A DNA stretch of 64,000 bases, taken from NCBI GenBank assembly GCA_030278955.1, contig JAOANR010000003.1, positions 31,511,227 to 31,575,226 of the forward strand, given 5' to 3'. The position numbers were made by a program, and so were the translations under genes. Position 1 is the first letter of the stretch, and each line of letters opens with the position of its first letter. Shown here piece by piece: positions 1 to 64,000 of the stretch. Under the pieces are notes generated by a model. It was not told the DNA's origin. It worked only from the letters and a program-made list of their open reading frames with translations, and searched no databases. This DNA comes from Hygrophila difformis. Its lineage: Eukaryota > Streptophyta > Magnoliopsida > Lamiales > Acanthaceae.

Positions 1-1
1 G

Positions 2-379
2 ACGATATATGATCGCGCTGTAGCAATTGCTCGAATCCAGCAATTGAAGCGTAAGGAAAATGGTGAGTCGAGCAAGGACTCTCAAGGACTTGAGAAGAAG
101 GATCGGAAAGACAACAACAAAAACTCTAGGAAAGACAATGGATCTCGAAGGAAAGAAAATAAAGGTCTCGAGAATGGAAGAGATGACAACCGTGAAGCAT
201 TCATACCACGCTGCCCACGATGCAACCATGCACATCTGGTACGCCAGTGCCCGAAGCCTGGAGCCTGCTATAAGTGCGGCAAGTTTGGTCATAAGGCTAG
301 GGGATGCCGAACGCCAGAGGAGGCGATCGAAAGGAGAATAGATCTGGTGAACCCTCAGCAAGGAGAGACTGACACGTAA
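2..379 (+). pseudogene. gag: Gag C-terminal fragment with CCHC zinc knuckle (R1)
   Basis: Open reading frame from the window edge to TAA at 377-379. The N-terminal residues resemble the tail of the gag capsid domain in R5 (an IYDRAVAIARIQQLKRK-like segment). A Lys/Asn/Asp-rich linker follows, and then a double knuckle: a CPRC...H...C motif and a canonical CX2CX4HX4C (CYKCGKFGHKARGC). The knuckle binds RNA during virion packaging in this family. The frame ends about 26 residues after the knuckle with no protease, unlike R5 and R7, where gag and protease are continuous. The start codon is off-window. Confidence 0.85.
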
Positions 380-444
380 CAAGGTCAAAACCCGAACTTT
401 CTTGAGAATAATGCTTAGGCAGTTATGGGGACATAACTGTAATC

Positions 445-709
445 TTAAGGGGAGGAGGATGTAACAACCCGAATATTATGTATCCCAAATCAATAAATAA
501 ACAAATTCAAATTGTTTTGAACTACGTCATGGCTTGATCCCTTCACAGGGTACGTAGGCAGCTTAGAAATTTTAATTCTGAGTTCAGTCACAATACAAAA
601 ATAAAGAAAAAAAAAACTAATATAAACAAAAAGAACCATAGTTCTTAGCTCGAGAGAGAAGCTAAAAACGCAACTTCGAGGACGAAGTTGATTCTTAAGG
701 GGGGTAGAC
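445..709 (+). other. Two polypurine tracts with a fossil U3 between them (R1)
   Basis: The first purine tract (445-458) is followed at 460 by TGTAACAACCCG and a stretch (about 500-600) that matches the start of the R5 LTR, including a segment GGGTACGTAGGCA. A second tract (694-709, after a CTTCGAGGACGAAG palindrome) directly precedes the real LTR start, TGTAATACCC at 710. R6 shows the same arrangement. I read 460-693 as the relic start of a different LTR, left when the internal region changed its LTR partner. Confidence 0.6.
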
Positions 710-2813
710 TGTAATACCCGAGAATTTTGTAACATAAATAAATAAATAAATACAATATATAAATAAATTAAATAATTTAAAGATAAAATGAGAAATGGAA
801 TTTAATTCCAAGAGATGAAATGAGAAGTGAAATTTAATTCAAGAAGGAATTAAATATCCAAGAACCCGAGAAGTCGAAAATAATTTAATTAAATAAATTA
901 TTGCACGGGAGCCAGAAGACGACGAATTAGAAGCCGACGAATCCAAATGCGACGGACTCAAGATTTCGAATACGGGATTAATTCGAAACGAGATAAATTT
1001 AAGATGAATTTATAATCCGAGGATGACCCGAAAAATCGAGCCCGAAAAGGTATGAGGATAGAAACCCGAAAGAGAGGAGAAAAGGCCCGACGGGATCGCA
1101 CGACCCAGTCCGAACGCACGGCCCAGACCAGGCCGCGCGCCCGTTGGCCTAGCACCGCGCCACCACCGCGCCACTACAGAGGCAGCTGCACACTTGCACG
1201 TTTTGGCAATTTCTTGCCTTATTTTCGACCTCCGACTATGGAAACTCAATCACGAATAGGGGAAAGGTATTATGGACGAAATTTGGTTGATCCTTATACC
1301 ATTATTCAGATCCTAACCGTTTAATTCATTCCTCAACACTCCATATTCTCTCATTTGTTCTCCCAAAACCGAAAACCCCAAAATCCCCTGTGTTCTTGAG
1401 TTCCCGACGAGCAACCGGAGCAAGAGGGCGTTGGAGAAGAGAGGTCAGACCCTTTAGGACGTGGGTAAGTGTTTCCTTAAGTTTTCCTACACATTTTCAA
1501 ACCCGAAAAGTCGATCTAACACTAGATTTCTTCTTTCGAGTCGAATTCGTGGCCAAAGTCGGAAGCTTCGCGTTGAGGAGATCCGTTCGTAGCCATCCGT
1601 AGATTCCGGACGAACCAAGGGCTGTTTAGAACTCATATTATGTAAGTTAATTCTTACATACGGTTTTTGGTGGCTAAAATTTAACCCGAACATGAGATCT
1701 AACGGAAAACTCGATGAAATCTGTCAACAAGATATTCACACGCGCGCAGCGTTCTTGGAGGAATTTTTCGAACCCTTAAAATTCTTCAAACGAGAAAACT
1801 CAAAACATAAAAAGTGTTCCTAAGACATAGATATACATGCTGCAAAATGTTCATAATTTTTCGTGAAAGTTTGATCCCGAAAACCGAGTCTGAACACCTC
1901 TGAAATTATTTTCGCACTTAGAACTTGGCAGATTTCACTCTCGATCTTGTTAGCCATTTTGACCTTGGATCTAGGCCGAATTAGGACTTGTGCAAAACAT
2001 GAAATTTGTAGATCTATGAGTATTGAATACCCCTGTAAAATTTCATTCATTTTCATTAAGATTTGCTACCCCAAACCGCGTCGAACATATTCTGTTGCGC
2101 GTGAACTTTTCGAAAACTGAGACAGACTATATGATCGAACTTGATGTGCATATTTCTATCACTTGTGATCAAAACTAATCTTTGGTGTAAACATAAAAGT
2201 TGTAGATAAATGTCTTGCCAACATGCCTGTAAAATTTCGTGCATTTTCATTAACGTTTGTATAGTCAAAGCCCGTGTTGAATACACTGTGTCCAAGAAGG
2301 AAAAATCGACAGATTTTTAATCCAAACTTAGTGGATTAATCTGACTTAATCCATGATGAATTTGCATAATTTGCCTCTAATAAAACTTGTTTATTGGGTG
2401 TCTTTTAAGTGCCTGTAAAATTTCATAAATTTTGGAGGTCGCTTGCTATGTTAAAAACTCTTTTGAAAATCAGTGCGCTGTGTAGACAATTATGGCAGAT
2501 TTTGGCTTGTGTAAATATTGTAGAATTTCACCCGTTTCCTCACATAATTTTGGAAAACTTAAAACACGAAAGTTGTTCGTTAGCGTGTTCTCGATCTACT
2601 ATAGAAATTTCAAGTCGATTGCCCTTGAAATAAATTTTTAAACTGAGATGGCGTAAACTGTGGAAATGGCTTGGTTGAAATGTTGAAAAACTCGTCTTTG
2701 AGAAACACATGATTTGCGAGATATGTCTAAACAAATAAAAAAAAAAATTTTAAATTATTTTGAAACTTTGGTGAGTTGTGACCAAGTTAGATATTATCAA
2801 TATTGACTATGTG

Positions 2814-2977
2814 GCTTGTGGACATAAGGGCCCAAGCGTATGTCTAGCGGACGTAAGAGCCCTAGCGCGATATTGATTATGTGACTTGTGGACATAAGGG
2901 CCCAAGCGTATGACTAGCGGACGTAAGGGCCCTAGTGAAATATTGACCATGAGGCTAGTGGACATAAGAGCCCTAGC
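2814..2977 (+). repeat. Tandem constant-loop hairpins in the R1 LTR
   Basis: Five units of about 32-37 bp. Each has a near-constant core YGGACRTAAGRGCC flanked by complementary arms: CTTG/CAAG in units 1 and 3, CTAG/CTAG in units 2, 4 and 5. Equivalent arrays occur in R4 (14402-14564 and 54375-54538, opposite strand) and R9 (59731-59897), where one unit has CCTG/CAGG arms. Confidence 0.7.
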
Positions 2978-3257
2978 GAATGGTGATCTATAAAAGAAAC
3001 GAAACGAGAAATTTATACGAGATTTAATTAAATCCTTGCTAAATTGTGTTTTGGTTTATATCAATTTATTTAATCGCCTTGCAAGTTATACATGTGATCA
3101 TTTGGCATGCTTACCTTTGATTTCTACAATTAAATTCCATTATCTTGATGAGTTAATTTATATAGTGGCTGCGATCATGCTAAATGTAAGTCAATTCTTT
3201 TTTTAAATAATTAAAGGCTTTGAAACCCAATTATTCTATGCTAGGGGTTAACTTACT

Positions 3258-3303
3258 CAGCATGTTTATGCTGACAAACCGTTGCTCTCTTTTTTCTTTT
3301 CAG
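3258..3303 (+). promoter_or_regulatory. Hairpin H1 plus polypyrimidine-CAG (putative splice acceptor) in the R1 LTR
   Basis: Stem CAGCAT/ATGCTG with loop GTTT at 3258-3273. The 3' arm runs into CTGAC, a match to the plant branch-point consensus CURAY. A pyrimidine tract and CAG at 3301-3303 follow. The same order is seen in the other LTRs of the window with different stem sequences. Splicing is inferred, not shown. Confidence 0.55.
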
Positions 3304-3650
3304 AGTATGAGGCTTACACATGAGCATAGCATGCATTGGGATTTGGGAACGTTTACTCTCGTTTTTATACATGACTTGCATAACGGGCCTGTATAACCCG
3401 TGTTTTGGCCGTGTTGGCCCTATTTATATTTCCGCTGCTATATCTATATTTAAATATTACTTTCCGCTGCAACATAGATAATACTATGTAATGATTTTTG
3501 TTATATATTTATAAATGGGCTATTTGAAATGTTTTAAATTCTGAAAAACCATAGCCTTGCATCTCTCTAACAAGCTCGGAGAAACCGCGTCTTGCTAGGG
3601 AGGTGTGGCGGTGACATCCCGGCCTGGGTTATCAAATCCGGGGTTTTACA

Positions 3651-5104
3651 GTAAGTTCCAACATCAATAACTATATATCAAGGAAGATATAATAGTAAGA
3701 AGTCACAAAAACATGAAATTTGAATTTCTGGCGTAGACAAGGCTAACTACGCCAAAATAGGATGTCTGGCGTAGATAAACGCCAACCCTGAAAAATGAGA
3801 ATTTTCAACAGCTGGCGTCGGCAAGGCTACCGACGCCAAAAAGAGTCTCCTGGCGTCAGAAAACGCCAGACCTGAAGGTGGAGAAAATTTCTCCCCTGCT
3901 TGGCGTCAACTAGGCTTGTTGACGCCAAAAATGACTTCCTGGCGTCAAAATACGCTAGGACTGATGGTGGGGAAAAAAAATTCTTCCCTCCTTGGCGTCA
4001 ACTAGGCTTGTTGACGCCAAAAATGGCTCCCTGGCGTCAAAATACGCCATGGCTAACTGTCCAAAACAAAATTCATTTTCCCATCTTGCTACCATTATTC
4101 AAATCAAGCATTATCCTATCCCTTGCCTGGAAATTCTTGATGAATTGAGCTCCAAACTTCAAGTCATAAGCTCCTCAAACTCCAATTCAACACCAATCTA
4201 CAAATTTGAAATCAAAACACATTACCCCTATCTTTATCATCCTCTTCCTCCAAGTATCAATTCCCCCATTCAAAACCTCAAAAATGCAAACAAGGAAATG
4301 AGCAAGAATGTTACCTTATGACATGCAAAGCACCAATGCCAATTCTTGAAGTGTTTCCAAGTCTCCCTCAATTCTACAATCAAGATTCTCATATTAAACA
4401 TCCCCTTTTTCCCTTCTTCATCCTTCCACCACCAAACTACTACATTTATCATGCAATCAAACTCACACTCAAGATACACAATATTATAGGTCAAAGTCAT
4501 TCCCATTAACATGCACAATCTCAATAGTTGAATTTTGAAAGCCAAAAATAACTTCCCAACTCCCAATCTATGAAATTTAGCCAATAACATCATCATTTTC
4601 GTCACCCCTTTACACAACCCTTAAAACAGCCCCAAAACCCACCAAATTCATGAAACAATACCAGAAATCACTTACCCATTGGTTATATAATGAAACTCCC
4701 ATGAAATTCCAAGCATACCTTGCAAGAATCCCTCAAGAATGACCTTCAAAATCTCCATCTTTCTCTCTTGCGGGAATGATACTTTCTTGAATAAGAAATT
4801 GAGTTGGGAAGGGGAAATAAGCCTACAATGGCTGATTTGGAGTATTAGTAGGTATTAGTGTCATCCGGGTCGGGTCGGGGCAGACGGGTCGGATCATGGG
4901 TAAGGTTGGTGGGCTTGGGCTTGGGCCATTCTCTTGGTAGGTTAGTGAAATTTTCTTTCCATTGGGCTTATCTTCTTAATTCAATTATCTCCATCATGGG
5001 CAAAGGCCCTTTATCTCTTATTCAATGAGCCCAAGCTAGTTTCTTGACTTCAACTAATTGTAATTAATTTAATTAGTTATAAATTAATTACCCGGGATGT
5101 TACA
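3651..5104 (-). repeat. R2 left (3') LTR, interrupted by R1
   Basis: Matches 9886-11339 base for base apart from scattered substitutions and ends CCCGGGATGTTACA. It holds the tandem double-hairpin array at 3728-4052. A 115-codon minus frame (4270-4617) recurs in the other LTR at 10505-10852. Both copies are expected simply because LTRs are identical at insertion, so I do not call it a gene. Confidence 0.88.
3728..4052 (-). repeat. Tandem double-hairpin array (R2 left LTR)
   Basis: Four units of about 85-93 bp. Each has a long hairpin and then a short one. Long stems are TGGCGTAG/CTACGCCA, TGGCGTCGG/CCGACGCCA and twice TGGCGTCAAC/GTTGACGCCA, so the distal part of the stem changes on both sides together. 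Short stems are TGGCGT/ACGCCA. Units are separated by AAAA and CCTGA-like spacers. Confidence 0.8.
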
Positions 5105-8100
5105 ATCCCTCCCCCTTGGGATCATTCGTCCCCGAATGACACATGGTTATTGTACACATTTGTTATTTGCGACCTTTGTCACCTTCATCTCATTACATTA
5201 AACAGTGTTACTTTTCGTATACACTATTCTTTCTCTTAATTACGTGGGTGCTTTCGTATGGATTCATGTCTATAATAGACCTAATGAGTCGATAGACTCG
5301 ATTCCAGCTTTTCTTTACTTCCCAACTGGACTTATGAATTGAACTTAGCTTGCATACCCAATTTCTTCCCCCCCCCCCCATCTCACACCTTACTTCTTCA
5401 TGTCAGCGTAACGTTTTACGTGTCTGGAACTTCTTTCATCATGCCTTTGAGAAATTCCACCACTAACTTCCCTTTCGCCTGACGAGCTAAGGATTCAACC
5501 GTACTTATTTCTAGGAGCTATGGGGTTTGCAGCTCATGATTCTACACTTTCATCCTTGTTGATTTTGGTACAACTTCAGCATGTTCCTCGTGTGTTGCTG
5601 GTGATGGTAAGGAGATCACACCCTGATGGCCGATTACCTTCATCATGTCTGTAAATTCATCAATCCCGCTGATCTACTTGATGAGTTATATATTCAACTT
5701 TACTATTTTTAAGAATCATCCCCTTTTCTTGTAAGTGCCCACACTTTATTCCTCAAAGATTCTCAAACGACCTCAAGATGCTCCCGGTACGTTGACATAA
5801 ATTATAAGAGAATCGCGATAATTATGGATGATCTTCCTAATTGCACTAGAATTGACCCTGCAAATCCATAGAGATTCGTCACCTTTCACGGCTTATCTTT
5901 ATACTGTTTCAATATCTTCCCCTTCATTCCAAGTCTTAAGCCTTATTCCAACACTTATACCAGATAGATAGTCCCGCCATAAGTTTGCTACCCGTTTTTA
6001 GTTCGTGAGTCTTGAGCTCATTTAACGTCTTTTCATAAGCATTCTTATATGTTACACTATACTTTTCCAAGATTGGATAACGTTGTCGACATCAATTCCC
6101 CAGTTTCAATACCTCACGCTGTATAGTAGTTCTCTCAATCTCATAGTTTCGCCGTTAGAACATTGGAATTATAATGGATTCCTCGGTTTTCTGCATGCCC
6201 ATTTCGGACTTTAGTACATATCACTTCGAGTATCCTATTAATATACAATTTCCGTCCGTTGGTTCGATAACGCTCTTAGCTTTCTTCTCATATGGAGGTA
6301 TGATATCCACTACTCGTAACTGCTACGACAGATACTCAGTCCTTAAATTGGACCGTATTCTGTCTCAATTCGGTTTCGATTATTTACTGCCAGCTTATTG
6401 ATCCTCACCCGATAGTATTGCGAATCTTTTTGCAAGTCTCCGAATTTGAGGATACTACATGTGGCATTATTGCAATCATTCAACCAATATCCTTGATTTG
6501 ACTGGAACTAATTATAGCCTGCAAAAGAAACAAGTGATTTCTATATCACAATAAAAAGTCAGGTTGAGTTTCCCAATATTTTGGAATTCCATGATAGCAT
6601 CGAGAACCATATCCTTGAATGCTAATGGAGGGAAAATGCTAATAAATTAAACATTACTGTGCATGAAACTCCATGAAGATAAACAAGTAGGGCATCTTCC
6701 TTTATAGCAAAATGCCTTATATTAGGAAGAGGCCTCAGCTAACAAGTTGAAGCGGTCAACGGTATTATAGATATGATACTGTCACGCATAAAATCACAAT
6801 TGATGGCTTCCAAGCATTTCACTTGAAACTTGATAATAGTACCCAGTAGGTTTCAAAGAAACCTATTCGTTCTTGTACTATTGGATAGAAATAGACTCGT
6901 CATTCTATAATAGAATGAGGGAGGGTATCTTTTAAATTAGTTCCAAAACAATGCCAACCGGGAACTCGAACGTTGTTGGATGACATAAGAGAAACCTAGC
7001 ATCACCAGATGTTTCTCCCTCTTACACTGAAACCAAATACACAACCTTGTATTCAGTCACAAAAATCCAAATTATATCACGTATTCCACTTTAAGCGGTA
7101 GTCTTTTCTCTAATGCTACGTCGACTCCGGCAGGTCGATTAGGTGTGTCGTCTTTAAATGAGCTTACCATTCGTTGGTAATCCGTGAATCTCAAGCTCTT
7201 CCCGTGATTCTTCTCTCATTCTTATACGGCTTGCATCACGATTTCTGAGATGCAATCGTTATGTTGGCCTGAAGCTCTGTGTTTTGTTGTACCTCATCAC
7301 ACAATTCTCTCGTCAGTCTCATGTTTTCTCATTGAAACACTGGAAATTTAATACAATCCACTCCGGTTTCATACTTACCGATCCCAACTATAGTGAATTT
7401 TATCCCGAGAGTCATCTCAATCTATGGCTTGTAGCGTTCATCTTGATAACATTCCTAGATTCCATCTCATTCTGATGATATTTTACACAATTCTTAAAGG
7501 TTAAAGTCGTTAATCATTCCATAAGAATTTCTTTGAATTGTGTTGGGACTTAACTCTATTATGGATAATCCACTTACATATTTACTCAGTCGCTAACAGC
7601 TTCGCACTGTTGTGAGTTTTTGCTTCGTATCTCTGATGGCAAGTGCATAAAGTGTAGTGTTATCTCAACGGTTCCATAGACGTTCTTGACTCGGTATGAA
7701 CCTGCATCACAAAAAGTAACAACAATCCCCACACAAGGTAGAAAGTGAGATCAACTTCCCAAGGGTATGGTAAATTCAAGATTATATCGGGAGTTAAAAT
7801 ATTCCGATACTGGTAGAAGGAAAATGCTAAACAACTAAAATCGTTGTTTGCAGAAATAAGGACACTGAGACGGAAACTATTATATAAAGGAACAATATAA
7901 TTGACTAAGCAAATCAATAATGAGATGATTCAAATTAGCAACATGAATCATACTGACGGATATAGACTCCGAATTATTATAAGAATAATAATTCTATAGA
8001 AATTAGAAGGCACTAACCGAATACTCGTTACGCAATGACTCTACATAGAATAGAAATGAAGTAGTAGTACAATTTAAACAATGAATGAAAGGAAAGCTGA

Positions 8101-8790
8101 CTCAAACAAAAACTTAAGAAGCTTCTTCCAATGAAATAAGGAAGTCAGAGAGAATGTAGCATATAATTTTGGGGGACTGTAGAAGAGTTTGAAAAATTTT
8201 AAATAATGCACTGATACTATACCATTGTAGACGAGAAGTAATTCAAACTATTAAAATATCGAAGCAGTAGAAAAATATTAATGCTGCTAGAGTATCGATG
8301 AGGATCATTCGGATGGCCTCATGAGTGATTTAATAGTGTTAATCAGCTTCAATAAGGTACTGGCCAGCAGAAGAAATTATTGTTGATGGTGACCCCACGC
8401 TTAGCGGTTTGTGTGCTTCTTGTCGATATTTCGCACTCGCGTCATCCGGATATTCCGTACCTGCATTGGCCTCAAAGACGGCTCCAAACATACCACAATA
8501 CCATAAATTAATAATATTAACATAACTGTTCAACAACTTCTAAATAAGTTGCTAACTGAATTTTATCATAGATCCCCTAAGGATATCCTTGTTATTTACC
8601 CATGGTTATCTTACAAACCATGACTTAATACAAGGTGCGCAGTATATATATCAGAAAACCAATAACATAAAATAAATCTAACTAGCATATGACAATGCAA
8701 AACCTATCCTATATGCAATCCCCGCGCACCTCACCACATGCTTTTATCAAGTTTTAACACATAATAGAGCAAACCGCTCTGATACCACTC
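5105..8790 (-). other. R2 internal region, no recognisable coding sequence
   Basis: Between the polypurine complement and the PBS I find only short frames (the longest about 85 codons, 7660-7917 minus) without motifs of gag, protease, RT, RNase H or integrase. A short minus frame at 8339-8536, near the 5' side, has no family I recognise. The region includes a C10 run near 5370. It may be decayed pol or a non-coding packaging body; by eye I cannot separate these. Confidence 0.6.
8776..8787 (-). promoter_or_regulatory. R2 primer binding site
   Basis: Complement of TGGTATCAGAGC, pairing with the 3' end of plant initiator-Met tRNA, three bases from the LTR edge at 8791. Confidence 0.9.
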
Positions 8791-11339
8791 TGTAACGTCC
8801 CGAAAATTTTAAACCAAAAATTTCCGTGACGTCACTGCCGTGCTACATCACCTAAGCTGTTGGCCAGTCAACTTAGGGTCTGTAACACGAAGCTGAGTAC
8901 CTGAAGAATCAGAAAAATCCCACCACACCATAATTATAGTAATTATATATATATATATCAAATTAACAACATATCCGGGCATCCGGCCCTGCTATCAATC
9001 TCATAATTATCAGTTAACATATTAACTCAGTAATAGATCGAAGTCTTGAACTACTACGGCTCACAAGCATTTCTAATTATATTAAAACTCAATGCAGAAT
9101 AATTAACTATAAAAGCATATAATATGTCCATTAGCTAAGTGAGCAAAAACCATTTAAGGGAATAAAACATGTTCGCTCATCCCCAACCCTTCAATATGCC
9201 CAATGCACCGCGCCATCCTCAGGAGTATCTATAAAAGAAAATAGCAGGGGGTCAGTACGGGTACTGAGCAAGGGAAGAATAATGGGGGATGGGGATACAT
9301 CAACCACATACTACTGTCATACATTAACAAAGTAATTAAATAAATAAGCAACCACTGCAATCAAATAAATGTTATGATATGATGAAATGAATGATATGAC
9401 CTATGTGTCTATCTATCCTAAATGCAGCAATTAATCATGTCTAACGCATTTCCTAATAACCATGGTCGACAGTCATCATTGGCGATAGGACACCACCCTC
9501 TCCCATCACAATGAACTGCCCGTACACGTCGCCCCCGCCGCGGACGAACAGCCTACGCAGGGCCAATAACATAGGTGAGGGAGCCGGATAGTCGTCACTG
9601 ACCAGAGCGGCGTCTAGCGGGTCATGGCAAAGGGTTCACTCCCCAATTGCCGCATCATGCCACACGCACAACACACAGACCCGGGATATCAGCTGAATAT
9701 CCCTATGGGTCAATTCCAGTCAAGGGAGTAAATCCCAATCAAGCACATAGAATGAACTCAACATATCCATATATATATACGACTGAGATTTGCCAAGCCT
9801 CGCATAACGGCAACCATAATATAATCCCAATTCTAACGCATAATCACATAAGATGAACTTATGAATTTGTCTAGGTTCGTATCTCGTAAGTTCCAACATC
9901 AATAACCATATATCAAGGAAGATATAATAGTAAGAAGTCACAAAAACATGAAATTTGAATTTCTGGCGTAGACAAGGCTAACTACGCCAAAATAGGATGT
10001 CTGGCGTAGATAAACGCCAACCCTGAAAAATGAGAATTTTCAACAGCTGGCGTCGGCAAGGCTACCGACGCCAAAAAGAGTCTCCTGGCGTCAGAAAACG
10101 CCAGACCTGAAGGTGGAGAAAATTTCTCCCCTGCTTGGCGTCAACTAGGCTTGTTGACGCCAAAAATGACTTCCTGGCGTCAAAATACGCTAGGACTGAT
10201 GGTGGGGAAAAAAAATTCTTCCCTGCTTGGCGTCAACTAGGCTTGTTGACGCCAAAAATGGCTCCCTGGCGTCAAAATACGCCATGGCTAACTGTCCAAA
10301 ACAAAATTCATTTTCCCATCTTGCTACCATTATTCAAATCAAGCATTATCCTATCCCTTGCCTGGAAATTCTTGATGAATTGAGCTCCAAACTTCAAGCC
10401 ATAAGCTCCTCAAACTCCAATTCAACACCAATCTACAAATTTGAAATCAAAACACATTACCCCTATCTTTATCATCCTCTTCCTCCAAGTATCAATTCCC
10501 CCATTCAAAACCTCAAAAATGCAAACAAGGAAATGAGCAAGAATGTTACCTTATGACATGCAAAGCACCAATGCCAATTCTTGAAGTGTTTCCAAGTCTC
10601 CCTCAATTCTACAATCAAGATTCTCATATTAAACATCCCCTTTTTCCCTTCTTCATCCTTCCACCACCAAACTACTACATTTATCATGCAATCAAACTCA
10701 CACTCAAGATACACAATATTATAGGTCAAAGTCATTCCCGTCAACATGCACAATCTCAATAGTTGAATTTTGAAAGCCAAAAATAACTTCCCAACTCCCA
10801 ATCTATGAAATTTAGCCAATAACATCATCATTTTCGTCACCCCTTTACACAACCCTTAAAACAGCCCCAAAACCCACCAAATTCATGAAACAATACCAGA
10901 AATCACTTACCCATTGGTTATATAATGAAACTCCCATGAAATTCCAAGCATACCTTGCAAGAATCCCTCAAGAATGACCTTCAAAATCTCCATCTTTCTC
11001 TCTTGCGGGAATGATACTTTCTTGAATAAGAAATTGAGTTGGGAAGGGGAAATAAGCCTACAATGGCTGATTTGGAGTATTAGTAGGTATTAGTGTCATC
11101 CGGGTCGGGTCGGGGCAGACGGGCCGGATCATGGGTAAGGTTGGTGGGCTTGGGCTTGGGCCATTCTCTTGGTAGGTTAGTGAAATTTTCTTTCCATTGG
11201 GCTTATCTTCTTAATTCAATTATCTGCATCATGGGCAAAGGCCCTTTATCTCTTATTCATTGAGCCCAAGCTAGTTTCTTGACTTCAACTAATTGTAATT
11301 AATTTAATTAGTTATAAATTAATTACCCGGGATGTTACA
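8791..11339 (-). repeat. R2 right (5') LTR, complete
   Basis: 2549 bp, from TGTAACGTCCCG to GATGTTACA. Read on the minus strand it carries hairpin H2 (8851-8877, CCTAAG/CTTAGG), hairpin H1 (9253-9266, CAGTAC/GTACTG with a 2-base loop) and the double-hairpin array at 9963-10287. The flank after 11339 is CTTTC. Its duplicate would be off-window left. Confidence 0.9.
9963..10287 (-). repeat. Tandem double-hairpin array (R2 right LTR)
   Basis: Second copy of the four-unit array at 3728-4052, with the same stems and only isolated substitutions. Confidence 0.8.
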
Positions 11340-12560
11340 CTTTCATTCAATCGTGAGGACAATTTGTTCTTTTTTTAATCTCTAAATATTTTTTCTATAT
11401 ATTTTAAAAACTTTTCTTCCCGCTCATCACGCGGGCGGGTAATACTAGTATTATTAAAACTATTAGATGTCAACCAGTCAACATTTAATGTGGTGTCTCT
11501 ATTTGTAATTTTCAACTTTTATAGATTTTTGCATTTTTTTAATATGAAAATCGCAATTTCTATAGATATGAAATTTAAATATATACAATTCCCAATTTTA
11601 GTCAACATTTAATATGGTGTATCCATTTGAAATTTCCAAATTTTATAAATTTTTGTATTTTTTAATATGAAAATATCAATTTATATAGATATATTTATAG
11701 ATCTTTTGCATTTTATTTCTATAGATATGGAATTTATATATTTATTTATTTATTCATGATAAAAGATACTATATTAATTTGACTATGGAAATCTCAATTT
11801 ATGGTTTTCAAAAGATATGAAATTTCTAATTTATATGGAATTTCCACAATTTTTAGTTTTTAAAGATTTGAAATTTGAAATTTTCTATTTTTATTTATTT
11901 ATTTTAGATTTTTCATTATTTATTTATTTATTGTAGATTTTTGCATTGTTTTATTCCCACCATTTTTAGTTTTATCCAATTTTCAGTTTTAAAAAGATAC
12001 TAGCACACCTGCCCACGCAATGCGCGAGAAGTAATGCTAATCTATTTAAAAAAAAAGATAACATAAAATTTATAAATTCAAGTATTTTATTATATAAACT
12101 TAATTGGGTCATGTCCATTTTTCGACCATACATTATTTATTTTTATTTTTTTTAGGAGAAAGGTTTTTTATTCCCAAAATATAGTTGGATACAATATCAA
12201 AATTTGGCTAACACCGTACTCTACGCTCCTATCTGAAGCCAACAGAAAGCGAACAACAAATAAACTAAAAAAAATAATACTGAGCAAAAATGTAACAAAA
12301 TATGTAAAGTAAAATCTCTTTACCCAAAATTATTGATGATATACAATTTTTTTGATGATATACTATTTAATAATGTTTTTGAATATTATAATATGGTTTA
12401 TTGAGAATCCTGAAATGTAATAAAATATGAATAATTAAATAAATTTTAATTTTTCTATATAAATTATTAAAACACGAAAAGAAGTAGAATTATTTAAGCA
12501 AGTATGAGTATACTAAAAATCCTTAACCAAATTTTACATTTGAAATTACCAAATTAGCAA
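11340..12560. other. AT-rich relict sequence with two Helitron-like 3' ends
   Basis: No gene seen. At 11419-11449 a CCCGC/GCGGG hairpin is followed 10 bases later by CTAGT, the pattern of a Helitron 3' terminus on the plus strand. At 11999-12030 ACTAG followed by a GCGC-rich palindrome looks like another on the minus strand. Between them, two tandem copies of a roughly 130-bp unit start with GTCAACATTTAAT (about 11477 and 11605). The rest is low-complexity A/T. Confidence 0.4.
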
Positions 12561-12803
12561 TGTAAAACCCCGGTTTTGGTAACCCAGGCTGGGATGCCAC
12601 CGCCACACCTCCCAAGTAAGACACCACTTCATTCGAGCTCATTTGAGAGATGCAATGCTAAAGATATTTCAAAAATAATTTAAAAATAAGTCCGGAAGTA
12701 CTTAAATTAAAAATAGAGTAATAATCATCCATGCACGATATCAACTATGTTTGCAGCGGAAAATAAATATTGGGCCGATATGGCCAAAACACGGGTTAAC
12801 AGG
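12561..12803 (-). repeat. R3: LTR end fragment
   Basis: Starts TGTAAAACCCCGG and follows the R4/R5 LTR ends (AACCCAGGCTGGGATGCC, GCCACACCTCCC, then GGGCCGATATGGCC and ACGGGTTAACAGGC) up to about 12803, where homology stops abruptly at TGATGCACCC. No internal region or second LTR is visible. It is probably the left edge of an older element, interrupted or deleted at 12804. Confidence 0.65.
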
Positions 12804-13740
12804 CTGATGCACCCTGTGAAACCACATTTAAATGAGCTTAAATTGTGTTAAAATGAACCTAAATTGCATGCATGTGGCCCTAATTTAATGCTTTTTAGTT
12901 TATATTTTATGTGGTCTGTAAATATTAATAATCATCGTTAAATTAAGCTTATTTGAGTTCAATTTACCATGTTTTATGCTTTTTAATAAGACTTTGGCAA
13001 ATCTAATGCATTGCAATGATGTTTCAGGTATTAAAATGAAGAAATAAAGATGTTCGGAGGACAAAGGATGTCAAATTCGGATTTTTCAACACTGGAATGT
13101 GCCCAGGATGCGCCGCATAGACATGGCGGCGCCCAAAACTACCTTGGAGCGCCACATCAGGCGCCACTTCAGCACTTGGAAAAATTTCGGATGAAAAAGC
13201 TTCAGGATGCGCCGCACGTGCTTGGCGGCGCCAAAATCACCCTCCAGGCGCCACTTTAGGCGCCGCAATCAGAAAATTGGGAAATCGTCAGGATGCGTCG
13301 CAGCTTCTTGGTGGCGCCTGAAACTCCTTCCGAGCGCCACTTTATGCGCCACCGTCGCGGTTGGGCAGTTTTCTAACCTCCCAAACTCGGTTTTAATCAC
13401 CGTTCTTCGTCATTATTCTTCATTCAGACTGCGAAAAACACTAGAGAAACATTCTGAAAACATCTGCTAATGGGAGAAGAAGGCCGGAAACACAAGTCCA
13501 TGCCGGAGGAATGCATCAAGAACGCTGTTCTGGGCGTGCTATTCCTATTCTAGGTGTTGCCTTTCTTTTTCTTGCTTTGTAATTTTACGAATTTGCCTCT
13601 AAATGTAATATGCTATTATGTTTCGAATTTGTAGACGGATTTCTGTATTGTTCGTGTTAGGAGTGATCTAGAACGGGAGTTCGGAATCACTTTTGAAGTA
13701 CGAATTTATGTTTTATGGAAGTATAATAAATGTCGATGTT
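12804..13740. repeat. Unclassified repeat with GC-rich hairpin units, target of R4
   Basis: Begins TGATGCACCC and contains three tandem units of about 90 bp (13088-13345). Each has GCGCCGC...GGCGGCGCC-type inverted arms and then a second GGCGCCAC/GGCGCC pair. This is the same two-hairpin layout as in the R2 LTR, with unrelated sequence, so I suspect a fragment of another LTR. Short frames here (such as 13050-13259) follow the repeat and look non-coding. R4 inserted at its right end with TSD ATGTT, so the sequence continues at 56444. Confidence 0.45.
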
Positions 13741-15170
13741 TGTAACACCCCGGTTTTTGATAACCCAGGTCGGGATGTCACCGCCGCACCTCCCTAGCAA
13801 GACACGGTTTCTCCGAGCTTGCTAAACATATGCAAGGTTATGGTTTTTCAGAATTTAAAACATTCAAACAGCCCATTGTAATATAATTTAAAAATCATAA
13901 TATCAAAGTTGCAGCCGAAAGTAATATTTACATATGTATAATGCAGCGGAATTTAAAATTGGGCCAACACGGCCAAAATACGGGTTAAACAGGCCCGTTC
14001 ATGCAATTCATAACTAAGAACAGAATAATAAAAAAAAAATAATGTTTTCCCAAACATCCCATTGATGCATATGAGGATGCATATTCTTCATACTCTGTAG
14101 AAAAAGGGAAACGTGGTTTGGTCAGCAAAAACTCGCTCGTAAGTTAACACCTAGCATGATTAAGGGGTTTCAAAGCCTTTAATTACATTTAAAGAAAACA
14201 TGTGCATACAAGACATGATTTACTTTTATCCATCTAATAATAATTTAATTGCATAATTTAAAAGACAGGGATTCCATAAGATCATAAATATTGCTTGCAA
14301 AGTAATTAAATAAATTGACATAAACTAAAACACAATTTAACAAGAATTTAATTTAAATTTCTTATAAATGTCTCATTTCATTTCTTTCACAGATCACCAT
14401 TGCTAGGGCTCTCATGTCCGCCAGCCTTACGCTTGGGCTCTTATGTCCATAAGTATCATGGTAAATCTTTTAATAGGTTCATTACGTTCGCTAGCCATAC
14501 AATCAATATTTCGCTAGGGCTCTTACGTCCACTAGACATACTCTTGGGCATTTATGTCCACAAGCCGTAGACAACATTGATAGTATCCAGCTTAGTCATA
14601 AACCACAATGTTTTAATCTTCTCTTTATTTAGAAAGACCAATTTCACAAATTTAGTAAGTTTCTCAAAGATATACTATTTCAGGACGCTGTTCGCTCCAA
14701 TATCATTTAAAAATTTATTTCAAGACCAAAAATTCTCAAATTCGAGCAATAGCTCGCTGACACACTAACGAACAAGTTTCGTGTTTTAAGTTTTTCGATC
14801 CGAGTTAAGGAAATAAGTCAAACACATGGTTTTTCATCAGGATATTAATCTGTCCGAATTTTCACAGCCACAGTTTCTAAATTTCGAAATATCTACCATA
14901 GCAAACGAACTCCAATTTTGATGAAATTTTACAGGCTCATTTCTAACACGATTATCTACAACTTTCATTTAGAACTCAAAGCCTAATTCTCGTTGGATGA
15001 GGGGTTAATATTTGGATCAAGTTCGAAACTAATTTCTGTCAGCTTTTATGAATACGGTAAGAACGCAGATTGGCTCGGTTCAGGTTCAGAGGTTCAAATC
15101 GTAAAGAAAAATTCTAAAAATTTACAGAGGTGCTCTAAACTTATAGATCTACTACTCTTATGTTTAACAC

Positions 15171-17038
15171 TGTAACACCCCCAATTTAAAACACCAAAAT
15201 AATGGGGATGCTACTGTCACATCTCTTGGATAGAATACTATAACGCACGAATCAACCACTAAGGCTGTAATAAGAAAACATAATCCATTATAGTTTCAAA
15301 AGTAATTGTACAAAAGATATCATGAATTTAAAGATGATTTTTATTAGCTAAAGATAAAACTTGAAATCCCATCCCAATGCTGCACGTGCTCATCACTACT
15401 CACTTCTAAATCCCGAAAAGAGAAAAGAAAAACACACACACAACTCAGTATAAACTGGTAAGTTAACTACAGTTCCACAAGGACAACACAGAGAAATGAC
15501 ACATCCGCAATATTAACATATTTAATATGAAGACGAATTAATATTGACGAGGACATTTTTTTACCGCATAATCCACAAAATTCCGCATAATCCGCACATA
15601 GCATCAACTCGTCAATAGTAACTTGCCCACATAAAACATATTTTACGAATAACTCATTAAAGAAACGACACATAACATGTCATGCCTTTATCCATAGCTC
15701 CTACGATGAATTAACATTATAACTTGACAGCAACAACTAATAAAACAAAGAAATTGAAACTCAGAACCGCCCACAACACTTTAGCAAGGTCCTACATTGG
15801 AAATGCCAAATTAGGTATCTTTAGTTTATCCAGAGAGTATAAATGTATATGCATTTGCATCTCTAATAATAATATTATATGTGTAGATATGTATGTATAT
15901 TGAGTCATGGTCTGGTACACTCGCCACCATATTGGACTCCATTAGACGACTACTAAGCAACTAGTATATTATATACACATTTGCTAGATATTTCAAACAC
16001 TTTAACTCAAATTAAAATTAAATAATTAAGGTCAATCATACCACATGACTCTGACCACTTGACTCTATACAGGCTACTCATAAACCCATATAAATTTGTA
16101 TACTGAACACTTAATTAGGATTTTGCAGCGGACATTCCAGGGAGGGTATCTGATATACCGGTAGTCGCACGTCACCCATGACATGGTAAATAATACACCA
16201 GGGTTGTAAAAGACTATAGAGCAAATTCAGGCAAATACTGGACAACAAAATTTGGACGATGTAGAATACAGAATTAACTTACAGAGGACCAATATTTTTA
16301 AATTGATAACACAATACTTCCATAAACTAGTCCTGGGAAGAACGATTAAAAGAATATAGGAAGATGAGGTGAACTTACTGTTCACAATTGATTAGAGCAG
16401 AAGGGACGAAAGCTTTCTCTCTGGACAGCTATTCTCTACTCCAAGCACGGCAGAATGAGACAGCAAAAACTAGGATTGTTCTAGGTATGACTTTTGCTAA
16501 TGGATTTATAAGGATTGACTGTTTAGATTAGCAAGATTCTTGGGATTGGATTACTTTTAAATCACTCATATCTTTTAAATTACACATATCTACCGTATCC
16601 CTCCTAGTTTATTTGTGAGATTAGATTTCAATTTTAATCAACTCTAAGTCCTATGTTTAGGACAGTAACACTTATTCAAAATTCCTATGCATATTTATTT
16701 ATAATTATATATATTTTTTCTAATTATTTAACTCATTTATGTATCTATTATAAGGACCATATTAATATCACCACTACTACTATCATTATTATTACTCTAA
16801 ATTCTAAATACTAATTTATTTATGTATATATTATTATAACCATTATTAATATTTTATGGGTATCACAATCTACCCTCCTTAAAAATCGATTTCGTCCTCG
16901 AAGTCGCTTAAGGTATAAGGATTGTAATTCATCCAAGGGTTATAGGAAATGTGACCTTTGAGCATGCGAGATAGTCAAACGGTGTGATTGTGTGTTAGTT
17001 CGACATATCCTCAAGTGGAGTGATTATTTGACCGTTAC
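15171..17038 (-). mobile_element. R4a: LTR plus 171-bp internal stub inserted in the R4 left LTR
   Basis: Absent from the R4 right LTR, where AACAC is uninterrupted at 55137-55141. Here AACAC appears at 15166-15170 and 17039-17043. The insert starts TGTAACACCCCC and ends ...CCGTTAC(A), so a 4- or 5-bp duplication is possible. An LTR seems to span 15171-16867 and ends GGGTATCACA. It is followed by a polypurine complement (ATCTACCCTCCTT) and about 170 bp of 3' internal sequence resembling 53013-53160. No PBS, second LTR or frame is present. H1 is at 15446-15457 (CAGT/ACTG). It is either a truncated element or a small non-autonomous one. Confidence 0.6.
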
Positions 17039-17865
17039 AACACTATTCCTAAATCGGTCTAGATCTAATGTAAAAATCACTAACAAGTTTTGAAGTAAAA
17101 TCTGTCACCATTTGAAGATCTAAACCCAAGGCAGGTTCGTTTGAGACAGTTTTCGGATATCAAATCTTAACCAAAAATTAAGAAAGTTTTATAGGGAATA
17201 GATCAGTGTCTTAGGAACGTTTTTTGTGTTTTAAGTTTTCCCGTTTGAACACTTTTAAGGGTTCGAAAAATTCGTGCTACGTGACTGCGCCAGTGTGAAC
17301 AGATTTTTAGTTAGGATTTCTTATTAGATCTTATTCGTTCGGTTGTTTTTAGTCTCCCAAAACCATGGTAAGTATTAACTTACAAGAATTGGATTATCCG
17401 GCTCGTCGATTCGTAGGCGTGGCTTCCACACCGTTTGACTCCTAGATCCTCGCACGCGTCCAAATTCCGTCGTCTCTTCTTCCTTACCACCCGATCTACG
17501 CTTTGGTGTGTCAAAATCCGCCCGATGTGCCTTCTTCTCCGTTGAGATCGTCCTCAACACCCACGAACTAGGTTTTTTTTTTTTTTCCCTCTTCGTTCTC
17601 TTTTTTTTTTTCTCTTTTTGTTTTATTTTTTTATTTTTTTTGTATGTAGAAATTGTTGGAGTAACAAAATAGGAAGATGAGAAAGATTTAGCTTAAAAAG
17701 GGGTAAAGGGGCGGCACTTAGGGGTTGTTAGGATTTAAGGTTTGTCACCAATATTTGCTATTTGAAAGATACAATAATATACTATGTATTCTAACTTTTA
17801 TATACTAAAGATAGGCTAGATTTTGTTTTAACTACTACTAAGCAAATATCTCTATATTGTTGATA

Positions 17866-17870
17866 TAGTT
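17866..17870. repeat. R5 target site duplication (left copy)
   Basis: TAGTT here and at 52479-52483; a single copy at 55929-55933 in the intact R4 LTR is the empty site. Confidence 0.95.
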
Positions 17871-18742
17871 TGTAACACCCCGGATTTGATAACCCAGGCC
17901 GGGATGTCACCGCCACATCCCCCTAGCAAGACACGGCTTCCCGAGCTCACTAAGGAAATGCAAGGCTTATGGGTACGTAAAAGATTTAAAAACATTTCAA
18001 CATTTAGTCCGGAAATTAATAATACTTATTTCAAAATACGGAAGTAATAATCATCAGGCACGAAATAGAGTAAATGCAGCGGAAAAGTAATCACGGCCAA
18101 CACGGCCAAACCTCGGGTTTAACAGACCCGGTAAAACAGTAGTACGATGCAGTAATTAAAAATGTTCATAAATGTTTCCCCCCAAGTGCATGTGCATGCG
18201 TCACTCGACATACTCTGTAAACGAAAAATGACAACGGTTTATCAGTATAAAAATATACCGAGTAAGTTAATCCCTAACTAAACAATTTAAGGGGTTACAT
18301 GCGTTTTAACTAAAGATTACACTTTTCATGCATTAATTTAAACATCATAATTTACTCGCAGCGGATGAACATGATTAATTTATTCAAGACGAAAATACAT
18401 AATTAAAGGACTAAATTTTAAAGCGTAATTTAAAAGCATAACTTAAGAACGTAATTTAGAAGCATAATTTAAAAACATGGTAAATAGGCTTTAAGCATAA
18501 TTAAACACTCACACAAGTCTTTTAAATTTATCCCGCAAACTAAGAAGAGGACACCATACCGGGGAAATCACTAACGAGGCAATCTCAAAATGTAGGACCA
18601 CTAACAAGGCAGTCCAAATAAATGGGAGACCACTAACGAGGCAGTCTCAAAGATAGTAGGACCACTAACGAGGCGATCCAAATAACACAGCGCGCGAGAT
18701 CACTAACGAGGCAATCTCAGATAGTAAGGAGACCACTAACGA
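17871..18742 (-). repeat. R5 3' LTR, outer segment (left of R6)
   Basis: Matches 48413-49284. It carries H2 (17924-17952, TAGCAAG with CTCACTA, pairable using two G-U pairs on the transcribed strand), H1 (18243-18260) and most of the CACTAACGAGGCA hairpin array (18558-18742). It ends in AACGA, the R6 target duplication. Confidence 0.9.
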
Positions 18743-19320
18743 TGTAATACCCGAGAATTTTCCAACATAAAATAAAACAATAATTAAATAAATAAACAAT
18801 AAATACAATAAATAAAGTAAATAAATAAATCCATCAAATAAATAAATAAATAAAGATAAGTAAATGAGAAATGAGATTTAACTTAAAAAGGAATTAAAGG
18901 AATTTAATTAAATAAAAAGAATTATTAAAGGTAAATAAATTATACACCGGAAACACGACACCAATGAACTCGAGAATTCGAGTCCAAACATCCAATTAGA
19001 CCCGAGTAAAAATTTAGAGAGAAAGTATGAACCCGAAGATACCCCGGAAATCGGAATTCGGGAGCATAGAGGGATAGAAATCCGAAAGAGAGGAGGAAAG
19101 GCACGACGGATCGCACGACCCGCCCGGACCGAAGTCCAGGCGAAGTCGGCGCGGTGGCCGTGCGGTCCATAGGAATTGGGCGCGCCACGACCGCGCCACG
19201 CGACAGATTCGCCCGTTGCGTGAATCTCTCGCCCGAACGCGGATTTTTCGACTTTCGGTTGAACATCTCTCGACCCAAGACCCTTAGGGTCAGATCTTGG
19301 ACGCCCTAGGTCCTAGTTAT

Positions 19321-19330
19321 CTATAAATAA
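19321..19330 (+). promoter_or_regulatory. TATA box of the R6 5' LTR
   Basis: CTATAAATAA, also at 27881 in the 3' LTR, 58435 in R9 and 36931 and 46108 in R7. Similar spacing to the following splice-donor-like GTAAG in each makes it the best candidate for the LTR core promoter. Confidence 0.75.
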
Positions 19331-20932
19331 GACCTCCCAGGAGCTCCGAATACTTTTACAAAACCCTACAACTTTCTATACATTCGAAACCCTAAATCCG
19401 GAGTCGTCGGAGGCACGAAACCAAGGCGAACACTGTTGGACGAAAATTCTAAGATCTCCATAGTCGTGGTAAGTCTCGATCCAATCCTTGTTTTATATAC
19501 GATTCGAAAACGAATCCTAATCTTCTTCTTTTCTCTTCTACACCTCGTATTGGATCTAGATCGTAGAACCCGACGAACGGAGAGGAGAAACGGTGGACTG
19601 GAAGCCACGCCTTCGAAATAGACGATCCCGGACGTTCACAACTCTGTAAGTTAACTCTTACATGGTTTTGGGATGAATTAAAACATTCAAAACTAAAAGA
19701 TTAACAAGAAATCGAAAATCTGTCAATTTATACTTTCCACCGACGCAACAGATTTGATGAATTTTTCCGAACCTTAAAACGACTTCAAACGGAAAAACTT
19801 AAAACACAAAAAACGTTCCTAAGGCTTAGATCTATCTACTGTAAATTTTTGAGAATTTTTAGAGACGATTTGATATGCGAAAACCAACCGAAACCGAACT
19901 GCTTGAATCTAGATCTCGAAATCCTGGACAGAACTTAGGAATGATCTTGATCACGTTTTTGACATAGGATCTAGACTTTTTTAGATCTTTGGCCGAACAT
20001 GAAAGTCGTAGATAATTGTCTTAAGATGATCTCTGTAAAATTTCATCAAATTTGGAATTGAATTGCTATGGTAGAATTCGAAATCTTTAAACTGTGGTAC
20101 ATTAAATTCGGACAGAAATATTCTTCTACGAAAATTGGTGATTTTGACCTGTTTAGGTATCTCGGATTGAAAACGTTAAAACACGAAAGTTGTAGATCTC
20201 GATGTTTCTGAGTCATTCGTTAAATTTTGGAATTTTTGGAATTAAATCTGATTTTAGACGAATTTTAGAGTAAACTGTGGTTTACCGGAAACAAAATCTT
20301 GAAATCTTGTTGAAACATGGAATTAACCTTTAGGGTTGAAATGAGTTGAGATATTATTTTTAAATGAATACAATTAAAGTCAGATTTTTAAAAAATTAAA
20401 TCCCCTTATAAACTTGATAAATTAAAATTAGGGGTGAGTGCTCTGCAGGGTGCCCCCTAACTGCTTCACTTCGTGCCTTAATGGACGATGGTGACCCCGC
20501 GCGCTAAACTTGAGATATGATATTGCCAAAACGGCGAAATACAGAGCCTACACTCTCGTGAATATCCACATGGGTTTCCCGAGGCTCCGGAGTGGTACTG
20601 GGTATGGCTGATACGGTTGCGGCCGCCGGGCTACCGGCTAAACTTGTTGACATCGCGATGCTATCATGAAACTTTGAAATACCAAATCGGGAATGTAATG
20701 GGGATATTAAATTAAATTAAATTATGTTTGATGTCCAATTAAATTATTTAAATGTTTTATTTAAATTATGGCTATTATTCTAAGTCATGCGAAATGTGTT
20801 GTTAAATAGAGCCCTGAAATAAATTATGCTATCGGTTGGATTAAATTAAATATTATGTTATTATCATGCTTTTATTAAATTATTAAAGTTAATGGCTTTT
20901 AAACCCTACGATCATGCATGTGTTAACTTACT

Positions 20933-20977
20933 CAGCAAGTTTGCTGACCAAAACCGTTTTTATTCCTTTTCTTACAG
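20933..20977 (+). promoter_or_regulatory. Hairpin H1 and putative splice acceptor (R6)
   Basis: CAGCA/TGCTG stem with loop AGTT, then CTGACC and a T-rich tract ending TTACAG at 20977. With a donor near 19469 or 19646 this would define an intron of about 1.3-1.5 kb wholly inside the LTR. The 3' LTR repeats H1 at 29503-29516. Confidence 0.55.
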
Positions 20978-21253
20978 AATATGTGGATTGAGCATGTGTG
21001 AGCACAGTTCATGCATGGGATTTTGGGAAACATTATTTTGCTTTTAAATTCATACTTTAGACTATATTATGAACGGGCCTGTTTAACCCGTGTTTTGGCC
21101 ATGTCGGCCCTATTTATATTTTCCGCTGCGATACTATACTAAAACTATTATTTCCGCTGCGCTATGTTAATATTATTTTCGAATTATATTGTATGGGCTA
21201 TTTTGAATGATTTAAATGTTTTAAATACTGCAATACCTAGCCTTGCATCTCTT

Positions 21254-21283
21254 TAGTAAGCTCGGAGAAACCGTGTCTTACTA
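21254..21283 (+). other. Hairpin H2 (R6 5' LTR)
   Basis: Perfect 7-bp stem TAGTAAG/CTTACTA enclosing CTCGGAGAAACCGTGT, 54 bases from the LTR end. The copy at 29825-29854 is the same. Other families keep the pairing with different bases. Confidence 0.65.
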
Positions 21284-21340
21284 GGGGGATGTGGCGGTGA
21301 TATCCCGACCTGGGTGACCAAAAATCGGGGTGTTACAAGT

Positions 21341-21352
21341 TGGTATCAGAGC
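21341..21352 (+). promoter_or_regulatory. R6 primer binding site
   Basis: TGGTATCAGAGC, three bases after the LTR end; initiator-Met tRNA primer type. Confidence 0.95.
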
Positions 21353-21677
21353 CCGGCTACTTTTTAAACTATTATTTTTAAACCGTTATTATTTTTTTAA
21401 AACTATTATTAATACTTTGACTATTATTTTAAATTTTAAAGTATTATTTCCATGGAGAAATTTTTATTTTAAAACCCATGGGAAAGATATATATATATGG
21501 TGCATCAAATTATTTTTGGGGGGTATCATCATTTGCATTTGCATATTGCATCTCTGCTATGAACTTAGAATATTGGCGAAACTTGAACTTAGAATCTTAG
21601 CGAATTGAACCTAGAATCTTGGCGAATTGAACTTAGAATCTTGGCGAATATTAACTTAGATCTCTTGCTTGCGCTAG

Positions 21678-22277
21678 ATGGCTAGTCAAGACATGATGCA
21701 GTTGATGATCAAGATGATGAACGCTCACCTTGACACCCAACAAACCATACAACAAATGAAAAATCGTATAGCTCACTTGGAGGCAAATCTGCACCAAATG
21801 GGAGACTTAAGGGAAGCTGACCTCCAGCACTTCCTGAACTTGAGAGCCGCTGATCAAGATCGCATAAAAGACTTAGAAACCCAAGTGCAAAAACTCACCG
21901 AACGGAGCGATGCTGTGATAGATAGAGTCGAGGATCTAGGGACGGACCTGCTTGACCTCACTGACATAGTAGTACCATATAGCCCTGTGGAAGACCACTT
22001 GATGTGACCACGAAGCCCAACACCCCCAGTGGAGAGCCCATCCGGCCTTATCCATGGACGCTACGGAACCCTTGGGCTCTGGCCCCACATGGTCCGCCCG
22101 TCGCCAAACCCGAGCCCCGTGGAGAATCATCTGGAGGAGTCACCGGAACCAGTTCCGGAAGCCGTTGATCCACCATCCCCAGTGTTTCATGGACCCTTGG
22201 GCACCGGCCAAGTCTCTGATGAGGATGATCCTATGGAAGACCCCGCTACTCTGCCAGAGGACGCAGAGATCTTTTAG
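21678..22277 (+). pseudogene. Leader ORF with coiled coil and acidic tail, interrupted by an in-frame TGA (R6)
   Basis: ATG at 21678 directly follows CTAG, which could be a splice acceptor. The first 109 codons encode a Met/Gln/Leu-rich heptad-like helix (residues 1-95 strongly predicted by eye as coiled coil). A TGA at 22005-22007 stops it, and the same frame continues open to TAG at 22275. The distal part contains GPLGTG followed by DEDDPMEDP, closely matching the 55-aa R5 leader peptide (48051-47884), so the downstream part was once translated. The TGA may be a nonsense mutation or a readthrough stop. The function is unknown; the position between PBS and gag is that of a leader or accessory protein. 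Confidence 0.65.
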
Positions 22278-22637
22278 ATACTTTATCTTAGATAGTACAT
22301 TTATTTGTGCATCCTATTACTTGTATTAAGTTTCTTTTAAAGGAATGAAATGCGAGTTGATTTTTTTTGAAATTCTTCAGCCCAAAATTATCGAAAAAAA
22401 AAAGAAAAAAAAATAATAATTCGGACAGACCTGTCCGCAAAAAAAAAAAAAAAAACGAACCGGAACAGTTCTACCGCATTTTCTCTAAACGATAACAGTC
22501 AAATCAGACAACAAGGATACAACGGGAACATAAACTGCGAAACATAATCAGCAAGATCATCCTTGTACAGTCCATAAGAAAACAACTAAATAAAACACTA
22601 CAACAGCAAGCCTAGATGGAAACGCAGAAACAAAGGA
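22278..22637. other. Spacer between convergent ORFs: A-rich tracts around a perfect hairpin
   Basis: Contains a purine/A-rich stretch (22392-22420), then CGGACAG/CTGTCCG with a 2-base loop (22422-22437), then a run of about 18 A (22439-22456). The sense leader ORF and the antisense ORF converge here, so this could act as a 3'-end signal for one of the two transcripts. Nothing coding is seen. Confidence 0.4.
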
Positions 22638-23969
22638 TCACTGGTCGGGAGGCGGGAACTGACGACGCATATACTTGCCCATCTGACGCATGTAGGCGTA
22701 CATGTCGGTCATGGAGGCCTGCTGCTCCAGCTGTCTCGTAGTGATCGTATCCATGCGAGCTTGGTATAGATCCATCCTGGCATACAGAGCGTCGTAGCGA
22801 GCCTGCCCGGCTGCAAACCCAGCGTCCATACGAGCAAACCCCGCATCCATACTAAGCTGCATACCCTGCAGCATCTGAACTATCTGCGGCATCTCCGCAC
22901 CCTGCTGGGGAACCACGGGAGGCGGAGGTGGCTGCTCAGGAGGGACAACTAGAATCAAACCATCACCATTGGGCTCCGGGCGAAGGACAGCCGGAGGAGC
23001 CCCACGTCGAAGAGCACTGCGTCGAGGGGCATAGGTAGGGATACGGTAGTAGCCGCCAGCGGTTAGCTCGTAAGGATCCGTCTCTGGTGACGTACGGATC
23101 CCCTGAGCCGCACACATGCCGCAAATAAGATGAACGTGGGTAATCACCCTACTCCCTCGTCCTCGGCGCATACCCCTCAGGTTGTCCACGATACAAGCCC
23201 CAACATTCACCCTACCACCTCGGGCGAGAAAGCAGATAGTCTCATAGACGTGGTCTATAACAATATGGCTCCGGGTGATCGGCCGGACACGGCCTAACCA
23301 TATCTGAGCTAGCTCGCGCCACGGAGAGTCCATCGTCGTCAACCTCAGCTCGTGATCGTGCTCGAGCAGGGGAGCCATCAAGGTGCATAAAACGCCCCAC
23401 GCAGGCGGGGGTATACGACCCTCAGGCTGTGGCCGGAATACGCCGTCGTCAGGAAGGCCGAAGTAGACGTTGATCGCCCGAGCACTGAAATCTAGATGGC
23501 GACCCCGAACCCAGACTCGAGACAAGTCGATGTTCTCCCCGAGACCGCCGATGTTGGCGATGACCTCCATAGCTAAATACCCGGAAGCGATGCCCTCGGG
23601 ATGGCGCGCAAGTCCAGTCCACTGAAGAAGGCCCAAAACTGGACCAACCCTGTCGTCGTCCATATGGCGAGGATCCATGCCTCTCTCCGGGACATAAGAC
23701 CTGTTCCGACGAAGCTCGTCGAAATAGAACTCCTGAGAGGCCATAGTAGCAAACCGATACCTGTCGTGTCGGTGGGGACGCACCTCGTCGGGAAGACCCT
23801 TGAGCTTAGGGCCCCGCTGCTCCTCATCCTCCTCTGGCTCGCTCTCATCAAAATCAGGCATCGCCGGAGCGGCAGTGCTAGGACCAGCCTCATCGCGCTG
23901 AGCAACTCGTCTCCTGGTCCTCGGGGGACACATGAGTGACGCCAAAACAACCCACAGAAAAAGCAGCAT
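22638..23969 (-). CDS. Antisense accessory ORF, 443 aa, resembling the putative plant transposon protein family
   Basis: Uninterrupted minus-strand frame in R6, opposite to gag-pol. I place the start at ATG 23969 because the preceding CTGCAG|G looks like a splice acceptor; a second in-frame ATG 12 codons on begins MCPPRTRRRVAQRDEAGPST. The N-terminus is basic and then acidic (PDFDESEPEEDEEQ). The middle (residues about 75-290) has an E-F-Y-F-D-E-L...YVPERGMD segment and VWVRGRHLDFSARAINVYFG, which recall the domain annotated in plants as putative plant transposon protein, often found as an extra ORF in LTR elements. A Pro-rich linker leads to a C-terminal repeat of DAGFARMDAGFA type and a Met/Gln-rich helix, likely a coiled coil. 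No catalytic motif is evident. Its intactness beside a gutted pol suggests selection. Family assignment is from memory and moderate. Confidence 0.6.
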   Translation of the reverse strand: MLLFLWVVLASLMCPPRTRRRVAQRDEAGPSTAAPAMPDFDESEPEEDEEQRGPKLKGLPDEVRPHRHDRYRFATMASQEFYFDELRRNRSYVPERGMDPRHMDDDRVGPVLGLLQWTGLARHPEGIASGYLAMEVIANIGGLGENIDLSRVWVRGRHLDFSARAINVYFGLPDDGVFRPQPEGRIPPPAWGVLCTLMAPLLEHDHELRLTTMDSPWRELAQIWLGRVRPITRSHIVIDHVYETICFLARGGRVNVGACIVDNLRGMRRGRGSRVITHVHLICGMCAAQGIRTSPETDPYELTAGGYYRIPTYAPRRSALRRGAPPAVLRPEPNGDGLILVVPPEQPPPPPVVPQQGAEMPQIVQMLQGMQLSMDAGFARMDAGFAAGQARYDALYARMDLYQARMDTITTRQLEQQASMTDMYAYMRQMGKYMRRQFPPPDQ

Positions 23970-23970
23970 C

Positions 23971-24565
23971 CTGCAGATATCCAACCAATACCAAATGTAA
24001 GGATAAACCTACACGGCGATTACATTAAGTATAGTCTAGAAAACACAAGAACATGAAGTGTGAGCTCTAACACGAGCAATCAAGAAGATAACCAAACCAA
24101 GACTATGTCTAAAGAAGTCCCAAAACTCTTTGGGACATTTAGTCGAACACGTTGTGTGCGCAATAAATTAAATTCAAGGTTTACTTGTGAACACGTGGGA
24201 AACATCCCCAAATCAAAACAATTGCGTAGGCAATAACTCATCATCATAATAGGGCACAAAACAACGACAACGAACTCATCCGCATGCCCACAATACCAAT
24301 ACAAATCGGGAAATTCATGCTTCCCCTAAAGTATTGAAGCTAGTAAAAACTTCTTCAAACTAGGCATACATTGTTGCACAAATACTTCCTAATCAACAAA
24401 AATAACACCAAGTATCGCCCAAACTCGCTAATTGCACAAATTAAGTCTAAAAACAACAAATCCCCAATTCTTGTCCCTAAACCCTAATTTTGAAATTCAC
24501 CCAAAGATTAAGGCTAAACAAGGCATAAAATCTGAAATTGACAAGTAGAAGTAGTAGACGCATAC
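23971..24565 (-). other. Candidate 5' intron of the antisense gene
   Basis: On the minus strand AAG|GTATGCG (donor at 24565) and ATATCTGCAG|GATG (acceptor at 23971) bound 595 bp of T-rich sequence, typical of a plant leader intron. Splicing would place the ATG two bases into exon 2. Inference from consensus sites only. Confidence 0.45.
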
Positions 24566-24790
24566 CTTGCAAAGGAAAATCAAAGCCGGGAATGAGAGAA
24601 TCGGGGAATGAGAGAACGAATTTGAGAGGAAACTAGAAGAAGCCTCGGAAGCGGAAATGGGGCGGAAAATGAGAGAACGAATTTGAGAGAATCGAAGCCG
24701 CGCGAGCCCTTTTTTTTCGAACTGCCCTGGCCGCGCGGTCGCCGCGCGAGCCTCGAAAATTATTTTTTTTATTACCTTCTATTGTTTACT
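24566..24790 (-). promoter_or_regulatory. Upstream region of the antisense gene
   Basis: Contains two copies of an AATGAGAGAACGAATTTGAG segment (near 24605 and 24667) and a GC block sharing the 16-mer GCGCGGTCGCCGCGCG (24733-24748) with the R9 LTR (58263-58278), where it lies upstream of the TATA box. No clear TATA box was found for the antisense transcript. The junction with pol is at about 24790. Confidence 0.35.
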
Positions 24791-24794
24791 CGAC

Positions 24795-27074
24795 CAGCTA
24801 TACGGCAAATTGTCCAAATGCGATTTCTGGTTGAAAGAAGTGGCATTTCTCGGACACATAGTATCCGCTGATGGAGTATCAGTGGATCCGGCAAAGGTTT
24901 CTGCCGTGACGGAATGGGCAACTCCGAAGAGTCCAACGGAAATAAGGAGTTTCCTTGGATTAGCTGGGTATTATAGACGATTTGTGAAGGACTTTTCAAG
25001 GATTGCACGTCCTTTGACCCAGCTACTGAAGAAAGGAGCAAAATACGAGTGGACCGAAGCTTGTGAGATGGCATTTCAAGAGCTGAAGAAACGACTCACA
25101 ACCACACCCGTATTAACACTACCATCAGAGAATGGTGACTTCGAAGTATATAGCGATGCTTCGAAGGAAGGTTTAGGTTGTGTCTTGATGCAAGACTCGA
25201 GAGTCGTAGCATATGCATCACGCCAACTAAAACCTCACGAGGAGAATTATCCGACCCATGACCTGGAGTTGGCAGCAGTCATTTTCGCTCTAAAGATATG
25301 GAGACATTATCTTTATGGGCAGAAGTGTCGAATGTTCACCGACCACAAGAGCTTGAAATATATATTCACTCAGAAGGAGTTGAATTTGAGACAGCGAAGG
25401 TGGTTGGAACTTATTAAAGACTACGATTTAGAGATAGCATACCACGAGGGGAAGGCGAATGTGGTAGCCGATGCCCTAAGTCGGAAAACCCAACACGTGA
25501 CAAACTCGTTGGTAATTCCGCCGGCATTGTACATGGAGTTGGCAAGATTGGAGTTAGAACTTGTGCATCCTGGCACAGTGAGAGAAACGGTCAATGCCAT
25601 GATCGTAGAAACTCCAATATTGGACGAGATTCGACTCGCTCAACCGGGCGACCCGAAACTCGAGAAGATAAAAGGATATATTGCCGAAGGAAAGGCAGTA
25701 GGATTTGCTGTCCACGAGGATGGAAGCATCCGTTTTAAAGGGAGATGGTGTATGCCCCTCAAATGTGCCGAGTTGAAGCAAAGGTTGATGGAGAAAGGGC
25801 ACAACACGCCATATTCCGTACATCCCGGAGGTGACAAGCTATACAAAGATCTGAAGAAGATCTATTGGTGGCCGGGAATGAAGAAGGAAGTGGCGAACTT
25901 CGTGGCGAGATGTCTCACCTGCCAAAAGGTTAAGGCAGTGCGACATAAACCCTTAGGATTGATGCAACCACTAGAGATTCCAAGTTGGAAGTGGGATAGC
26001 ATCTCAATGGACTTTGTCTCGGGATTACCCCGATCACCTAAAGGCATGAACAAGATTTGGGTGATTGTGGATAGGCTAACGAAGACAGCCATATTTATCC
26101 CAATGAAAGACACGTGGACTATGGACCAATTGGCCCGAGCCTACATTGATAATGTGGTACGACGACATGGAGTACCACATGATATCATTTCCGATAGAGA
26201 CAGTAGATTTGTCTCTCATTTCTGGACGGAGTTACAAAAAGCTCTCGGTACTCAAATCAAAATGAGCACCGCATTCCACCCGATGACGGATGGACAAACC
26301 GAGAGGACAATCCAAACACTAGAAGACATGCTGAGAGCATGTGTGTTGGAATTCAAAGGGAATTGGGAATCTCATTTACCCTTGATTGAGTTTTCCTATA
26401 ATAATAGCTACCATGCTAGCATCGGCATGGCACCTTTCGAGGCGTTGTATGGACGAAAGTGCCGAAGCCCGTTGAGCTGGGAAGAAAACGATAAGTCCGT
26501 GGTAGTGGGACCACAACTTATCGAGGACATGGCTCAACAAATCAAAGTGATTCAAGGGAAGATGAAAGCCGCACAAGACCGTCAAAAGAGTTATGCCGAC
26601 GTGAGACGACGAGACCTAGAATTTCAAGTGGGAGATAGAGTCATGCTAAAGATATCACCCATGAAGGGGGTGATGCGCTTTGGCAAACGAGGGAAGTTAA
26701 ATCCTCGATATATAGGACCTTACGAAATTCTAGAACGAGTCGGAACTCTAGCCTACCGATTGGCTTTACCGCCACACTTAGATAGAGTTCATGATGTCTT
26801 CCATGTCTCGCAACTAAAGAAGTATGTGCCGGACCCGACACACGTACTTCAACCGGAGATAATTGAGCTCGATGAAGACTTGACCTATGAAGAAGTCCCA
26901 GTGCGTGTTCTTGACACTAAGGAGCGAGTAACGAGGAACAAAACCGTCAAAATGATCAAGGTTCTTTGGTCAAACCACGAAAGTGAGACGGCAACTTGGG
27001 AAGTAGAATCCGACATGAGAGAACGCTACCCGACATTGTTCCAAACCGATACCGACACAGTTATGGGGACATAA
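24795..27074 (+). CDS. pol: Truncated pol: RT end, RNase H, integrase, chromodomain (R6)
   Basis: Open frame that begins inside RT ([13 protein letters not shown]) with no proper ATG. Domain order: RT thumb/connection (residues 1-100), RNase H ([13 protein letters not shown] in HDLELAAV, D in FTDHKS), integrase zinc finger (VHPGGDKLY ... CLTCQKVK), and integrase core with all three catalytic residues (D in SMDFVSG, D in ISDRDSRF, E in GQTERTIQ). A chromodomain-like end follows ([16 protein letters not shown]...[15 protein letters not shown]), which in relatives targets integration to modified histones. It ends TVMGT-stop. Without gag, protease and the RT palm it cannot support transposition alone. 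How it would be translated is unclear, since no gag precedes it. Confidence 0.9.
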
Positions 27075-27082
27075 CTGCAATC

Positions 27083-27302
27083 TTAAGGGGGAGAGGATGT
27101 CATACCACCTATTTTTCGTGCATTTTTGTAAACTTTTGAACTACGTTATGGCTTGATCCCTTCACAGGGTACGTAGGCAGCTTAGAAGTCTTAATTCTAA
27201 GTTCAGTCACAAAATAACAAAACAAACAAAACAAAAGACCTTAGCACGAGAAAGGCCGTAACACAACTTCGAGGACGAAGTTGATTCTTAAGGAGGGTAG
27301 AC
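27083..27302 (+). other. Double polypurine tract and fossil U3 (R6)
   Basis: Purine tract 1 at 27083-27097 is followed by TGTCATACCACC and a segment (27144-27210) homologous to the beginning of the R5 LTR. Tract 2 (27287-27302), after the CTTCGAGGACGAAG palindrome, primes the actual LTR. Same layout as R1 at 445-709. Confidence 0.65.
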
Positions 27303-29908
27303 TGTAATACCCGAGAATTTTCCAACATAAAATAAAACAATAATTAAATAAATAAACAATAAATACAATAAATAAAGTAAATAAATAAATCCAGCAAATA
27401 AATAAATAAATAAAGATAAGGAAATGAGAAATGAAATTTAACTTAAAAAGGAATTAAATGAATTTAATTAAATAAAAAGAATTATTAAAGGTAAATAAAT
27501 TATACACCGGAAACACGACACCAATGAACTCGAGAATTCGAGTCCAAACATCCAATTAGACCCGAGTAAAAATTTAGAGAGAAAGTATGAACCCGAAGAT
27601 ACCCCGGAAATCGGAATTCGGGAGCATAGAGGGATAGAAATCCGAAAGGGAGGAGGAAAGGCACGACGGATCGCACGACCCGCCCGGACCGAAGTCCAGG
27701 CGAAGTCGGCGCGGTGGCCGCGTGGTCCATAGGCATTGGGCGCGCCACGACCGCGCCACGCGACAAATTCGCCCGTTGCGTGAATCTCTCGCCCGAACGC
27801 GGATTTTTCGACTTTCGGTTGAACATCTCTCGACCCAAGACCCTTAGGGTTAGATCTTGGACGCCCTAGGTCTTAGTTATCTATAAATAAGACCTCCCAG
27901 GAGCTCCGAATACTTTTACAAAACCCTACAACTTTCTATACATTCGAAACCCTAAATCCGGAGTCGTCGGAGGCACGAAACCAAGGCGAACACTGTTGGA
28001 CGAAAATTCTAAGATCTCCATAGTCGTGGTAAGTCTCGATCCAATCCTTGTTCTATATACGATTCGAAAACGAATCCTAATCTTCTTCTTTTCTCTTCTA
28101 CACCTCGTATTGGATCTAGATCGTAGAACCCGACGAACGGAGAGGAGAAACGGTGGACTGGAAGCCACGCCTTCGAAATAGACGATCCCGGACGTTCACA
28201 ACTCTGTAAGTTAACTCTTACATGGTTTTGGGATGAATTAAAACATTCAAAACTAAAAGATTAACAAGAAATCGAAAATCTGTCAATTTATACTTTCCAC
28301 CGACGCAACAGATTTGATGAATTTTTCCGAACCTTAAAACAACTTCAAACGGAAAAACTTAAAACACAAAAAACGTTCCTAAGGCTTAGATCTATCTACT
28401 GTAAAATTTTCAGAATTTTTAGAGATGATTTGATATGCGAAAACCAACCGAAACCGAACTGCTTGAATCTAGATCTCGAAATCCTGGACAGAACTTAGGA
28501 ATGATCTTGATCACGTTTTTGACATAGGATCTAAACTGTTTTAGATCTTTGGCCGAACACGAAAATCGTAGATAATTGTCTTAATATGATCTCTGTAAAA
28601 TTTCATCAAATTTGGAATTGAATTGCTATGATAGAATTCGAAATCTTTAAACTGTGGTACATTAAATTCGGACAGAATTATTCTTCTACGAAAATTGGTG
28701 ATTTTGACCTGTTTAGGTATCTCGGATTGAAAAAGTTAAAACACGAAAGTTGTAGATCTCGACGTTTCTGAGTCAGTCGTGAAACATTGGAATTTTTGGA
28801 GTTAAATCTTATTTTAGACGAATTTTAGAGTAAACTGTGGTTTACCGGAAACAAAATCTTGAAATCTTGTTGAAATATGGAATTAACCTTTAGGGTTGAA
28901 ATGAGTTGAGATATTATTTTTAAATGAATACAATTAAAGTCAGATTTTTAAAAAATTAAATCCCCTTACAAACTTGATAAATTAAAATTAGGGGTGAGTG
29001 CTCTGCAGGGTGCCCCCTAACTGCTTCACTTCGTGCCTTAATGGACAATGGTGACCCCGCGCGCTAAACTTGAGATATGATATTGCCAAAACGGCGAAAT
29101 ACAGAGCCTACACTCTCGTGAATATCCACATGGGTTTCCCGAGGCTCCGGAGTGGTACTGGGTATGGCTGATACGGTTGCGGCCGCCGGGCTACCGGCTA
29201 AACTTGTTGACATCGCGATGCTATCGTGAAACTTTGAAATACCAAATCGGGGATGTAATGGGGATATTAAATTAAATTAAATTAAATTAAATTATGTTTG
29301 ATGTCCAATTAAATTATTTAAATGCTTTATTTAAATTATGGCTATTATTCTAAGTCATGCGAAATGTGTTGTTAAATAGAGCCCTGAAATAAATTATGCT
29401 ATCGGTTGGATTAAATTAAATATTATGTTATTATCATGCTTTTATTAAATTATTAAAGTTAATGGCTTTTAAACCCTACGATCATGCATGTGTTAACTTA
29501 CTCAGCAAGTTTGCTGACCAAAACCGTTTTTATTCCTTTTCTTACAGAATATGTGGATTGAGCATGTGTGAGCACGGTTCATGCATGGGATTTTGGGAAA
29601 CATTATTTTGCTTTTAAATTCATACTTTAGACTATATTATGAACGGGCCTGTTTAACCCGTGTTTTGGCCATGTCGGCCCTATTTATATTTTCCGCTGCG
29701 ATACTATACTAAAACTATTATTTCCGCTGCGCTATGTTAATATTATTTTCGAATTATATTGTATGGGCTATTTTTGAATGATTTAAATGTTTTAAATACT
29801 GCAATACCTAGCCTTGCATCTCTTTAGTAAGCTCGGGGAAACCGTGTCTTACTAGGGGGATGTGGCGGTGACATCCCAACCTGGGTGACAAAAAACCGGG
29901 GTGTTACA
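27303..29908 (+). repeat. R6 3' LTR
   Basis: 2606 bp. Differs from the 5' copy by scattered substitutions and a small duplication of ATTAA units near 29280. It ends TTACA against the AACGA duplication. Confidence 0.95.
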
Positions 29909-29913
29909 AACGA

Positions 29914-31811
29914 GGCAGTCTCAAAGATGATGATAGCATGAAGATCGGCTCAGCCTAGTGAACGGGATTTTTCGAAAGTTCGTATTTCAATGTTACCAAA
30001 ATATTCGATATCGCGTTTCATAGTTCGAGTTTTCTCAAGTTGGAAAAATCCGATTCGACGCAGTTTACGCCTTTCTTAATTAAAAATTCTTCTTTACACC
30101 AAAAATTCTGAAATTTACACAGTAGCTCAAAAACACACATACGAACAACTTTTATGTTTTAAGTTTTTGGAAATAAGGTTTCTAAGTGAGTCATATTTCG
30201 AGTTCTTTGCAAAAGATGATTTCTGTCCAAACGACTAATTCCGACACAGTTACGTGCGACGCCGATTAAAAATTCATTTCAAAGCCAATTGGTCCGAAAT
30301 TTTTACATGATGTGCACAACACCTTAATGAACAACTTTCATGTTTTAAGATTTTGGAAATAATGAATTTTAAATGTTCAAAAGTCGACCACAACACGCTG
30401 CATACGCGCGGACTCCAAATTTGGTTTAGAACAGTTTCTGAAAATCGTCCGTTTTGACATATCAAATGAACTCCAAAATTCATGAAATTTTACATGCATA
30501 AACTAGACACAATTATCTACAACTTTTATTTAGAAATGCAAAGTTGAATCGATCTAAAAATGGGTGAAAAATATGCATCAAGTCGAGTCAATAAATCTGT
30601 CCAGAATTCAAACGTTCGGTTTTTTGTCACAGAAACTTTACAGTGCGATTTGGGATAGCAAATCTTTATGTCAATGGCTAAAATTTGGACACAAGGTAGA
30701 TTAGAGTCTTAGGAACAAAATCTATGTTGAAACGTTTTCGGTTTGAATTCCCGAAGGTCGGGTTTTAGGCGAGTTTCAAAAATTGGACGAAAATAGGGTT
30801 TTTGAAAACCGATATTTGTTACGTGTCTAGATCTCAAGTTTTAAACGACAATAAACTACAAAAATTGAAGAGTAAGGTCTTAACTTACTTAGTTAGAGAG
30901 TGGGTCATCGGAAGGGGTTTCCGGATATCCTAAGGTCGCGACGAACGGCCAACTTCTCCGATCGCTTTTTGTTCGTCCTCCGACGTGAAATCGTAGTAAA
31001 AGAAGGGATGTTAGATTTCGAGTTTTTAAGGTTTATGGATGAACTAAACACTATACCATGGCTTACCAAAGGTCTAGGAAGCAGAGGCTTCGTCCCGTTT
31101 GCCTCGTCGTTGCCGGAATACTCGCCGGAAAGTGGAGTCGAAGAGATTTTGGCTTGGAGAGGAAGGATGGGAGAGTTTAGGGTTTGTTTTCTGAAACTAA
31201 TGGGTAGGGGGCGCCCAAAACCGAAATTATGCCCTTCCCTACTGCTGGGATCCGTTTACCATCGAAGGGAATGTTAATTTAGGCAAGAAAATCGCCATGG
31301 AAGGAAAGTTTACACCTTCTGCACCTCTGGCGCGGTGGTGACGCGCACGTAGAGCTTTGCCCGCGCGGAGCACGCGCGACCAGTCCTGGGACGCGTTGCC
31401 TCCTTCCGCGCGGCGGGTGCGTGCCGGCCGGACCGGCCGGTTCGGCGGTCCGCGTGGTTCGTCGGGTCTTTTCTTCTTTTCTCTATCGGTTTTCTACCCT
31501 CTACATGTTAGCTCGACTCCTCGGGTCGTTTCCGGTTCGAAACCTTTACCTTAAACTTGTTACGAGTTCGGGCTTAACACTCATAACATTTCCGTGCCCT
31601 AATTGGTCTAGTTAAATTAGTTCCAAATCCTCCTCACGTTTTTGTGATTGATCCTGTGGTTTATTTGTGATTTAATTTGTGATTTATTTTTTGATTTATT
31701 TTATGACTGAACTTAGAATTTAGACTTCCAAGTTGCCTACGTACCCTGTGAAGGGATCAAGTCATGACATAGTTCAAAACAATTTGAATTTGTTTTTCCT
31801 CGGGTGTTACA
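29914..31811 (-). repeat. R5 3' LTR, inner segment (right of R6)
   Basis: Continues the R5 LTR to its edge TGTAACACCCGAGG (minus-strand reading from 31811). The uninterrupted R8 target is at 29990-30006. A 125-codon plus-strand frame (30900-31277) lies antisense to LTR transcription; its counterpart at 51684-51953 begins further in and I do not treat it as a gene. Confidence 0.92.
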
Positions 31812-31830
31812 TCCTCCCCCCCTTAAGAAT
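31812..31830 (-). promoter_or_regulatory. R5 polypurine tract
   Basis: Complement of TTAAGGGGGGGAGGAT, directly beside the LTR edge; primes plus-strand DNA synthesis. Confidence 0.85.
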
Positions 31831-31834
31831 ACAG

Positions 31835-33357
31835 TTATGTCCCCATAACTGTGGCCGGTTCATCTTGGAAGAGGGTAGGGTAATGTTGTTTCATGTCGGC
31901 TTCCAATTCCCACGTTGCCGTCTCCGTCTCGTGGTTGGACCGAAGGACCTTGACCATCCTCACGGTCTTATTCCTCGTTACTCTTTCCTTCGAGTCAAGT
32001 ATTCGCACCGGAACTTCCTCGTAACTCAAGTCATCCTCAAACTCAATTTCTTCCGGTTGGAGCACATGGGTCGGATCGTGCACATACTTCTTCAATTGGG
32101 AGACGTGGAATACATCGTGAACATGAGCAAATTGTGGTGGCAATGCTAGCCGATATGCGAGATTTCCCACTCTTTCCAGGATTTCATATGGTCCTATGTA
32201 CCGTGGACTCAGTTTTCCTCGTTTGCCGAAGCGCATCACACCCTTCATTGGTGATACCTTCAGCATGACTGTATCACCGACTTGAAATTCCAAGTCTTTC
32301 CGTCTCACGTCCGCGTAACTCTTTTGCCGGTCCTGAGCGGCTTTCATCTTCCCTTGGATGACCTTGATTTGTTGAGCCATGTCCTCAACAAGTTGTGGTC
32401 CCACTATTACCGTCTTATCGTTCTCTTCCCAGCTTAATGGACTTCGGCACCTACGTCCATACAGTGCCTCGAAGGGTGCCATGCCGATGCTCGCATGGTA
32501 ACTGTTGTTGTAGGAAAACTCGATCAAAGGTAGATGATTCTCCCAACTTCCCTTAAATTCTAGCACACAGGCCCGCAACATGTCCTCCAGCGTTTGGATC
32601 GTTCGCTCCGTCTGCCCATCCGTCATGGGATGGAACGCGGTACTCATCTTTATTTGCGTACCGAGAGCTTCTTGCAGTTTGGTCCAGAACTGAGAGACAA
32701 ACCTACTGTCTCTATCTGAGATGATGTCATGTGGTACCCCATGCCGGCGTACCGCATTGTCGACATACGCCCTTGCCAATTGGTCCATTGACCAAGTATC
32801 CTTCATTGGGATAAATATGGCGACTTTTGTCAATCTATCCATGATCACCCAGATTTTATTCATTCCCTTCGGTGAGCGGGGTAACCCCGAAACAAACTCC
32901 ATTGAGATACTATCCCATTTCCAGCTTGGGATCTCCAATGGTTGCATTAGTCCTAGGGGTTTTTGTCGTACTGCCTTGACCTTCTGGCAGGTAAGGCATC
33001 TTGCCACAAACTCGGCTACCTCTCTCTTCATGTTCGGCCACCAATAGTTCTTCTTCAAGTCCTTGTACAGCTTGTCCCCTCCGGGGTGAACCGAGTAGGG
33101 GGCGGTGTGGCCCTTCTCCATCACTTTTTTCTTCAGATCCGCGGATTTTCGTGGTATACACCACCTTCCCTTGAAGCGGATGCTTCCGTCCTCATGAATT
33201 TTGAAATCCATTGCTTTTCCTTCGGCAATGCTCCTCCTTATTTCTTCCAACTTCTCGTCACCCGGTTGGGCGAGTCGTATCTCTTCGAATATGGTAGGTC
33301 CCACTACCATCGCGTTGACGGCCCCGGTTACCGTGCCAGGATGCACCAGTTCTAGAC
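31835..33357 (-). pseudogene. pol: R5 integrase and chromodomain
   Basis: Minus-strand frame after the second frameshift. It contains the HHCC finger (VHPGGDKLY ... CLTCQKVK), the integrase core and a C-terminal chromodomain ([16 protein letters not shown] ... ETATWELEADM), ending TVMGT-stop at 31835. The first catalytic Asp of the DDE triad is replaced by Glu (SMEFVSG; codon at 32897-32899). The second Asp and the third Glu are present. The substitution is expected to weaken or abolish strand transfer. The integrase of R6 keeps Asp here. Confidence 0.88.
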
Positions 33358-34548
33358 TTAATTCGCCAAGTCTATGTACAACTCGGCCGGTATCACGAGT
33401 GAGTTCGCGATGTGTTGAGTCTTTCGACTCAAGGCGTCGGCCACGACGTTGGCCTTTCCTTCGTGATACGCGATCTCCAGGTCATAATCCTTAATCAGTT
33501 CCAACCATCTCCTCTGCCGCAAATTCAGCTCTTTTTGCGTGAATATGTACTTGAGGCTCTTATGGTCGGTGAACATTCGACACCTTCGCCCATAGAGATA
33601 GTGTCTCCAAATCTTTAAGGCGAACACGACCGCGACCAATTCCAGGTCGTGCGTCGGGTAGTTTTCCTCGTGTGGTTTTAGTTGGCGCGATGCGTACGCT
33701 ATAACCCTTTGATCTTGCATTAGCACGCATCCCAATCCCTCCTTCGAGGCGTCACTGTACACCTCGAAGTCTCCATCCTCTGATGGTAACGCCAGTACTG
33801 GAGCTGTGGTAAGTCGTTTCTTCAGATCCTTGAATGCGGCTTCACACTCGCTGGTCCAGTCGTACTTCACCCCTTTCTTCAACAGTTGAGTCAACGGGCG
33901 GGCGATTTTCGAGAAATCCTTTACAAATCGCCTATAATAACCTGCCAGTCCAAGAAAGCTTCTTATCTCCGTTGGACTCTTCGGCGGTACCCACTCGGTC
34001 ACTGCCGAGATATTCGCCGGATCTACTGCCACTCCGTTGGCGGATACTATATGCCCGAGAAATGCCACTTCCCTTAACCAGAAGTCGCACTTGGATAGTT
34101 TACCATACAGTTGGTTTACTCGTAGGATCCCTAGCACTTTGTGTAAGTGCTCGGAATGTTCCTCTTCACCTTTTGAGTAGATCAAGATGTCATCTATGAA
34201 CACCGCCACGCATTGATCTAACAATTCTCGAAATACGTTATTCATGAGATTCATGAACATTGCTGGGGCGTTCGTTAGCCCAAAGGATAGCACCGTGAAC
34301 TTGTAGTGCCCGTAACGAGTCCTGAACGCCGTTTTTGGGATGTCCTTTTCGACGATCCTCAATTGGTGATATCCTGAGCGTAAGTCGATCTTTGAGAATA
34401 CCGTAGCTCCCTTTAGTTGGTCGAACAAATCTTCGATCCGGGCCAACGGGTACTTGTTCTTGACGGTGACTTGATTGAGTCCTCTATAGTCGATGCACAG
34501 TCGTAATCTTCCGTCTTTCTTCTTGACGAAAAAGACCGTGCTCCCCAT
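33358..34548 (-). pseudogene. pol: R5 reverse transcriptase and RNase H
   Basis: Frame between two single-base deletions: one near 34537 in the SPWGA-PVFFV region of RT, one at about 33355-33358 just after RNase H, where a TAA appears. RT shows [45 protein letters not shown] and the catalytic FIDD. RNase H shows [21 protein letters not shown] and FTDHKSLKY. It would need two frame changes to be joined to gag and integrase. Confidence 0.9.
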
Positions 34549-36223
34549 GGGGACGTGCTCGGTCTAATGTATCCCTTCTCCAGCAACTCCTCGAGTTGCT
34601 CCTTTAGTTCCTCCATTTCCAGTGGCGCTATGCGGTAAGGAGCTTTCGAAACAGGTTCCGTTCCCGGAATGAGGTCTATTGTGAATTCAAGATCTCTCTT
34701 GGGTGGCATACCGGGAACGTCTTCAGGGAACACATCTGGGTATTCCCTCACCACCGGGATGTCGTCTACCTTGACTCCTTCAGCTTCCGGGTTATGAATG
34801 TAGCATGCGTATAGCGCGTAAACCTTCCGCATTAAGCTACATAACTTGAGGGCGTTGACTATTTTGTTAGACTTCTTAGGGGGTTGGGAGTAGAAGATGA
34901 CTCTCCTCCCCCTACTCTTTGACAGCGTGATCTTTTGCTTTTGGCATTCGATCATGGCCTTATAACGGGTTAGCCAATCCATCCCTAGTATGACGTCGAA
35001 GTCTCTGACATCAAACTCTACCAAGTTTGCGAAAAACTCTACGTTTTTTATTACCACAGGTATTCCGTTATAACGCTTAGAGCAGGCTATTACTTCTCCC
35101 GAAGGCAGTTGGATTCCTAAGCTAATCATTTCGCACTTAGGTAGATCTAGTTCAGCTACAACTCTCGAAGATAATATGGAACAAGTGGCTCCGGAATCAA
35201 ATAAAACTCTAAGCGGAGTACTTAGGACGTGAAAGGTACTTGCCCTCACATCACCCTGCGCGGGTATGTCAGCTTGGTTGATCACGTTCAACCTCCCCAT
35301 CGGCCTCCCTTGATTGGCCGGCTGGTTCTGATTCGGATTTACGTTTTGTTGCTGGTTCGGAGGGCGCTGGTTCGGGTTCGGAGGAGGCCGATATCCCTGA
35401 TTGTTGCCGTTCCTGCCTCCTTGGTTGAACGTCTCATTGGGTCCAGTGACCAAATCTTCTCTCTTTGTGATGTTCTCGAGTCGGGTTCGACATTCCTCCC
35501 TCCTATGGCCAATACGGCCGCACCGAAAACATTCGCCCACCTGAGGACATCTCCTCACCAGGTGCGGCCTGCCACACCTCGGATACGGTGGCACTCGTCC
35601 TCCTTGTTTGTAATTCCGACCATTGTTGTTCTGAACATTCCCGTTCGGCCCTCGCCGAAAGTTGTCCCCACCAATAGTGTTGCCCGTCCTATTGTCCCGG
35701 TTTCTTTTGTCTGGTCCTTGTACCCCTCGGCTAGATTCCCCTGCAGTCTTTCTCTTTAGCTGTTGTACTCGTGCGAATGCCACCGAACGGTCGTAGACTG
35801 CTTGTAAGTCCGGGTAGTTAACCCCGGTGATCACCTCCCGAATTGACAAGTTCAACCCCATTTCGAATTTCTGCGCCTTCTCCCCGTCCGTGGGTACCAT
35901 CCGAGGCGCAAATCTAGCCAGCTCCTTAAACCGAGCATAGTATTCTTGAACAGATTTTTCCCCTTGTTTCAGGGATGAGAACTCTTCGTACAGTGCTGCC
36001 TTAGTACTCATTGGGTAGAAGCGCTCCCGGAGTAACTCCATGAATTCGTTCCACGAGTACGGTTCGTCGTCTTCGCCAAGTTTCCCCTGAGTAGCTTGCC
36101 ACCATTCGTCGGCCTCGCCACCCAGATAGTACGAAGCCACGTGAACCTTCTCCCCTTCCGGGCATCTCACCGCATTCAGTAATTTGTCGAAGGTCCTCAA
36201 CCATTCCTCGAGCTTAGATGGAT
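34538..36223 (-). pseudogene. gag: R5 gag (main part), protease and start of RT
   Basis: Continues the gag frame interrupted by R7 (N-terminus at 47451-47166). Gag capsid-type domain (SKLEEWLRTFDKLL ... WWQATQGK ... RERFYPMS ... YYARFKELARFAP), then a basic/Asn-rich region, a double zinc knuckle (CGRPHLVRRC, CFRCGRIGHRREEC), a long Asn/Pro/Gln linker, and a retropepsin with DSGATCSILS. The beginning of RT follows (SKAPYRIAP ... [14 protein letters not shown]) before the frameshift. The reading frame 3' of 36223 runs into R7 LTR sequence and is not part of the gene. Confidence 0.9.
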
Positions 36224-38008
36224 TGTAATACCTTAAAATTTTGCTATGTTGATAATATTTTAATTTAGTATTATTTCTTAAGAAAATAAATTGAATTGGG
36301 AAATAAATTAATATTTCCAAGATAGAGATTGGTTCGAGGGAAATGAATTATTTTCCAAGGGAAATAAATTAAGTTGAATTGAGAAGTATATTTTTTCAAG
36401 GAAAAATATCTAATAAAGATGAATACTTGACAATAGTATTAGCTAAGTATTATTTTTCTATCATGATTTTATATTAAGTATAATTAATTTTAAGTAGCAC
36501 AAATTCTGAAATATGATAAATAGTCTAGTATGGTAAGATTCAACTTATATTTTATGATTTGAATTAACATTATTGATAGATAAATATAAATTGCAAGAGA
36601 TTATTATTATTATTATTATGGAAATACATATGTCAATTATTACCGCACAACTATTTTATAATCTTTGTTAATAGTATAGATTTATGAACACTATAATATG
36701 ACATTTTCAGTAGGTATTATCAAGTGACCAATATCTATTTGATTATTAAAGAATGAAGTCTACCACGTCAATTGTGTAATCATGCGAGGCAGCCATTTTG
36801 AAATGGATGAGAATACAGATAAGTGCATGGTTGTGTACGTGGTAATAAGGAAAATGCGTGTAACGAAGAGGAGCAGCAATAGCTTTGCTGAGTAGTGTGT
36901 AGACTGATGACTAATGAGGTGCTGGGATGCCTATAAATAAGGACAGGTACGCTCAATATTGAATCATCAAGTCATACGAGAGGAAAGCTGGTGAGAGTGA
37001 GAGATCAGTTCAGAGTGTTAGAGAAAGAGAACGGTAGATAGAGGAGTGAGTGCTGTGGATTTTAATAGCTAACTACAGAAGAACTTGTAAGTAAATTTTT
37101 ATTCTACGGGCTTTTGTCGTAGGATTAAATTTTTGCATGTCTAAATACCTTCGTGTTTCAATAATGTTAGGGTTTATTCATGCAATTTATTTATGCAGAG
37201 GTATTGCCCAATTATGTGTTTAAATTAATTTTGGGGCTAGACCATGCATGTGAAAAGTGAAATTTCAGTGTGTGGCATGTGAATTATTGAATTGTTATTA
37301 TGCGAGATATACCCCAGAGGTGGATATCTTCGTGAGATATTTCGTGGGTTATCCAAGGGATTCCCATGAACAGGATTGTGTTTGACCAAGGGTCTCACCG
37401 TCATTTTCTAGATCGTAAGGTAGGGCCATCCTTGTGTACTCATATTTTGACTTCGGTCATTATGAGGGCATGTTAGGTCCTATGAGATACCCCGGGTGTA
37501 GGCATCATAGTCGAGCTACATGTGGATTGAATTATTGGAACTGTTTTGACATGCCATTTACTGTTGAGTCGTAGTTAATTATTTTTGTCCAAGGGATAAA
37601 AATTTATTTACTCAGCCGGTGTGCTGATAAATGTTACTTACTCACTTTTTCAGGATTTGACATTTGTGAAGCTCATTAACATCACGGGCACGGACAGGGG
37701 AGTCCGTATCGTTTTACAAGTGGTTATTTTAAATAATATTTTACTTGTAGTAAGGTTGTCGTTTTAATAATTGGTCGCAGTTATTGTAATTTTAAACTCT
37801 GATATTTTGTTAAATTAAATATATTTTGAATTTTAGTTAATAGTTTAAATTAATGTTTGTAACTATTTTAAATAGCCTTAGCACTTTTAATTAAGTTAGC
37901 CGAGGCAAGGTCAAGGCGAGCTTAATTGGAAGTGTGGCGGTAACAACCCCATTTTTTTATTGGTAACTTCCGCTGTGATTTTTAAGATAAGAAAATGGGG
38001 GTGTTACA
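36224..38008 (+). repeat. R7 5' LTR
   Basis: 1785 bp, from TGTAATACCTTA to GTGTTACA. It shows an ATT microsatellite (36600-36620), TATA box (36931), strong donor CTTGTAAGTAAAT (about 37086), H1 (37613-37626, CAGC/GCTG) followed by ACTTTTTCAG (37653), and H2 (37889-37927, AATTAAG/CTTAATT). The 3' LTR lacks a short stretch near 37190 and has GAGATTG inserted near 45809. Confidence 0.95.
37889..37927 (+). other. Hairpin H2 (R7 5' LTR)
   Basis: Perfect 7-bp stem AATTAAG/CTTAATT with a larger loop than in R6, at the same place relative to GTGGCGGTAACA and the LTR end. Confidence 0.55.
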
Positions 38009-38011
38009 AGT

Positions 38012-38023
38012 TGGTATCAGAGC
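38012..38023 (+). promoter_or_regulatory. R7 primer binding site
   Basis: TGGTATCAGAGC, three bases after the 5' LTR. Confidence 0.95.
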
Positions 38024-38217
38024 GTGAGTCAAAATTTCTTTAAAGTCAAATTAAATTTTTGGAGTTAGAGTTTCATAAGAAATTTTTAAAATATATATAT
38101 ATGTTTTTACTTAAAAAAAAATTGGGAAGGGACACGATGCACTTGCATTAGGCACAGCCCTTATTGTTATTTATACTTAATAATTGCATTATGCTTATGA
38201 CAATGTTGTTTGATTAG

Positions 38218-38757
38218 ATGGCCGGAAATAACTTTAACGCTAGAATGATGGAAGTAGTCCCGGACCTAGTCCGTGAGCTAGTAAGAACATGTGAACGGGA
38301 GCATACTCGAGCTGAACATTTAAAAGACTTATTAATTACGGAACTTACAAAACATCTAGAAGAGGAGGCGGAAAGTGAAAACAAATATAATGAAGAACAC
38401 GAGATGAGAGTTTCAGCCGAAGAGCAACGGGATGAGTTCGACGCCCTTTACACGGAGAAAACGGAAGAATTGGTGGACGTAAAGGAGGAGTTAGAGGACG
38501 TGAAGGAGGAACTGAAGGATAGTCAAGAGGAGAACAGCCGTAATTTAGCGACTATAGAGCGACAGAAAAGAATCATATGTAGACAAGCCGACCAGCTGTA
38601 CTGGAGAGGCCGCAGAGCAGTTGCTCGTAGAAGTGACCCAGGATCCTCATCCCGTCCTCAGCGCATTGAAGATTCCGAAGACCCAGAGGAGGAAGAAAAG
38701 ACGAGTCCAGTTCGTGAATGTATCCGCTCTCCGGAGTACCATCCAGCCAGCCCATGA
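38218..38757 (+). CDS. ORF A: 179-aa coiled-coil leader protein of R7
   Basis: ATG directly after GATTAG, a possible acceptor. The protein starts MAGNNFNARMMEVVPDLV. Residues about 20-125 are a highly charged helical region with heptad spacing (EELVDVKEELEDVKEELKDS), then a basic patch (WRGRRAVARRSD) and an acidic Ser/Pro tail (EDSEDPEEEE). It lies where R6 has its coiled-coil leader ORF. There is no zinc knuckle and no similarity to gag. It is intact, unlike gag-pol of the same element. Role unknown; possibilities include oligomerisation with Gag or RNA, or a regulatory protein. Confidence 0.7.
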   Translation: MAGNNFNARMMEVVPDLVRELVRTCEREHTRAEHLKDLLITELTKHLEEEAESENKYNEEHEMRVSAEEQRDEFDALYTEKTEELVDVKEELEDVKEELKDSQEENSRNLATIERQKRIICRQADQLYWRGRRAVARRSDPGSSSRPQRIEDSEDPEEEEKTSPVRECIRSPEYHPASP

Positions 38758-38782
38758 TGTGACATTCACCTTAGACTAGATG

Positions 38783-38829
38783 CTATATAGTATAGTCTAG
38801 TATAGTATAGTCTAGTATAGTATAGACTA
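38783..38829 (+). repeat. Short tandem repeat after ORF A
   Basis: About three copies of a 15-bp unit of type TATAGTCTAGTATAG. Low complexity, unknown role. Confidence 0.7.
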
Positions 38830-39503
38830 AATGCTAAATATGTGTGTATCTATTTTAACTTGGAAATTTTGAACCGTTGTATCCAAGTTTATATAAAAGT
38901 AAAATGAAATTTTCTCGGCTTATTTGATATAATTTCTATTTTATTTTCACAGTTGTTTAAAAAAAAAGATTATATCATCTGGTATTGAAATAAAAGTAGC
39001 CAATTAATACGATTATGATTTCAAAAGTTATAAAGATGGTTTGAGTTTTTTTTGAAAGTATACTTGATTTAAAAATTTATTTTATACTATTAAAATATAT
39101 ATATGTAGATAATTAATAAAAAAAATATATAGATTATATCACTTAAGTATAGTATTTCCCAAGTATAAAAAAAAGAAGATAATAATGATTTGAGTCTTCT
39201 GATAGTGTACTCGGTTTAAGAAATTTTTACTTGAATTGTTAGAAATAAAATGTGGTGAGTTTTATAGGATGCAAAAGGTGTATAGTGCACATGAATGACA
39301 ATTAACTACGAAATTAATACGCTAGTCGTGCAATTTTTTTTCTTTTTATACAAATATTCTGTAGAAATGAATAGATGTTCATTAATAACTAAGTTTTTAC
39401 GGAATGCCCTTTTTATTTTTATTTAACAGTTAAATATATAACTATTATATTTTAAAAGATATTTATATTTTAATCAAATATCTTATTTGAGTCCTATATG
39501 CAG
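38830..39503 (+). other. AT-rich spacer between ORF A and ORF B
   Basis: No frame or motif recognised. It ends in a T-rich stretch and TATGCAG immediately before the ORF B ATG, consistent with an intron 3' end. Confidence 0.4.
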
Positions 39504-39905
39504 ATGAGTAGTTCAGGAACCAGAACATTTGACGAAAAATCTCAGATGCAATCTGAGATAAGGAAGTTAAGGGAAACTATAATTCTAGAACAATATTTTG
39601 CGAAAGGAGCCCAAGAAGAGGTAATACAAAAAGAAGAAGAGATACATAGGCTGAAAGATAGAGTTTTATACCTAGAAAGCCTGGCTGTCAAACATGAGGA
39701 GATGATTAGTTCTTTACGAGGAAAGAATGAGGGGTTGATTTGTAAAGGATTTCCTGGAAAGCTTCTTCCACCACGATGTGGAGAATACGGCCAACAACAT
39801 CTCATTTGGCGATGCCCTGAACCTGGGGAGTGTTTTCGATGCGGAAAGGTTGGGCATGTCGCTAGGGAATGCCACACCAAGATTGTAACAGCTCGGAAAT
39901 ATTAG
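39504..39905 (+). CDS. ORF B: 133-aa coiled-coil plus zinc-knuckle protein of R7
   Basis: I choose ATG 39504 because TATGCAG abuts it; an upstream ATG at 39498 would add two residues. Residues 1-80 form a charged helix (IRKLRETIILEQ ... EEEIHRLKDRVLYLES). Residues about 90-128 resemble the double knuckle of gag: HLIWRCPEPGE then a full CX2CX4HX4C (CFRCGKVGHVAREC). The first knuckle has lost its first Cys (PPRC where ORF C has CPGC). Same architecture as ORF C, so the two look like a tandem duplication. It could bind element RNA and multimerise; function unproven. Confidence 0.7.
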   Translation: MSSSGTRTFDEKSQMQSEIRKLRETIILEQYFAKGAQEEVIQKEEEIHRLKDRVLYLESLAVKHEEMISSLRGKNEGLICKGFPGKLLPPRCGEYGQQHLIWRCPEPGECFRCGKVGHVARECHTKIVTARKY

Positions 39906-40159
39906 ATATCTTAGAAACTCACTAATATATTAGACTAGTTTGTATGTATAAATCTTCAAACTTGTATTAACATATGTCGACTTCGGCTAGTTAATGAAAA
40001 TGTCGACGATTTTGGTGTGTATCTTTTATTAAAGAAATATAATCTATCTTTTTATTTGCATAAGTATTTTTTTAAAAAAATAAATAAATAAATAAAATAA
40101 AAAAATATTAAAAGAATTATTACTAGTATTCGTCATATGTACTAAAAAGTCCCTTGCAG
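39906..40159 (+). other. AT-rich spacer between ORF B and ORF C
   Basis: Nothing coding. ATATTAGACTAGTTTGTATG shortly after the ORF B stop resembles the sequence after ORF C (ATATTAGCTTAATTTGTACTTG-like), supporting duplication of the ORF together with its 3' flank. It ends CCCTTGCAG before the ORF C ATG. Confidence 0.45.
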
Positions 40160-40531
40160 ATGAACAATTGGGAAGTAAACGAAATGCTAGACAAGAAAGA
40201 TCAGATGGAAGCTGAGATTAGAAGCCTTAAGAGTGAACTGTTACTAGAAAAGGATTTTATATCCTGGAATCAGGAAGAAATTTTTCGAAGAGACCAAGAA
40301 ATAAAATATCTGGAAGCTATGCTCTCATACTATGAAGGGCGGACCACTGAGTTAGAGATACGCTTGAGAAATGCTGAGTGCAATCCCGCAGGATTCCCCG
40401 TGCCGCCACCTTGTCCGGGGTGTGGAAGGCCGCACCTAACTTGGCGTTGCCCCGGCAAAGGAGAGTGCTTCCGTTGTGGAAGGAAGGGGCATAAGTACAA
40501 GGATTGTTACACGAAGAACATTCCAGATTAG
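40160..40531 (+). CDS. ORF C: 123-aa coiled-coil plus double zinc-knuckle protein of R7
   Basis: ATG follows CCCTTGCAG. Residues 1-75 are a helix with heptad pattern (EMLDKKDQMEAEIRSLKSEL ... QEIKYLEAMLSYYEG). Residues about 87-118 hold two knuckles: CPGCGRPHLTWRC (CX2CX3HX4C) and CFRCGRKGHKYKDC (CX2CX4HX4C). The second half closely follows the nucleocapsid part of gag in R5 (CGRPHLVRRC ... CFRCGRIGH). This suggests a captured copy of the gag NC end fused to a new coiled coil. It is 204 bp upstream of the gag ATG, intact and in sense. Confidence 0.72.
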   Translation: MNNWEVNEMLDKKDQMEAEIRSLKSELLLEKDFISWNQEEIFRRDQEIKYLEAMLSYYEGRTTELEIRLRNAECNPAGFPVPPPCPGCGRPHLTWRCPGKGECFRCGRKGHKYKDCYTKNIPD

Positions 40532-40735
40532 AGAGGACACGTCCAAAAAATAATATATTAGCTTAATTTGTACTTGTATACCAGTCTCGGCAAGTTAGAA
40601 ATATTTGATTGGTAGTTTTGAAGTGTACTCTTGTTATTTATAAAAGAAAACTAGTATTATTTGTTTATCTCGACTAATGAAAACAACTAACTGATTAACT
40701 GACTGATGTTTCCTAGGAACTAACATAAAACCAAC

Positions 40736-42133
40736 ATGGCCGATAACAACGACCGCCAACAACAGATAGAACAACTATTGCTCACTCTCGGAGCATTTGT
40801 TCAGAAGCAAGCTGAAGGAGGAGAACATCATACAGAAACACAAGGGGATTGTATCGAGGCGGTTAATAAGTTTCAACCTCCTCGATATAACGGACAAGAG
40901 GACCCAGCCAAATTAGAAGGGTGGATTGAATCACTCGAAAAGCTACTCGAGGCAGTAGAATGCCCTGAAGAGCGTAAGGTGGGAGTAGCTACTTTCTTCC
41001 TGACCGGAATAGCAAATACTTGGTGGAGGTCACAAGAAGATCGCCAGATTACTTGGGAAGAATTTCAAAAGAGTCTGAGAGAACGATTTTATCCACTCAG
41101 CCTTAAAAATTCCAAGTATGAAGAGTTTGTTACTCTTCAACAGGGTAGTCGATCTGTGCAAGAATACTATGCTAAGTTTACTGAACTTTTGAGATTTGCT
41201 CCAGACTTGGTAGCAACAGATCAGACAAAGGCCCAGAAGTTTGTGCTTGGACTGAACAAGTACATTCGAAAGGCATTTGGTGGGAAACAATTTACAAGTT
41301 TACAAAAAGCTTACAATCGAGCTATGACCGTTGAAAAAGTCGAAGGATCAGAACACAAAGGAGAAAGCTCAAGACAAGTCCCTCAGAATAAAGGAAATCG
41401 AAAATTTGAGGAAACCAAAGATAACAGGCAAAGGGGAGATTTCCAGCAGAACAACAGGAGTAGGTTCCCCTATCCCAACCAGTATAGGGAACCGGTACCC
41501 ACTCCGTGTAATCGGTGCAGCAAGAGGCATGCAACTCGCCAATGTCCACAAGGCGAAGAATGTTACCGTTGTGGCATGACAGGTCACAGGGCCAGAAACT
41601 GTCGCCTGAGACTTGATCCTAACAGACTTCGGCCTGACTTGCGAAAAGAGGATTATTGCCCAGAAATACGAAGGCCTCAAAACCAACAAGGAAATCAAGG
41701 ACAACGTCCAACTTTCCCAACAAATCCAGGAGTAAACAATAGAGCTCCACAAAACCAGGGCAGACCCAACCAAGGAAGGTTGAACGTAGTCAACCAAGCT
41801 GATCTTCAAGAAGTTGGTGACCTGGTTGAAGGTACTTTTGAAATTAAAGCCTCTAAAGTTCGTACTTTGTTTGATTCTGGAGCTACCTGTTCATTCATAT
41901 CTCGTAGAAAATTGCCCGAGTTGGGACTCGATAAACCCCAGGAAATAGGATTAGGAATCTCTTTACCTAACGGAGCAGTTATTAATTGCTCAACACGTTA
42001 TGAGAAAGTTCCTATCCGTATTTGCGAAGTTGAATTCCCTGCTGATCTCATTGACTTCGAGCTACGAGATTTTGATGTTATCTTGGGAATTGATTGGCTT
42101 ACAAAATACCAAGCCACCATCAAGTGTGCCTAA
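40736..42133 (+). pseudogene. gag: R7 gag and protease
   Basis: ATG at 40736, MADNNDRQQQIEQL. Gag domain with LEGWIESLEKLLEAVECPEE, WWRSQED and RERFYPLS. Double knuckle CNRCSKRHATRQC and CYRCGMTGHRARNC, then a Gln/Asn/Pro linker and protease with LFDSGATCSFIS and ILGIDWLTKYQ. TAA at 42131-42133 stops it where R5 and relatives continue into the protease-RT linker. TTTCCTAG 24 bases before the ATG is a further acceptor-like site. Confidence 0.92.
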
Positions 42134-43309
42134 CAGAAGATAACAATGTATGGGCCCAATAAACAATGAATTTCGTATTATATGGAGCCCAAGGGACCGA
42201 CAATGATGGTGGTTTCAGCGATGCAATTAGCAACATTAGTAAGAAAAGGGAATCCCCTTTATTTTTGCTATGTCCATAATTTGCAAGCAGAGGAGGTGGA
42301 GCTAAACAATATTCCAGTAGTAAGAGAATATCCGGATGTATTTCCTGCAGATATTTCAGGAATGCCACCTGAACGTGAGATAGAATTCACGATTGACTTA
42401 GTTCCAGGTACGGAACCCATATCAAAAGCTCCATACCGGATGGCACCAGCTGAAACGAAGGAATTGAAGGAACAACTCGAAGACCTTCTAGAGAAAGGAT
42501 ACATTCGTCCTAGTACATCTCCGTGGGGAGCACCTGTCCTATTTGTACGAAAGAAGGATGGTGGAATGAGACTTTGTGTTGATTACAGAGGTCTCAATCA
42601 AGTGACTGTGAAAAATAAATACTCATTGCCACGAATTGATGACTTATTTGACCAACTTAAAGGAGCCAGAGTCTTTTCGAAGATTGAGTTGAGGTCTGGA
42701 TATCATCAGCTTAGGATAGCTGAGCAGAATATCCCAAAGACGGCATTTAGAACACGGTATGGTCATTATGAGTTTACCGTAATGTCGTTTGGTTTGACCA
42801 ACGCTCCAGCAGTATTCATGGCTTTGATGAATAATGTTTTCCGAGAATTGTTGGACAAATGTGTAGTTGTGTTCATTGACGATATATTGGTTTACTCCAA
42901 GAATGAAGAAGAACACAAACAACATCTACACCAAGTCCTGCAAATATTAAAAAGCCATCAACTGTATGCCAAGTTGTCTAAGTGCGACTTTTGGCTCAAC
43001 ACAGTTGCATTCCTCGGTCACATCGTCTCTGCCGATGGAATATCAGTTGACCCTGCTAAAGTAGCCGCAGTAAAGGATTGGCCTGTACCGACCTCTCAAA
43101 CCGAGATAAGAAGTTTTCTTGGTTTGGCAGGCTACTACAGAAGATTTGTCAAGGATTTCTCAAAAATTGCGAGACCACTAACACAAAATTTGAAGAAGGG
43201 ATCAAAGGTTATATGGACACCTGAATGCGAAGCTGCATTCCAAACATTAAAGGAAAAACTAACCACAGCACCAGTTCTAACCTTACCCAATGAGAAAGAC
43301 GATTTTTAA
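42134..43309 (+). pseudogene. pol: R7 protease-RT linker and reverse transcriptase
   Basis: Same frame as gag. The linker has a second stop (TGA 42167-42169); from 42182 the frame is open. RT motifs: [45 protein letters not shown], the catalytic [10 protein letters not shown], and [11 protein letters not shown] third stop, TAA at 43307-43309, falls at the beginning of RNase H, where R5 and R6 have Glu in DFEVYSDAS. Confidence 0.9.
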
Positions 43310-45289
43310 ATTTATAGCGATGCTTCCAAATTTGGGTTGGGATGCGTGTTAATGCAAAAAGGAAAAGTTATATCCTATGCATCTCGACAACTAAGGCCAA
43401 ACGAGGAAAACTATCCAACTCATGACCTTGAGTTAGCTGCAGTTGTCTTCGCTCTAAAGATATGGAGACATTACTTGTACGGACGAAAGTGTCAGATATA
43501 CACAGACCATAAAAGTCTAAAGTATATCTATACTCAGAAAGAGCTCAACATGCGCCAGAGGCGGTGGTTAGAGCTAATGAAGGACTATGATTTAGGCATT
43601 ACATATCACGAGGGAAAAGCCAATAAAGTGGCTGATGCACTAAGTCGAAAGTCAAAACATCTGGGTAACACAAGAATCTTGCCGCACGAGTTATATAAGG
43701 AACTGGCACGATTTGACATTGATTTGGTATACCAAGGTATTCCTACTCAGCGAATCAATGCCATCACAATCCAGCCAACAATTTTTGATGAAATCCGAGA
43801 AAGACAATCCGGTGACGTCAAATTGGAAAGGATCAAAGCGAAGATAGGTCAAGGTGAAGCTACAGACTTCCAAATTCACGAAGACGGCAACATCCGATTT
43901 AAAGGTCTTTGGTGCGTGCCGAAAGTATGCGAAGATCTCAAGAGACGTATACTCGAAGAGGGCCACGAAACTCCTTATTCTGTACACCCTGGAGGAGACA
44001 AGTTGTACAAAGACTTAAGAAAGGTCTTTTGGTGGCCTAGAATGAAAAGAGAAGTAGCAGAATTCGTGGAAAAATGTTTGACCTGTCAAAAGGTCAAAGC
44101 AGAGCGGAAGAAACCTCTTGGATTGGTAAAACCACTAGAAGTTCCAGAATGGAAATGGGATAGTATTTCCATGGACTTCGTCTCAGGTTTGCCAAAGACG
44201 CCCAAAGGAAACGATAAGATATGGGTCATTGTCGATAGATTGACAAAGGCAGCTATATTCATACCCATGAAAGAAACTTGGAGTATGGATCAGTTAGCTA
44301 AGGCCTATATCGAGAATGTCGTACGGAGACATGGGAGTCCTCAAGACATTATTTCAGACCGAGACCGTCGATTCGTCTCGAATTTCTGGACTAAGTTATT
44401 AGAAGCCTTTGGTACTAAAATAAAAATGAGTACAGCATTTCACCCAACAACTGATGGCCAAACTGTAAGAACCATCCAGACCCTTGAAGACATGCTAAGA
44501 GCTTGCGCTTTAGAATTTCAAAGGAGTTGGGAAAATCACCTACCGCTAGTTGAATTTACCTATAACAATAGTTATCATGCTAGTATTGGTATGGCCCCAT
44601 TTGAAGCACTATACGGTAGGAAGTGTCGAAGTCCACTTTGCTGGACTAAGGGCGAGAATCCAATCCCTGTTGGACCACAACTAATTGAGGAGACAAAGCA
44701 TGTTATCGAGCAAGTCCAACTCAAGATGAAAGCCGCCCAAGAACGACAAAAGACGTATTCTTACCAGAGGAGGCAAGAAGGAGAGTTCGAAATAGGTGAT
44801 AAGGTGTTACTAAAAGTATCCCCTATGAAAGGAGTGATGCGGTTTGGTAAACGTGGTAAGCTAAGTCCTCGTTACATTGGACCATTCGATATCATTGCCA
44901 AAGTTGGTACATTGGCATATCGACTAGACTTACCAGAAGAATTATCTCGAGTTCATGATGTGTTCCACGTATCACAACTTAAGAAATATCATCATGACCT
45001 TCAGAGATTAATCCCATCAGAGATAATTGAATTAGATGATGACCTTACTTATGAAGAGAGACCAGTTAAGATCTTAGATACTAAAGAACGAGCCACAAGG
45101 TGCAAAATCATTCGTATGGTCAAGGTCCAATGGTCCAACCACGACGAGAACGATGCCACATAGGAAACGGAGGCAGAAATGGAAGCTAAGTATCCAGAGC
45201 TATTTCCTGCCACAGATACAACTATGGAACTATGGGGACAGAGCTGTAAAAACAAGTGGGGGAGGAGATCGCACAGCCCTGCTCTATAG
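43310..45289 (+). pseudogene. pol: R7 RNase H, integrase and chromodomain
   Basis: Continues in frame. RNase H ([30 protein letters not shown]), HHCC finger (VHPGGDKLY ... CLTCQKVK), integrase core with D (SMDFVSG) and D (ISDRDRRF). The third catalytic residue is changed: GQTVRTIQ where relatives have GQTERTIQ (codon GTA 44465-44467, 36 residues after the second Asp). The chromodomain ([16 protein letters not shown] ... [10 protein letters not shown]) is cut by TAG at 45161-45163 in place of the conserved Trp; the frame then runs to 45289. Inactive as it stands. Confidence 0.92.
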
Positions 45290-45372
45290 AATAAGGTATG
45301 AAAGTTTAATTATTTGCGAGCCTCGTTTTTAGTCTTGCAATAGTTTATTTGAGTAAACTTCGAGGACGAAGT

Positions 45373-45392
45373 TTCTTTTAAGGAGGGTAGAT
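45373..45392 (+). promoter_or_regulatory. R7 polypurine tract
   Basis: TTTAAGGAGGGTAGAT after the CTTCGAGGACGAAG palindrome, adjacent to the 3' LTR. A second purine run (GTGGGGGAGGAGA) about 130 bp upstream may be an older tract. Confidence 0.8.
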
Positions 45393-47160
45393 TGTAATAC
45401 CTTAAAATTTTGCTATGTTGATAATATTTTAATTTAGTATTATTTCTTAAGAAAATAAATTGAATTGGGAAATAAATTAATATTTTCCAAGATAGAGATT
45501 GGTTCGAGGGAAATGAATTATTTTCCAAGGGAAATAAATTAAGTTGAATTGAGAAGTATATTTTTTCAAGGAAAAATATCTAATAAAGATGAATACTTGA
45601 CAATAGTATTAGCTAAGTATTATTTTTCTATCATGATTTTATATTAAGTATAATTAATTTTAAGTAGCACAAATTCTGAAATATGATAAATAGTCTAGTA
45701 TGGTAAGATTCAACTTATATTTTATGATTTGAATTAACATTATTGATAGATAGATATAAATTGCAAGAGATTATTATTATTATTATTATGGAAATACATA
45801 TGTCAATTAAGAGATTGTTACCGCACAACTATTTTATAATCTTTGTTAATAGTATAGATTTATGAACACTATAATATGACATTTTCAGTAGGCATTATCA
45901 AGTGATCAATATCTATTTGATTATTAAAGAAAGAAGTCTACCACGTCAATTGTGTAATCATGCGAGGCAGCCATTTTGAAATGGATGAGAATACAGATAA
46001 GTGCATGGTTGTGTATGTGGTAATAAGGAAAATGCGTGTAACGAAGAGGAGCAGCAATAGCTTGCTGAGTAGTGTGTAGACTGATGACTAATGAGGTGCT
46101 GGGATGCCTATAAATAAGGGCAGGTACGCTCAATATTGAATCATCAAGTCATACGAGAGGAAAGTTGGTGAGAGTGAGAGATCAGTTCAGAGTGTTAGAG
46201 AAAGAGAACGGTAGATAGAGGAGGGAGTGCTGTCGATTTTAATAGCTAACTACGGAAGAACTTGTAAGTAAATTTTTATTCTACGGGCTTTTGTCGTAGG
46301 ATTAAATTTTTGCATGTCTAAATATCTTCGTGTTTTAATAATGTTAGGGTTTATTCATGCAATTATGTGTTTAAATTAATTTTGGGGCTAGGCCATTCAT
46401 CTGAAAAGTGAAATTTCAGTGTGTGGCATGTGAATTATTGAATTGTTATTATGCGAGATATACCCCAGAGGTGGATATCTTCGTGAGATATTTCGTGGGT
46501 TATCCAAGGGATTCCCATGAACAGGATTGTGTTTGACCAAGGGTCTCACAGTCATTTTCTAGATCGCAAGGTAGGGCCATCCTTGTGTACTCATATTTTG
46601 ACTTCGGTCATTATGAGGGCATGTTAGGTCCTATGAGATACCCCGGGTGTAGGCATCATAGTCGAGCTACATGTGGATTGAATTATTGGAACTGTTTTGA
46701 CATGGCATTTACTGTTGAGTCGTAGTTAATTATTTTTGTCCAAGGGATAAAAATTTATTTACTCAGCCGGTGTGCTGATAAATGTTACTTACTCACTTTT
46801 TCAGGATTTGACATTTGTGAAGCTCATTAACATCACGGGCACGGGCAGGGGAGTCCGTATCGTTTTACAAGTGGTTATTTTAAATAATATTTTACTTGTA
46901 GTAAGGTTGTCGTTTTAATAATTGGTCGCAGTTATTGTAATTTTAAACTCTGATATTTTGTTAAATTAAATATATTTTGAATTTTAGTAAATAGTTTAAA
47001 TTAATGTTTGTAACTATTTTAAATAGCCTTAGCACTTTTAATTAAGTTAGCCGAGGCAAGATCAAGGTGAGCTTAATTGGAAGTGTGGCGGTAACAACCC
47101 CGTTTTTTTTATTGGTAACTTCCGCTGTGATTTTTAAGATAAGAAAATGGGGGTGTTACA
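45393..47160 (+). repeat. R7 3' LTR
   Basis: 1768 bp, closely similar to 36224-38008, with H1 at 46764-46777 and a TATA box at 46108. Confidence 0.95.
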
Positions 47161-47165
47161 TGGAT

Positions 47166-47451
47166 CTTCCTCCCCTACATAGTAGGGAGGTCGGTAGGGG
47201 TTTACCGAAGCCAAGTAATTGATCCTTGCTTCCGGCGGTAGTGCCGCGGCTGCTCCACCCTGGTTAACGTAAGCATTGCCCAGTGCGACCAGTAGTTCCT
47301 CCATGTTCCTCATTCGCCCTTCCGCAGGGTTGGGCATCGGGCATGCTGGGTTTGGCGCCTCAACGTTAGGTGCCTGCTCATTGGGTTGTCCTGGCGTGTC
47401 GCGGGTGTTGGGGGTGGTAGGGAAGGTCCTTGGTCGTCCTCCAGGTGCCAT
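47166..47451 (-). pseudogene. gag: R5 gag N-terminus
   Basis: Begins at ATG 47451 (MAPGGRPRTFPTTPNTRDTPG), a Pro/Ala/Asn-rich region followed by MEELLVALGNAYVNQGG and NPYRPPYYVGEEDP. The frame joins exactly with SKLEEWLRTFD at 36223 once R7 and one TGGAT are removed. The longer frame reading into 47134 is R7 LTR sequence. Confidence 0.88.
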
Positions 47452-47883
47452 CCTGTTATCACCATGCGAGCACAAGTAGGTTTAGATTTCTGGGGATTTG
47501 ATAGAGTGTTGGGAGAAAGTGCTTTGCTAAATTGAGCGATGCCTACTAAGAGTGGGTTAGGATTTGTATTTATTTATTCAGTCGTTTATGTTAAGGGTGT
47601 AAGGGTTGAAACGTTGAGACCCTGGGTTTTAGGATTTTGGGGTTCGAGGTACCTTGCCGATTTGTTATGCATATATAGATATGTTGCTTGTTTATTGTTG
47701 TCTTGTTCCCTTGGTTTGTTGAGTTTCAACGAAATAAAACGTAAAGTCTGCGTATAGAATAGATACTTGTGAACTTATTGCTTAATAGGGAACTTTATTC
47801 GGTACAAGCGATAGGAATCAAAATGTTGATAATAGTTCGGGAAAATAGAAAGGAGAACAATAGGAATAATGTATCAAAAATCT

Positions 47884-48051
47884 CTAAGCCTGGGGAGGAT
47901 AGGTGGTCGGGTCCTCCATGGGGTCATCCTCATCACTCGAATCCTCGATGGTGCCCGTGCCAAGGGGCCCATGGAACACTGGGCCTGCTGGCCAATTGGG
48001 CCCAGCAGCAAGAGCAGGATCAATAACAGCAACTGGAGTTTGGGCGGCCAT
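47884..48051 (-). CDS. 55-aa leader peptide of R5
   Basis: ATG at 48051 after CATTAG, stop TAG at 47884. The peptide starts MAAQTPVAVIDPALAAG and has GPVFHGPLGTG and then DSSDEDDPMEDPTT. The same GPLGTG and DEDDPMEDP words occur at the end of the R6 leader ORF (22170-22277). Conservation between two elements with different LTRs supports a translated product. It lies between PBS and gag. There is no coiled coil here, unlike R6 and R7. Function unknown. Confidence 0.6.
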   Translation of the reverse strand: MAAQTPVAVIDPALAAGPNWPAGPVFHGPLGTGTIEDSSDEDDPMEDPTTYPPQA

Positions 48052-48397
48052 CTAATGTTAACAAGGTAGGTTAAGGTTAGAATATGTTTTAGGAAAGATT
48101 AGTCATGCATGGATTTAAATCTATATGCAACATGCAAGTGCAAGTCCCCCTTTCCCCATTAAAAATTTTAATTTATCCATGTATTTAAAATAAATCTACT
48201 ACATGGGTAGGAATAAAAGTTGGGCCTCTATAGTGGACCAAAAATTTAATATTTCTTTGGCTAAGATATTGGGCTACGTAAAAAAAATAAGCTTTAGGCT
48301 AAAAATAATACTAGTAGTCAAAATAATAAATTTAAAAATAATAATTGGTTTAAAAATAATGGTTTAAAATAATAGTAGTAGCTTTAAAGTTTTCCGG

Positions 48398-48409
48398 GCT
48401 CTGATACCA
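48398..48409 (-). promoter_or_regulatory. R5 primer binding site
   Basis: Complement of TGGTATCAGAGC, three bases inside the 5' LTR edge at 48413. Confidence 0.95.
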
Positions 48410-49102
48410 ACTTGTAACACCCCGGATTTGATAACCCAGGCCGGGATGTCACCGCCAAATCCCCCTAGCAAGACACGGCTTCCCGAGCTCACTAAGGAAA
48501 TGCAAGGCTTATGGGTACGTAAAAGATTTAAAAACATTTCAACATTTAGTCCGGAAATTAATAATACTTATTTCAAAATACGGAAGTAATAATCATCAGG
48601 CACGAAATAGAGTAAATGCAGCGAAAAAGTAATCACGGCTAACACGGCCAAACCTCGGGTTTAACAGACCCGGTAAAATAGTAGTACGATGCAGTAATTA
48701 AAAATGTTCATAAATGTTTCCCCCCAAGTGCATGTGCATGCGTCACTCGACATACTCTGTAAAAGAAAAATGACAACGGTTTATCAGTATAAAAATATAC
48801 CGAGTAAGTTAATCCCTAACTAAACAATTTAAGGGGTTACATGCGTTTTAACTAAAGATTACACTTTTCATGCGTTAATTTAAACATCATAATTTACTCG
48901 CAGCGGGTGAACATGATTAATTTATTCAAGACGAAAATACATAATTAAAGGACTAAATTTTAAAGCGTAATTTAAAAGAATAACTTAAGAACGTAATTTA
49001 GAAGCATAATTTAAAAACATGGTAAATAGGCTTTAAGCATAATTAAACACTCACACAAGTCTTTTATATTTATCCCGCAAACTAAGAAGAGGACACCATA
49101 CC

Positions 49103-49291
49103 GGGGAGATCACTAACGAGGCAATCTCAAAACGTAGGACCACTAACGAGGCAGTCCAAATAAATGGGAGACCACTAAAGAGGCAGTCTCAAAGATAGTA
49201 GGACCACTAACGAGGCGATCCAAATAACACAGCGCGCGAGATCACTAACGAGGCAATCTCAGATAGTAAGGAGACCACTAACGAGGCAGTC
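49103..49291 (-). repeat. Tandem hairpins with constant loop and co-varying stems (R5 LTR)
   Basis: Six units with loop CACTAACGAGGCA (one has AAAG for ACGAG). Stems in order: GAGAT/ATCTC, GGAC/GTCC, GAGAC/GTCTC, GGAC/ATCC (G-U), GAGAT/ATCTC, GAGAC/GTCTC. The partner copy at 18558-18742 continues at 29914. Position in the LTR corresponds to the arrays of R1, R4 and R9. Confidence 0.8.
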
Positions 49292-49377
49292 TCAAAGATG
49301 ATGATAGCATGAAGATCGGCTCAGCCTAGTGAACGGGATTTTTCGAAAGTTCGCATTTCAATGTTACCAAAATATTC

Positions 49378-50666
49378 CTCTTGATAGTAGAAACCTGATC
49401 TAATGTTCTTGCACTTGACATAATGCCCGTACTGTTTCAACCATACGGTTTGAATTTCGAAGCATGCAATAGCTGCGCCCCATAGAGATGTCCCCAATTT
49501 GCCCATTCATGACATTAGAAACCTGAATCAATAGCCACCCCTTTGCTTCATCATGACACTGCCATACAAAGTCTTTGCCTCTTGGTGAATTTGGATTTGT
49601 CTGTAATGTACATATGGAGAATCTTATTGATGCTGCAAATACTGTTGTTGGGAAATTAGAGGAGGTGGGAAATATGTAATATAGGAGAGCTTGTTCCCTT
49701 AAGAAAGAGAGCGGAGGGATCATAATTGGACTTGAACATAGTAGTTATGGTATCAAGTGTCCCATGTTTTGGCTAGGAATATTTGGTTGAGCTTTGGAAT
49801 AGATAATTGGGGACAGATGAATACAATACATGGAAAAGTCATGAAAAAAAAAAGTAGAAGAATAGAAAAAGGGAGAAGAAGCAGATAACAGGGAGGTGGT
49901 GTGGGAGAGCTCTAGGACTGTCGCCATGCTATAAGGAAGCATCATCGGGTATTTCAATTGGGTAGATAGTAATTAGAGTTTTGGGGTTTATTTCTGTGCA
50001 ACACGATTAGACTCTAGTGTGTACATTTGCAGACATCTCCCCATCTCCTTCGAGGCAGTCCATTCCTCCATCTTACTGATTAAACATAGCCCTGACCTAT
50101 TTCATTTGCCTTACTTGTCAATTAGCCTTTCCTTGACCTTGTTCCTTCGAGGCAGTCCACTCCTCCGAGGCCCTGTTCATTAGCCTTACCTTGGCTTTTT
50201 TATTTGATGCATTGGCTTGAATACTATAGTAGGGAAAATATAATGGTTGGTATATGTGCTAGGAATGTCACGGCGACTCAATACTCGATAGTATGAGACT
50301 TCGAAAGAGGTAGATGGAATAACTATAAGCGGATGGGGAGAAAAGGATGGGCAAGTATTGACGTTGGAGATATACAATGTTTTGGAGTAAATCTGGACTC
50401 GCAGCGCAAGATAAACATGGAGGGCTGCTGGTCGCTCTGCTGCTTGACTTCTAGACGCAAGAGTGTGGCCGTTGCTGGCAAGCTTGTCTTCCAGACTGAA
50501 TATTTGGGATGGTCTGAATAGGGATTTGGAGAGAACGCGATGTACTTGTTGGATTGCAGCAAAACTTTTGGTTTACATTTTGGCTCGAGATCCCAAGCAA
50601 TCAATTGATAATGTTGTAATAGTACAATTTTATGCTTAATGAAACAACTCTTTCCTCAAAAAAAAA
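49378..50666 (+). mobile_element. R8: poly(A) retroposon, probably a 5'-truncated LINE
   Basis: Flanked by a 17-bp duplication ATGTTACCAAAATATTC (49361-49377 and 50667-50683), present once in the other R5 LTR (29990-30006). The insert ends in about ten A after CTTTCCTC, so it was made by target-primed reverse transcription of a plus-strand RNA. A frame at about 50440-50518 ends SVAVAGKLVFQTEYLGW, which faintly resembles the C-terminal RNase H of plant LINEs. The left half has minus-strand frames of no known family, so a retrocopied host RNA is an alternative. Confidence 0.75.
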
Positions 50667-52478
50667 ATGTTACCAAAATATTCGATATCGCGTTTCGTAG
50701 TTCGAGTTTTCTCAAGTTCGAAAAATCCGATTCGACGCAGTTTACGCCTTTCTTAATTAAAAATTCATCTTTACACTAAAAATTCTGAAATTTATAAAGT
50801 AGCTCAAAAACACACATACGAACAACTTTCATGTTTTAAGTTTTCGGAAATAAGATTTCGAAGTGAGTCAAATTTCGAGTTCTTTGCAAAAGATGATTTC
50901 TGTCCAAACGACTAATTCCGACACAGTTACGTGCGACGCCGATTAAAAATTCATTTCAAAGCCAATTGGTCCGAAATTTTTACAAGATGTGCACAACACC
51001 TTATTGAACAACTTTCATGTTTTACGATTTTGGAAATAATGAATTTTAGATGTTCAAATGTCGACCACAACACGCTGCATACGCGCGGACTCCAAAGTTG
51101 GTTTAGAACAGTTTCTGAAAATTGTCCGTTTTGACATATCAAATGAACTCCAAAATTCATGAAATTTTATCTGCATAATCGGGACACAATTATTTACAAC
51201 TTTTGTTTAGAAATGCAAAGTTGAATCGATCTAAAAATGGGTGAAAAATATGCATCAAGTCGAGTCTATAAATCTGTCCAAAATTCAAATGTTCGGTTTT
51301 GTCACAAAAACTTTACGGTGCGATTTGGGATAGCAAATCTTTATGTCAATGGCTGAAATTTGGACACAAGGTAGATTAGAGTCTTAAAAACAAAATCTAT
51401 GTTGAAAAGTTTTCGGTTTGAATTCCCGAAGGTCGGGTTTTAGGCGAGTTTCAAAAATTGGACGAAAATAGGGATTTTGAAAACCGATTTTTGTTATGTG
51501 TCTAGATCTCAAGTTTTAAATGACAATAAACCACAAAAATTCAAGAGTAAGGTCTTAACTTACTTAGTTAGAGAGTGGGGTTGTCGGAAGGGGTTTCCGG
51601 ATATCCTAAGGTCGCGACGAATGGCCAACTTCTCCGATCGCTTTTTGTTCGTCCCCTGACGTGAAATCGTAGTAAAAGAAAGGATGTTAGATTTCGAGTT
51701 TTTAAGGTTTATGGATGAACTAAACACTATACCATGGCTTACCAAAGGTCTAGGAAGCAGAGGCTTCGTCCCGTTTGCCTCGTCGTTGCCGGAATACTCG
51801 CCGGAAAGTGGAGTCGAAGAGATTTTGGCTTGGAGAGGAAGGATGGGAGAGTTTAGGGTTTGTTTTCTGAAACTAATGGGTAGGGGGCGCCCAAAACCGA
51901 ACTTATGCCCTTCCCTACTGCTGGGATCCGTTTACCATCGAAGGGAATGTTAATTTAGGCAAGAAAATCGCCATGGAAGGAAAGTTTACACCTTCTGCTC
52001 CTCTGGCACGGTGGTGACACGCACGTAGAGCTTTGCCCGCGTGACCAGTCCTGGGACGCGTTGCCTCCTTCCGCGCGGTGGCCGCGCGGCGGCGCGCAGC
52101 GAGTGCGTGCCGGCCGGTTCGGCGGTCCGCGTGGTTTGTCGGGTCTTTTCTTCATTTCTCTATCGGTTTTCTACCCTCTACGTGTTAGCTCGACTCCTCG
52201 GGTCGTTTCCGGTTCGAAATCTTTACCTTAAACTTGTTACGAGTTCGGGCTTAACGCTCGTAACATTTCCATGCCCTAATTGGTCTAGTTAAATTAGTTC
52301 CAAATCCTCCTAACGTTTTTGTGATTGATCCTGTGATTTATTTGTGATTTAATTTGTGATTTATTTTGTGACTGAACTTAGAATTTAGACTTCCAAGCTG
52401 CCTACGTACCCTGTGAAGGGATCAAGTCATGACGTAGTTCAAAAAGAATTTGAATTTGTTTTTCCTCGGGTGTTATAT

Positions 52479-52957
52479 AGTTATTTATTTTATTTTGTTT
52501 TATCTTATTTTATATATTGTACATAGAATTGATTTGAATAGCAAAATAGATGAGGAAGATTAAATTTTGAAAGAGTAATGGGCGTTAGATTTAGGGATTT
52601 AGAATCAAAGATTTATTCCAAATCTTTTCCTATCATATTGGGTTTGACAATATACTAAAAATAGACTAAATATTATTATAACTACCATGCATATATATTG
52701 TTGGTTGGGTTTAACAATATACTAAAAATAGAGTGAATCTTGTCATATTAATAAATATAGACTAAATATTTGTTTTCAATTATTCTGTTATGTATATATA
52801 TAGATTGTTTTGTTGTTATTATTATTATTATAAAATAATAAAATAAAGTGTTAATTAATAATTATGCGTATAGTAATTACACACGTAATAAAATGATTTT
52901 AATATATAAATAAATGGATTAATTTAAAATATATTTAGAATAATGTAGGGTATTACA
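52479..52957 (-). repeat. R4 left LTR, second segment
   Basis: Continues from 17870 after R5 and aligns with 55929-56438. It ends GGGTATTACA at 52957. The TTA microsatellite here (52810-52832) is much shorter than in the right LTR. Confidence 0.9.
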
Positions 52958-53057
52958 ATCTACCCTCCTTAACAATAAACATCGTCCTCGAAGTTGACTC
53001 TCGGGTATTACATTCTACCCTCCTTAAGAATCGACTTCGTCCTCGAAGTCACCTATC
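52948..53057 (-). repeat. 55-bp tandem duplication of LTR edge and polypurine tract (R4)
   Basis: GGGTATTACA plus the CTACCCTCCTTAA polypurine complement and TCGTCCTCGAAGT appear at 52948 and again at 53003. The second copy has the more canonical tract. Confidence 0.7.
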
Positions 53058-53714
53058 ATATAAGGATAGAGTAATTCATTTGAATGATCAAAGTTTAAGG
53101 AAATGTACATGTGAGATATAGAGATAACGTATTAGTGCAGAGTATGCTAAAGTAAAATGCTTATTAGGCTGTTGCATCCTCCCCATTAGGATCGCAGTTA
53201 TGGCTAACTGCTTCATAATGATTTTGGGAGAGATGTGAGTGTCTTTTGATATTTAGAGCTTCAAGTTGATAAGGTCAATGCTAAAGAACGATGTCTAAGG
53301 TGAATATGAGAATCTAAATGTGCCTTCAAGCAGTAAAATTTATTGACTGCAAGAATCATCTAATTACTGGATTTAAATATATAATTAAATGAATGCATGT
53401 ATGCAAATGATAATCCCCCAAAAATAATATTATGCACTGTATTTATTTTTTCATGTGGTTTAAAATAAAATTTATTGCATGGAAAATTTAAAAGTATGAG
53501 TAAAAATTTTTGGGCCTCTATATTGGGCCGAAAATAATAACTTTTTGGACTTCTTTAAAAATATTTGGGCTTCTAAAAACTTTTGGGCTAACAATTAATT
53601 TAAAAATAATAATTGGGCTCTTTAAATATATTAATAGTTTAAAAATATATAGCTTTAAAAATAATAATACTAAAAAATAATAGTTTAAAAATATTCCGAG
53701 CTCTGATACCACTT
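52958..53714 (-). other. R4 internal region, non-coding
   Basis: 757 bp with only a polypurine complement at one end and a PBS complement (53700-53711) at the other. No frame longer than about 64 codons and no gag or pol motif. Near the PBS it has GGGCCTC...TTGGGC sequence similar to the corresponding part of R5 (about 48230-48400). Confidence 0.75.
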
Positions 53715-56266
53715 TGTAACACCCCGGTTTTTGATAACCCAGGTCGGGATGTCACCGCCACACCTCCCTAGCAAGACACGGTTTCTCCGAGCTTGCTAAA
53801 GAGATGCAAGGCTATGGTTTTTCAGAATTTAAAACATTCAAACAGCCCATTGTAATATAATTTAAAAATCATAATATTAAAGTTGCAGCGAAAAGTAATA
53901 TTTACATATGTATAATGCAGCGGAATTTAAAATTGGGCCAACACGGCCAAAATACGGGTTAAACAGGCCCGTTCATGCAATTCATAACTAAGAACATAAT
54001 AATAAAAAGAAAATGTTTTCCCAAACATCCCATGCATGCATATGATGATGCATATTCTTCATACTCTGTAGAAAAAGGGAAAACGTGGTTTGGTCAGCAA
54101 AAACGTGCTAAGTAAGTTAACAACTAGCATGATTATGGGGTTTCAAAGCCTTTAATTACATTTAAAGAAAACATGTGCATACAAGACATGATTTAATTTT
54201 ATCCATCTAATAATATTTTAATTGCATAATTTAAAAGACAGGGATTCCATAAGATCATAAATATAGCTTGCAAAGTAATTAAATAAATTGACATAAACTA
54301 AAACACAATTTAACAAGAATTTAATTTAAATTTCTTATAAATGTCTCGTTTCATTTCTTTCATAGATCACCATTGCTAGGGCTCTTATGTCCGCCAACCT
54401 TACGCTTGGGCTCTTATGTCCACAAGTATCATGGTCAATCTTTTAATAGGTTTATTTAGTTCACTAGCCATACAATCAATATTTCGCTAGGGCTCTTACG
54501 TCCACTAGACATACACTTGGGCACTTATGTCCACAAGCCGTAGACAACATTGATAGTATCCAGCTTAGTCATAAACAACAATGTTTTAATCTTCTCTTTA
54601 TTTAGAAAGACCAATTTCACAAATTTAGTAAGTTTCTCAAATATATACTATTTCACGATGCTGTTCGCTCCAATAACATTTAAAAATTCATTTCACGATC
54701 AAAAATTCTCAAATTCGAGCAGTAGCTTGCTGACACAATAACGAAAAAGTTTCGTGTTTTAAGTTTTTCGATCCGAGTTAAGGAAATAAGTCAAAAATAT
54801 GGTTTTTCATCAGGATATTAATCTGTCCAAATTTCCACAGCCACAGTTTCTAAATTTCGAAATCTACCATAGCAAATGAACTCCAAATTTGATAAAATTT
54901 TACAGGCTTATTTCTAACACGATTATCTACAACTTCCGTTTAGAACTCAAAGCCTAATTCTCGTCGGATCAGGGGTTAATATTTGGATCAAGTTCGAAAC
55001 TAATTTCTGTCAGCTTTTATGAATTCGGTAAGAACGCAGATTGGCTCGGTTCAGGTTTGGAGGTTCAAATCTTAACGAAAAATTCTAAATATTTACGGAG
55101 GTGTTCTAAACTTATAGATCTACAACTCTTATGTTTAACACTATTCCTAAATCGGTCTAGATCTAATGTAAAAATCACTAACAAGTTCTGAAGTAAATCT
55201 GTCACCGTTTCAAGACTGTTTTCGGATATCAAATCTTAATAAAAAATTATGAAAGTTTTATAGGGAATAGATCAGTGTCTTAGGAACGTTTTTTTGTGTT
55301 TTAAGTTTTCCCGTTTGAACACTTTTAAGGGTTCGAAAAATTCGTGCTACGTGACTGCGCCGGTGTGAACAGATTTTTAGTTAGGATTTCTTATTAGATC
55401 TTATTCGTTCGGTTGCTTTAGTCTCCCAAAACCACGGTAAGTATTAAATTACAAGAATTGGATTATCCGGCTCGTCGATTCGTAGGCGTGGCTTCCATGT
55501 TCACCGTTTGACTCCTAGATCCTCGCACGCGTCCAAATTCCGTCGTCTCTTCTTCCTCACCACCCGATCTACGCTTTGGTGTGTCGAAATCCACCCGATG
55601 TGCCTTCTTCTCCGTCGAGATCGTCCTCAACACCCACGAACTAGGTTTTTTTCCCTCTTCGTTCTCTTTTTTTTTCTCTTTTTGTTTTATTTTTTTATTT
55701 TTTTGTATGTAGAAGTTGTTGGAGTAACAAAATAGGACGACGAGAAAGATTTAGCTTAAAAAGGGGTAAAGGGGCGGCACTTAGGGGTTGTTAGGATTTA
55801 AGGTTTGTCACCAATATTTGTTATTTGAAAGATACAATAATATACTATGTATTCTAACTTTTATATACTAAAGATATGCTAGATTTTGTTTTAACTACTA
55901 CTAAGCAAATATCTCTATATTGTTGATATAGTTATTTATTTTATTTTGTTTTATCTTATTTTATATATTGTACATAGAATTGATTTGAATAGCAAAATAG
56001 ATGAGGAAGATTAAATTTTGAAAGGAGTAATGGGCGTTAGATTTAGGGATTTAGAATCAAAGATTTATTCCAAATCTTTTCCTATCATATTGGGTTTGAC
56101 AATATACTAAAAATAGACTAAATATTATTATAACTAGCATGCATATATATTGTTGGGTTTAACAATATACTAAAAATAGAGTGAATCTTCTCATATTAAT
56201 AAATATAGACTAAATATTTATTTCCAATTATTCTGCTATGTATATATATAGATTGTTTTGTTGTTA

Positions 56267-56313
<47 letters not shown>

Positions 56314-56438
56314 ACATAATAAAATAAAGTGTTAATTAATAATTATGCGTATAGTAATTACACACGTAATAAAATGATTTTAGTATATAAATAAATGGAT
56401 TAATTTATAATATTTTTAGAATAATGTAGGGTATTACA
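53715..56438 (-). repeat. R4 right (5') LTR, uninterrupted
   Basis: 2724 bp. H2 at 53769-53798 (TAGCAAG/CTTGCTA), H1 at about 54095-54110 (AGCA/TGCT), hairpin array at 54375-54538, and empty sites for R4a (55137-55141) and R5 (55929-55933). A (TTA)n tract at 56262-56313. Short frames here (54550-54741, 55508-55735) have partial LTR counterparts and are not considered genes. Confidence 0.92.
56262..56313. repeat. (TTA)n microsatellite
   Basis: About 17 triplets, against about 6-7 in the partner LTR. Confidence 0.9.
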
Positions 56439-56443
56439 ATGTT

Positions 56444-57257
56444 TATCTGTGTAATCTGGATTAATCTGCAAGAACTGTTAGAATTTGGATTAGGATTATG
56501 TATTGGATGCCTGAAATTGATCGACAATTATGTTTTGGCACAAATCTATCTGTATTTTTAATCTGCAGAATCTGGACTGATCGATCATTCTGCATATTCT
56601 GTCTACAATAATCTGATAAAAGTTCTAATCTGTTCACATTCTAAATTTAGTATTAAAATCCATTTTACCATGTTTTACTGTTATTTTACCATAATTGTTA
56701 GATTATTTACACTATTCTGCATAATTTTAAATGTTAGAATCTAATCTTGTGAATTCTGCTTTGCTAAATCGGGAGATAAAAAGTAGAATTAATATTTTAG
56801 TACCGGAATTGGGAATAAATTACATTAAAAATGGATTCTGGCATGTGCACAATAATTTGGGAAATGAAAAGTGCCTTTTAATTGCTATAGGAAAATTTGT
56901 ATGCTTGGGAAAGACTCAAATTTAGGCCTAGAATAATTATTGCAGAATGTTAGATAATTTAATCAGCTTCCATGAAGTCCGTATAAGCATAATTTGAATC
57001 TTAGAAGATTACTATATTTTTAATCTTTATAAAATATTTAAATTTTAAGAAATTGATCTTTTTAGCCATTGGAAAATGTTAAATCAATATGCAATTTCTA
57101 CTTGATATAAAGATGGCAATATTTAAAATATTACAAGCATCTCCCATCTGTATTTTTATTCATTAAAAATTTAACTTGCTTTATTTTTAAATTTAAAGTC
57201 ATTGTTTTTAATTCAATCATCTTTAGAATTAAACAAACTCTTTAAAATATATAAAAT
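56444..57257. other. AT-rich sequence, continuation of the R4 target
   Basis: Joins 13740 if R4 and one ATGTT are removed. Repeated words TCTGGATTAATCTG and AATCTGCAGAATCTGGAC are seen. A 64-codon frame at 56731-56925 has no recognisable motif. No gene supported. Confidence 0.4.
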
Positions 57258-57883
57258 ATCTATATAATAAATCCTGAATACTTTTTGGCATGTTCAGACT
57301 GTATTGTCCTTATTAAATATACTTCATCCTTTTTAAATTTTAAGGGTTAAAAAGTAATTATGCCCTAGGTTTCCACGTAGGCGCTGATTAATCATACAAA
57401 AAAATACAGTCATTCACACATCAGCGCATAATCATCCTCCTTGCCACGTCATCAACCTTTTAAATCATTTATTTAGATATTAAATCTATTTATTAGTATA
57501 TGAAAATCTTGAGAAATCTTTTCATATATTTTACAAAGATATAAATTGGAAATAAATTATAATATATTTGATGTTTATGACAAATTTAGTAAAACCAATA
57601 TATTATAAATCCTTTAATTGAATATGTTATATTTTCAAATATATTATATTGATTATATGTAAATATGAGTCTAAAATATTATCCTCAATCAATAGAATAA
57701 ATAAAAAAATTAATCTATATAATAAATCCTGAATACTTTTTGGTCTGTGCAGACTCTTTTGTCCTTATTAAATTTAATTCATCCTTTTTAATTTTAAATG
57801 GTTAATCATTCATTATATGCTCATTTATAGATCAACGGATCTTAAGTTTACACGTAATCTGCTGATTAATTCCACGTCATCGG
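57258..57883 (+). mobile_element. Two tandem Helitron-like 5' termini
   Basis: ATCTATATAATAAATCCTGA occurs at 57258 and 57713, followed both times by ACTTTTTGG, GTCCTTATTAAAT, TTCATCCTTTTTAA and then a CTGATTAAT and CCACGTCATC stretch. TCTATATAATAAA is a common plant Helitron start. The second copy is broken at CCACGTCATCGG by R9 and resumes at 60539. No Rep/helicase frame is present. Confidence 0.45.
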
Positions 57884-60538
57884 TGTAATACCCGAGAATT
57901 TTCCAATATAAAATAAATACAATAAGTAAATAAATAAATATAATAAACATGATAAAGGGATAAAGAATCATAAAAGATGAGAAATGAAATTTAAATTAAA
58001 GAGGAATCAAAGTTCCGAAAACCCGGGGCTCCGAAGGCAATTTAATTGAATAAATGGTTACACGGGGACCCGACATCGATGGACGCAATAACTCGAGTCC
58101 AAACATAAATTTAGGGCCGAATAAAATTAAGTAGGAAATCGGAGCCCGAAGATACCCCGGAAATCCGAATCCGGGAACGTAGAGGGATAGAAGTCCGAAA
58201 GAGAGGAGGAAACGCCCGACGGATCGCACGACCCGGCCCAGACCGAAGTCCAGGCCAGGATGGCGCGGTCGCCGCGCGCTCCAAAGGAGAAGACCGCGCC
58301 AAGGGCGCGCCGGCAGAGCAGTTGCGGCGTTCCGCGATTTTCTCGCCCGATTCCGGATTTTTCGACTTTCGGTTGAACATCTCTCGACTCAAGACCCTTA
58401 GGGTCAGATCTTGGATGCCCTAGGTCTTAAATATCTATAAATAAACCCTCTTGGAAGCCCCAAACTCTTGACGAAACCCTACGAAATCTTTCTATACGTC
58501 GAAACCCTAATCCCGAAGTCGTCGGAGGCACAACACCGAGAGAAGGGACTGACTTGGACGAAATTGGGGTCTTCTATTACCTTGGTAAGATCCGATCTAT
58601 TCCTCTATACATTCTTGATTCAAAAACAAAACCCTAACCTCATCCTTTTTCTATTCTAAACCCCCGATCCGGATCGAGAGCGAAGAACCCGACAAACGGA
58701 GAGGATAAACGGAGGACTGGAAGCCACATCTCCGAATCGACGATCCCGTACGCTCAACAATCAGTAAGTTAACGCTTACGTTGGTTTTGGGTTGTTAAAA
58801 GATTCGAACATATAGATCTAATGGAACCCTACCTAAAATCTGTCTACACCGGCGCAGCGCTTTTATTGAATTTATTCGGACCCCTTAAACGTTCAACGAG
58901 AAAACTTAAAACACGGAAAACATTCCTAAGACACTGATCTAGCTCTTGTAAAAATTTCATAATTTTTCATCGTGTTTCGCTATCCGAAAACGATCGTAAA
59001 CGAGCCTGCTTTAGATTTAGATCTTGAAACGATGATAGATTCTTTATTCGAACTTGTTGGTGATTTCTACCTTAGATCTAGACCGATCTAGGCTTGGAGT
59101 TGAACATAAGAGTTGTAGATCTATACGTTATGAATACCTCCGTAAAGTTTCAGAATTTTTCGTGATCATTTGATATATGAAATCCACCCCAAACCGAACT
59201 GGTTTAAAATCGGTCTTGAAAACTGGACAGAACATAGATTCGAACTTGTTGACGTTTTTGACTAGAGTTCTAGGCTGAATTAGATCTTTAGCCGAACATG
59301 AAAGTTGTAGATAATTGTCTTAAGATGATCTCTGTAAAATTTCATCAAATTTAGATTTCATTTGCTATGGTAGATCTCGAAACTTTTAAACTGCTGTGTG
59401 AAAACGCGGACAAATTTTTGATCTGACAAAAATTGACGTTGTTGACCTATTTCGGTATCTCGGATCGAAAAGGTTAAAACACGAAAGTTGTAGATCTCAA
59501 CGTTTTGGAGTCAGTTGTGAAATTTCGGAAATTTTGAAATTAAACCTGATTTTAGACGAATTTTAGAGTAAACTGTGATTGACCGAGTCAAATCTCGATA
59601 TCTTGTGGAAACGGTGAAATTAACCTTTGAGGTTGAAACGGATAGAAATACTTTGAAATACGATACACGAAACGAGAAGATTAAAATATGGCGGGTTATG
59701 ACTAAGCTAGATACTGTCAATGTTCTCTGCGGCTTGGGACATAAGAGCCCAAGTGTATGTCTAGGTTGACGTAAGAGCCCTAGCGAAACACTGATCGTAT
59801 GGCTAGCGGACGGATTAACTCTAATTAAAAGATCGACCATGATACCTGTGGACATAAGAGCCCAGGCGTAAGGTTGGCGGACATAAGAGCCCTAGCGGTG
59901 GTGATCTGTAAAAGAATCGAAACGAGACATCGTTGAGGGAATCCAATTAAGTCCTTGATAATTTGTGTTTTTAAATTTATGGCAACTTATTTAATTACGT
60001 TGCAAGCTATATTGATGATCTTATGAATCCATGTCTTCTAAATTATGCGATTACATGAATTGTTTAAATTATGCACATGTTTTCATTAAATTTAATTAAA
60101 GGCTTTGAAACCTCATAATCTTGTACGTGTTAACTTACTCAGCACGTAGTGCTGACCAAAACCATTTTTTTTTCTTTTTCCTACAGAGTATGAAGAATAT
60201 GCATCATCATATGCATGCATGGGATATTCGGGGAAATATTATCTTCTTTTATTATTCTAGCCTTAGATATGAATTGCATGAACGGGGCTGTTTAACCCGT
60301 GATTAGGCCATGTTGGCCCTATATTTAAATTCCGCTGCAATATATATGTAAATATTATTTTCCGCTGCAACTTTGATGTATTATTATTAAATTATATATG
60401 AATGAGCTGTTTGAATATTTTAAAATTCTGAAAAACCATAGCCCTGCATCTCTTTAGCAAGGTCGGAGAAACCGTGTCTCGCTAGGGAGGTGTGGCGGTG
60501 ACACCCCGACCTGGGTGACCAAAAACCGGTGTGTTATA
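57884..60538 (+). mobile_element. R9: solo LTR of the R6/R1 family
   Basis: 2655 bp bounded by TGTAATACCC and GTGTTATA, with TSD ATCGG (57879-57883 and 60539-60543) and no interior or second LTR. It was therefore formed by LTR-LTR recombination. It has a GC-rich block (58260-58330), TATA box (58435), a GTAAG donor-like site (58585), a hairpin array (59731-59897), H1 (60140-60154, CAGCAC/GTGCTG), an acceptor-like CTACAG (60186) and H2 (60455-60484). Confidence 0.93.
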
Positions 60539-60543
60539 ATCGG

Positions 60544-61134
60544 ACACATCATCAAAACCTATATTTAGAAAATAAATCTACGTATTAATATATAACAAAA
60601 TCTTGAGAAAATCTTCCTATATATTTTTAAAAAAAAGATATAATTGATTACGAATATATATATATATAAATTATTTGATTATATACATAATATTTTTAAA
60701 AATATTAATACTATAATATTAATAAATAAATTTAATTAGGTTACAAATTTATGTTTAAAAAATATATAATCATATATCAATATAATCAATATAATAACTA
60801 TATTTAAATAAAAATATTTCATTAAAAATATGTTGTAAACATTAAATTGACCCTAAAAATATTGATTAAAGTAAAATGAGTAATAACCTACAAATTTTTT
60901 TACCATTCTAAATAAATTCTACATATATTTTTTTCTTTTTAAAGAAGAAAAGAAAGAAAAGGAAAAAAGACTAAAACACATTATAGTTTAATTATTAAAC
61001 ATAATATCCTTAATCCAGTCATCTTCATCTATTTCAGTATAAAATAAAAATGTATATGAAATTTGGAGTAAATTGTTATACAATTTTTTAAAAAATAATG
61101 TGTACTGTAAAAGAATATAAAGAGTATACCCCTA
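60544..61134. other. AT-rich spacer
   Basis: Continuation of the Helitron-like repeat interrupted by R9 (the ATCTTGAGAAAATCTT segment is also near 57506), then low-complexity A/T. No frame or motif. Confidence 0.4.
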
Positions 61135-61733
61135 AGGCCGGGTGTATTATGCCTCACAGTACTATTTTTTTGCAAAAGAATAATGCAGACCCATGTTTTA
61201 TTCATTTGTAAGTTTGTACAAGTAATTTTAATGCGGATTTCAATGTATTATTTAATCCCGAAGTAAATGCGGGTTTAGACTGTACATCACTATTTTTCTC
61301 TTTCTCACTCTTTAATCCCGACCTATCCCCTTCCCCAGACTTCCCTGCTCTGCGAATTCCTTAAACACAGCTACTCCCCATCCCATTGACTAATTAATTT
61401 ATCTAAATTAGTTAAGAAAATAATTAGATTAATTTTAATTTTTTTGGTAAATAGATTAATTTTAATTTTTGAAATAATATATTTTCTATGAATCATAAAT
61501 ATTTCAAAATATAAACATTGCAATATTTAAATAATTTAAACTATTCAATAATACCATAAAAATAATACAAGTACAATACAATATATTAGCATCAAACACG
61601 GTATAATTATAATACAGTGTGCCACCAAATACTGTATAACATTAATTTAATACAATACTTCATAGTACAATAAATCTGCATTAAATAGTACAATACACCT
61701 TAATACTATACACCGTGCCAAACATGCCCCAAA
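61135..61733. mobile_element. Possible MITE with imperfect terminal inverted repeats
   Basis: The left edge AAGGCCGGGTGTATTATGCC and right edge TACACCGTGCCAAACATGCC are partly complementary and both border AGTACT/AGTACA words. The interior is A/T-rich without coding frames. Target duplication not resolved. Confidence 0.3.
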
Positions 61734-62214
61734 AAACTTGGTATCGGAGTATAAATTCGAATTAAGGCTTATAATATAATGAATTAAAAAATAATAAAAA
61801 TTTAATTAAATTAAATGAAAATATTAACTACCAATTTTTTTTCATAGTCAATATGGAAAAGAAAAATTGAGAAGATATAATCGACAAAAATAATATTTAA
61901 AAATTAACAGATAATCAAAACGTAATTATAACTAAAATTTATTTTATAAAATTATGGATTAGTCCATAAAAATTAATCACAACAAAAATTTAAAATACAT
62001 TACATAATAAAATATAAGTTTTAAATGATAAAAAGATAGAAAAAGGTATAAATAATATTTTTTTAAAAAAACCTTTAGTTGATAAAGCGGAGTAATTTTA
62101 GGTATCACTTTAGTTTTAAATAATATTTAAGTTTTTTTAAAAAGGTATAATATAAGTTTTTTGGACACGGTATTTTAGGTATAATAGGTTATTGTGATAA
62201 AGCGGAGAAATTAA

Positions 62215-62333
62215 TTGATGCGATGTTTTAGTTGATCTTTATGGAGTAAGTTTTTTTAAAAAGTGAAATGTGAAATTGTAGTGGGACGGACCAAAAATGA
62301 AAATGAGACAGAATTAGTGGGACGGATGGAGTA
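62215..62333. mobile_element. Stowaway-like MITE remnant
   Basis: GTGGGACGGACC and GTGGGACGGATGGAGTA match the terminal repeat style of plant Stowaway (mariner) MITEs, ending at TA. I could not find a clear opposite end. Confidence 0.45.
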
Positions 62334-62511
62334 TTGTTTTCTAATTTTGAATAGTTAAGGGTATTTATTTTCCACTTGCTCTCATCATTTTAGATATGAA
62401 AAAAAACTATATATATGTATATATAATTTTTTAACAGTAAAAATAATTTATTTTATATTATTTCCACATGGGTTTGAATTTCAACCACTATTTAAGCAAA
62501 TGGTTTTGAAT

Positions 62512-64000
62512 TGTAACACCCCCATTTTCCCTAAGGATGCAGCGGAAGAAAAGTGCGGGAACAATGGGTGGGGTGCTACCGCCACGTATTCCGGACCGCC
62601 CGAAATACGCTAAGGCTAAAAATAATGAGTGCAGAACATCAGAGTTTAATGCATATGCTAACCACTTCCCGGGCAAGTTAGCATATACTCTGCACAAAAG
62701 CTTATAATACCGTAATAAGTATAAAATAAGCTTAATAAAAAAAATGTTTGGTATAGCGTAACCAAACGGAGGAACGCATTCCTCAAAGGAGCTCAACAAT
62801 AGGAATGGAATAAATCCATGGAAATTTTTATTTTAAAAGAGGTTGTACCTCGCATTTCAAAAATATTATAATAAGGGGTTGTCTATCTCGTATTTCAAAA
62901 ATAACACTGCTAAATGCAAAAATGCATTGTTTAAACAGTAGGACACAACATTTGCATAAACGTGATAAAACCCAAATATTTACTCATGCTTGATAAATAC
63001 TTTACCATGCTTTATAAAAATTATCTTTGCCTCATAAAAAAATGATCTATGCCAAGTAATATGTCCTTATCCCAAAGGGGATTAAAAATATACATTCTTT
63101 TAATTAATACCCCATACCGTGCCCGTGCAAAATATGCTCTATCGAACCTTGCAGATCTGAAACCTGAAAGAAAATGGTGACAAGTGTAAAGTCAGCGAAA
63201 ACAATCGCTGAGTAAGTAGAAGTTTACTCCCGGAGGAGATAGGGTAGCAGAAATAGTTTAAAAACAACAGTTAAGGTCATGGTATGCTAAAACGAGAATA
63301 ATTTATACATAAAGACAGTATTAATCTAAATCCCGGGAAAAGATAATACAGCAATATGCGTTACCGAAATTTAAATATTTCAGCCACCGTGTGTGGGGTT
63401 CCGCTCTAGGGCTCTAGTCCCACTCGAAGGTGGGGTCCCTGTTTGTCGGAATCAAGTCCCACATGCACTCAAGGGTGTGGGGGAGGTAAGAAATTTCCTC
63501 AAGCCCACTATGAGAGAAGACCATAGCGCCGAGCTGTGAGTCCCAATAGTCCCCGTGTGGCGATTAAGTGCACAACAGCGTGGGAGTTGGGCAGCTGCGA
63601 CCCATGGCACATCGCTCATCCCCATAACAATGAGCTCAAAAATCCAAAGGATTTTGTGAATAGTTGCGAACATTATAAAGCACAGTAAAATGGCATACCA
63701 GTAATCCAAAAATAGTAGGGAGCTATAAGCATAAATTTAAAATAATAAAGCGGTAGTAAAAATTATGCTTAAGCTAAAATAAATTTGGCTTTACTCCAAA
63801 GAGTAAAAATCTACTTACCGTCACCGTGGGGAGAATGGAACTCAACACACGCACAGGCCTACGAGCAAATATCCCTTTACAGCTATTTGACTAGCAAAAA
63901 TTATAATATTAACATCATTTGCTATAATGATATTTTAATGGAAATAATACTAAAATTTTCCAATTTAATAAATCTTACCCGAGTGCTCTCACTGACTCGC
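62512..64000 (-). repeat. R10: LTR truncated by the window end
   Basis: Starts TGTAACACCCCCATTTTCCC, like the R7 LTR end read on the minus strand. H2-type hairpin at 62585-62609 (CGTATT/AATACG), H1 at 63193-63210 (CAGCGA/TCGCTG) with a TTTCTTTCAG acceptor-like site (minus strand, about 63162), and a region 63400-63600 with CCCAC...GTGGG-type inverted pairs. Frames in it (62488-62799, 63452-63709) appear to be chance. Confidence 0.75.

Follow-up and report, generated by a model that had tools for sequence, protein, structure and literature searches.

Nested Ty3/gypsy-type elements make up the window

The window analysed here, a 64-kb stretch of Hygrophila difformis DNA, consists of nested plant elements of the Ty3/gypsy type, as judged from self-matches within it. 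Its open reading frames contain Pfam domains for gag, protease, RT, RNase H and integrase. Matches to the Chromo domain were weak, and neither that in R6 (E = 4.3e-4) nor that in the ORF at 31835-33481 (-) (E = 0.079) reached the curated cut-off. The elements may be plant chromoviruses, with their PBS and the style of their LTRs pointing to Tekay. Inside the R6 element, a 456-codon open frame at 22638-24008 (-) matched Pfam Transposase_32 (E = 8.9e-9; 35.9 bits, below the curated cut-off of 45).

The R2-type LTRs carry repeat units with the inverted words TGGCGTC...GACGCCA at 3728-4047 and 9963-10282. By eye, a motif like GTGGCGGTnACAnCCC recurs at the 3' ends of LTRs that are otherwise dissimilar (e.g. 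3600-3650 (+), 37950-38008 (+) and 62512-62600 (-)), and the last 18 nt of the R7a and R10 LTRs match each other by blastn.

A hairpin ending in a branch-point-like word is shared by nine LTR families

Thirteen LTR copies from nine families, amounting to about five independent groups in this one window, span the place of a hairpin that we call H1. H1 is present in all 13, and in 12 of them it is followed by a polypyrimidine tract and AG. The H1 hairpins are as follows.

3258..3273 (+), R1 H1; A of CTGA at 3274, AG ends at 3303
20933..20946 (+), R6a H1; AG ends at 20977 (R6b: 29503-29516, AG ends at 29547)
60140..60154 (+), R9 H1; AG ends at 60186
37613..37626 (+), R7a H1; AG ends at 37653 (R7b: 46764-46777, AG ends at 46804)
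63193..63210 (-), R10 H1; AG ends at 63164
48785..48802 (-), R5b H1; AG ends at 48757 (R5l: 18243-18260, AG ends at 18215)
54095..54110 (-), R4b H1; AG ends at 54066 (R4l: 14123-14138, shifted stem, AG ends at 14095)
15446..15457 (-), R4a H1; expected AG lost
9253..9266 (-), R2 H1; AG ends at 9229

The original prediction had listed nine such hairpins, just 5' of a polypyrimidine tract and AG, and all nine sites hold the arms it gave: CAGCAT/ATGCTG (R1), CAGCA/TGCTG (R6), CAGCAC/GTGCTG (R9), CAGC/GCTG (R7), AGCA/TGCT (R4), CGGTATA/TATACTG with one G-U (R5), CAGTAC/GTACTG (R2), CAGCGA/TCGCTG (R10) and CAGT/ACTG (R4a). Its positions were right for the plus-strand sites, while the numbers for R2, R4, R4a, R5 and R10 are plus-strand positions of minus-strand hairpins. 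It had also assigned the hairpin to all LTR families of the window. This holds for the nine families but not for R3, an LTR 3' fragment ending near 12561 (-), where no H1 was found by the scan described below or on reading. The rule of a following tract and AG fails only in R4a, where the expected AG is lost and an AG lies 39 nt from the A of the CTGA word, compared to 23-31 nt elsewhere.

We scanned both strands, without reference to the LTRs, for a stem of at least 4 bp ending in CTGAY and followed by a pyrimidine-rich tract and AG. The scan returned 13 matches, 11 of which were LTR H1s on the transcribed strand, compared to 1.75±1.43 matches (maximum 6) in 40 dinucleotide shuffles. It missed R4a, which has CTGAG, and R4l. 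The matches outside the listed LTR sites lie at 42722 (-) and 6575 (-).

All ten distinct H1 sequences were hairpins by folding (-1.7 to -8.2 kcal/mol), including that of R4l, the second R4 copy, whose shifted stem lacks the outer pair. Across these ten copies the outer three pairs are near-invariant, pair 4 is C-G in seven and U-A in three, and pairs 5 and 6 are more variable and sometimes unpaired. At stem positions 4-5, 16 of 18 cells in the nine families are paired, a value reached by 797 of 200,000 swaps of the 3' arms. The covariation claimed for H1 is therefore real but modest. CTGA occurs in all ten distinct copies. The next base is C or T in nine, which gives the predicted CUGAC or CUGAU, a word that is branch-point-like by the plant branch-point consensus; it is G in R4a.

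The sequence upstream of H1 pairs with the start of an apparent intron

We compared the 18 nt just 5' of H1 with every upstream 18-mer of the same LTR. These 18 nt proved complementary to the opening 18 nt of an apparent intron, counted from G+1, and we refer to the resulting helix as P1. The strongest partner lay at or no more than 2 nt from the G of GTAAGT (GCAAGG in R2) in 10 of the 13 copies, with ties in R6a and R6b. The donor partner ranked third in R1 and second in R4a, and in R4b it was outside the four best shown.

1642..1659 (+), R1 donor GTAAGT and P1 5' arm; 15/18 pairs, 15 contiguous
3239..3256 (+), R1 P1 3' arm
19646..19663 (+), R6a donor and P1 5' arm; 15/18 pairs (R6b copy: 28206-28223)
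20914..20931 (+), R6a P1 3' arm (R6b: 29484-29501)
58764..58781 (+), R9 donor and P1 5' arm; 16/18 pairs
60121..60138 (+), R9 P1 3' arm
37087..37104 (+), R7a donor and P1 5' arm; 18/18 pairs (R7b: 46264-46281)
37594..37611 (+), R7a P1 3' arm (R7b: 46745-46762)
63801..63818 (-), R10 donor and P1 5' arm; 16/18 pairs
63212..63229 (-), R10 P1 3' arm
51546..51563 (-), R5b donor and P1 5' arm; 15/18 pairs (R5l copy: 30871-30888)
48804..48821 (-), R5b P1 3' arm (R5l: 18262-18279)
17366..17383 (-), R4l donor and P1 5' arm; 17/18 pairs (R4b: 55435-55452, donor GTAATT)
14139..14156 (-), R4l P1 3' arm (R4b: 54112-54129)
16265..16282 (-), R4a donor and P1 5' arm; 15/18 pairs
15458..15475 (-), R4a P1 3' arm
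10344..10361 (-), R2 GC-type donor CAG|GCAAGG and P1 5' arm; 12/18 pairs ungapped, 17 with one bulge; donor repeated at 4126 (-)
9268..9285 (-), R2 P1 3' arm, which ends in TTGC

Without gaps, 15-18 of the 18 positions are paired in R1, R6a, R9, R4l, R5b, R7a, R10 and R4a. R2 has 12 ungapped pairs, or 17 with a one-base bulge, and its P1 3' arm has a G that matches the GC donor. P1 and H1 are separated by one U, by a G in R4l and by nothing in R4a. The arm contains ACUUAC, which we take to resemble the end of U1 snRNA. Among the P1 cells there are 17 G-U against one A-C, an excess that points to RNA of the transcribed strand. A protein-bound DNA dyad was considered and rejected, as the half-sites vary across families yet the pairing is kept, with the same bias of 17 to 1.

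Pairing at +1 to +6 follows partly from the donor consensus, and the positions beyond +6 are therefore the informative ones. From +7 to +18, matched arms gave 85 pairs compared to a permutation mean of 64.7, and two of 200,000 permutations did as well; by duplex energy it was one of 200,000. With one LTR from each of the five groups, between which no same-strand blastn LTR match was better than E = 0.003, the duplex-energy test gave 1/120, the best possible value. A family's own arm was the single best partner in six of nine rows, while R6a, R9 and R4a did better with another family's arm. When each tail was shuffled 1000 times with its first six bases kept, the number of shuffles as good or better was 8 for R1, 7 for R6a, 1 for R9, 0 for R4l, 2 for R5b, 2 for R7a, 0 for R10, 29 for R4a, 5 for R4b and 220 for R2. 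The ungapped R2 score was reached by 49 of 2033 windows.

In a ten-copy alignment, six rows of which form one related group so that relatedness can inflate covariation counts, 87.0% of the cells in P1 and the H1 base were paired, compared to 75.6% in shuffles (0/500 as high). The covariation score was 0.340 compared to 0.140 (0/500), and double changes occurred at 10 of the 18 P1 pairs (reached by 1/500 shuffles). The five-group duplex-energy test guards against inflation of this kind. R2, which has the GC donor and an exonic CAG, contributes double changes even within the donor itself, at +2 and at +6. Sliding the partner by 1-3 columns lowered pairing to 25-47%. All eight GTAAG-donor arms had a GTAAG partner that paired at 15 or more of the 18 positions, compared to 13 of 14,259 control positions; this threshold was set after the eight values were known, and R2 and R4b fall outside the test. 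Duplex energy on the complementary strand was better in R10 and R2 and nearly equal in R4a; the evidence for a strand bias thus comes from the remaining families.

Compensatory changes in P1 exceed those in controls, and the same is true, more weakly, of H1. The covariation of P1 is much stronger than that of H1, and the sequence comparisons make P1 pairing well supported.

The paired elements bound an apparent intron inside the LTR

A GTAAGT donor, the branch word, a polypyrimidine tract and AG follow one another in order in seven of the ten distinct copies. The donor is GTAAGT in eight of the ten, and a pyrimidine tract with AG 23-31 nt after the A is present in nine. The exceptions are R2, whose GC donor follows an exonic CAG, R4b, in which the donor has become GTAATT, and R4a, which has CTGAG and has lost the AG. 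The apparent introns span 0.6-2.8 kb. P1 lies 0 nt from the donor, starting at G+1, and 12-19 nt from the branch-word A.

The donor lies 155-421 nt past a TATA-like box in six of the ten copies, 886 nt past it in R1 and 563 nt in R2; no TATA-like box was found in R5b and R10. At these distances the donor should sit in the leader. The suggestion in the original prediction of an intron inside the LTR fits these signals, and we infer that the apparent intron is spliced out. Spliced RNA, if copied, would give rise to LTRs without the intron.

In R6a, R9, R4l and R7a, four of the ten copies, exon 1 (from 30 nt past the TATA-like box to the donor) contains no ATG, compared to 1.5-2.8 ATG per 100 nt in their introns. 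Exon 2, however, has 2.0-3.7 ATG per 100 nt in nine of the ten copies (0.56 in R7a), so splicing would give no clean leader. Given the ATG-rich exon 2, removal of upstream ATGs was rejected as the purpose of the intron.

A second donor-like word, G|GTAAG, precedes the P1 donor by about 180 nt, at 1465 (+) in R1, 19469 (+) in R6a, 58585 (+) in R9 and 51742 (-) in R5b, and it possibly marks the start of a small leader intron. Incidentally, no intron-less LTRs were noticed in the window.

Short predicted folds place the donor beside the branch word

When the ten distinct copies were folded as short joined sequences, P1 and H1 adjoined. The partner of the spacer U is the A of CUGA in R1, R6a, R4b, R7a and R2, in which case the likely branch A would face G+1; in R9, R5b and R10 it is the last exon base.

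With longer flanks, the mean probability of P1 was 0.88-1.00 in R9, R4l, R5b, R10 and R2. For the joined fold and the whole intron it was 0.84 and 0.50 in R4b, and 0.97 and 0.18 in R4a. In R1, R6a and R7a (three of ten copies) it was 0.00-0.11, and other pairings were preferred. G+1 was still paired in the longer folds of these three (0.69-1.00), but outside P1; the cost of forcing P1 was 0.1 kcal/mol in R6a and about 6 kcal/mol in R1 and R7a. Given these mixed results, the claim for P1 is carried by covariation and not by folding energy. The models also make a switch between alternative folds possible.

In R1 another GTAAGT, at 3186 (+), lies close upstream of the P1 3' arm and competes with the donor for that arm in the longer fold. 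A local donor hairpin, GUAAG..CUUAC, was considered as a conserved partner and rejected. It reached -4.4 to -5.2 kcal/mol only in R1, R6a, R9 and R4l and was weak, different or absent in the other folded copies, and it is therefore not a general feature, although it may compete with P1.

A proposed clasp on donor and branch point, and other explanations

We think it somewhat probable, from the arrangement of these elements, that P1 and H1 together form a splice-site clasp that masks donor and branch point and so preserves unspliced genomic RNA. The apparent intron would lie in the leader part of the LTR transcript. P1, made of at least the first 18 intron nucleotides and the stretch 5' of H1, would adjoin H1 with a gap of 0-1 nt to give one composite fold, which would shield the 5' splice site, beginning at G+1, from U1 and the CUGAY word from SF1/U2. 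RNA in this fold would stay unspliced, keep the whole LTR and serve as template for reverse transcription, while RNA that escapes the clasp would be spliced into a message with a shorter leader. We infer that the clasp slows splicing and that the unspliced pool is the genome. The original prediction had the hairpin alone hide the branch point. An RNA hairpin with CUGAY is borne out, but P1 had been missed; as P1 covers the 5' splice site itself, donor and branch point would be masked together. A more far-reaching version, in which the clasp exists only in unspliced RNA, blocks donor and branch point with an arm that mimics the U1 end and also marks the RNA for packaging, is in our estimate unlikely. 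If true, a single RNA fold would decide between the genome and message fates of a transcript.

The pairing could have the opposite effect and aid splicing by bringing the 5' splice site to the branch point across an intron of 0.6-2.8 kb, with U1 displacing the last pairs. The short joined folds do hold donor and branch word close together, with the branch A able to face G+1. Zipper stems, which like P1 join the region of the 5' splice site to that of the branch point, are common in yeast introns, and RPS17B needs one for efficient splicing (PMC12350175). However, zipper stems leave donor and branch point free and are reported to show little sequence conservation and a scattered species distribution, whereas P1 starts at G+1, covers the donor hexamer and stops 12-19 nt short of the A, inside the limits described for stems that can coexist with the A complex (PMC12350175). 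The spacings of 0 and 12-19 nt argue for masking, and we consider an aid to splicing doubtful. Poorer still are the prospects for a fold that serves mainly to mark genomic RNA for packaging or export, with masking of splice sites secondary. From their positions, P1 and H1 coexist only in unspliced RNA, and retroelements elsewhere export unspliced RNA through RNA elements (PMC12786077), but a label has no need for pairing that starts exactly at G+1 or for a hairpin that ends at the branch word.

The foamy virus major splice donor also lies inside the LTR, and the structure there is thought to block U1 and serves poly(A) choice (PMC3694450). A similar role for the plant fold, governing U1 at the LTR donor for choice of poly(A) site and not splicing, would suit a donor within the LTR, 155-421 nt past the TATA-like box in six of ten copies. 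Here, though, in a plant retrotransposon, the donor pairs with the branch-point region over 0.5-2.8 kb. Such a role would leave the conserved branch-point hairpin, the polypyrimidine tract and the AG unexplained, and no poly(A) site was located in these LTRs, which makes it very unlikely. We give hardly any credence to functionless complementarity between donor and pre-hairpin words that are conserved separately. The donor consensus does account for part of the pairing at +1 to +6, R2 is weak in tail shuffles and the predicted folds of three copies differ. Against this stand the covariation past +6 in LTRs that do not align with one another, the G-U bias and the exact register. The splice-site clasp thus remains the reading that we prefer.

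Relation to known elements and significance

Rfam gave no matches at gathering thresholds, and viral contigs searched by protein and by two DNA patterns gave no relatives. Genome contigs yielded a single distant gypsy-like contig, in which the P1/H1 module was not recognised on reading. This contig (L001:1-6655) codes for a gypsy-like polyprotein and, although assigned to a Streptosporangiaceae MAG, is probably eukaryotic contamination. Among the literature matches listed, from coverage that mostly leaves out subscription journals and in the excerpts they offered, there was neither an LTR intron nor such a clasp.

Secondary structure also joins the intron ends in the nonconventional and intermediate introns of euglenids, in which the borders are mostly non-canonical and +4..+6 is paired with -8..-6 (PMC4770533). 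The borders here, in contrast, are GT/GC-AG, and the arm precedes H1, at a distance of about 42-60 nt from the 3' end of the intron; pairing of the euglenid type between +4..+6 and -8..-6 was not found in these LTRs. Ogre, EVADE and BARE are plant LTR elements whose RNA exists in spliced and unspliced pools, although their introns are in the coding region (between gag-prot and rt in Ogre, in gag in BARE, and with splicing removing part of the protease in EVADE) and the apparent intron here is in the LTR (PMC6317226, PMC12786077, PMC3735527). Sunflower elements have many splice isoforms, the expressed set there being without a Tekay element (PMC7730604), and leader-derived RNA of Cauliflower mosaic virus is spliced in many ways (PMC4498817).

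How one LTR-retrotransposon transcript is split between translation and reverse transcription is described as a major question (PMC3735527). The retention of P1 and H1 through matching mutations suggests, on present sequence evidence, an RNA lock by which part of the element RNA is kept unspliced as genome. A covarying donor helix that abuts a branch-point hairpin, in LTRs that do not align, is a testable handle on that split in plant Ty3/gypsy elements. The clasp would also imply an LTR-internal intron, in contrast to a 2025 review that describes introns as generally absent from plant LTR elements, with Ogre and EVADE as exceptions (PMC12786077).
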